Source: Limisphaerales bacterium (lineage in GTDB: Bacteria; Verrucomicrobiota; Verrucomicrobiia; Limisphaerales; UBA1100). Taken from it: DNA of 32,239 nt. Below, piece by piece: positions 1-32,239 of this stretch. Numbering within the stretch: the stretch's first letter is position 1; every line of letters begins with the position of its first letter. The stretch covers positions 1 to 32,239 of the forward strand of contig JACNJL010000061.1 in the NCBI GenBank assembly GCA_014382585.1, in the 5' to 3' direction. Below the pieces are notes generated by a model. That model made no database searches. It worked only from the letters and a program-made list of their open reading frames with translations, and had not been told where the DNA came from. A program made the translations under genes and the position numbers.

Positions 1-297
1 CAGAACCCTCAGGCGCTGCTCAAGCAGGGAGCTAACCTGTACGGCAACCTCGCCACGGCTGGCCCGGCGGGCATCACCACTTCCAGTGCGGGTGCCACAG
101 AAATTCTCAGCAACGCCAAAGCCCCCGGATCTTCCGGAATGGGCCGTATTGCGGCCGGCTCGCTTGAGCTTTCAAACGTTGACATGGCGCGAGAATTCTC
201 TAGCATGATTACTACGCAACGAGCTTTTCAGGCCAATGCCCGGGTGATCTCCACCAGTGACGAGATTCTCAAGGAAATGATGGCCCTTAAACGTTAA
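1..297 (+). CDS. flgE: flagellar hook protein FlgE, C-terminal fragment
   Basis: The reading frame is open from base 1 and stops with TAA at 295-297, so only the last 98 residues are present. The end carries the conserved C-terminal helix of the hook/rod family: SNVDMAREFSSMITTQRAF, then FQANARVISTSDEIL and a final LKR. The GxIAxGxLExSNVDxxxEF pattern and the LKR ending fit the hook protein FlgE better than the rod proteins FlgF or FlgG. FlgE polymerises outside the cell into the hook joining rod and filament. It lies 48 bp upstream of fliL on the same strand, as expected for one flagellar operon. The family is sure; FlgE rather than another hook-type protein is likely. Confidence 0.85.
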   Translation, partial: QNPQALLKQGANLYGNLATAGPAGITTSSAGATEILSNAKAPGSSGMGRIAAGSLELSNVDMAREFSSMITTQRAFQANARVISTSDEILKEMMALKR

Positions 298-345
298 TAA
301 ACAGGCATTAAGCACAGATTTTTAACCCAAAAATGGAGGTAAACC

Positions 346-1059
346 ATGGCTGAAGAAGAAGCAAAAGCACCCGACGAAAACGCTGCCGCCGAAGGCGGAG
401 CTCAAGCTCCCGCAGGCGAGGCCGCCGCCGCGCCTGAAGAGGCTGCACCCAAACCACCCGGCATGCTCGTACCCATGCTCCTCACCTCGGTGCTGAGCCT
501 GGGTGGCGCCTTTGCGATTTTCAAATTCGCTGTGGTGCCCTCATTGGTAGGTGGGCTCGCAAAAGTTTTCCAAGATAACAATGGTTCCATCCATTACCAC
601 GCAGCGCCCGCGGGTGGCGGCGATGCCCACCCCAAAGGCAAAGATGGCCACGGCGGAGGTGAAGACGGCCACGGCGGAGGTGAAGACGGCCACGGCGGAG
701 GTGAAGACAAAGGCGGGGGCAGTAAAAAAGAAAGCAATCCCGGCACACCCGTACCGATCGTGGAAGAAGGCGAGTTCATCGTGGTGAATCCTTCCGGATC
801 GGCCCGGTATTTGATGGTGGAAATTCTGTTGATTCGGAAGAACGCCGATGACAATGGATTTCCCGATGCTGTCAAAAATAACAGGAAGCGTTTGGAGGCA
901 ATGGTGAGCAGCACGCTCTCCTCCATGACCGCCGAAGAAATGTCTGAGTCCACCGTTAGGTTGGGAATGCCGAGTGAACTCAAAGGGCTGTTTCAGGGAA
1001 TCCTTGGTTCTAGTCATCCCATTAAATCGGTGATCATCCCCAAGTGGGTGATGCAGTAA
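346..1059 (+). CDS. fliL: flagellar basal body-associated protein FliL
   Basis: This 237-residue protein has an acidic, Ala/Pro-rich N-terminus (residues 1-38), one membrane segment (about 40-60), a low-complexity linker (about 85-135) and a FliL-type C-terminal domain (about 138-237) with the usual E(E)GEFIVVNP start and a YLMVEI strand. FliL is a single-pass inner-membrane protein around the stator that influences motor torque; its C-terminal domain is periplasmic. The start is well supported by GGAGG at 335-339, seven bases before the ATG. The linker is odd: residues 101-121 are three perfect copies of GHGGGED, encoded by three identical 21-bp units, giving a His/Asp/Glu-rich periplasmic stretch. 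Position directly before fliM supports the call. The linker is unusually long for FliL. Confidence 0.9.
   Translation: MAEEEAKAPDENAAAEGGAQAPAGEAAAAPEEAAPKPPGMLVPMLLTSVLSLGGAFAIFKFAVVPSLVGGLAKVFQDNNGSIHYHAAPAGGGDAHPKGKDGHGGGEDGHGGGEDGHGGGEDKGGGSKKESNPGTPVPIVEEGEFIVVNPSGSARYLMVEILLIRKNADDNGFPDAVKNNRKRLEAMVSSTLSSMTAEEMSESTVRLGMPSELKGLFQGILGSSHPIKSVIIPKWVMQ
646..708 (+). repeat. three perfect 21-bp tandem repeats inside fliL
   Basis: Three identical consecutive 21-base units (646-666, 667-687, 688-708) encode GHGGGED three times in the FliL linker. Because the unit is a multiple of three, gain or loss of copies would keep the frame and only change linker length. Confidence 0.95.
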
Positions 1060-1077
1060 ACCCAAGAACGAATAACC

Positions 1078-2148
1078 ATGAGCTGGCGAATCGATCCAAA
1101 TACGGAAGTGCGGCTATTTCGGGATATGACCTCCCCGGTCGGCGCACCCGTCCGTTTTGCCGATGACCCCGCGGGCGAACGTGGGGAAGCACTCGAAGGC
1201 GGTTCCCCCGAAGAATCCATCCCCGTGCATCGCCCCGACGGCACACTGGAAGATGTGCCCGCCAGCGCCATTCACACCTTCACCGTTGGTAAACAAGCCT
1301 CGATGTCCTCCACGGAGGTACATCGGTTTCGAATACAAAACGCCCTGCTTCTGCGGTCGTTGGGCTCCCGTTTATCCTTGTTTTTGCGGAGTGAACTTGC
1401 GCTCGAGCAAATCTCGCTGGAAGTCACAGATCTCGGCCGATTCGCCAAAGAAATCGGGAATGACCGCCATATGGTCCTCTTTAAGCTACATCCGCTTGAA
1501 GCCATCGGCGCGCTCGACATCGCGAAACCTCTCGGCCTCACCATCGCCGATCGCATGCTCGGCGGTAAAGGCTTTGCCGTCAATCCCGAGCGCACCATCC
1601 GTGAAGTGGAAACCGCGCTCATCGATCAGGTCGCCCAAATCGCCCTGCGCGAATGGGCCCAATTCTGGAATTTCGAGGAACCTCTTCGCGCCACCCTGCT
1701 CGGTAACGAAAGCGATCCCACTCACATCCCGTCCGCGAGCATGGAGGAAACCTTTTACCACATCGTCATTGATGCCGAAATGGGCGATTGCATGGATCAA
1801 ATGCAAATGCTCCTCCCCGTCCGCGGCCTCGACCCCTTGCTGCGCCATCTCGCCCAGCAAACCCACAGCGGCTCCGAGGATGAAGAGGAAGAATTTTACG
1901 AAACCAATCACGTGAAATGGAAACACATGTACGATAAAGTGCAAGTGCCACTGGTCGCCCAATGGACCGACCTCACCATCCTCACCCGCGAACTGCTGCA
2001 CCTCAAAGAAGGCGATATCATCCCGCTCGACCCCAAGCGCCTCAACCAGGTGGAAGTGCAACTCGCCGGCCTCACCAAATACACCGGCAGCCTCGGCAGC
2101 CTTGATAAAAAAGCCGCCGTGCAAATCAAAGATACATTTAAACCCTAA
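1078..2148 (+). CDS. fliM: flagellar motor switch protein FliM (atypical N-terminus)
   Basis: A 356-residue protein. Residues about 75-270 match the FliM middle domain, including a GGKGF loop followed by a T-x-x-E helix (RTIREVETALID). Residues about 284-352 are the FliM/FliN C-terminal domain with LKEGDIIPLD and the GSLGSLDKKAAVQI end. FliM forms the middle of the cytoplasmic C-ring and transmits the chemotaxis signal to the motor. The first 70 residues are unusual. FliM normally opens with a short EIDALL-type helix that binds phospho-CheY; no such motif is visible, and an Asp/Glu/Pro-rich segment of unknown role stands in its place. An acidic run (EDEEEEF) sits around 266-272. It lies 18 bp after fliL and 20 bp before fliN, with only a weak ribosome binding site. 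Confidence 0.88.
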   Translation: MSWRIDPNTEVRLFRDMTSPVGAPVRFADDPAGERGEALEGGSPEESIPVHRPDGTLEDVPASAIHTFTVGKQASMSSTEVHRFRIQNALLLRSLGSRLSLFLRSELALEQISLEVTDLGRFAKEIGNDRHMVLFKLHPLEAIGALDIAKPLGLTIADRMLGGKGFAVNPERTIREVETALIDQVAQIALREWAQFWNFEEPLRATLLGNESDPTHIPSASMEETFYHIVIDAEMGDCMDQMQMLLPVRGLDPLLRHLAQQTHSGSEDEEEEFYETNHVKWKHMYDKVQVPLVAQWTDLTILTRELLHLKEGDIIPLDPKRLNQVEVQLAGLTKYTGSLGSLDKKAAVQIKDTFKP

Positions 2149-2168
2149 CCCAAAAAGGGAACCAAGCC

Positions 2169-2519
2169 ATGAGTGATACCGAGACAACCGAAGAAACAAC
2201 CGAAGAGACAACCACTGAGGCTCCAGTGGGAACCGTCGCGCCCGCCAGTGCTGCAGAGGTGCCCGGAGCGCCTTCCAATTTGGATTTCCTGCTTGATGTG
2301 CCCGTAAAGCTCTCCGCCGAATTGGGCAGTTGTAAAATGACCATGCAGGAATTGCTGGATCTGGACCTCGGCACGGTGGTGCAGCTGGATAAACCCGCTA
2401 ACGCGAACGTGGACGTTTATGTGAATCAAAAACTCGTCGCCCGCGGTGAAGTCGTAGTCGCCGAAGACAATTTTGGCATTAGAATCAAGGAAATCGTTGC
2501 CAAATCCACTACCTCATAA
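2169..2519 (+). CDS. fliN: flagellar motor switch protein FliN
   Basis: A 116-residue protein with an acidic Thr/Glu-rich N-terminus (about 1-35; the DNA repeats GAAACAACCGAAGA-like units) and a full FliN domain at about 36-112. Recognisable family signatures are LDFLLDVPVKLSAELG, MTMQELLDLDLGTVVQLD and an ARGEVVVAEDNFGIRI end. FliN forms the lower ring of the cytoplasmic C-ring, with FliM, and helps dock export substrates. An AAGGGA ribosome binding site precedes the ATG. Length and position straight after fliM are normal. After its TAA comes the longest spacer of the operon. Confidence 0.95.
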   Translation: MSDTETTEETTEETTTEAPVGTVAPASAAEVPGAPSNLDFLLDVPVKLSAELGSCKMTMQELLDLDLGTVVQLDKPANANVDVYVNQKLVARGEVVVAEDNFGIRIKEIVAKSTTS

Positions 2520-2757
2520 AAGGATGTATTCCTGATAAAACAGGGATAAAACTCCATATACAGCTTCAATTGTTGGTGTTTTTTCATAAAACACCAGAAT
2601 ATCTCCATTTTCAACAACTGGCACGTCATGTGCTGCTCTGATGGTGTGTTGGCAATGAATGCCGGTCCCCTCGGATGCGAGGAGCCGCCAAGGAAGGCGG
2701 GGCCGGAATGGGCTAATACACTAACCGCAACGGAATGCACCAACCTAAGGGTTGAAA
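2520..2757 (+). promoter_or_regulatory. structured fliN-fliO spacer, possible regulatory RNA leader
   Basis: This 238-bp stretch carries no convincing gene. It holds several inverted repeats. (1) 2575-2595: GGTGTTTT, a 5-base loop, AAAACACC. (2) 2662-2706: an outer stem CCGGTC/GGCCGG (one G-U pair) enclosing two hairpins, CCTCG-GATG-CGAGG and CCGCC-AAGGAA-GGCGG, which together can form a three-way junction. (3) 2741-2754: CAACC-TAAG-GGTTG, which covers the AAGGG ribosome binding site of fliO. It matches no riboswitch consensus I know; the c-di-GMP-I signatures are absent. A leader RNA or an internal promoter region is possible. Function is inferred only from structure by eye. Confidence 0.4.
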
Positions 2758-3327
2758 ATGGAAATGAATCGCACAAGACAAAGGTGGTTTGCTGGGTTAC
2801 TGGCCTGCGCACTGCTCGTGATGCCCGCCTCGGCGGCCCAGCCTAACTCCACGCCCGCTCCTCCCCCCGCCAAGGAAGCAGCGACATCCACAAACTCTGC
2901 CCCCCGCGAAACCTCCGCTGCCAAGCGTCCGGTCTATGGCATAGACAATCCCAGCAAATCATTTGAACCAAAGACCAATGGAATCACCGGCGTGTTTATG
3001 CGTTTGATCGGGGCGATGGCGATCGTGATCAGCCTGCTGTTGATTGGCGCGTGGTGGTTCCGCAAATCGCGCCTGATCGGGCTGGTGCCCGCGGCGCAGG
3101 CCAATCTCAAAATTATTGAAACCCGCTCGCTCGCCTCCCGCCACGCTTTGCACGTGGTGGAATATGGCGAGCAGCGGTTCCTAATTGCCGATTCGCCCGC
3201 CGGCACCAGCTTTCTTACTCACCTTGATGAGGTGGCGGAAGCGGCGGACGAGGAAGCGGCTGACGAACCGAAGCCCGGTTCATTTGCCGCCAAGCTTAAA
3301 GGATTTCTGGACCGGAAGAAGTCATGA
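2758..3327 (+). CDS. fliO: flagellar biosynthesis protein FliO
   Basis: FliO is the poorly conserved membrane protein that helps assemble the FliP-FliQ-FliR export gate. The product (189 residues from the ATG at 2758) has an N-terminal signal-like hydrophobic stretch ending in ALA-type residues (about 10-27), a Pro/Ala-rich periplasmic linker, a membrane segment at about 78-98, and a cytoplasmic FliO domain with LKIIETRSLASRHALHVVEY and FLIADSPAGTSFL. An in-frame TTG at 2752 and a further ATG at 2764 are alternatives. I chose 2758 because AAGGG at 2747-2751 lies six bases upstream. The stop overlaps the fliP start by four bases (ATGA), indicating translational coupling. The position between fliN and fliP supports the call. 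Confidence 0.88.
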   Translation: MEMNRTRQRWFAGLLACALLVMPASAAQPNSTPAPPPAKEAATSTNSAPRETSAAKRPVYGIDNPSKSFEPKTNGITGVFMRLIGAMAIVISLLLIGAWWFRKSRLIGLVPAAQANLKIIETRSLASRHALHVVEYGEQRFLIADSPAGTSFLTHLDEVAEAADEEAADEPKPGSFAAKLKGFLDRKKS

Positions 3328-4142
3328 ACACTACGCCTAATGACTATATCGTGACGACCCGGCCGGAACCTCCCCGACCGCGACCCCGCCGCTGGATCTG
3401 GCTTGTTCCAGTGCTCCTGCTGGCGGGCGCGGGTGGGCTGTGGGCTCAAGCCGCCGGCGGCACCAATGATGCGTTCAACCTGAACATCGGTATCGGCGGT
3501 CTCACCGAGCCGGGCAAAATCAACATCGCTATTCGAATCGTGTTTTTGATGACGCTACTCACCGTGGCGCCTTCATTGATTATGTTGATGACCTGTTTCA
3601 CACGCATCGTCATCGTATTTTCATTTTTGCGTAATGCCCTCTCGCTACAAGGCGTGCCGGCTAATCAAATTATGGTAGGCTTCGCGTTGTTCATGACGTT
3701 TTTTATTATGCAGCCGGTTTATCAAAAAATTGATGCCGAAGCGATCCAGCCCTATGCCGAAGGCCAGCTGGGCGGCGGTGCCGCGCTGGATGTGGCGAAA
3801 GGGCACTTGAAAGATTTCATGCTGCGTCAGGCCCGCCCACGGGATGTGGAATTTTTTGTGGGCCTCGCCAAGATGGGCCCCACTAAGGTGGAAGATCTGC
3901 CGATGACGGTGGTGATCCCGGGCTTTATTCTCAGCGAATTGCGCACAGGATTTCAAATGGGATTTCTGTTGTTCATTCCGTTTATCTTAATTGATTTCGT
4001 GGTGGCGATTGTTTTGATGAGCCTCGGACTGCTGTTCCTGCCGCCGGTGACGATCTCAATGCCGCTGAAAATTCTCCTGTTCGTTCTGGTGGATGGCTGG
4101 ACTTTGGTGGTCCGCTCTCTTGCCCTGAGCTTTGGGACTTAA
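3324..4142 (+). CDS. fliP: flagellar export gate protein FliP
   Basis: A 272-residue inner-membrane protein. It has a basic, Pro/Arg-rich N-terminus and a signal-like hydrophobic segment (about 23-43), then the FliP core. The family signature is clear: SLIMLMTCFTRIVIVFSFLR followed by LQGVPANQIMVGFALF and an FFIMQPVY end. The C-terminal half holds GFQMGFLLFIPFILIDFVV and LMSLGLLFLPPVTISMPLK. FliP subunits form most of the core of the flagellar type III export gate together with FliQ and FliR. The first codons overlap the end of fliO by four bases. The gene is complete and of normal length for a signal-peptide-bearing FliP. Confidence 0.97.
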   Translation: MNTTPNDYIVTTRPEPPRPRPRRWIWLVPVLLLAGAGGLWAQAAGGTNDAFNLNIGIGGLTEPGKINIAIRIVFLMTLLTVAPSLIMLMTCFTRIVIVFSFLRNALSLQGVPANQIMVGFALFMTFFIMQPVYQKIDAEAIQPYAEGQLGGGAALDVAKGHLKDFMLRQARPRDVEFFVGLAKMGPTKVEDLPMTVVIPGFILSELRTGFQMGFLLFIPFILIDFVVAIVLMSLGLLFLPPVTISMPLKILLFVLVDGWTLVVRSLALSFGT

Positions 4143-4170
4143 CTGAAAGAGTAAAATTGAAAGGAATAAT

Positions 4171-4440
4171 ATGAGTCCGGATTACACTGTAGAAATATTG
4201 AAAGGGTTGATGAGTCACGTACTGATGATCGCCGGCCCGCTGTTGCTTACCGGTTTGTGCGTGGGGTTGACGGTGAGTTTGTTCCAGGCCGTCACCTCGC
4301 TGCAGGAACAAACGCTCACGTTTGTGCCCAAGGCGTTGGCAGTGGGTGCGCTGTTGTTTCTCATCATGCCGTGGATGGTGCGCACGGTGATGGATTACAC
4401 CCGCGAAATCATTGAAAAAATGCCAGCCATGGCCGGATAA
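4171..4440 (+). CDS. fliQ: flagellar export gate protein FliQ
   Basis: An 89-residue protein with two membrane hairpin segments (about 12-35 and 48-70), the usual size and layout of FliQ. Family hallmarks are GLCVGLTVSLFQAVTSLQEQ and LTFVPK in the loop between them. FliQ wraps around the FliP/FliR core of the export gate. A good ribosome binding site (GAAAGGA) sits before the ATG, 28 bp after fliP. The last base of its TAA is the first base of the fliR ATG. Confidence 0.97.
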   Translation: MSPDYTVEILKGLMSHVLMIAGPLLLTGLCVGLTVSLFQAVTSLQEQTLTFVPKALAVGALLFLIMPWMVRTVMDYTREIIEKMPAMAG

Positions 4441-5210
4441 TGGTGGAGATTTTTCTAGTTTGGTTTTTGATCTTCGTGCGGGCGGGCGCGATGCTGTACA
4501 TTTTCCCGATATTCGCCGCCGCGGCTATGCCCGTTCGGCTGCGGCTTGCGGTTGCGGGTTTCCTTGCGGTGTTGACGCTTCCGGGAGTCATGCTGCCACC
4601 AGAAGTCATCCAATTCACGCTGTTTGAATTTGTCTTGTTAGTGGGCAAAGAAGTGATGGTTGGATTGATGCTGGGTTATGTGGTTCGCCTCATCATGTTT
4701 TCTGTGGCCTTGGCCGGTCATTACATTGGCACGGAAATGGGCTTGCAACTTTCAAGCCTGATCGCGCCAGGTGAAACAGATCCCTCACCCACTCCCAGTG
4801 CCATTCTCTCGCTGTTGGCGGTGATGCTGATGTTCGCGCTGGACGTGCACTTTGAATTGCTGTTGGGCTTCCAGCAATCTTACGGCGTGTTGCCCATTGG
4901 TGGAGGGCAGCTTTCGGGCCCGCTGTTTAGCGCGGTGACAGCTATGTGCGCGCATACCTTCGTGATCGCCGTGCGCATCGCGGCGCCGGTAATCGCCGTG
5001 GGGATCGTGGTGAGTTTGCTATTGATGGTGCTGGCGAAAACCATCCCGCAAATCAACGTGTTCATTGAGAGTTTTTCGGTGCGTATTATGGTGGGCGTGT
5101 TTCTGTTTGGATTCACGATCTCCATGGCGGCGCGGCAAATTGCCGAGTACCTGTACAAATTGCCGGATGATTTTGTGGTGGCCACGCGGCTTATGGGATT
5201 GGGAGGATAA
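4440..5210 (+). CDS. fliR: flagellar export gate protein FliR
   Basis: A 256-residue polytopic membrane protein with about six hydrophobic segments and FliR family sequence, including FLIFVRAGAMLYIFPIFA near the N-terminus, MLGYVVRLIMFSVALAGHYI with the downstream MGLQ, and LAKTIPQINVFIESFSVRI near the C-terminus. FliR is the single-copy subunit that completes the FliP5-FliQ4-FliR1 export gate. It overlaps fliQ by one base (TAATG) and lies three bases before flhB, whose GGAGG ribosome binding site is inside the end of fliR, so the three are probably translationally coupled. It is separate from flhB here, not fused. Confidence 0.96.
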   Translation: MVEIFLVWFLIFVRAGAMLYIFPIFAAAAMPVRLRLAVAGFLAVLTLPGVMLPPEVIQFTLFEFVLLVGKEVMVGLMLGYVVRLIMFSVALAGHYIGTEMGLQLSSLIAPGETDPSPTPSAILSLLAVMLMFALDVHFELLLGFQQSYGVLPIGGGQLSGPLFSAVTAMCAHTFVIAVRIAAPVIAVGIVVSLLLMVLAKTIPQINVFIESFSVRIMVGVFLFGFTISMAARQIAEYLYKLPDDFVVATRLMGLGG

Positions 5211-5213
5211 ATC

Positions 5214-6314
5214 ATGGCGGAAAACGAACAAGGCCAGGAGAAAACCGAACAGCCCACCGCAAAAAAAATGCAGGAGCTGGTCGAGGGCGGCCAATTCGCG
5301 AAGAGTCAGGAAGTATCAACGCTGATTCTACTGGCGCTGGCGCTGATGGTGTTCACCATTATGGCACCCAAAATGGTGGCTGTTTTTCAGGTGTACCTCG
5401 TGAGCACCATTCAGCAAATGAGCACGTTGCGGATGACCGTTGAGTCGTTCCCGGGATTCTTCAACCAGTTTATGATCGTGGCCGGCAGTTTGATTTTGCC
5501 GGTGATGTTTGCGGGGGTAATGGCCGGCATCATCGGCGCGGGCAGCCAAAGTAAATTCAAACTAACGCCCAAAGCCATCGAGCCAAAGTTTTCAAAGCTC
5601 AGTCCATTGAAGGGCTTCAAAAATATTTTCAGCAGCAAATCAATTGCAAAGCTGTTTGTGAGTCTTGCAAAATTTGTAGTCATTTTTGGCTTCACGTATC
5701 CAGTGTTGAAAGAGGTGCTGGATGACCCGGTTTTTTACTCCGCCATCGATGTGAAACATCTGCTGCTGTTCATGGGCCAAACCGCGCAGAGCGTGGGCTT
5801 GCGTGTGGTGGCGGGCATGGTGGTGATTGCCGCGGCGGACTACGCATATCAGGTTTGGAAAAATGAACAGGATAGCCTGATGACTAAACAGGAGGTGAAA
5901 GATGAAACCAAACAAGCCGACGGCAATGCCCAAGTCAAAGGCGAACAAAAACGCCGCCGTCGGCAAATGCTTATGGATTCAATGCAGCAGGAAATCCCGC
6001 AGGCGGATGTTATCGTCACCAACCCCACGCACTTGGCCATTGCGATCAAATATGATCGCGATGATATGGCCGCGCCGCGCGTGGTCGCCAAGGGCGCGCG
6101 TTACAATGCCCTTCGCATCCGCGAGATCGCCAAGCAACACGACGTGCCCATTGTGGAGAATAAACCGGTGGCACGGCTGCTCTTCAAGCACTGCAAAGTG
6201 GGCCGCGAGATCATTCCCGAGATGTTCGCCGCCGTGGCGGAGATTTTGGCCTACGTTTACCGCACCAATCGTTACCGGTATTACACTCGCGGACAACGGG
6301 TGCCGACGGATTAA
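5214..6314 (+). CDS. flhB: flagellar export switch protein FlhB
   Basis: A 366-residue FlhB. The N-terminus has the classic GQEKTEQPTAKKMQE motif, followed by four membrane segments (within about 30-215) and a cytoplasmic domain. The autocleavage site NPTH is intact at residues 270-273 (VTNPTHLAIAIKYD), so the protein should self-cleave between N and P as in other FlhB/YscU proteins. It sets the switch from hook to filament export. The ATG is preceded by GGAGG at 5202-5206. The C-terminal tail is short. It follows fliR directly and is separated from flhA by 166 bp. Confidence 0.97.
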   Translation: MAENEQGQEKTEQPTAKKMQELVEGGQFAKSQEVSTLILLALALMVFTIMAPKMVAVFQVYLVSTIQQMSTLRMTVESFPGFFNQFMIVAGSLILPVMFAGVMAGIIGAGSQSKFKLTPKAIEPKFSKLSPLKGFKNIFSSKSIAKLFVSLAKFVVIFGFTYPVLKEVLDDPVFYSAIDVKHLLLFMGQTAQSVGLRVVAGMVVIAAADYAYQVWKNEQDSLMTKQEVKDETKQADGNAQVKGEQKRRRRQMLMDSMQQEIPQADVIVTNPTHLAIAIKYDRDDMAAPRVVAKGARYNALRIREIAKQHDVPIVENKPVARLLFKHCKVGREIIPEMFAAVAEILAYVYRTNRYRYYTRGQRVPTD

Positions 6315-6480
6315 TTGGGCGAAAAAGCTAAAAAATGACAAATTTCACCCAAAAATCAAAAAAACTGGCATCCCAATTGCTGCGTGGTGAGGGGTGCGCA
6401 TGGATGCGCGCTTTGACGGATTATCCGAAAATGACTGAAAATCAGCCAGCAACCCACGCCCTGGGAGGGCGTCGCGCGGT
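6315..6480 (+). promoter_or_regulatory. flhB-flhA spacer with hairpins, one overlapping the flhA ribosome binding site
   Basis: No gene is seen here. Three inverted repeats are visible. TTGGGCGAAA at 6315-6324 pairs with TTTCACCCAA at 6343-6352 with one mismatch. GCGCAT/ATGCGC at 6395-6408 forms a small palindrome. ACGCCC-TGGGA-GGGCGT at 6456-6472 contains the likely flhA ribosome binding site GGAGG (6464-6468, 12 bases before the ATG). The last could limit flhA translation when folded. This is a reading of the bases only. Confidence 0.35.
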
Positions 6481-8598
6481 ATGAGTAACGGCCAGGCACC
6501 CAAAAGCATGCCTTGGGCCGATATCGGCTTGGTGGCGTTTGTCTTCAGCGTGCTGCTGTGGATGGTGCTGCCGCTGCGCCCGTGGATGCTCGATCTCTTG
6601 CTGGCGGTCAGCATCTCATCCGGTTTGCTGGTGATGCTGGTCATCATTTACGTTCGCGAGCCTTCCGAGTTTACCGCCTTCCCCACGCTGCTGCTGATCA
6701 TCACGTTATTTAGATTGGGGATTAACGTCGCCTCAACGCGCCTCATTTTGGGCGAGGCGCAGGCGGGCGAGATCATCCAAAAATTTGGTGAAGTAGTCGT
6801 GCAAAATAATTATGTGGTCGGCTTCGTGGTGTTTATTATTCTCACGCTGATCAATTTTGTGGTCATCACCAAAGGTGCCGGCCGCATCGCGGAAGTGGCG
6901 GCGCGGTTTACGTTGGACGCTATGCCCGGCAAACAAATGGCCATCGATGCTGAGCTGAACGCCGGGCTCATCAAGGAAGATCAGGCCCGCACACGCCGCG
7001 AAGAGCTGGCGAAGGAAACCGACTTTTACGGATCCATGGACGGTGCCAGCAAGTTTGTGCGCGGTGATGCCATCGCGGGCATCATCATTACTTTGGTCAA
7101 CGTCATTGGCGGCATTGGCATCGGAGTGATCCAGCGCGACATGGGCGTGGGCCAGGCGATGCAAACTTACACCATCCTGAGTATTGGGGATGGCCTCGTC
7201 TCGCAGATTCCCGCGTTAGTGATTTCCACAGCAGCGGGTATTTTGGTGACACGCACGGCAGACAAATCGAGCCTCGGCCAAACACTGGCCACGCAGCTTT
7301 TTCTGCAACCGAATGTGCTGAAAATTCTTTCGTTTACGCTGCTGATTCTCGCCGCATTCGCGTTGGTCACGGGTATTCTGCCCTGGGTCCCGTTCTTGGT
7401 GATGGGTGGCGTGTTTTATTTTATGTACTCTAATTTTCAGGAAAGGGGTATGATTGTGGAGCGGCCCGCCGGCGGCGGAACGCCCCCCGGTTTGCCCGAT
7501 GGCGGCGGAGCCGATGGTGATGGCGGTGGCGAAGGCGCTGAGCCGTCCGGCCCCGAAAAGCTCGAGGAATTACTACATCTGGACACATTGCAAATCGAGC
7601 TGGGCTACGGGTTGCTCGCCTTGGCGGATCCGAAGAAGGGTGGCGATGTGCTGGAGCGCGTGACGAGTGTCCGCCGGAATTTCGTGCAGGACATGGGCTT
7701 CATCATTCCCGCCGTTCGGTTGCGGGATAATTTGGAACTGCAGCCCAATGAGTACCGGTTTATTTTCCGAGGCCAAATGATTGCCACCGGCGAAGTGATG
7801 CCCGGCTATTGGTTGGCGATGAACACCAATAACAGCACCGAGGTGCTGCCGGGCGTGCAGACGACTGAGCCGGTATTCGGCCTGCCGGCAACGTGGATCA
7901 CCGAGGTGGAACGCAAGAATGCCGAGGTGGCCGGCTACACCGTGGTGGATCCGGCGTCGGTGTTGGTCACGCATTTCAGCGAAACAATCAAGCGCAGCTG
8001 CCACCAAATTCTCAGTCGGCAGGACGTGCAGGTGTTGCTCGATAATTTGAAGGAAGATCATCCGGCACTGGTCAACGAACTGGTGCCCAACCTCCTCTCG
8101 GTGGGGCAGGTGCAGCGCGTACTGCAAAATCTGCTGGCCGAAGGCGTATCCATCCGCAATATGGTGGGCATCCTCGAGCGCGTGTCCGACTACGCGGCCA
8201 CCACGAAAAATCCTGATGAACTTTCCGAACAAGCCCGCCGCTCCATCGGGGTGCAGGTGGTGAAGCCGTACCTCGACGAATCAGGCAACCTGCCGGCCAT
8301 CACGTTGGATCCCTGGCTTGAAGAGGAAATGGTGAAAGGCATCCGTCCCTCGCAAAACGAAATGCAACTGCTGATCGATCCCAAGATCGCCGAGCATCTT
8401 TCGCATCAACTGCATCAGGCCATTCAGCCGATGATCGCTGAGGGCAAACCGCCGGTAATCATTTGTTCGGCTATGATTCGGGCTGGACTCCGCAAGTTCT
8501 TTGCGGCGAAGTTCCCCGAGTTGGCGTTCCTCAGCTACGAGGAGCTGCCGCCGAAGATCGAGATTGTGCCCGTGGCGGCAATCCCGGCCATTCAATAA
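6481..8598 (+). CDS. flhA: flagellar export apparatus protein FlhA
   Basis: A 705-residue FHIPEP-family protein, the normal size. The N-terminal half has about eight membrane segments and the signatures LRPWMLDLLLAVSIS, LFRLGINVASTRLIL and TLDAMPGKQMAIDAELNAG. The C-terminal cytoplasmic domain starts after a Gly/Pro-rich linker (about 330-360) and includes the conserved INEL-like region NELVPNLLSVGQVQRVLQNLL and a late LSYEELPP. FlhA forms the nonameric ring below the export gate and binds chaperone-substrate complexes. The start is the first ATG in frame and gives the expected membrane-proximal N-terminus; the ribosome binding site lies in a hairpin. The last codon is followed immediately by an ATG in the next frame of flhF. 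Confidence 0.97.
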   Translation: MSNGQAPKSMPWADIGLVAFVFSVLLWMVLPLRPWMLDLLLAVSISSGLLVMLVIIYVREPSEFTAFPTLLLIITLFRLGINVASTRLILGEAQAGEIIQKFGEVVVQNNYVVGFVVFIILTLINFVVITKGAGRIAEVAARFTLDAMPGKQMAIDAELNAGLIKEDQARTRREELAKETDFYGSMDGASKFVRGDAIAGIIITLVNVIGGIGIGVIQRDMGVGQAMQTYTILSIGDGLVSQIPALVISTAAGILVTRTADKSSLGQTLATQLFLQPNVLKILSFTLLILAAFALVTGILPWVPFLVMGGVFYFMYSNFQERGMIVERPAGGGTPPGLPDGGGADGDGGGEGAEPSGPEKLEELLHLDTLQIELGYGLLALADPKKGGDVLERVTSVRRNFVQDMGFIIPAVRLRDNLELQPNEYRFIFRGQMIATGEVMPGYWLAMNTNNSTEVLPGVQTTEPVFGLPATWITEVERKNAEVAGYTVVDPASVLVTHFSETIKRSCHQILSRQDVQVLLDNLKEDHPALVNELVPNLLSVGQVQRVLQNLLAEGVSIRNMVGILERVSDYAATTKNPDELSEQARRSIGVQVVKPYLDESGNLPAITLDPWLEEEMVKGIRPSQNEMQLLIDPKIAEHLSHQLHQAIQPMIAEGKPPVIICSAMIRAGLRKFFAAKFPELAFLSYEELPPKIEIVPVAAIPAIQ

Positions 8599-8631
8599 AT
8601 GGTGGCCGGGCGGCCACGGTTCATCTGCCGA

Positions 8632-9768
8632 ATGAATGTTGTCAAACTCATCGCCGATTCACCCCAGGACGCGCTGGAAAAAGTGCGCGACGAACTGGGT
8701 GTCGACGCAGTGATCCTCAACGTGCGCCCTGTGCAGGCGGGTGTGCTCAAGCGGATATGGGAGGGGAAACAAGTGGAAGTGCTCGCCACAAAATCCACCC
8801 CCGAACGGTCTGAAAAAGAAGCGATGCTGCAACTGGCCCAACGCGTGGGTGAGTTGGAAGAGGAACTCACCGAACGCGGGAAGGGCGCGGTGTTGCGAGG
8901 CGGTGCTCCCAATGCCGACGCCAAGCTGCCAGCCAAGCTCGCGCAATTGATTGCCCAAGCGCAGGGTGGCCAGCCCGAAGTGGCGGCCATGCCCGCGGTG
9001 CAGGTTTTGGAGGAACTGGGGTTGCTGCCTTCGCACGCGCGTTGGCTTTCAGCGCAGGCGCGGAATTTCCTGGGCGGCACCAAGCCGCGCAATCTCATTG
9101 AGGAAATGGAGCTGCTGCGCGATGTGCTCTCGGAGTATTGGAATCAAATCGCCCAGCGCGTGGAGAAGCCTGGCAATCCGGTGCGCGTTTTGGTGGGCCC
9201 ACCCGGCACGGGCAAGACCACTGCGCTCTGCAAATGGATGACGCAGGAAGCCTTGGTAAACGGCAAGCCGGTGCGCGTGTGGCGGCTGGATGGTGACCGC
9301 GGCAACACGGCGGAGTTTTTGAGTTTGCACGGCGAGCTGATGCAAATTCCGGTGGAGCGTTTTTGGGACGACAACGATCAGCCACCGGAAGACACGATTC
9401 GGTTTGTGGATATGCCCGGCGTGGCGATCAACCATCCCGATGCGCTGGAAGCTCTCTCGCGTGGACTGGCAGAATTACCGCCGCTGGACATTCAATTGGT
9501 GCTCAATGCCTCGTATGATTTGGGTTTGCTGCTGCGACAGGCGCGCGCGTTTTCGCATTTACCGCTCTCGGGCATTTTGCTGACGCACATTGATGAAGCC
9601 GAGCGCTGGAGCAAAGTGTGGAACGTGATGCTGGCCACGCAATTGCCCATTTCATTTCTCTCGGGGGGGCAGGATATTCCTGGCGACTTTCACCGTGCCA
9701 TTCCGGAAAATCTCTTCGACGCCTTCGTCAACGCCGGCCTGCAAGCGCCTTCGCCTGCGGCGGGTTGA
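8632..9768 (+). CDS. flhF: flagellar SRP-like GTPase FlhF, divergent G motifs
   Basis: FlhF is an SRP-family GTPase that sets the position and number of flagella. The product (378 residues) has the N-terminal pattern KLIADSPQDALEKVRDELG plus DAVIL, a helical linker, and a GTPase domain. The P-loop GPPGTGKT is at residues 189-196. Later motifs differ from the family norm: DTYR is DGDR, DTAGR is replaced by DMPGV, and TKLDE is THIDE. The terminal SGGQDIPGDF matches the usual GQ-x-PED motif. An in-frame ATG at 8599, touching the flhA stop, would add 11 residues. I prefer 8632 because family members begin right before this conserved strand. No FlhG follows; the operon ends here. Confidence 0.88.
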   Translation: MNVVKLIADSPQDALEKVRDELGVDAVILNVRPVQAGVLKRIWEGKQVEVLATKSTPERSEKEAMLQLAQRVGELEEELTERGKGAVLRGGAPNADAKLPAKLAQLIAQAQGGQPEVAAMPAVQVLEELGLLPSHARWLSAQARNFLGGTKPRNLIEEMELLRDVLSEYWNQIAQRVEKPGNPVRVLVGPPGTGKTTALCKWMTQEALVNGKPVRVWRLDGDRGNTAEFLSLHGELMQIPVERFWDDNDQPPEDTIRFVDMPGVAINHPDALEALSRGLAELPPLDIQLVLNASYDLGLLLRQARAFSHLPLSGILLTHIDEAERWSKVWNVMLATQLPISFLSGGQDIPGDFHRAIPENLFDAFVNAGLQAPSPAAG

Positions 9769-9771
9769 TTT

Positions 9772-9800
9772 TGTAGCCCGGGCCGGTGGGCCGGGCTACA
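9772..9800. terminator. palindrome between convergent flhF and TPR-glycosyltransferase genes
   Basis: TGTAGCCCGG at 9772-9781 and CCGGGCTACA at 9791-9800 form a perfect 10-bp stem around a 9-base loop. It lies four bases after the flhF stop and contains the stop codon of the minus-strand gene, so it may end transcription from both sides. Neither side has a clear T-run, so a REP-like dispersed palindrome is an equally good reading. Confidence 0.5.
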
Positions 9801-11229
9801 TAGCCGCTTTCACCACGCCTCCTGCGAGTTGGGAGGTGCGCAGTTCGGCGCCGTAGTTGAGCAGGCAATGTTGAATTTCTTCCATCACATCATCCCACTG
9901 ATTGGTTTGGCTTTGGCGGAAGAGGCGCATGGTGGGATACCACGGGGTGTCGTTGCGATGCAGCCGCCAGCGCCAATCGGCGGCGTGGGGCAGGAGCGTC
10001 CATGAAGGGCGCCCCAGCGCGCCGGCGAGGTGGGCGGTGGCGGTATCCACGGAAAGCACGAGGTCGGCCTGGCTGAGGATATCGGCGGTGTCGGCAAAAT
10101 CGCCGATGTGATCGCGCAGGTCGTGCACGTTGGAGCGTTGATTCATATCGGCCACGGCGGTGGCGTCGGCATTGATTTGCACGCTGTAAAATTGGCAGCC
10201 GGGGGTGTCGAACATATTTTTGAACAGCGAATAGGGGATGGATTTTTTCTCGGTGATTTCGCTGTGCGGCGCGCTGGTCCAGGTGACGGCGATGTGTTTG
10301 TAACCGGGTTTGTAGCCGGGGAGTTTTGATGGGGAAGTTTCGACAGGGCTGAGGTAAGGGGGGCTGTGGTGATCGGTTTCGCGTTGGAGCTTGAGCAGTT
10401 TGGGCAGGCTCATCAAGGGGGCGTGCACGTCAAATTTTGGAAGGCTGTCGCCGGGGGCCACCACGGAATCGAGCTCGGGGACGCCCTTGAAAAGGCGTTT
10501 GAGCTGGGGCTGGCATTGAAGGGAAACTCGGTTGCGGGCGCGGGCGAGTTGGCGGGCGAAGCGCAGGAACATAATGGAATCGCCGAAGCCCTGTTCGGTG
10601 TGGAGTAACAGGCTGCGGCCTTCGAGGGGATCGCCACGCCATTCGGGGGCGTCAAATTCAGGTTTCTTTTTCTGACGGGCTTTCCAGCGGTATTCGTAAT
10701 CGCGCCAGCCTTTGGCGAAGTCGCCGAGCATGAGGCAGGCGAGGCCGTGGTTCCAGCGGAGGTTAGGGTCATTGGGCTCGTAGTACAGCGCTTTGCGATA
10801 TTCCATCAGCGCCTCGGGCACGCGATTTTGTTCCTCCAAAATCCAGCCGAGATTGACGGCGGCATCGGCGGCTTCGGGGTTGATGAGCAGTTCCTGTTTG
10901 AGGCAGGCCTCGGCGGCGGTGATGTCGCCGAGGAGTTGGTGGGAATTGGCCATGCCGAGGTGGATGCCTTGTGCGGAAGGTTCGCGGCGGGCGGCGGCTT
11001 TGAAATGTTCGAGGGCTTCGGTGGGGCGGATTTGTTTGAGGCGGGCGGCGCCGAAGTTGTAGCGCAGTTCGGGAGAATCGGCACCGAGGTCGAGCACGCG
11101 GGAGTAAACGGATACGGCAAGATCGAGCTCGCCCATCTTCTGAAAGAAGAGGCCGAATTTCTTGAGCGTCTCGGCGTGACTCAGGTCGCGCGCGGAACTG
11201 CTGTTTTCAACTTCCGTGTTGATTCTCAT
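9796..11229 (-). CDS. TPR protein with C-terminal GT9-like glycosyltransferase domain
   Basis: A 477-residue protein. Residues about 20-175 are TPR units (for example HLGMANSHQLLGDITAAEA, LGWILEEQNRVPEALMEYRK). A GW-x-x-YEYRW motif then leads into a GT-B type glycosyltransferase region at about 205-460 with EQGFGDSIMFLRFARQ (212-227) and SVDTATAHLAGALG (393-406), the signature seen in heptosyltransferase-like (GT9) and TPR-linked transferases. It probably transfers a sugar to a protein or glycan; substrate unknown. A GAGGTGG ribosome binding site at 11234-11240 supports the start. It faces the flagellar operon and shares its 3' palindrome. Flagellin glycosylation is possible from context but not shown. 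Confidence 0.85.
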   Translation of the reverse strand: MRINTEVENSSSARDLSHAETLKKFGLFFQKMGELDLAVSVYSRVLDLGADSPELRYNFGAARLKQIRPTEALEHFKAAARREPSAQGIHLGMANSHQLLGDITAAEACLKQELLINPEAADAAVNLGWILEEQNRVPEALMEYRKALYYEPNDPNLRWNHGLACLMLGDFAKGWRDYEYRWKARQKKKPEFDAPEWRGDPLEGRSLLLHTEQGFGDSIMFLRFARQLARARNRVSLQCQPQLKRLFKGVPELDSVVAPGDSLPKFDVHAPLMSLPKLLKLQRETDHHSPPYLSPVETSPSKLPGYKPGYKHIAVTWTSAPHSEITEKKSIPYSLFKNMFDTPGCQFYSVQINADATAVADMNQRSNVHDLRDHIGDFADTADILSQADLVLSVDTATAHLAGALGRPSWTLLPHAADWRWRLHRNDTPWYPTMRLFRQSQTNQWDDVMEEIQHCLLNYGAELRTSQLAGGVVKAAM

Positions 11230-11383
11230 AATACCACCTCACGAGCAGCACTTGCTCGATGAGTCCATCCTTGGACGTGGTTGACAGCGCTATTAGCTGT
11301 TTGTCGCTACCTATAAGTCGGCAGAAAAGGGGGGCGGCTTTAGGAATTAATTCTTTTTTTGGATGGAAACCCCAAAAAAACCC

Positions 11384-11419
11384 AAAAAAAACGCCCGACC
11401 GCTGTAAAACGGCCGGACG
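11384..11419 (-). terminator. intrinsic terminator of the lipoprotein gene
   Basis: Read on the minus strand, CGTCCGGCCG and CGGTCGGGCG form a 10-bp stem (two G-U pairs) around an 8-base loop, followed at once by eight T's. It lies 22 bp after the stop of the gene at 11441-13240. The rest of the 11230-11440 spacer, up to the TPR-glycosyltransferase start, shows no gene; a further T-rich stretch follows at about 11350-11381. Confidence 0.85.
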
Positions 11420-11440
11420 CGTAAAAAACGCTGCTTTTGG

Positions 11441-13240
11441 CTATCTTTTACGGGGTGCGGCTTCCGCGTTCTCAGGCTCGATTTCGATGCCTTCAATTTC
11501 CGGTCCTTCCCCTTCAAAGCCGATTTCTCCGGCCATTTCAGCAAGTTTGATCGATAAATCGATGAGCTGCTTCAAGCTGTTGGTTTTTTTGTCTTTAAAG
11601 GTGAGCGAGGCATTCATAGACGTCATGTCGCTGGTGAAGGAGGCTTCATCGAATTTGCGAAGGATATTGACTGCCTGCGCAGCCTCTTCATCCCCCTCGG
11701 ACATCACTTCAATGACATCAGCGATTCCGGCGAACCGCACAAATCCGCCGGCCACGTGCTTGCCAAGCATCGCGCGCTTATTGCCCTTCACAGGATTTGC
11801 TACTTTGCCTTCGGCTACGGCATTCGCGTGTTTTTTGGAAGTGATAAAGAGAGCCTTTTGGTTTTGGGCGAATTGTATGCCAAACATCCCTTTCAGCATA
11901 GTCATGCCTTCCTGCAGTTTCTCATTGTTGATGAGTTTGTTGGCGGCCACCCAGTTGTCCACGGTAAGGCCCACGAGAAATCCGACGGCCGGTGTGGGGC
12001 CGAAATCGCCTTCGGCCATTTCCAAGCTGTCCCAACTCAGGATGAAGTCGCCCTTGGGAATGGATAAGAGATCTTTGAGCGTCAGGCCGATTTCGGCTTC
12101 CATCATGGCGAGCACCTCTTCAAATTCAGGTTGCTTCAGCAACAGGGGCAAGATGTCTTTATTGAAGAATTTCCGAACCGCGGCCATGTTAATCGATTCG
12201 GCAAAGGCCGCGATGGTGTTTTGTGGCACGAGGTCTAGCAAGGCAGCATCCGCGCCTTTGCCGGCCAACCCGGCGAATTGATTTGCTTCTTTGCCGAAGC
12301 TGATGGACAGATCCGAATTGATTGCGCCGGGCTCAAAGCTGAGTGTGGCCGAGTAGGTGAGGTCTTTGTATATGTCATTGACCAACTTGGACACGGGATC
12401 CTCGCCGATGGCAGCATCCATAATGGTGAGTAGCTGGTTGTAGTCAAACCACGCTCCAATATCATACTTTTTCTTGAGATGCTCGCTGAGGCTGTTGCTC
12501 GGTTTGGAGTTTCCGTTGATGCGTGCCTCGAGCATGGCTGGCACTTGCAAAACCTTCGCCTGATCGCTGGTGCCTACAATGACAAAGACTTGATCAGTGA
12601 AGCCCATAGCCACAGGCATGCCGGCCATGGCGAGCTGTTTGAAGCCCTTGGCTTCGGCTACTTTCAACGGCAACCCGGTGGTGGCGATGATCTTGTTGAT
12701 GGTTTTCTCCAGAGTCGCGGAATCCTTAACCGCCATCAACAGGCCACCTTCCACGAGGGGTTCGGCGCCAAAATCATTATCCTCTGCGGGCGGCAGGATA
12801 TTCATAAACACGTGCGCCGGTTGGGCGATATCCAACCCGCTGGCGGCGGGATCTTTGAGAATCGAGATGGCTAATTCGTCATTAACTTCAGCCATGATCT
12901 GCTCAAAGATTTTGGATTTGAGGAATTCTTTGTGGCCGCCTTTTTCGAGCAGTTGCTTGACGTTGGCAGAGAAAAGCATGGTGAGTTTCTGAGGCAAATG
13001 AGCAGCCAATGTGCCTGCGCCCGCGGCGGGTTTGGAAACCGGATTGGCTGCCGGATCCGTATTGGGCGTCGTAACGGGGGGCTGCGCGCTGGTTGGGGGT
13101 TCAACGTTTTCCGCATTCGCCGACGGGCCGGTGCCGTTGCCGTCATTTTCAGGGGGTTCTGTGGTTTTTTCGCCGCACCCGATCCACAAGCCGGCCATCA
13201 CCAGTAGGGTGGGAATCCAGAGAAAAAGTTCACGGGCCAT
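11441..13240 (-). CDS. putative exported lipoprotein, DUF4836/DUF3352-like
   Basis: I do not recognise a function. The frame is open up to 13333, but the signal-peptide layout points to a start at 13240 (or the ATG at 13273). From 13240 the N-terminus is a signal peptide, ARELFLWIPTLLVMAGLWIG followed by Cys, consistent with lipoprotein processing, although the residue three before Cys is Trp instead of the usual Leu. A Pro/Thr/Asn-rich linker of about 65 residues follows. The rest is a large globular region with features such as ILKDPAASGLDIAQPAHVFM, resembling DUF4836/DUF3352-type surface proteins. The tail is acidic (EGEGPEIEGIEIEPE) and ends in basic PRKR. It has its own terminator. Outer-membrane attachment is inferred. 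Confidence 0.78.
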   Translation of the reverse strand: MARELFLWIPTLLVMAGLWIGCGEKTTEPPENDGNGTGPSANAENVEPPTSAQPPVTTPNTDPAANPVSKPAAGAGTLAAHLPQKLTMLFSANVKQLLEKGGHKEFLKSKIFEQIMAEVNDELAISILKDPAASGLDIAQPAHVFMNILPPAEDNDFGAEPLVEGGLLMAVKDSATLEKTINKIIATTGLPLKVAEAKGFKQLAMAGMPVAMGFTDQVFVIVGTSDQAKVLQVPAMLEARINGNSKPSNSLSEHLKKKYDIGAWFDYNQLLTIMDAAIGEDPVSKLVNDIYKDLTYSATLSFEPGAINSDLSISFGKEANQFAGLAGKGADAALLDLVPQNTIAAFAESINMAAVRKFFNKDILPLLLKQPEFEEVLAMMEAEIGLTLKDLLSIPKGDFILSWDSLEMAEGDFGPTPAVGFLVGLTVDNWVAANKLINNEKLQEGMTMLKGMFGIQFAQNQKALFITSKKHANAVAEGKVANPVKGNKRAMLGKHVAGGFVRFAGIADVIEVMSEGDEEAAQAVNILRKFDEASFTSDMTSMNASLTFKDKKTNSLKQLIDLSIKLAEMAGEIGFEGEGPEIEGIEIEPENAEAAPRKR

Positions 13241-13427
13241 ACGCCCACTATTTGCCTTGAAGGGAGTCTGCATACGCCCATTATAAGGAGGGGACCTATC
13301 GAGGCGAGATTTATTTTTGATCATTTGTTTCATCGATTTGGCTACGCAAATGGGCGGGGCAGTGTTACAAAAATCAAAAAAAAATCATCGGGCTGGCACA
13401 AAAAAATAACCGTGCTAAATTTCGGTG

Positions 13428-14483
13428 ATGCGTGAGCGTACGGCATGGATTTTGGGAGGCATCGCAGCTGCGTTGCCTATTGCGGGGCTACTGGTGTGGC
13501 TGAATTTGGATGGCGACAGCGGTTCGGTGGAGATTCCATTTTTACCCGAATCGCCCGCCGCGCCGAGTCACCCACGGCTGCAGGTGCTTGATGAGCCGGG
13601 GCGGTGGGAATCAGAAAGCTCCGCCTCCAATGCCGTGGTCACTAACCGCAACACCTGTCATCTCGATGCCCGTTGGGGGCTCAATGGGCACTGCCTGTTT
13701 TTGGAGGAAAAGGTGTTCAGTCCTTCCGGAGCGATTACCTACGAATTTGCCGTTAAACATTACAACGCGGAAATCAACATGTATCATTACACGGTGGTGC
13801 AGGATGACGGCTATGTGCGCGGGTTTGTGGGCAATTGGAAGGTGGGCGCGGGCCGGCTCGAATGGGAATCGGTGTATTTACCCGGAGCTCCGGAGGACGT
13901 GGTCCAGCGCATGAACGAGATGCAACTTGCGCCTGGTAAACGGGAAACGCGGGTAGAAATAACACGTGCCGGACAATTGGAGGGATCCGCGATCACGCAG
14001 GCGGCGCGCAAGGGCAGCGCCCCGACCGAGCTGCCCGCAGTACCCGCCACGCCTGAGCTGGCCCGGCTGGGCCGCGGCGGTGTTTGGAACGAGTCGGAAA
14101 CCTCCACCCTTAATGGCGAATCGGAAACAATCCGCATGACCGGTCGCGCCCGTTGGACACCCGGTGGCCGCGCTTTGTTGTATGAGGGCGTGATCACGGG
14201 CCAGGAGGAGGATCAATATTTCATGTGGATCAAAACTTATGACCGCGAGTCGGGAGTGTATCGGTTCATTCATTTTCACACCGATGGGCCGGTGGATCAT
14301 TTTGAGGGGAAATGGGAGGAAGCCTCCAAGACCATCACTTGGCGATCAATCCAGCCGCCGGGGGAATATCTCATCCGCGAAACATTTGTCAGCACCTCAC
14401 ACCGTAATTGGCACGTAGAGGCGTACGACGACAAAGGCCAACGGTATTACTCAGCCGACGGCGAGAGCCGGTTAAAAGAGTAG
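13428..14483 (+). CDS. membrane-anchored protein with two DUF1579-like repeats
   Basis: A 351-residue protein of unknown function. Residues 7-26 are one hydrophobic segment, either an uncleaved anchor or a signal peptide. Two related regions follow, about 60-160 and 215-320. Each has a G-x-W start, a stretch like MTGRARWTPGGRALLYEG or HLDARWGLNGHCLFLEEK, and a later Y-x-W/VxxYD..GxY pattern ending in G-x-W strands. This resembles the lipocalin-like DUF1579 fold, so it looks like an internal duplication. The first codon could also be GTG at 13425; the ATG follows directly. It is divergent from the lipoprotein gene and convergent with the giant glycosyltransferase gene, 21 bp away. The fold call is by eye. 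Confidence 0.72.
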   Translation: MRERTAWILGGIAAALPIAGLLVWLNLDGDSGSVEIPFLPESPAAPSHPRLQVLDEPGRWESESSASNAVVTNRNTCHLDARWGLNGHCLFLEEKVFSPSGAITYEFAVKHYNAEINMYHYTVVQDDGYVRGFVGNWKVGAGRLEWESVYLPGAPEDVVQRMNEMQLAPGKRETRVEITRAGQLEGSAITQAARKGSAPTELPAVPATPELARLGRGGVWNESETSTLNGESETIRMTGRARWTPGGRALLYEGVITGQEEDQYFMWIKTYDRESGVYRFIHFHTDGPVDHFEGKWEEASKTITWRSIQPPGEYLIRETFVSTSHRNWHVEAYDDKGQRYYSADGESRLKE

Positions 14484-14504
14484 CGCTTACGATTCCACTG
14501 CTGC

Positions 14505-17500
14505 TCATGACACGAGCGCCGCTTCGCTCAACACCTGACCGGCGGTGGGTAGCGTGGCGGTGAGTGTTTTTAAATTTTCTGTGAGTTTCTGAATCGGCGC
14601 TTCGTGCCCGCGCTCGAGCAGACGGCGTGTCCATTCCACAAGCGCCAAACTGACGGCCTTTTCGTGATCAGCATCGGTCAGCCGGGCGGGTTGGCCGAGG
14701 ACAAACCGGCAAAGCAACCGCGCCGCTTCGTTGGCCGGATGTTTGGGCAAGCCTTCAAAAAGGGGCAGGGCGTTTTCAAACTGGCCCGCCGTGAGCAGTG
14801 CGATGCCGCGTTGCTTAGAAATTTCCGGATGCTCCGGATGATCCTGTGCCGCGCAATCGGTCCAGTGCAGCGCAATCTCGGTATCGTTCAAATGCCCGTT
14901 CACGATATTGCAGCCGAGGCTCCACAGCGTGGGCGTCATCACATCTTTTTCAATCGCTGCGAACAACAACTGCACCGCTTCCTCGGCGCGATCGTTCTTC
15001 ACGAGAAACGTGCCCAACCCGTGGCGCACGCCCGCCGCATCCGGTGAAATCTCCAGTGCTTTTTGGAAGGCTTCCGTGGCACCATCCGCGTCTCCCGTTT
15101 CGGCCAAACTATCGGCCAGCAAATGATACGGCCCGTGCGCTTCCACGCCACGGAAGCGCGGGGTAAAGGTCTGTTCTTCACTTTTCTCGATGCACGCGTG
15201 CAGCTCCGGAATCGCCTCGGCGTGCCGTCCCTGTTTGATGAGCCCCAGCGCAGCCACGTAGTGGATGGACGCGGTCGGCCCGCAATCTTTCGATAATTGA
15301 CTATGCGCCACCTCCAAAAGTTCGTCGTATTTTTCCGCCTGCAACAGGTGAAAGCAAAACATGCTCACCAATCGTTCGCGCACCTCGGGCATCACGTGCT
15401 GCGGCTCGTGCTGTGAGAGCACTTCCATCGCGTGGCGATTCTGTGTGAGTGCTTCCTCGATGCGGCCGTCATTAAATAAATCCAGCGCGTAATTCATCAG
15501 CAACGCCGGTTCATCGGGCATTTCCTCCACGGCTTTATCCAGCAGCCGGAGGTTGCGCTTCACTTTGTCGCGAGAAAGTTTCACTGAAGGATCGTACCCG
15601 AAATGCAACAACCGCGTGCGGCCGATGCCTGAATCCATCCCCCAATGCCCCTGACGTACGATGATGGATGAAAAAATCTGCTCGTGCACGCGCCCCACAA
15701 AGTGCAGTCCCGGCGCGTTGCGAAACAGGCGCGGCACATAGGTCACGCCGTCGCCGGTTTGCTGCAGGGTTTGATCTTCCGCCCGCATAAAGTTTGCCAG
15801 CGGAATGCGGAAGCCCAGTTGGTTTTCTGAATACAAATCGCGAGCAAGATCGTCGTTGCCTTCGGGATCCAAAATTTCATCCGCATCGAGAATCAAAACC
15901 CAATCGCCGGTGACGTGCTCGAGTGAATAATTCCGGGCATCGGAAAAGTTTTCGTTCCACTCAAAGTGATGCACCTCCGCGCCGAGCGATTCAGCGAGCG
16001 CCACGGTGCGATCGGTGGAGCCGGTGTCCACCACCACCACTTGGTGCGCAAGGTCTTTGACAGATTTAATGGCTTGGAGGATAAATTCCTCTTCGTCCTT
16101 CACAATCATACACACCGAAAGCCGCGGGGTTTCGCTGGCGGCGGGCGGTTCGGGCCACGCGATATCCGTGGTCGTGAGCGCGGGCTTTTGTTTGAGGTTG
16201 GCCTGCACTCCAACGGGCACATCCCATTTCGGGGAGAGCGCGAGCAACCGATCGAGGCACTGCAGCGCGCGCGCTTCATCGCCGGCGTCCAGCGCAATCT
16301 CGGCAAGATGCAGCCATGCCTCGGGATGGAACGGCCGACGCGCCAAACAATCCAGCGCAGCATTCCACGCCTCAAGATGTTCGCCTTGATTCAACAAATC
16401 CTGCGAAGCAACAAGGCTGCCCACCAACGCCGCGGGCGGAAGGTCGCCATCATTTTCATTGGAAACCGTTTCGCGTTGTAGTTGTTGGACGGTCTCGGCT
16501 TTCACCGTGCCATTATTTTGTGAGGGAGTTTCGGGTTCGGCGGATTCATCCGTCGGCTCGGCCAACGCTTTCAAATTACTGGCGGCGGTGGCGTTGTAAG
16601 GATCAATCTCCAGCGCGCGGCGGAAGCACGAGACGGCCAGCGCGTTGTCTTTCAATTTATGAAAACACATTCCCAGCGCGAGGGTGGACTCCACTTCTTC
16701 CGGGTTCGCCTCCAACACACGGGCGTAAAGTTTGGCGGCTTCAGGGAATTCGCCAATGCGGAATTTTGCCGTGGCCAACAGCTTGAGGCCGGTGCTGTTT
16801 TCCGGATCAATCTCGAGCAATCGGCTGACGTGTTCGTTGAAGAGATGGACGTTGCCGTCGAACAGCGCCGAAGTAGCCGCTTGCGAATGCGGCGCGGCAT
16901 CGTCCGGAGTGATTTCGGTTAATCGATGATAAATCTCCGCTGCTTCTGCGTAGCGTTTCTCACGGAAGAATAGATTTCCAATCGCGTTAAGTAGCACGAG
17001 GTCATCCGGATGCGACACCAGACCTTCCTCAAGCGCCAGGCGCGTGCCCTCCACGTCGCCGGTTTCTAGCGTTTGATGCGCGTGGATGAGGATGCGTTCC
17101 ACGTCAGACTCAACGGACGCCAAGGCATCGTAAGGCGAAACGCTGGATTCAGTTTCGGTTACCGTTTCCGTGGCCGGTTCGTTATCCAATTGCTCCAAAT
17201 TGGTGAGGGCTAGTGCATTGTCCGGATCCAACTGCAGCACGCGCTCAAACGTTTCGCGTGCGATTTCAATTTGGCCGCCACGGAACAGGCATACGCCCAT
17301 CGCGAGCAAATTGTCCGGGTTATCCGGCTCCAATGTCGCAAGTTGTGTGAATGCCACTCCCGCATCGTAATACCGTTCCTGTTCAAGATTCAGTTTGCCG
17401 AGGTAACGCAGCATCTCCGGATTGTCCGGATCAATTTCCATCGCAAGGCCGAGTGCAGATTCAAATTCGTCGGTGCGATCCGTCGCCTCCGCCGCCATCG

Positions 17501-20500
17501 CGAGGCGCGTGTAGGCCGCGGCGTTTCCGGGTTGCAATTCGATGAGTTTACGGAACTTCAGGCGCGCTTCTTCAAAGCGTTCCAGTTGAAACAACTGCGA
17601 GCCAAGCGCATCAATGAGTAAGGGGTTATCCGGCTCTGCGAGCACGGCCTGTTCCAGCTCGGCAATCGCGGCTTCGGGATTGCCCGCGTCCAGAAAAAAA
17701 TCTGCCTGTTCCGCCGCGTTATTCGGTGTGGGTTTTTGTGGGACGACTTCCGGCGCAGCTTCAACGGCGGGCGTGACGATAGTTTCGCCTTGTTCAATCA
17801 CCTGCAAATTTTCGCGTGCGAGTTGGTCTTCCGAATCAAACTCCAGCAACTGGCGGTACGTATCCGCCGCCTGATCGGTGTTGCCCGTTTTGAATTGGCA
17901 AACCGCCAGGGCGTGCAGCAAGCCCGGCGTCACCCCGCCATCGGTAGCGATGCGGCTATAAATTTTCTTGGCCGAAACGTGGTCACCCGTGAGGAATGTA
18001 TAATCACCCAGCAACTGCATCGCCTCGCGGTTCTCCGGTTCTAAATCCAACGCCGTGACAAGGCACGCCTCAAACGCCTCGCGGTCGTCCGCGTGGAATG
18101 CCGCCAGCCCCAGCTGCAAATGCGCCACGACATCGTCGGGACACAACTCCGCCAGCGCGGCAAAATTAGTTCGCGCCTCGGCGAATTGGTCAGCGGCAAA
18201 CTGCTTGGCGCCCAGCGCGCGCAACAGCATCGGATGACGGTCGCTCAGCTCCAGCGCCTGCTTCAGCGCGGTGATAGCGCCGGTCACATCGTTTTGTTCG
18301 TGGCACTGCTCGGCTTTATCCAGCCATTCTTCCAGCGTGCCTTCGGGTAGTTGAGGAGTTTCGTTTGTATCGTTCATTGTTGAATCTGGGGTAATGGATT
18401 CGTCGGTTTGGTTTAAATTCGTTTCGGACGTGAAATCGCCTTCGCCATAATCGGGCTGATCACCACGGGCCAACCAGTCGAGTACCTGTCGCATCCGCAC
18501 TTCGGCGGTGTGATGCCGCAGCACTTTTGCGCGCGCGCGTTCTGCAATGCGCGCGGCGGCTTCGGGGTTTTTCTGCAATTTCAAAATAGCTTGTGCCAGT
18601 CCATAGGCATCTTCGCGTTTAAATAATTCAATTTCCTGCCCCGGCGCAAACAGCGCGCGCGTGCGGGCGCGGGGCGGATCCCACGAAATCACTGGCCGAC
18701 CCGCCGCCATAGTTTCCACCACACGACCGGCGTAGCATTTGAAAATGGACGGCAAATTCACCTGTGCGTAACTTTGCTGCAAGCCCTCCATCCACAGATC
18801 GTTCAAGCGTCGTCGCAGTCGGCGCAGGTTCACCAGATACTCCCCCAGCCAGGCCGGCTCGGCCACGTCGTAGAGGCTCACGCGATTAAGCGAGTTAATT
18901 TGCAGCACATCAAACTGCCGCGGGAAACCGGAGCCAATTTCAGGCAAAGGCGGTTGCGTTAACAACCCCTCGTTAATGGCCGACTCGAGCAGTGCCTTCC
19001 GCTCCAAATTATAAATCGTGCCCTGGAATGCCGCCGGTCCCGGCTCGGGCAAGGCTACCGCATCGCACACCTCGCGCCACGTGACCACCGGCGGGCACCA
19101 CATCGTTGGAATGCCCAGCTCCTCCGCGAGTGTTTCTGCATCGCGATCATCAAAAGTCAGCGCGTGCGTGCAATGCTGAAGCTGGCCCTTCACTTTTTCG
19201 CGCCGCCCGGCGAGATTGCCGTGTTGTTGCTCTTCCTCGGGCGTGTGCTCCAGCGATTCCATAATTACGCCCACGCGCACGTCGGTTTTGCTTTTGATCC
19301 AATCTAAAAAATCCGGGTCGTAATCGTTGTGTGTAATCCAAATCCACGCTTGATCAAATTCCTCGTGCAAAAACATATACTGCGCCTGGCCCAGCCACGA
19401 GGCGGGGTGATCCGAAGGCACACCCGCCAGCGCCGGCAGCGTTTTGAATTCCACTTCATTCGCCGCCAATCCTTCTTCTAGCGCATAAAATCCGTTGTAC
19501 GACCACGCCTTGGCGTTCTGCCAATTGCCGCACTCAAATCCCACCAACAGAATTTTTTGCTTCGGTCGCGCGCCCGTCGGTCTCACCAAATGCGCCGCCC
19601 GCTCGCTATCCACGCTCACCGTTTCAGCGGCCTCCTCAGCAAAGGGGTCGGCCGCCAAAGGCAGTGCTTCCTGGCCAGGGCGTTTCACCAAATCCACTTT
19701 GTCGTACTCGCTCGAGGAATACGAACTGCACACCGACCCTTTTTGAAAACGTTTATAACGGCTTTCCAATTCATCCAAGCCCGGCACCGGTTCGCCCAGC
19801 AGTTCATTGCATTTCACCAGCAACAAAAATGCTGGCTCCAAAATAATGCTGCGTCGCGCCAATTGATCCAGCAACACCACCGCCCGCGCCGCATCGCCCG
19901 GCTCGCGCCGGTGTAGCAGTGCCCGCGCCAGTGCGTAGCGGTAATATGGAAAATCCGGATTCCATTCCACCGCCTGCTCCAGCGGCGCCACCTCGCCGGT
20001 GTATTGTCCAAGGTAATGCGCGAGCGAAGCACGGATCAGGTTGGCCAACGGCTCACTCTTCACCGCGTCGTTGCCGAGCGCCTCGGTGAGCGTGTCGAAA
20101 TAGCTGCGATAATCAAAACACGTGCTGTGATAATCCCACGGCATTACATCCTCTTCGGCAAACACGCGCCAATGGTCGGCCGGTTGGGCGAGTAATTCGC
20201 GCGTAACCGCCAGCGCCTTTTCCACGCCCGCCGGATCGCCCAAATGGAATGCGTGCCGCAGCGCATTAAATCGCAACACGAGCGAATGCGGATGTTGTTC
20301 CCAGCCGTCCTTGTAAATATCCTTCGCTACTTTGTGCAGCAATTCATCTTCACGCTCGAAGGCTTCCACCATATCCAGCCGCTCGGAGCGATCCACCAAA
20401 TCCGGCATATCCGCAGTGAGATAAAGATCCAATTCGCGCGCGGCATTGATGGCCGGCCCGGCGTGTTCGGTTTTGCCGTGCTGCGCTTTGGCGCGCTCGA

Positions 20501-21869
20501 GGTTGTGTTTGAGATGAGCGTAGTTCACTGGAGGCGGATACATCCAACCGCGCGAAGTGATGACGCGTTTTTGGTGCGGCTGTGATTCGGCGCGGCCGTC
20601 CCTTCCGCCGCGCTCCTTGGCGATGGCCGCGCGCACGGTGAGAAAGCGTAGAAATTGCGAAATGCAAAGTGATTGCGAAAATTGCGTGCGCACCATTTTT
20701 CGACCGCGTTGGGCCGCGGCCCGATATGTTTCCCAGTCACCGGTGATTTTTTGCAGATTCTCCATCAAGTCATCCCGCTCGGTGTGATACGCCACCACGC
20801 CCTCGTTTTCGCCGGCGAACAATCGCAACGCACTTTCCTCCTGCGTCAGCACCGCGCACCCCATCGCCAGCGATTCGATGCCGCGCGAGGGCATGCTGCC
20901 CGGATGCCGCACGTAAGTGAACGACGCCTTGGCGCGGGCCATCTCGGCGTAATATTCGGCCGGGGCCAGAAACCCATCGATGCGTCGGATTTGGGCGCTG
21001 TCGTCTTTGATCCATTGTTGCAGCAAGCGCGCCTTGTCCGGATGATATGGGCTGCGCATGGTGCCGGAGATAAATAAATCCACATCACGCACACAATTCT
21101 CTTCCAGAATGGGAAGGCATTTCAAATCGATGCCGAACAATTTCGGAAACGTGCAAACCGCCCCCGGCCGCAACGCCCGCGCCTTGGCCCATTCCTCCGA
21201 GCCGACAGTGATGACCTCGTCAAACGCCGGCAAAATCGGTGCGTTGTTTTGGATATGCAAATCAAGATCCGAAGTGGTGCCAAAAGAAGGGCAGGGCAGG
21301 TCGCCCAGGTCATCGGGCAGAAATTGCCACTCAATCATATGCGCAAAATAAAAGTCCGGTGTGCCTTGGATCGCATCCCGTGCGCTTAGGAATGGCTTCA
21401 CCGGCCGACAATCCATGACAATGTCTCCGTGCTCATCGCGACGCGTGCGTTTCAGTCCAATCCGTTGCAGGGAAAATTTGTCATCCGAGAAATCTTTGTC
21501 CTCCCAAACCGTTTGCGCCACGACCTCAATGCGTTCCTTGCTGATGAGCCGCAACAACTCAGCCGCCTCCGGCAAATCCGATTCGCGTAAAACTTCTTTT
21601 GCCTCGTCCTCGCGCTTGGCCATCCACAACGATGCCGCAAAATAAAAACGCGCTTCGGGATCGGCCTCGTGTTCCAGTGCATCGAGGGCGAGGTCCATTC
21701 GGCCCACCAAACCCAATGCCGCAGCTTGACGCCACCCAGCAATGCCTTGATCGCCAGCAGCACCGCAGAAATTGCCCGCACGGAACCAGTCCGCAGCAGG
21801 CCCGAGGTCAACGGGTGGCAGCGAGTAATGACCCGCCTCCCTGGGGGGGGATTGCTTTGCAACATCCAT
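14505..21869 (-). CDS. giant TPR protein with three glycosyltransferase domains
   Basis: An uninterrupted 2454-residue protein. In order: an N-terminal GT-B domain of the CgeB/Glyco_trans_1_2 type (about 200-420; FTYVRHPGSMPSRGIESLAM near 315); a helical TPR-like region (about 430-750); a second CgeB-like GT-B (about 765-1140; KILLVGFECGNW at 770, VVETMAAGRPVISWD near 1045); an acidic Thr/Asn linker; a TPR array (about 1168-1765); a Gln/Glu linker and more TPRs; a GT2 domain (from about 1912; LSVCMIVKDEEE, VVDTGSTDRT near 1947, LDADEI near 1995); and C-terminal TPRs to the end. The GT2 part resembles SunS-type transferases. It probably builds or attaches a glycan on a protein, in the cytoplasm, since no signal peptide or membrane segment is seen. 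A run of eight C lies at codons 7-9. It is the last gene of the minus-strand glycan locus. Confidence 0.9.
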   Translation of the reverse strand: MDVAKQSPPREAGHYSLPPVDLGPAADWFRAGNFCGAAGDQGIAGWRQAAALGLVGRMDLALDALEHEADPEARFYFAASLWMAKREDEAKEVLRESDLPEAAELLRLISKERIEVVAQTVWEDKDFSDDKFSLQRIGLKRTRRDEHGDIVMDCRPVKPFLSARDAIQGTPDFYFAHMIEWQFLPDDLGDLPCPSFGTTSDLDLHIQNNAPILPAFDEVITVGSEEWAKARALRPGAVCTFPKLFGIDLKCLPILEENCVRDVDLFISGTMRSPYHPDKARLLQQWIKDDSAQIRRIDGFLAPAEYYAEMARAKASFTYVRHPGSMPSRGIESLAMGCAVLTQEESALRLFAGENEGVVAYHTERDDLMENLQKITGDWETYRAAAQRGRKMVRTQFSQSLCISQFLRFLTVRAAIAKERGGRDGRAESQPHQKRVITSRGWMYPPPVNYAHLKHNLERAKAQHGKTEHAGPAINAARELDLYLTADMPDLVDRSERLDMVEAFEREDELLHKVAKDIYKDGWEQHPHSLVLRFNALRHAFHLGDPAGVEKALAVTRELLAQPADHWRVFAEEDVMPWDYHSTCFDYRSYFDTLTEALGNDAVKSEPLANLIRASLAHYLGQYTGEVAPLEQAVEWNPDFPYYRYALARALLHRREPGDAARAVVLLDQLARRSIILEPAFLLLVKCNELLGEPVPGLDELESRYKRFQKGSVCSSYSSSEYDKVDLVKRPGQEALPLAADPFAEEAAETVSVDSERAAHLVRPTGARPKQKILLVGFECGNWQNAKAWSYNGFYALEEGLAANEVEFKTLPALAGVPSDHPASWLGQAQYMFLHEEFDQAWIWITHNDYDPDFLDWIKSKTDVRVGVIMESLEHTPEEEQQHGNLAGRREKVKGQLQHCTHALTFDDRDAETLAEELGIPTMWCPPVVTWREVCDAVALPEPGPAAFQGTIYNLERKALLESAINEGLLTQPPLPEIGSGFPRQFDVLQINSLNRVSLYDVAEPAWLGEYLVNLRRLRRRLNDLWMEGLQQSYAQVNLPSIFKCYAGRVVETMAAGRPVISWDPPRARTRALFAPGQEIELFKREDAYGLAQAILKLQKNPEAAARIAERARAKVLRHHTAEVRMRQVLDWLARGDQPDYGEGDFTSETNLNQTDESITPDSTMNDTNETPQLPEGTLEEWLDKAEQCHEQNDVTGAITALKQALELSDRHPMLLRALGAKQFAADQFAEARTNFAALAELCPDDVVAHLQLGLAAFHADDREAFEACLVTALDLEPENREAMQLLGDYTFLTGDHVSAKKIYSRIATDGGVTPGLLHALAVCQFKTGNTDQAADTYRQLLEFDSEDQLARENLQVIEQGETIVTPAVEAAPEVVPQKPTPNNAAEQADFFLDAGNPEAAIAELEQAVLAEPDNPLLIDALGSQLFQLERFEEARLKFRKLIELQPGNAAAYTRLAMAAEATDRTDEFESALGLAMEIDPDNPEMLRYLGKLNLEQERYYDAGVAFTQLATLEPDNPDNLLAMGVCLFRGGQIEIARETFERVLQLDPDNALALTNLEQLDNEPATETVTETESSVSPYDALASVESDVERILIHAHQTLETGDVEGTRLALEEGLVSHPDDLVLLNAIGNLFFREKRYAEAAEIYHRLTEITPDDAAPHSQAATSALFDGNVHLFNEHVSRLLEIDPENSTGLKLLATAKFRIGEFPEAAKLYARVLEANPEEVESTLALGMCFHKLKDNALAVSCFRRALEIDPYNATAASNLKALAEPTDESAEPETPSQNNGTVKAETVQQLQRETVSNENDGDLPPAALVGSLVASQDLLNQGEHLEAWNAALDCLARRPFHPEAWLHLAEIALDAGDEARALQCLDRLLALSPKWDVPVGVQANLKQKPALTTTDIAWPEPPAASETPRLSVCMIVKDEEEFILQAIKSVKDLAHQVVVVDTGSTDRTVALAESLGAEVHHFEWNENFSDARNYSLEHVTGDWVLILDADEILDPEGNDDLARDLYSENQLGFRIPLANFMRAEDQTLQQTGDGVTYVPRLFRNAPGLHFVGRVHEQIFSSIIVRQGHWGMDSGIGRTRLLHFGYDPSVKLSRDKVKRNLRLLDKAVEEMPDEPALLMNYALDLFNDGRIEEALTQNRHAMEVLSQHEPQHVMPEVRERLVSMFCFHLLQAEKYDELLEVAHSQLSKDCGPTASIHYVAALGLIKQGRHAEAIPELHACIEKSEEQTFTPRFRGVEAHGPYHLLADSLAETGDADGATEAFQKALEISPDAAGVRHGLGTFLVKNDRAEEAVQLLFAAIEKDVMTPTLWSLGCNIVNGHLNDTEIALHWTDCAAQDHPEHPEISKQRGIALLTAGQFENALPLFEGLPKHPANEAARLLCRFVLGQPARLTDADHEKAVSLALVEWTRRLLERGHEAPIQKLTENLKTLTATLPTAGQVLSEAALVS
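21843..21850 (-). repeat. C8 homopolymer at codons 7-9 of the giant glycosyltransferase gene
   Basis: Eight G's on the plus strand (C8 on the coding strand) fall inside the codons for Ser-Pro-Pro near the N-terminus. A second ATG, at 21880 in another frame, also reads into the tract, so a one-base slip would shift which start feeds the long frame. Confidence 0.9.
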
Positions 21870-22001
21870 GTCACCACCACAGCAGCAATTTCCGGGCCAA
21901 CTTTACGGGCTCAAATGGGTAAAAATGGGAAAAGCCGGAAAAATCAGATTAATTCACGATAACACTGAAATACAGTGAAAAATTCAAATAGTTAACGATA
22001 A
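21870..22001 (-). promoter_or_regulatory. AT-rich spacer with possible promoter for the giant gene
   Basis: This 132-bp spacer is AT-rich next to its neighbours. On the minus strand TTGAAT (21987-21982) and TGTTAT (21964-21959) are 17 bases apart, each matching four of six sigma-70 consensus positions. CACTG-AAATA-CAGTG (21963-21977) is an inverted repeat between them. A second small inverted repeat, TAGTTA-ACGA-TAACTA (21989-22004), overlaps the upstream gene's stop codon. ACGATAAC occurs twice (21956-21963, 21995-22002). The promoter call is weak. Confidence 0.35.
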
Positions 22002-23078
22002 CTATAAATTGAGCGCTGCTTCTAGGGTGCTCGAAAAGTTGCTATTCGGGGTGGGTTTGAGCGTTTTGGGCAGGGCTTGAATTGGTAGGATGGCGTTTTC
22101 ATCAATGGGTTTTCCCAATCGATTGGCTAATTGCTTTTTGGCGATGGGATTATTGGGGAAGCATCGATTGAGTTCGCGGAATTCCCGAATGACGTCCTCT
22201 TCGTTTCCAGTTTCCAATGCGCCTTGGGCGGTTGCTAAAAGAATTTGTTCCAATTCCGATGCGTTGGGTTTTACGCAAGGTTGTGATTGCGGACCGCCGG
22301 CGGCCTCGATATTGAGCGCCATATTGCGGGCCTGATTTTGCACCATTGTGCGGTAAAAATCGCTGGCGATAAAATCAAAGTTGATGCGCCGATCTGTGTC
22401 CCAGCGATCCGATTCGCGCGTGTCCACTTCATCGTGTAGCACGCGGTACACTTGGGGCTGATCCAAAAAGCGCGTGCGATTAAGTCCGTGATCTTCATAG
22501 AGATACCATTGGATGACCAATGACCACGCATCGGTAAAGGACACGTGGCCGAGTCCGCCACAAATTTCCAGCATCTTTCGGCTCCAAAACGGTCCTTCAT
22601 CGATGATCGCCAAGGCATCCATGTGGTCCAGATGGTAGTGCGGGTAAAAGGGTTGCTCTTGAAAGTGCGGCCGATAAAAGCACGGGTGCGGTCGTTGATG
22701 GATCATATAAATGCCATCGTCAAAATGGGTGGTTTCCGCAAGCACGGTGGTGTCCCAGTTGGGTTGGGTGACCACGAAATCATCCGCGAATGCGCCCATC
22801 ACAACGGAGCGATCATCGGCCAACATCATGGCGCGGGTGTAGCCGATGTGGATATCGATGTATCCGCGCCCTCGCGGCTCGACAATGTGTTTCACTGCGA
22901 AAGGATAATTTTTCAATTGCGGGAGATAGTCCGGCACCTTGGGATCACACGTGTCGAACTTCACGAGCACTTCAAAATTATTGTGATCGGCGCTGTAGTC
23001 GACCAAGCTTTGCAGCAGGTTGGGCAAGCCCCAGTTGGGGTTGCCCTCAATGCGGGAAGTGATGAGAAGGCTGATCAT
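22002..23078 (-). CDS. GT-A (GT2-like) glycosyltransferase
   Basis: A 358-residue protein starting ISLLITSRIEGNP, a typical first beta strand of GT-A glycosyltransferases, followed by LPNLLQSLVDYSADHNNFEVLVKFD cut into the usual strand-helix-strand order. The putative metal/nucleotide site is AFADDFVV at residues 96-103. A long frame reaches back to 23180, but the ATG at 23078 is chosen: it gives the family N-terminus and overlaps the stop of the preceding gene as ATGA. The C-terminal 60 residues look helical and TPR-like. The acceptor and donor are unknown. It lies in the putative phosphoramidate-glycan operon, right after a sulfotransferase-like gene. Confidence 0.8.
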   Translation of the reverse strand: MISLLITSRIEGNPNWGLPNLLQSLVDYSADHNNFEVLVKFDTCDPKVPDYLPQLKNYPFAVKHIVEPRGRGYIDIHIGYTRAMMLADDRSVVMGAFADDFVVTQPNWDTTVLAETTHFDDGIYMIHQRPHPCFYRPHFQEQPFYPHYHLDHMDALAIIDEGPFWSRKMLEICGGLGHVSFTDAWSLVIQWYLYEDHGLNRTRFLDQPQVYRVLHDEVDTRESDRWDTDRRINFDFIASDFYRTMVQNQARNMALNIEAAGGPQSQPCVKPNASELEQILLATAQGALETGNEEDVIREFRELNRCFPNNPIAKKQLANRLGKPIDENAILPIQALPKTLKPTPNSNFSSTLEAALNL

Positions 23079-23878
23079 GCTTGTATGGTGTTTAGGGTTC
23101 GTTTGTTGAGCAAGTCGCCCAGTTTTTCGCGGGCGGTATTTCGGCTGGCGGATTTGTAACGGGCGTGGGTGCGCGCCCACTCGCCGTCGCGTTCATAATT
23201 CCATTGGCGCATCACGCCGCCCAATTCCTCGTGGAATTTCAGCGCCACATCGCCACTAAATTGATTAGCCCAGTCGCCGGAAATGCCTTTGCGGAACAGG
23301 TATTGGGAGCGCACGGTTTCACCCGATTGGCCACGCCGACGTTGAGTGACATTTTCAAAACTATGTCGCGCACACGATTCCTGTAGCGCGGCATCGGTGG
23401 CCGGCACTTCGGCAAAATCCAAAATATGGCGAAGCCCGATTGGAATGTTGCGTTTTAATTGTTCAAAAGTGATGTTCAAAATGTTTGTTTGTTCGAGTGC
23501 CCGCCAGGAATTCGCATCGTCAAACATATCGCCGAAATTGGATTCAACATATTCAATATACAATTCATTTTCCGTTTTGCCTTCGTGCAAATCTCGGTGA
23601 ATGATATCTTTCACGTGCGACACCAGCACATCGCGCGGGTCGCGAGTGAGGCAGATAAATCGAAAATCATCCCGCGCCACAAAATCGCCAAACAGTTCCG
23701 GGCCGCTGTGAGTCCAGTGGAATGCGCGTTTGCCATCGGCCACATCCGCCTTAAATTGTTCCAGCTCCGAAGGGCCGGAGAAAAATTTGCAGCCCGCCAT
23801 CTGCGCGAACTCTTCCAGCACCGGCATTACAATGGATGCCCCGGCGTTGGGTAGATTGTAAAAGACAACGTGTTTCAT
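23075..23878 (-). CDS. sulfotransferase-fold protein, putative phosphoramidate transferase
   Basis: A 267-residue member of the PAPS-dependent sulfotransferase fold. The region that binds the 3'-phosphate of the donor is well kept: LTRDPRD at 77-83 with Ser87, and RKGISGDW at 196-203. The N-terminal loop that normally reads PKSGTTW and holds the 5'-phosphosulfate is instead YNLPNAGAS (residues 7-15), without the usual Lys, Ser and Thr. A shared FHWTH block is at 53-57. It is clearly paralogous to the second half of the fusion protein at 27242-28675. From that context I suggest it moves phosphoramidate from 3'-phospho-CDP-phosphoramidate to a sugar; ordinary sulfation is the alternative. It starts four bases after the methyltransferase gene and overlaps the next gene by four. 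Confidence 0.75.
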   Translation of the reverse strand: MKHVVFYNLPNAGASIVMPVLEEFAQMAGCKFFSGPSELEQFKADVADGKRAFHWTHSGPELFGDFVARDDFRFICLTRDPRDVLVSHVKDIIHRDLHEGKTENELYIEYVESNFGDMFDDANSWRALEQTNILNITFEQLKRNIPIGLRHILDFAEVPATDAALQESCARHSFENVTQRRRGQSGETVRSQYLFRKGISGDWANQFSGDVALKFHEELGGVMRQWNYERDGEWARTHARYKSASRNTAREKLGDLLNKRTLNTIQA

Positions 23879-23882
23879 AAAT

Positions 23883-24629
23883 TTAATCTTTCAATTGCGC
23901 GGCCCACAAGCGAGTGGTGTAGCCGACGGCCAACACTTTGCCGTGTGCCCCCGTGATGGCTTCGATGCCGCCGATGATGCCGTCGAACGCTTCGCCCGCT
24001 TGGCGTTGTAGCGTGCCGTGCGAGCGCCACGCTTCCACGTACGCCTCTGCCGGAACCCGCGCCACATACGAGGCTTCGATGAACATCGGCTCTTTAAAAA
24101 TACCGCTTTCGCGAATGACTTCCGTTTGATCTTCACGCCGCGAGCCGTAGCCGTAGCCGTCGATGCGACTCTTGATGTAATCCTCCACCTCGGCTTGAAG
24201 TGAGTGGTTCAAATCACGGTGGTTCCACAGACACGCAAACCATCCGCCGGGGTGCAGAATGCGTTGCGTTTCGCGCAGGGCGGCTGGGCGGTCGGTGGTA
24301 TTAAATGAAGAACCAAAGGTGACTGCGTCAAAGGCATTATTCGGCTGGCCGGTGGCTTCGCCGGTGCCCACGTGCCATTGCACGGGTTTATTGGCGGTGA
24401 CGCTCATTCCCACCGCGCGCATCGCGTCGTTGGGTTCCACAGCGGCGACATTGCAACCGCGAGCCACGAGCAATTTGGTGAGGTGCGCAGAGCCCGCGCC
24501 CACATCGCACACGGCGGCATTCGCGCGCAGCTCGGCGAGGTCACAAAAACGCACTACCGCTTCCACGGCATAATCCGGCCGATTCAAATAATGCGGCGCC
24601 AGTTTGGTATAGTCCCATTTTGTTTTCAT
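23883..24629 (-). CDS. SAM-dependent methyltransferase (class I, type 11-like)
   Basis: A 248-residue Rossmann methyltransferase. The SAM-binding motif I is VCDVGAGSAHL at about 40-50, with the acidic strand end AAVEPNDAMR, a motif near FDAVTFGSSF and the post-motif ILHPGGWFACLWN. The N-terminus has YTKLAPHYLNRPDY, matched by FTKLASDYSSCRPDY in the paralogue at 26463-27227. Candidate substrates in this locus are the phosphoramidate group, as with the methyltransferases Cj1419/Cj1420 beside the Campylobacter phosphoramidate genes, or a glycan hydroxyl. The sequence alone does not decide. It sits in the operon 28 bp after the TagF-like gene and four bases before the sulfotransferase-like gene. 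Confidence 0.85.
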   Translation of the reverse strand: MKTKWDYTKLAPHYLNRPDYAVEAVVRFCDLAELRANAAVCDVGAGSAHLTKLLVARGCNVAAVEPNDAMRAVGMSVTANKPVQWHVGTGEATGQPNNAFDAVTFGSSFNTTDRPAALRETQRILHPGGWFACLWNHRDLNHSLQAEVEDYIKSRIDGYGYGSRREDQTEVIRESGIFKEPMFIEASYVARVPAEAYVEAWRSHGTLQRQAGEAFDGIIGGIEAITGAHGKVLAVGYTTRLWAAQLKD

Positions 24630-24657
24630 TTTTGTATGGTCAGGATTCAGGGTTAGT

Positions 24658-26460
24658 TTACGTGATTTGTAATTGTGGGGTTTGGGCCGGGGTTTCGTAT
24701 TTCAAATTATGTCCGTTTCCCTGCAGATGCCGGGCTAATTGCCGGTGAGCTTCTGCTTCGCCGTCCATATGAAGATTGGTGAAGGCGTCAGCGAGCCGGT
24801 TGTGGTTGCCGATATCCCACGGGTTAAGTTCGACCGCGAGAAAGAGTGGGGAAAGTGATTCCGCGTGGCGTCCGAGCAGCATTTCCAACTGGCCCAACGC
24901 ACTGACCACCCCTTCGTGGTCGGGTGATTCACTGAAGCCCTGTTGCAGTTGGTCCCGTGCGGTGGTGGCGGTGGAAGGTGCGAGAAATGCCTGGCTGCGT
25001 TCGAGGGCCGCATCGCCCAGATGCATATGGTGTTGCGTCCGCTGGTGCCAATGGGTGGCATCGCCTTCAAGGTTGCCGTGTGCGCCGCGCGGGGTGGGGA
25101 GGATTCCGTAATATCGCCAGTCCGGATGGGGTTCGTCGTTCAGAATGTAGTGGATGCTATCCGCAAAATAATGCGCCGATCGGCCGGGATTGAACACGGC
25201 TTGTTCACGGGTATGTTGAATTTTTTCGCGATACAATTCCGGGTGGTCCAGAGCGTGGCGTATGGCTTGGACGAGTGCTTCGCAATCCGTTGCCACTTGG
25301 CCGACCTCATTCCGGAAGCGCGCAAAGGCGCACTGCTTCACGGAATCCGGGAGGTTGGCTTCGTTGTGTGAAAAGAAAATCGTGGGCTGTTGGTTGGCGA
25401 GGGAGAAGGTGTACGCCGCGCTCGAGAAATCAGAAACCATCACAGCTGTTTTTGCGTAGCAGTCGTGGTAGTTGCCGCCGGATTGGTCGTGCACGAAGTT
25501 GGGATAGCGGGAACCGATCTCGAGAATGGGCAGGATGGTTTCGGGCTGTTCGTCCGCATATGGCTTGAAAACAACCGGCCGCTCGGGGAAAGCGTGCAAT
25601 AGGGCCTCCATAATTTGAGGTCCATGGGAGTGAATGGAAACGAAGGGTTTCCAGTGGTCTTTTCCCACCACCGGGGTGGGGGCATAGGTGATGTTCTCTC
25701 GCGGTTGGGTGTGCGCTTCGGCCCGGTGCATTCCTTCATCCAACGAGGGATAGCCCAGTGGGATGACGCATTGGCTTTGGGCGAGCCGCTTGGGTTTCAG
25801 TCGGTCCGCCAATCTTTTGTGCTCGAGAAGGTTTTTTTCGTTCGTGGGGCGGTTGGCAGTGAAGGGATGAGAAATCGCCGGTTGCTGGTACATCTGGAAA
25901 GCGTGTTCACAGGATTCAACAAACTCTGGGGTGGCCACGGAAATGTAATCATACAGACGCCAATACGCGGTCATATGAGTATGCTTGGTGACGAGTTCTT
26001 CATCGGAAAGCGGGCGATCCGTTTCCGCTGCGGAGGCTTCGGGCTTGCCGGTGTGGAATGGAATTCCACCGAATGAGCCGTGCACCATTAACATTTTACG
26101 GGATTCATCCGGGAGTGAATCCATAATGGTCGGCACCATAAACAGATCTATAAACCCGAGGTGATCCAGGATTTTGCCCCAAACTCGGTAAGCGTGCGGA
26201 TGGTTTTCATAGTCGTCCAGATGCCGCTCGCAGTAGAGGCGGATGACGTGGATGCCGCGTGCTTCGAGTTCCTCCGGGATGGTTCCGAACAGTTTTCGGA
26301 AAGATTTGGTCGGGCAAAAGATGGCCACCGAGCGCTTGTTGGGCGGGGTGTCGCGCAGAATCCGGCCCGCCTGCCAGCGGCTTGCCGGATCCAGAAAACG
26401 GCTCGCACCAATGCGCTGGAGCCAGCCGTCGTGATTCATCGGTTTATCAATTCCCGTCAT
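24658..26460 (-). CDS. TagB/TagF-like (CDP-glycerol glycerophosphotransferase-type) GT-B protein
   Basis: A 600-residue protein. Its centre matches the CDP-glycerol:glycerophosphate transferase superfamily, best seen in VMVSDFSSAAYTFSL and the following PTIFF at about 338-358, the site that binds the nucleotide donor, and in an earlier PVVFKPYADEQPE block. In teichoic acid enzymes this fold transfers glycerol- or ribitol-phosphate; in Gram-negative capsule loci relatives add phospho-polyols or sugars. The last 120 residues look like TPR helices (LGQLEMLLGRHAESLSPLFL). The reaction here is open: it could make the polymer that the locus decorates. The start is two bases after the stop of the upstream methyltransferase gene. 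A later ATG at codon 8 is possible. Confidence 0.75.
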   Translation of the reverse strand: MTGIDKPMNHDGWLQRIGASRFLDPASRWQAGRILRDTPPNKRSVAIFCPTKSFRKLFGTIPEELEARGIHVIRLYCERHLDDYENHPHAYRVWGKILDHLGFIDLFMVPTIMDSLPDESRKMLMVHGSFGGIPFHTGKPEASAAETDRPLSDEELVTKHTHMTAYWRLYDYISVATPEFVESCEHAFQMYQQPAISHPFTANRPTNEKNLLEHKRLADRLKPKRLAQSQCVIPLGYPSLDEGMHRAEAHTQPRENITYAPTPVVGKDHWKPFVSIHSHGPQIMEALLHAFPERPVVFKPYADEQPETILPILEIGSRYPNFVHDQSGGNYHDCYAKTAVMVSDFSSAAYTFSLANQQPTIFFSHNEANLPDSVKQCAFARFRNEVGQVATDCEALVQAIRHALDHPELYREKIQHTREQAVFNPGRSAHYFADSIHYILNDEPHPDWRYYGILPTPRGAHGNLEGDATHWHQRTQHHMHLGDAALERSQAFLAPSTATTARDQLQQGFSESPDHEGVVSALGQLEMLLGRHAESLSPLFLAVELNPWDIGNHNRLADAFTNLHMDGEAEAHRQLARHLQGNGHNLKYETPAQTPQLQIT

Positions 26461-26462
26461 AA

Positions 26463-27227
26463 CTATTTCCTGTTAACCGTCCAAGCGCGGGTTTTGTAGG
26501 GCACCACGACTTTTTCCAAGTGGCTAATTTTTTCTCGGATGGCATCCAGTAACTGAGGGAACAATTCCGGCCCGGCTTGGGCCTGAATGTCGTTCACCGA
26601 GCGCCAAGCACCGAGGTAACGTTTGTGGCTCATTGCAATTTCGTGGCGGGCTTCCATAAAAATGCAATCGGTGAACTGGCCGGTCGACTGGAGGTCATCG
26701 GTCCAATCGCGGGAATTTTTTGCGCGACCGGATGACACTCGTTTGAGATTTGGCAGCCGGTCGTGGATGCCTTGTTCAATATTTTCGTGCAGTTCATTGC
26801 CATCAATATTGCGCGGATTCCACAAAATGGTGAGGTGTCCGCCGGGTTTCAGAATGCGATGAAATTCCGCCAGCGCAACCGGCGTATCCGCCCAATGAAA
26901 TGAGGAAGCCATCGTCACCCAGTCTACGCTGGCATCGGGCAGATTAGTGGCTTCGGCCAGTCCATCGTGCCAATCGATATCGTAATCCGCAGTGAAGCGG
27001 ATGCCTTCCGCGCGCATATTATCACACGGCTCAACCGCTGTGGTTTTCAATCCTGTCTGCGAGAGCATCCGGCTCCAGATGCCGGTGCCCGCGCCCACAT
27101 CCGCCACGGTCGTTGCGCGCGTATGGGTGAGCAAAGTCTGCAACACGCTTTGCGAGTAATCCGGCCGACACGAGGAATAGTCGCTCGCTAGTTTAGTGAA
27201 ATCGCCTTGCTTGATTGTAGAATTCAT
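26463..27227 (-). CDS. SAM-dependent methyltransferase (paralogue of 23883-24629)
   Basis: A 254-residue class I methyltransferase with VADVGAGTGIW at 41-51, TAVEPCDNMRAEG after the second strand, SVDWVTMASSFHWAD and a HRILKPGGHLTILWN block. The open frame extends to 27446, but the extra 73 residues lie over the upstream gene and lack family character. The ATG at 27227, 14 bp after that gene's stop, gives the N-terminus shared with the paralogue. As in Campylobacter phosphoramidate loci, two methyltransferases occur with the phosphoramidate genes, so methylation of the transferred phosphoramidate is a fair guess for one or both. The catalytic target cannot be read from sequence. Confidence 0.85.
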   Translation of the reverse strand: MNSTIKQGDFTKLASDYSSCRPDYSQSVLQTLLTHTRATTVADVGAGTGIWSRMLSQTGLKTTAVEPCDNMRAEGIRFTADYDIDWHDGLAEATNLPDASVDWVTMASSFHWADTPVALAEFHRILKPGGHLTILWNPRNIDGNELHENIEQGIHDRLPNLKRVSSGRAKNSRDWTDDLQSTGQFTDCIFMEARHEIAMSHKRYLGAWRSVNDIQAQAGPELFPQLLDAIREKISHLEKVVVPYKTRAWTVNRK

Positions 27228-27241
27228 TTTCTTTTGTTTGT

Positions 27242-28675
27242 TTAATTTAAGTTGGTCCTCGGGTTGGATTGAAAGAGGGATTGAATTTGTTGCTCGGGGC
27301 TGAATCGCGAGTAGCCGGTTAACGAGTTCAGTCGGTCGGTCATTTGTTCCAACTGCAATAAGCTGGCAAACAGCGTTCCGTTTGAGCTGTGCTTGTGTTT
27401 TTGCGCGTGAGCCTCGGCCCAGTTGCCGTTGGGTTCGTAGCCCCACGCCCGAAGATACCGGCCAAACCGGCGTTGAAACATCCGCGCGGTGGAGCCATCG
27501 AAATGATTTGCCCAGTCGCCGCTAATGCCTTTGCGCGGTAGATACTTGTTGCGAATGGGTTGGCCGGATTCACCTCGCTGTTGACCGGTCACGGATTCAA
27601 AGCTGTGTTTTTCGCACAACTGCCGCATGGGAGCGCGATTCATGGGCTGCAGCCCGATAAATTCCAGCAACTGCGCCATGAACGTGGGGATGTCGCGCTT
27701 CATTTCTTCAAAGCTGATTTGGAACACATTTGGCTGCTCTAACGCGTGCCAGGCGTGGGCCTGTTCAAAACGCTGTTCGAAGCCGGATTGAATGGCTTCG
27801 CGGCAAAGGGTCCGCATCGATTTGCCCTCGGCGTGAACCGTCTGCAAAACATTTTGAAGAAACGACACCAGCGTATCGCGCGGATCGCGGGTGAGGCTGA
27901 TGAACCGGACGTCGTCGCGATTCAGTTCGGCCGCAAAAGTTTCCAGCGGGTGATGGGTCCAATGGAAAATCGGGGCGTTTAATTTTAGCAAGTCATGAAA
28001 GCGATGCGTCTCATTCGGACTGGCGAGATTGGCGTACCCCTCCGCTTCAAGTAATTCCTCGAGGATGGGCACCAGTGCGCCTCCACCTGCATGGGTGGGG
28101 TTATAAAATACCACGTGCGGCCGTTGCGAAAGCGGATGCAGGCCGAGGGCGGATTGCAGGAGTTCATTTGCCAGTTCGGTTGCCGGTCGCAGTGGTGAAT
28201 TGTTGGTTAACACTAAATCGGGATTGGCGGGGCGATCGTATTCAAGGTCGAAGCCGGCCACGTTTTGCACTTCCCCGCGGGCTGCGCGGCTGTAAAGGCC
28301 GCGGGCATCGCGTTCGCATAATTCGGCCCAGTCGACTTCCAGCCAGATTTCAAAATAGTTGGGCAAGTGCGCGCGGTTCCATTCGTGGATTTCGCGAAAG
28401 AGCGACATCGTGGGCACGATGACGGTTTGCCCCTGCTCGGCCAAAAGCTGCGCGAGGCGGCTGATGCGGTAGGCGTTGGCAAGGCGGCTGGTGATGTCGT
28501 GGCCGGTTTTGGAATCAGCGATGGCGGTGCGCACGGCGTCGCCATCGAGCACCACGGGGCGCTCACCGCGGGCGCGCAATTGCTCGGCGGCGGCGTGGGC
28601 GATGGTGCTTTTGCCGGAGCCGGAAAGTCCGGTAATCCAAAGCACGCGGCCTTCGTTGGTTAAATGTTCGGTCAT
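27242..28675 (-). CDS. APS-kinase-like domain fused to sulfotransferase-like domain; putative CDP-phosphoramidate kinase/transferase
   Basis: A 477-residue two-domain protein. Residues 10-175 are an adenylylsulfate-kinase-type P-loop kinase: ITGLSGSGKST (14-24), LDGDAVR (43-49), ERDARGLYSRAARGEVQN (121-138) and an ANPDLVL end. Residues 186-430 are a sulfotransferase fold with LTRDPRD (261-267), Ser271 and RKGISGDW (381-388), but YNPTHAGGG (191-199) where PKSGTTW is expected. Campylobacter Cj1415, an APS-kinase homologue, phosphorylates the 3'-OH of CDP-phosphoramidate. With matching neighbours I infer that the N-terminal half makes 3'-phospho-CDP-phosphoramidate and the C-terminal half uses it. 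A bifunctional PAPS-making sulfotransferase is the alternative. The ATG at 28675 overlaps the preceding stop (ATGA); the frame reaches 28723. Confidence 0.85.
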   Translation of the reverse strand: MTEHLTNEGRVLWITGLSGSGKSTIAHAAAEQLRARGERPVVLDGDAVRTAIADSKTGHDITSRLANAYRISRLAQLLAEQGQTVIVPTMSLFREIHEWNRAHLPNYFEIWLEVDWAELCERDARGLYSRAARGEVQNVAGFDLEYDRPANPDLVLTNNSPLRPATELANELLQSALGLHPLSQRPHVVFYNPTHAGGGALVPILEELLEAEGYANLASPNETHRFHDLLKLNAPIFHWTHHPLETFAAELNRDDVRFISLTRDPRDTLVSFLQNVLQTVHAEGKSMRTLCREAIQSGFEQRFEQAHAWHALEQPNVFQISFEEMKRDIPTFMAQLLEFIGLQPMNRAPMRQLCEKHSFESVTGQQRGESGQPIRNKYLPRKGISGDWANHFDGSTARMFQRRFGRYLRAWGYEPNGNWAEAHAQKHKHSSNGTLFASLLQLEQMTDRLNSLTGYSRFSPEQQIQSLFQSNPRTNLN

Positions 28676-29451
28676 GCGGTCACAGCAGTCACACTGTCTT
28701 CCCAGCGCCAATCGTGATCCCAATTGGGGCGGTCGAGGCGTTCTTCGTACAGGCGCAGATCGGTTTCGCTATCCACTTCGCACCAGCGGCCCCGGGTGGG
28801 GGTGGCGTTGATTTCCGCGCCGTCTTCCAATAACAATTGGAGCAGCGAAGTCATGTCCAGCCGGTCGCGCCGCGCCTTGGGCAGGTCGTCGAGGATTACC
28901 TCGATGCGGCGCCAACCGGCTGGAGAAATTTTTAGGAGACCCATATATTGGCCTTCAATGTCGGCAACCTCGACCGCGCGATCGCCGATGGATTGCAGCG
29001 CGCCGTTGTCGCGCAGCCGGAACGTTTCGGCGTCTTCCAGCGGATCAGCAAAGCGTTCGCTCCAAAGCGGCAGCCATTCTTGATCGTAGCTAATGGCTAG
29101 TTCGCCGGGGTTGAGAATAAGCTGCTCGAGAATGGCGGGGTGATAAACGATGTCGGAATAGGACACAATGCAGTCATCGCGCTGGAGCCATTGGCTGGCG
29201 CAGGCGAGGGTGCTGACCATATTGGTGCGGGCCCAATCGGGATTTTCAAACCAAATGCAATCGGTGGGATTGAGGGATTCGGCAAGGTACCCGCGCACAA
29301 TGGCGATGTCGCGAATGCCGGCGGCACGGAGTGCGCCGAGCTGCCATTCGAGCAGCGTGCGCCCGGCGAAGGGCGTGAGGCATTTCGGGTGATCTTCGGT
29401 GAGGCCTCCCATTCGGGAGCCGCGTCCGGCTGCTAAGATGATCGCGCGCAT
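28672..29451 (-). CDS. nucleotidyltransferase, putative CTP:phosphoglutamine cytidylyltransferase
   Basis: A 259-residue NTP-transferase (GT-A-like Rossmann) protein. It has the nucleotide loop LAAGRGSRM at 6-14, HPKCL at 21-25, WARTNMVSTL at 73-82 as in LicC-type cytidylyltransferases, and a likely metal Asp in SYSDIVY (Asp100). CTP is the expected nucleotide from relatives such as Cj1416, which joins CMP to L-glutamine phosphate to give CDP-L-glutamine; a sugar-1-phosphate or choline-phosphate substrate remains possible. The frame is open to 29814, but the ATG at 29451, four bases after the amidotransferase stop, gives the canonical MRAIILAAG start. It overlaps the kinase-transferase gene by four bases. 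Confidence 0.85.
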   Translation of the reverse strand: MRAIILAAGRGSRMGGLTEDHPKCLTPFAGRTLLEWQLGALRAAGIRDIAIVRGYLAESLNPTDCIWFENPDWARTNMVSTLACASQWLQRDDCIVSYSDIVYHPAILEQLILNPGELAISYDQEWLPLWSERFADPLEDAETFRLRDNGALQSIGDRAVEVADIEGQYMGLLKISPAGWRRIEVILDDLPKARRDRLDMTSLLQLLLEDGAEINATPTRGRWCEVDSETDLRLYEERLDRPNWDHDWRWEDSVTAVTA

Positions 29452-29455
29452 AATT

Positions 29456-30100
29456 TTATTTCTCCCAACCAAGAGTGGTGCACAGCAGGTTTCGATCCAG
29501 TTGCACCTGTAAGTTATCCCCATCGCGTTCGGGATGCCATTGCACGGCGGCGATGGGCGCGGCGCGGTGGCGCACGGCTTCCACGCAGCCATCATCGCTA
29601 GCGGCCAGCAGTTCGAGCGATGGTGCCAGCGTGTTCGCGGGCACGGCCCAGTTGTGAAATGAATTAACCGTGGCGCGTCCGGGCGCATCGAATTCCAGCA
29701 AATCTGTTCGCAAATGCACGGTGTGTTTTTGGGCCAAATGTGTTTTGGGCTCGCACCGGCGTAGTGCGCCGCCGCCGCGTTGTTGCAGCAATTGCATCCC
29801 GCGGCACACGCCAAAAACAGGCAGTGCGTTGCGCACGGCGTGATCGATCACAGTGTTTTCGGTTTTGTCGCGAATGGGACAAGTGCCAAGGTCATTGCCG
29901 CCGGATAATATAAATCCATCGAGTTGCCAGTGTTGGATAAACTCCGCCACCGCCGCGCCGAGGTTTGGGACGGGCACCCACGCCACGTCCGGTGCGAACG
30001 CGGCCATATAGCGCGCCCAGTCTTGAGCGAGACAATCGCGCGGTTCACCGGAACCGGCGGCTTGTCCCACTCTCATTGTAATGCCAATACGTTCAGCCAT
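29456..30100 (-). CDS. class I glutamine amidotransferase-fold hydrolase, putative CDP-glutamine hydrolase
   Basis: A 214-residue protein of the gamma-glutamyl hydrolase (peptidase C26/class I GATase) type. The catalytic triad is visible: Cys99 in VFGVCRGMQLL, and His189 and Glu191 in AVQWHPERD. FILSGGNDLG at 63-72 is the oxyanion-region motif. In the Campylobacter pathway the homologue Cj1417 cuts glutamate from CDP-L-glutamine and leaves CDP-phosphoramidate; the same role is inferred here from the neighbouring kinase and cytidylyltransferase. The ATG at 30100 was chosen. Another at 30115, eight bases inside the upstream gene, is possible; both follow a repeated TTTATGGCT. Neither has a good ribosome binding site. 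Confidence 0.85.
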   Translation of the reverse strand: MAERIGITMRVGQAAGSGEPRDCLAQDWARYMAAFAPDVAWVPVPNLGAAVAEFIQHWQLDGFILSGGNDLGTCPIRDKTENTVIDHAVRNALPVFGVCRGMQLLQQRGGGALRRCEPKTHLAQKHTVHLRTDLLEFDAPGRATVNSFHNWAVPANTLAPSLELLAASDDGCVEAVRHRAAPIAAVQWHPERDGDNLQVQLDRNLLCTTLGWEK

Positions 30101-30107
30101 AAATTGT

Positions 30108-32239
30108 TTAGCCATAAATTGGCCGGAGTAATTTTGCCGCGCCATCGAGTTCCACCCGGTTGGCCGCGGCAATGCGTTCAAAGGTTTGTTCGCCCACGCC
30201 AATGGCCGCGGGCAGGCCGAGCTCGGCGCAGCGGATGGTCATGTGGCTGTTGGCCCCGCCGAACTTGCTGACAAGACCGGCGATGTTGCGCGTGAAAATC
30301 CAGTCAAACCCCGGATCAGCATTCTCAATGCAAATGATGCGGCCGCTGAGTTGGCCGTGGCCACGCGATTGGTTGCCCAGTCGCAGCGGCTCGCCTTCCA
30401 CGTGGCGGTTGCCCACAAAGTTCGGCGCGCTGCGGTGCATCGGCACCACATAAAAATCACCCGGATCGCGGATGAGGAAACCCAGGCGAATGCCGTCAAC
30501 GTTTTCCTGTTCGCGGCGGCGTTGTTCCACGAGATCTTCAAAGTGCAGCTCGGGATCGTTGAGCACCGGGCTGACAAGATGATTGAGCAAATCCTGCACG
30601 GAAAGATGCGAGAGCGCATCGCGATCCAGCCGCGTGTCGCTGCCCCAATGGGCAATCAATTCCAGTGCATCGGAAAGGTGACGGGTGAAAATAAACTTGG
30701 CGCGCTCGCGTTCGGTGATGGCTTGGCGTGCGTACTCGATGAATTGTCCCGGCTCCACCTCGGACATTCCCGCTGCGGCAAAGAGTTTTTGGAACGACTG
30801 CGCCTCCGCGCGGGTGAGCGGAAAAATGGCATCACTGGTGGCCGGCTCGGGCTGGGCGGTGGCGGCAAATAAATCATCGCGTTGATCGTACCGCGGCGAG
30901 GTGATGTCATACGTGCCCGGGCGCAAGTGGCCGTACTTGGCGAGAAACTCCGGACGCCGTCGCGGTTGCGCGAGGGCGTCGGCAAAGTCGCCGGTGAAAT
31001 CCGCCGTCACCGTGCGCAGCGTGCGCTTAAACGCCGCCAGTCGTTTGGCCGAAAGCGCGCCGCGTGTCACGGCTGAACGCAGAATGGCTTCTGCCATAAA
31101 CGCGTGCCGCGCGATGACCGAAAAGGGACGTGTGCCCAGCGCGCGGCATTCTTCGAGCAACAGCGGGAGCCGCGCCAAATCGTTGAGTGAACGCCGTTGG
31201 GTTTGTAGCGCCTCGAGTTGCTGGATTTTTTCCAGCGCCACCGGCAACGAAGCGCCGGGCGCCAGGCTGAGATTGGTGGCGGTCACTTGGGCGAGCAGAT
31301 TGCGGTAATCGAGATACTCATCCGGCTCGAGCACATCGCCGTAGCGGTTTTGGAAATCTTCGTCGAAATTAAAATCCAATACCGTCTGCGCCACATCAAA
31401 CTCGACTTTGTCGTGCAGCTTCGGGTTGGCCTCGAGGCGGTCGAGCCACGCATCGACCAATCGCTCGCGCGTTTCGATGGGCAACCCGGCGGGCAGAAAA
31501 GAATTAAAACTTGCGCGCACATCGATGTACGGCTGGCCGCCCAGCGTGAGCATCAGCGGTGTATTCGGCACCGGTTGATAGCCCATCTCCGCGCGGGCCT
31601 CTTGCCAAATGGAATCGGTGATGAGATGCCGGTACAGCGAAATCGCCAGCGGCCGCGGGCGCGTGCCGATGATCTCTGCGGGATTCCAGTCGGGCATCTG
31701 CCCGAGAATCGTGCGCGCGCCAGCTAGTCCCACGCGTGGTTGAGCGTGGCGCGTGAAAAATTCGCCGGATTGAAACAACACCTCGCTTACGTGACGGCTG
31801 ATGCGGCGGTTCCAGTTTTCCTGCACCGTGATGCGTCGCACTTGCAGCAAATGCAATTGACCATCGCGAGATTTTGCAAATTCAATATCTAACGGCGTGC
31901 CGCGATCACACAAGCCTTCCAGCTCGCGCGCCAGCTCCAGCAACTCCGCCACGCGCGGCGAATCGACGTGATCGGTCACATAATCGCGATGCACCAAAAC
32001 CGTTTTATTGACCACGCTGCCGCCGGTGATGGTATCGGTCTTGCCGGTTTCGTCATCGTAATTCAGCACATAATACGGTGCGCCGCTGTCCAGCTCGTGC
32101 GTCATAATTACGCCACTCAAAGTCACATCCGTCACCATCGTCATCACTAGGACTTGGTTTTCCGGGCACTCATCCATCGACTCGATGACCTCTTCCACCG
32201 CGCTCCACACCGCCCGCGGTTGGCTGCTGTCCACGTCCA
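30108..32239 (-). CDS. PEP-synthase-like phosphotransferase, putative glutamine kinase (5' end outside window)
   Basis: At least 709 residues are present and the frame runs off the window at 32239, so the N-terminal ATP-grasp part is cut. The visible start has the end of an ATP-grasp domain (LDIEFA, then LLQVRRI). A long helical middle carries GQMPDWNPAEIIG and LAISLYRHLITDSIW. The C-terminus is the PEP-utiliser swivel domain with FGGANSHMTIRCAELGLPAA; its His, 45 residues from the end, is the likely phospho-carrier. True PEP synthases have a TIM-barrel PEP domain after the His, which is absent. This layout matches the Campylobacter glutamine kinase Cj1418 (ATP + glutamine to glutamine phosphate), the first step of phosphoramidate synthesis. 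The other pathway enzymes follow directly. Confidence 0.82.
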   Translation of the reverse strand, partial: DVDSSQPRAVWSAVEEVIESMDECPENQVLVMTMVTDVTLSGVIMTHELDSGAPYYVLNYDDETGKTDTITGGSVVNKTVLVHRDYVTDHVDSPRVAELLELARELEGLCDRGTPLDIEFAKSRDGQLHLLQVRRITVQENWNRRISRHVSEVLFQSGEFFTRHAQPRVGLAGARTILGQMPDWNPAEIIGTRPRPLAISLYRHLITDSIWQEARAEMGYQPVPNTPLMLTLGGQPYIDVRASFNSFLPAGLPIETRERLVDAWLDRLEANPKLHDKVEFDVAQTVLDFNFDEDFQNRYGDVLEPDEYLDYRNLLAQVTATNLSLAPGASLPVALEKIQQLEALQTQRRSLNDLARLPLLLEECRALGTRPFSVIARHAFMAEAILRSAVTRGALSAKRLAAFKRTLRTVTADFTGDFADALAQPRRRPEFLAKYGHLRPGTYDITSPRYDQRDDLFAATAQPEPATSDAIFPLTRAEAQSFQKLFAAAGMSEVEPGQFIEYARQAITERERAKFIFTRHLSDALELIAHWGSDTRLDRDALSHLSVQDLLNHLVSPVLNDPELHFEDLVEQRRREQENVDGIRLGFLIRDPGDFYVVPMHRSAPNFVGNRHVEGEPLRLGNQSRGHGQLSGRIICIENADPGFDWIFTRNIAGLVSKFGGANSHMTIRCAELGLPAAIGVGEQTFERIAAANRVELDGAAKLLRPIYG

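Follow-up and report, generated by a model that had tools for sequence, protein, structure and literature searches.

Two bacterial proteins with a predicted sulfotransferase fold have lost the lysine that ordinary members of the family use, and they and their nearest relatives in five bacterial lineages travel with genes predicted to make an activated phosphorus-nitrogen group. We therefore suggest that they probably transfer phosphoramidate instead of sulfate, most likely to flagellar sugars. They are encoded in a window of 32,239 nucleotides (contig JACNJL010000061.1 of the Limisphaerales bacterium assembly GCA_014382585.1), where they lie in an operon among the following features:

22002..23078 (-), glycosyltransferase-like protein of the island, with no Pfam domain except a weak TPR match; conserved with Gammaproteobacterium G409 (obvious homologue by eye at L201:5038-6078, in the same island as a type A transferase; G and L numbers denote genomes and loci examined here, and type A is defined below)
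23075..23878 (-), ST2, stand-alone sulfotransferase-fold domain of 267 aa (type A), predicted phosphoramidate transferase (PF00685, 1.8e-21)
23618..23644 (-), 3'-phosphate site of ST2, RDPRDVLVS (residues 79-87)
23834..23854 (-), altered 5' loop of ST2, LPNAGAS (residues 9-15)
23883..24629 (-), SAM methyltransferase MT2, predicted to O-methylate the phosphoramidate (PF08241, 1.5e-14); a 55% identical protein is found in the L033 operon
24658..26460 (-), CDP-glycerol glycerophosphotransferase-like protein, accessory (PF04464, 1.4e-6); absent together with MT1 in the congeneric operons L037 and L065
26463..27230 (-), SAM methyltransferase MT1 (PF08241, 3.1e-17)
27242..28672 (-), fusion of an N-terminal APS-kinase-like domain (PF01583, 3.1e-35; predicted CDP-NH2 3'-kinase) and the C-terminal ST1, a type A transferase domain (PF00685, 7.1e-22; DNA about 27242-28120)
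28672..29451 (-), nucleotidyltransferase, predicted phosphoglutamine cytidylyltransferase (PF12804, 1.3e-20); a homologue lies beside glutamine kinase in 76 of 83 loci
29456..30100 (-), class I glutamine amidotransferase-like hydrolase, predicted gamma-glutamyl-CDP-amidate hydrolase, start uncertain (PF07722, 2e-24; best NCBIfam hit NF045546, 9.5e-28, 97.6 bits against a curated cut-off of 250)
30108..32234 (-), glutamine-kinase-like protein, truncated at the contig end (NF004508/PRK05849, 808 bits, cut-off 501)

ST2 and ST1 are paralogues (42% identity over 267 aa, E 6e-72), and both match PF00685, although the Pfam match starts after the 5' loop (profile positions 69 and 54). ST2 carries MKHVVFYNLPNAGAS, FHWTH, RDPRDVLVS, RGQSG, and RKGISGDW, and ST1 carries HVVFYNPTHAGGG, FHWTH, RDPRDTLVS, RGESG, and RKGISGDW. 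The original prediction, that both domains keep the site for the 3'-phosphate but lose the loop that holds the 5'-phosphosulfate, is thus confirmed, with two refinements. First, the loop is substituted rather than absent: in an alignment with ordinary sulfotransferases, PNAGAS sits on PKSGTT, with Gly kept, Lys replaced by Asn, Thr-Thr replaced by Ala-Ser, and Trp lost. Second, YNPTHAGGG of ST1, which has His at the Lys position, is a local derivative, as other members of the genus have YNLPNSGAS in ST1. The retained 3'-phosphate motif fits the RxxxDxxxS consensus of PF00685 (PMC11625862), and T56-H57 of FHWTH aligns with the TH of THLP in mouse SULT1D1 (PDB: 2zpt), which identifies the catalytic-base histidine. 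The residues H54-W55-T56-H57, R79-D80, R82-D83, S87, G183, G186, R190, R196, G198, G201, and W203 (ST2 numbering) are invariant in ten type A proteins from four lineages.

Modeling of ST2 with AlphaFold2 (pLDDT 84.9) predicted a sulfotransferase fold. The model matched SULT7A1-PAP (PDB: 5x2b; Z 18.2, rmsd 3.4, 216 aligned residues), and the 50 entries listed, nearly all of which are sulfotransferases, matched with Z 16-18 over model range 1-230; SULT1E1 and SULT2A8 are also among the closest known proteins. The model keeps a strand (3-8), a loop, and a helix (18-27) at the position of the altered 5' loop.

By gene family, the operon appears to have the same set of steps as the O-methyl phosphoramidate (MeOPN) pathway of Campylobacter jejuni (Cj1415-Cj1418, with the transferases Cj1421/Cj1422, for which no alignment with ST1 and ST2 could be made), in which 3'-phospho-CDP-NH2 is a reported intermediate (PMC6429109). 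The window differs in phylum, in its flagellar rather than capsule gene setting, and in the fusion of the kinase to a transferase domain. The correspondence is less secure for the hydrolase, which falls below its family cut-off, and for the glutamine-kinase-like protein, which exceeds the cut-off of a model that is itself named 'hypothetical protein' and is probably the counterpart of Cj1418. The APS-kinase-like domain, which shares the PF01583 fold and P-loop with APS kinase (CysC), is the only one found in the genome and scores under the TIGR00455 cut-off (131.6 of 138.7). In a phylogenetic tree it is separated from six APS kinases by a branch with 100/94 support, and it has NVAGFDLEY in the lid where most APS kinases have FTGID, an altered lid motif that is shared with kinases of glutamine-kinase operons. 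Its fusion to ST1 is conserved in the genus and ties its product to the transferase.

Relatives with the same loop, which we refer to as type A, were found in five lineages: the window genus, L053/G409, G416, plasmid AZO_p6 of Azospirillum lipoferum 4B, and G799. All carry pathway genes in the genome, in four lineages right beside the transferase, but in G416, and for one of two copies in G409, the type A gene is on another contig than glutamine kinase. The G799 protein, from another phylum, was found by transferase sequence alone and lies beside the amidotransferase and nucleotidyltransferase genes. No glutamine kinase was detected in G799, but the type A gene sits on a 4.8 kb contig that ends inside the amidotransferase gene, where glutamine kinase follows in relatives, so the assembly probably breaks there. 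A second family without the Lys/Arg, type B, retains W or F and occurs beside glutamine kinase in L033, L103, L048, and Azospirillum; types A and B are fused in G409.

The original prediction interpreted the altered loop as a sign of a changed donor group, and this interpretation is supported, although donor identity is inferred. Sulfotransferases lacking the loop Lys/Arg are rare away from glutamine-kinase loci (5 of 98 read, 4 of the 5 in genomes that have a glutamine kinase; the other 93 keep Lys/Arg), compared to 10 of 23 beside such loci. The background proteins are homologues rather than proven enzymes, and a Fisher test on these counts is descriptive only, because part of the linked set was found with type A and B seeds and related proteins are counted separately. 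In a sample of 387 genomes of the phylum, the three Lys/Arg-less proteins lie in two genomes, both of which carry the rare full-length glutamine-kinase family (over cut-off in 4 of 387 genomes). Loss of the basic residue is, however, not universal: 13 sulfotransferase-fold proteins beside glutamine-kinase genes keep Arg, many with changed Thr-Thr (GGS, GKS, GSI), and many operons have none that we could detect. The loss therefore marks two families (A and B), not every possible phosphoramidate transferase, and donor change need not go with it. One further protein, from G637 (L239), has a Lys-less loop, FPGCGSN, outside types A and B, and its 7 kb contig has no pathway gene (its genome was not searched for glutamine kinase). 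The N-terminal part of the Azospirillum kinase resembled a sulfotransferase by eye but matched no Pfam model at 0.01. No relative of ST2 was found in phages and viral contigs, and promoter and terminator scans gave no more sites than shuffled sequences.

We favor, with reasonable though not full confidence, the explanation that ST1 and ST2 are phosphoramidate transferases that have changed donor, with substrates, chemistry, acceptor, and order of methylation all inferred. In this scheme, the operon first makes N-phospho-glutamine, then CDP-glutamine, then CDP-NH2, and the kinase domain fused to ST1 adds a 3'-phosphate to give 3'-phospho-CDP-NH2, a structural analogue of PAPS. The transferase domains would hold the 3'-phosphate with the retained R/S and RKG sites, use the FHWTH histidine as base, and pass the phosphoramidyl group, instead of sulfuryl, to a sugar hydroxyl, releasing 3'-phospho-CMP. 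The 5' loop, which in sulfotransferases carries the Lys that stabilises the bridging oxygen, would be remodelled for P-NH2. A methyltransferase would make the O-methyl ester, either then or on the donor. The acceptor is probably a flagellin glycan, since the island lies beside flagellin and flagellar export genes, and flagellin lies next to the island in congeners. It is about as likely as not that a class of sulfotransferase-fold enzymes, present in several bacterial phyla, has switched from PAPS to 3'-phospho-CDP-NH2 and decorates flagellin glycans with (methyl) phosphoramidate, which would explain why the pathway 3'-phosphorylates CDP-NH2 at all.

A 2019 review reports the modification only from Campylobacter (PMC6429109), and a 2025 paper still names the decoration of the Campylobacter capsule with methyl phosphoramidate as work to come (PMC12409886). 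If our interpretation is right, it names a fold and a mechanism for the last step of phosphoramidate transfer, gives a reason for the 3'-phosphate on CDP-NH2, shows that the P-N pathway is widespread, and warns that 'sulfotransferase' annotations without the loop Lys/Arg may be wrong.

The main alternative, which we consider unlikely, is that ST1 and ST2 are ordinary PAPS-dependent sulfotransferases with an unusual loop, fed by the fused kinase acting as an APS kinase, and that the phosphoramidate genes are neighbours in a surface-glycan island. The 3'-phosphate and base residues are kept, the genome has CysD (so APS and perhaps PAPS chemistry exists) and no other APS kinase was found, and the loop can vary, as an Arg in place of the Lys is known for Stf0 (PMC11625862). 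Yet the loop Lys/Arg that PMC11625862 treats as part of the definition is replaced (Asn in ST2, His in ST1, Asn/Tyr in relatives), the kinase does not group with APS kinases, the linkage of this loop to pathway genes recurs in five lineages, and most other sulfotransferases keep Lys/Arg. Less likely still, the PF04464 protein could be the phosphoramidate transferase, using CDP-NH2 directly, with the sulfotransferase-fold domains doing something else such as sulfation. CDP-NH2 resembles CDP-glycerol, and a PF04464-type gene also lies beside the kinase in another glutamine-kinase operon, but the gene is missing, with MT1, from congeneric operons that keep kinase-ST1 and ST2, was not seen in the L053 and L033 operons, and would leave the 3'-phosphorylation without a purpose. 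Finally, loss of the catalytic Lys and the further drift of ST1 in the window (PTHAGGG) compared to its orthologues could point to a scaffold or regulator that binds 3'-phospho-CDP-NH2 or its product without catalysis, but this is improbable, because the FHWTH histidine and both 3'-phosphate motifs are invariant or nearly so in type A, and each operon would then lack an obvious transferase.

The contig is part of a 3.7 Mb draft genome and combines flagellar genes with a tight operon on the minus strand. The features considered here are as follows:

1-9768: flagellar export genes, as judged from reading the translations
32234 down to 22002, minus strand: tight operon that includes both sulfotransferase domains
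24658-26460, minus strand: CDP-glycerol glycerophosphotransferase-like protein (PF04464) within this operon

In order, the operon encodes a glutamine-kinase-like protein (cut by the contig end), an amidotransferase-like hydrolase, a nucleotidyltransferase, a protein with an APS-kinase-like domain followed by a sulfotransferase domain (ST1), a methyltransferase, the CDP-glycerol glycerophosphotransferase-like protein, a methyltransferase, a second sulfotransferase domain protein (ST2), and a glycosyltransferase-like protein. Among congeners, the PF04464 protein is present only in those that also have the extra methyltransferase and the PTHAGGG form of ST1 (the window and locus L089, against loci L037 and L065).

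ST1 and ST2 are paralogues (aa identity: 42%), and both belong to PF00685 by score. They keep RDPRDxLVS, which fits the RxxxDxxxS 3'-phosphate consensus (PMC11625862), as well as RKGISGDW, and the histidine of their FHWTH motif aligns with the catalytic-base region of solved sulfotransferases. The 5' loop, however, is changed. In an alignment with 14 ordinary sulfotransferases, the Lys/Arg column reads Asn (ST2) or His (ST1), the Thr-Thr pair becomes Ala-Ser or Gly-Gly, and the Trp becomes Ile or Gly. Modeling of ST2 with AlphaFold2 (pLDDT 84.9, pTM 0.79) predicted a strand (residues 3-8), a loop, and a helix (residues 18-27) in this region, and the model aligns with SULT-PAP structures from residue 1 to 230 (Z 16-18). 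The loop is thus remodelled in place.

Scanning with a glutamine-kinase alignment found at least 544 relatives in many phyla, of which 80 loci were kept. Together with three more loci from the window's phylum, the hydrolase lies beside the kinase in 75 of 83 loci, the nucleotidyltransferase in 76, and the APS-kinase-like protein in 66, whereas sulfotransferase-fold proteins lie beside it in a minority. Two families of these proteins lack Lys/Arg in the loop. Type A (FxNLPNAGAS-like) is found in the window genus and in locus L053, and type B (APFSCGISWL-like) is found in loci L033, L103, and L048. Azospirillum lipoferum 4B plasmid AZO_p6 (L228; NC_016588.1, 19851-60552) carries the whole island in an annotated record of a named strain, with both types within about 12 kb of the whole operon; its kinase has a long N-terminal extension of unknown kind, and the annotated start of the type B protein cuts off the loop. 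In the gammaproteobacterial genome G409, a type A and a type B domain form one protein, and genome G416 has both types on separate contigs. Other sulfotransferase-fold proteins in or beside glutamine-kinase operons keep Arg in the loop but change the Thr pair (RSGGS, RSGKT, RCGKS, RCGGD, RSGSI, and RSGSF; L066:13534-14841 and 16348-17343, L110:8745-9749, L098:16501-17784, L042:731-2101, and L055:6633-9442), and these are possibly further phosphoramidate transferases. A second subtype of glutamine-kinase operon (L067:8432-9750, L061:8265-9716, L098:12659-14165, and L111:7108-8921) carries an unknown protein of about 200 aa, which is sometimes fused to the kinase, and a formyltransferase-like protein (PF00551). 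A further unknown protein of 232 aa, starting FIFPHYTGFTMTHESL and without a Pfam match, follows the methyltransferase in a glutamine-kinase operon of genome G828 (L272:15258-15953).

We also searched in the reverse direction, from the transferase. A type A profile against 387 genomes of the phylum found, besides the window pair, only the known L033 protein without Lys/Arg; 16 others that could be read kept Lys or Arg, mostly in PKSGNT-like loops. Full glutamine kinase is present in 4 of those 387 genomes, including both with Lys/Arg-less proteins. A similar profile against 385 genomes of another class found one new type A protein (genome G799), which lies directly beside nucleotidyltransferase and hydrolase genes that are 49% and 40% identical to those of the window. 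The small alphaproteobacterial contig with this type A transferase (L269:2752-4799) ends inside the amidotransferase gene. Across everything read, 10 of 23 linked proteins lack Lys/Arg against 5 of 98 unlinked, a comparison that is descriptive only because of how the set was gathered, and 4 of those 5 are in genomes with glutamine kinase. One sulfotransferase-like protein (L271:434-1837, genome G637) has a Lys-less loop, FPGCGSN, outside types A and B and no pathway gene on its short contig. Within the window genus, five relatives have glutamine kinase and four of them have the transferase pair; in the fifth, G388, the kinase gene lies at a contig end, which may be why the pair is not seen. 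Genome G392 (73% complete) has neither.

The only APS-kinase-like domain detected in the genome is the one fused to ST1. In a tree of 74 domains, six APS kinases (three from solved structures) lie across a branch with support 100/94 from 65 kinases of glutamine-kinase loci, the window's among them. A lid motif that is NVVGVDIPF-like replaces FTGIDxPYE. The fusion of this kinase to ST1 is conserved in the genus and ties the 3'-phosphorylated product to the transferase domain.

The Campylobacter pathway runs from glutamine through N-phospho-glutamine to 3'-phospho-CDP-NH2 (PMC6429109). By inference, ST1 and ST2 bind 3'-phospho-CDP-NH2 by its 3'-phosphate exactly as sulfotransferases bind PAPS, and the remodelled loop fits the phosphoramidate. 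The presence of two paralogues suggests two acceptor positions, as with Cj1421 and Cj1422 (PMC3907429), and the methyltransferases fit O-methylation. Although the proteins are thus inferred to work like sulfotransferases, they should not be filed as such, because the loop Lys/Arg used in the definition (PMC11625862) is absent.

In congeners, a flagellin gene stands a few genes upstream of glutamine kinase, followed by FAD oxidoreductase, epimerase, nucleotidyltransferase, GHMP kinase, dehydrogenase E1, transketolase-like, aminotransferase, and radical SAM genes. In the window, the flagellar export cluster lies on the other side. Flagellin genes were also seen in five other glutamine-kinase loci; in all, flagellin genes lie within 10 kb of glutamine kinase in seven loci from Verrucomicrobia and Proteobacteria (L089:358-1179, L065:498-1319, L052, L057, L058, L063, and L067). 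A flagellin glycan is therefore the likely acceptor, by position only. Between the island and the flagellar genes of the window lies a repeat-rich protein of 2454 aa with glycosyltransferase-like stretches (14505-21869).

Follow-up and report, generated by a model that had tools for sequence, protein, structure and literature searches.

The window, by which we mean the whole stretch of DNA analyzed here (32,239 nt; contig JACNJL010000061.1, positions 1-32,239 of the forward strand, assembly GCA_014382585.1), comes from a marine Limisphaerales bacterium (Verrucomicrobiota; Verrucomicrobiia; UBA1100). On its minus strand, ORF calls and Pfam matches place genes for a glutamine-kinase-like protein, an amidotransferase, a nucleotidyltransferase and an APS-kinase-like protein in an unbroken row (Table 1), separated by +7, +4 and -4 bp, in agreement with the tight four-gene row described in the initial annotation. 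Also in the operon are genes resembling GHMP heptose kinases and sugar-1-phosphate guanylyltransferases (HddA/HddC type), and a scan of it for long repeats found none.

Table 1. Features of the operon and of the neighboring flagellar genes in the window
Feature	Position	Strand	Basis
Glutamine-kinase-like gene, C-terminal 709 aa	30108..32239	-	NF004508, PEP-utilizers; His665 in GGANSHMTIR
Class-I glutamine amidotransferase, candidate gamma-glutamyl-CDP-amidate hydrolase	29456..30100	-	NF045546 best NCBIfam match
Nucleotidyltransferase, candidate phosphoglutamine cytidylyltransferase	28672..29451	-	NTP_transf_3, 76 bits
APS-kinase-like fusion gene, whole	27242..28675	-	kinase + sulfotransferase-fold domain
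Kinase domain (aa 1-178 of fusion), candidate CDP-phosphoramidate 3'-kinase	28142..28675	-	NF004041/PRK05541
Sulfotransferase-fold domain (aa 186-414 of fusion), candidate phosphoramidate transferase	27434..28120	-	PF00685, E 6.6e-22
SAM methyltransferase MT1, candidate for phosphoramidate O-methylation	26463..27227	-	Methyltransf_11
600-aa Glyphos_transf-type transferase	24658..26460	-	PF04464, 28 bits
SAM methyltransferase MT2	23883..24629	-	Methyltransf_11; one family with MT1
ST2, stand-alone sulfotransferase-fold protein, second candidate phosphoramidate transferase	23075..23878	-	PF00685, E 1.8e-21
Uncharacterized ~358-aa operon protein	22002..23078	-	no Pfam match; present elsewhere in genus
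2454-aa TPR protein with group-1-like and family-2 glycosyltransferase domains	14505..21869	-	many TPRs
Flagellar export and motor genes, FliL to FlhF	346..9768	+	ORFs, identified by reading

The N-terminus of the glutamine-kinase-like protein falls in a 327-bp assembly gap (contig 32240-32566) just past the window edge. The remaining fragment scores 809 bits with NF004508 and a full-length orthologue (L065) scores 891 (cut-off 501). The protein consists of PPDK_N and PEP-utilizers domains (the latter at 43 bits on the fragment), 80 relatives all retain its motif histidine (fragment position H665), and a domain search for a PEP/pyruvate-binding barrel found none in the fragment or in the full-length orthologue, so the PEP-utilizer histidine domain without a barrel is as first described. 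By its sequence, the protein is assigned to the glutamine-kinase-type family (NF004508/PRK05849, which we take to model Cj1418-type glutamine kinases) and is predicted to act on the glutamine amide nitrogen.

For the amidotransferase, the gamma-glutamyl-CDP-amidate hydrolase model is the top NCBIfam match (E 7.7e-28); because it reaches 98 bits against a cut-off of 250, we file the protein as a class-I enzyme that may work like this hydrolase, rather than as a certified member. Two further cluster amidotransferases reach 79-87 bits with the same model. The proposed Cys-His-Glu triad (Cys118/His208/Glu210) is invariant in 74 relatives. The nucleotidyltransferase matches NTP_transf_3 (PF12804), as annotated, and G10, G12, R14, K24, D101, E226 and D228 are invariant in 73 relatives, the first four being nucleotide-binding residues. 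We regard it as a candidate phosphoglutamine cytidylyltransferase, its CTP and phosphoglutamine specificity being predicted.

The APS-kinase-like gene had been described by its kinase domain, which is present; the whole protein is a kinase-sulfotransferase fusion, a feature missed at first. The kinase shares with APS kinase (CysC) the fold (Z 25), the P-loop, DGDxxR and Arg64; CysC has the Phe of LGFS, where most cluster kinases have Tyr or His. The window kinase passes NF004041/PRK05541 (176 bits, cut-off 127) and misses apsK (TIGR00455; 130.8 bits, cut-off 138.7), whereas two typical CysC proteins (L097, L098) show the opposite pattern. In a tree, cluster kinases branch apart from true APS kinases (98/92), and the window kinase sits in a cluster-kinase branch of 22 rows (99/97); two long-branch kinases (L041, L070) fall on the APS-kinase side, likely an artefact. 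All 15 APS kinases compared carry the [FL]ISP motif or something close to it (counting ALISPF in L118, FICP in L119 and VIAP in L101 as APS-kinase type), and none of the 66 cluster kinases does.

The genome (G000) carries cysDN, which makes APS, and a CysH that scores higher as a PAPS than as an APS reductase, and the fusion kinase is its sole APS-kinase-like gene; an additional APS-kinase role for the fusion kinase may therefore exist. However, five relatives (G408, G416, G420, G421, G425) have an orthologous CysH (77-83% identical, one 60%) and lack any APS kinase. Hence, sulfate assimilation in this lineage is independent of the cluster kinase, and we set aside assimilation as this kinase's task.

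The four genes recur together in many phyla. Of 47 loci flanked by at least 6 kb on each side, 42 carry the full set, and at 34 the glutamine kinase, amidotransferase and cytidylyltransferase are contiguous. Natural fusions join amidotransferase to glutamine kinase (L059) and cytidylyltransferase to glutamine kinase (L010, L011); the kinase-sulfotransferase fusion occurs in the window genus. The MT1/MT2 methyltransferase family is found at 23 of 83 glutamine-kinase loci, and pathway loci fall into two mutually exclusive flavors, a methyltransferase type and a formyltransferase type.

The same four enzyme types, judged by family models, make up the O-methyl phosphoramidate (MeOPN) capsule pathway of Campylobacter jejuni (Cj1415-Cj1418), likewise with methyltransferases alongside; the HddA/HddC-type genes of the operon are a further point of resemblance. 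Family models, the kinase tree, co-occurrence and gene fusions together lend good sequence-level support to a phosphoramidate-donor pathway. The initial annotation's reading is partly supported, with corrections on how widespread the pathway is, on the likely transferases and on the setting. The window differs from Campylobacter in the fusion of the kinase to a sulfotransferase-fold domain and in lying in a flagellin island rather than a capsule locus.

That annotation had also placed transferases in the operon. Transferase genes are present, the likely ones being those for the sulfotransferase-fold domains of the kinase fusion and of ST2. An AlphaFold2 model of the fused domain (ST1) matches SULT-PAP structures (Z 17.5 to 5x2b, rmsd 3.4 over 218 residues), and ST2 is 40% identical to it. 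PF00685 is matched by 8 of 8 family members, the catalytic His (W-x-H) aligns with that of SULT2A1, and the R, D, R and D of the RDPRD motif are invariant. RKGxxGDW is kept in the window and L029, partly kept in L009 and missing in L023. ST1 and ST2 thus share with the SULT family the fold, the catalytic His and both 3'-phosphate-binding motifs. They differ in the 5'-PSB loop, where, with the register aligned by eye, the Lys that grips PAPS (PKSGTT) gives way to N, H, P or S across all eight members and five lineages (T-H-A-G and P-N-A-G in the window), and in being tied to phosphoramidate-donor genes.

This tie is seen in the occurrence of the family (A3). Among 30 relatives, strong matches (>350 bits) are found in 5 of 8 genomes with a glutamine kinase and in 0 of 22 without (p 0.0004, five genomes of one genus being non-independent). 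By locus, the family is present at 7 of 23 methyltransferase-type loci, about one third, versus 0 of 35 formyltransferase-type loci (p 0.0008, and 0.005 after collapsing the genus). A Sulfotransfer_3-like family near L014, L018, L031, L041, L068, L071 and L074 is also present at formyltransferase-type loci and so was not used as evidence.

From these data we propose a pathway of six steps, the first four of which are known in Campylobacter. The PPDK-like glutamine kinase would phosphorylate the glutamine amide nitrogen via a phosphohistidine, the cytidylyltransferase would form CDP-glutamine, and the amidotransferase would split it into CDP-phosphoramidate and glutamate. The kinase domain would then phosphorylate the 3'-OH of CDP-phosphoramidate, the fused and stand-alone sulfotransferase-fold domains would transfer phosphoramidate from the 3'-phospho donor to a sugar hydroxyl, as PAPS is used, and MT1/MT2 would O-methylate the product. 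We infer that the family is a phosphoramidate transferase for which 3'-phospho-CDP-phosphoramidate serves as a PAPS analogue; if so, the 3'-hydroxyl phosphorylation is explained, because the donor would be a chemical mimic of PAPS. In Campylobacter the MeOPN transferases are Cj1421 and Cj1422. The 2454-aa protein (Glyco_trans_1_2, 89 bits; Glycos_transf_2, 76 bits) is possibly a flagellin glycosyltransferase, and the 600-aa protein is probably, by its family match, a glycan glycosyl- or polyol-phosphate transferase.

We think there is a good chance that the operon makes activated phosphoramidate and decorates a glycan with it, the flagellin glycan being the most likely one, with the kinase and sulfotransferase-fold steps as proposed. 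The more specific reading is tentative and, to us, nearly evenly balanced: an unrecognized sulfotransferase-fold class would move phosphoramidate from a PAPS mimic, with donor maker and user fused in Verrucomicrobiota and a flagellin glycan as target.

The donor pathway could be real and the sulfotransferase-fold domains ordinary PAPS sulfotransferases, with another gene, such as the 600-aa protein, making the transfer. The uniform PF00685 match and the cysDN genes favor this, and pathway loci without the sulfotransferase family must rely on another transferase; yet we judge it improbable, as the PAPS-gripping Lys is gone in five of five lineages, the genome has no separate APS kinase, the domain is fused to a cluster-branch kinase, and the family tracks the glutamine kinase. 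It is very improbable that the fusion carries out sulfation on its own, as APS kinase and PAPS sulfotransferase in one protein, feeds PAPS into assimilation as well and sits beside phosphoramidate genes incidentally. Its APS-kinase fold and its being the only such gene in a genome with a PAPS-reductase-like CysH fit that role, but its model scores reverse those of CysC, no cluster kinase has [FL]ISP, and relatives keep CysH with no APS kinase.

Phosphoramidate might instead be destined for a surface polysaccharide or small molecule, the flagellar location being incidental. The MeOPN target in Campylobacter is the capsule (PMC3907429), a Vibrio plasmid copy of the pathway adjoins XrtA/PEP-CTERM exopolysaccharide genes, and many pathway loci have no flagellar gene within 10 kb. 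We consider this unlikely, though it has some weight, since the operon extends upstream, past the window, where sugar genes lead on to three flagellin genes (L003:8985-9797, by Pfam; 12605-13987 and 14266-15084, by reading), a continuation that the initial annotation missed, and flagellin neighbors recur among unrelated lineages, beta- and gammaproteobacteria among them: flagellin lies within 10 kb of the pathway at L028, L033, L034, L042 and L043, with a Maf glycosyltransferase at L043 and FliD at L033. Because the operon lies between flagellin and flagellar export genes, a flagellin glycan is the likeliest phosphoramidate target on the evidence of gene neighborhood. The acceptors of MeOPN in Campylobacter include heptose (PMC3907429, PMC9561416).

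The pathway itself is already known; the kinase-sulfotransferase fusion and the flagellar setting appear to be new. Our search for literature joining phosphoramidate, sulfotransferase and capsular polysaccharide found none, and in those we examined of the papers joining phosphoramidate and flagellin, phosphoramidate is named just in passing or within references. To our knowledge, P-N bonds are rare in biology. Phosphoramidate groups of the Campylobacter capsule influence phage binding and host interaction. One report describes a phosphoramide on the lipooligosaccharide core of Xanthomonas campestris (PMC8042644), so that Campylobacter is not the only bacterium with a P-N group on a glycan, although it is on a core oligosaccharide whereas the window's genes lie in a flagellin island. 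The fusion is a concrete, testable candidate for donor use that offers a reason for the 3'-phosphate, and the locus points to flagella as phosphoramidate carriers.

A 2022 review termed the glutamine kinase 'C. jejuni-specific' (PMC9561416). We found its relatives encoded on at least 544 genome contigs; hence, in the initial description of the locus as outside Campylobacter-type capsule loci, the point of being outside Campylobacter is not in itself rare. With the whole donor pathway spread across many phyla, this chemistry looks far wider than thought. Among viral contigs there was one glutamine-kinase relative, at a contig edge, with a serine recombinase on the same contig.

The window covers the left part of a 60.9-kb contig, whose assembly (3.7 Mb, 95% complete) is assigned to Verrucomicrobiota through named, near-identical loci. 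The initial annotation described four consecutive minus-strand genes with tight junctions, and we found exactly this, with spacings of +7, +4 and -4 bp; a 327-bp run of N begins at the right end of the window, where the N-terminus of the glutamine-kinase-like gene is lost. The products are a PEP-utilizers/PPDK_N protein (Pfam; 809 bits to NF004508 in NCBIfam), a class-I glutamine amidotransferase (Pfam, NCBIfam) whose top model is gamma-glutamyl-CDP-amidate hydrolase (98 bits, under the cut-off of 250), an NTP_transf_3 protein (Pfam) and a protein with an APS-kinase fold (Pfam, NCBIfam). The PEP-utiliser domain was said to lack a PEP barrel, and a full-length orthologue of the glutamine kinase (L065, 891 bits to NF004508) has none either. 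By family models, this is the donor pathway of Campylobacter O-methyl phosphoramidate (PMC6429109, PMC3907429). Xanthomonas lipooligosaccharide is likewise known to carry a P-N group (PMC8042644), and a 2022 review termed glutamine kinase C. jejuni-specific (PMC9561416), a label that is contradicted at the level of sequence families. Overall, the annotation's observation was confirmed, and its interpretation was partly supported and is extended here.

A search of genome contigs with a profile built from four glutamine kinases yielded at least 544 relatives; the best 80 of these, which were fetched, span Verrucomicrobiota, Pseudomonadota, Desulfovibrio, Bacteroidota, Acidobacteriota, Omnitrophota, cyanobacteria and others. 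The gene is sparse in the window's phylum (4 of 388 genomes) yet common in its genus. Where 6 kb or more of flank is available on each side (47 loci), all four genes are present in 42, and glutamine kinase, amidotransferase and cytidylyltransferase are contiguous in identical order in 34. Moreover, glutamine kinase is fused to the amidotransferase in some genomes and to the cytidylyltransferase in others, and catalytic residues are invariant among relatives of the set. Together, these observations mark the set as a functional unit rather than a chance neighbourhood. Near the L011 fusion are genes interpreted as PEP mutase, phosphonopyruvate decarboxylase and a dehydrogenase, so this locus may combine P-N and P-C chemistry. 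The fragment at L124 adjoins serine recombinase and capsid-like genes and is perhaps host DNA beside a prophage.

Features in the window and in related loci
Locus	Coordinates	Feature
Window	27242-28675	APS-kinase-like (fusion) gene
Window	23075-23878	ST2, second, stand-alone sulfotransferase-fold gene
L033	8406-9746	~190-aa + formyltransferase-fold (PF00551), one of several examples
L042	8441-9753	As L033
L043	912-2357	As L033
L002	8658-10217	B12-binding radical-SAM protein immediately upstream of glutamine kinase
L011	7406-10870	Glutamine kinase fused to cytidylyltransferase domain
L037	13579-14896	Frame break splitting kinase-sulfotransferase gene
L095	1416-4342	Sulfate assimilation operon
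L124	4237-6012	Glutamine-kinase fragment at viral contig edge

The APS-kinase-like gene encodes a 477-residue fusion of a kinase (~1-178) and a sulfotransferase-fold domain (186-414). In the AlphaFold2 model (mean pLDDT 80), the kinase part matches APS kinases (7yq1; Z 25.2, rmsd 1.6 over 170 residues); the annotation missed the C-terminal domain. The kinase scores above the PRK05541 cut-off and below that of apsK, whereas the two typical CysC proteins scanned alongside (L097, L098) passed apsK and failed PRK05541. In the tree, 66 cluster kinases stand apart from the APS kinases (98/92), except for two on long branches; the [FL]ISP motif, close variants included, occurs in 15/15 APS kinases versus 0/66 cluster kinases, and Tyr or His replaces the Phe of LGFS in 55/65 cluster kinases. 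The window genome encodes APS production (cysDN) and a CysH resembling PAPS reductase, and no further APS kinase was found in it. Since near relatives with the same CysH (G408, G416, G420, G421, G425) wholly lack APS kinase, gene content argues that sulfate assimilation does not require the fusion kinase; a side activity on APS is possible. At L095, CysH scores as PAPS reductase in a genome where no ordinary APS kinase was found, and because same-CysH close relatives have none at all, this CysH may reduce APS without an Fe-S motif. The frame break in one relative (L037) is possibly an assembly error.

The sulfotransferase part of the model matches SULT-PAP complexes (5x2b; Z 17.5, rmsd 3.4 over 218 residues). 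We compared motifs in the window, L009, L023, L029 and L079 and found W-x-H, aligned with the SULT2A1 catalytic His, and the R, D, R and D of RDPRD invariant in all five; the window and L029 retain RKGxxGDW, which is partial in L009 and L079 and absent from L023. In all five lineages, N, H, P or S takes the place of the PSB lysine of PKSGTT (register aligned by eye). We infer that the domain keeps the 3'-phosphate grip but accommodates a different 5'-group; 3'-phospho-CDP-phosphoramidate, which is PAPS-like, would demand this. Among 30 relatives, five genomes have strong sulfotransferase-family matches, every one with glutamine kinase (p = 0.0004, which overstates independence since five of these genomes belong to one genus). 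All ten strong matches lie within or beside the cluster, and the only additional match (80 bits) carries stop codons.

Two flavours of locus were found among 83 loci, a set made up of the query's best matches rather than drawn at random. The family of the operon's two methyltransferases, MT1 and MT2, occurs in 23, and an uncharacterised ~190-aa protein paired with a formyltransferase-fold protein (PF00551) adjoins the kinase and the glutamine kinase in 35 (fused in five loci); none of the 83 has both. The sulfotransferase family occurs in 7/23 methyltransferase-type versus 0/35 formyltransferase-type loci. The AlphaFold2 model of the pair's second half is near methionyl-tRNA formyltransferase (Z 20), and the pair may be an alternative way to use or cap phosphoramidate.

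The operon lies in a flagellin island, a setting that the annotation missed. Upstream of the window, it continues with a B12 radical-SAM protein, a DegT aminotransferase, two thiamine-enzyme halves, a heptose-kinase-like GHMP kinase, a guanylyltransferase-like protein, an epimerase, an FAD oxidoreductase and a flagellin gene, beyond which are two additional flagellin genes. Genes on the opposite side read as fliL-flhF, and the operon ends with a 2454-aa TPR/glycosyltransferase protein. Flagellin also lies within 10 kb of the pathway in L028 (Burkholderiales MAG), L033 (Methylotenera, with FliD), L034 (related MAG), L042 (Alteromonas) and L043 (Paraglaciecola, with a Maf flagellin glycosyltransferase). 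Since most loci have no flagellar gene within the flanking stretch examined, and a Vibrio plasmid copy adjoins exopolysaccharide genes, the modification target probably varies among organisms. In the literature searched, which included few subscription journals, we found no paper on phosphoramidate on flagellin or on a sulfotransferase-fold phosphoramidate transferase. The radical-SAM protein at L002 has weak P-methyltransferase similarity (79 bits), and its relatives adjoin glutamine kinase in L085 and L090.
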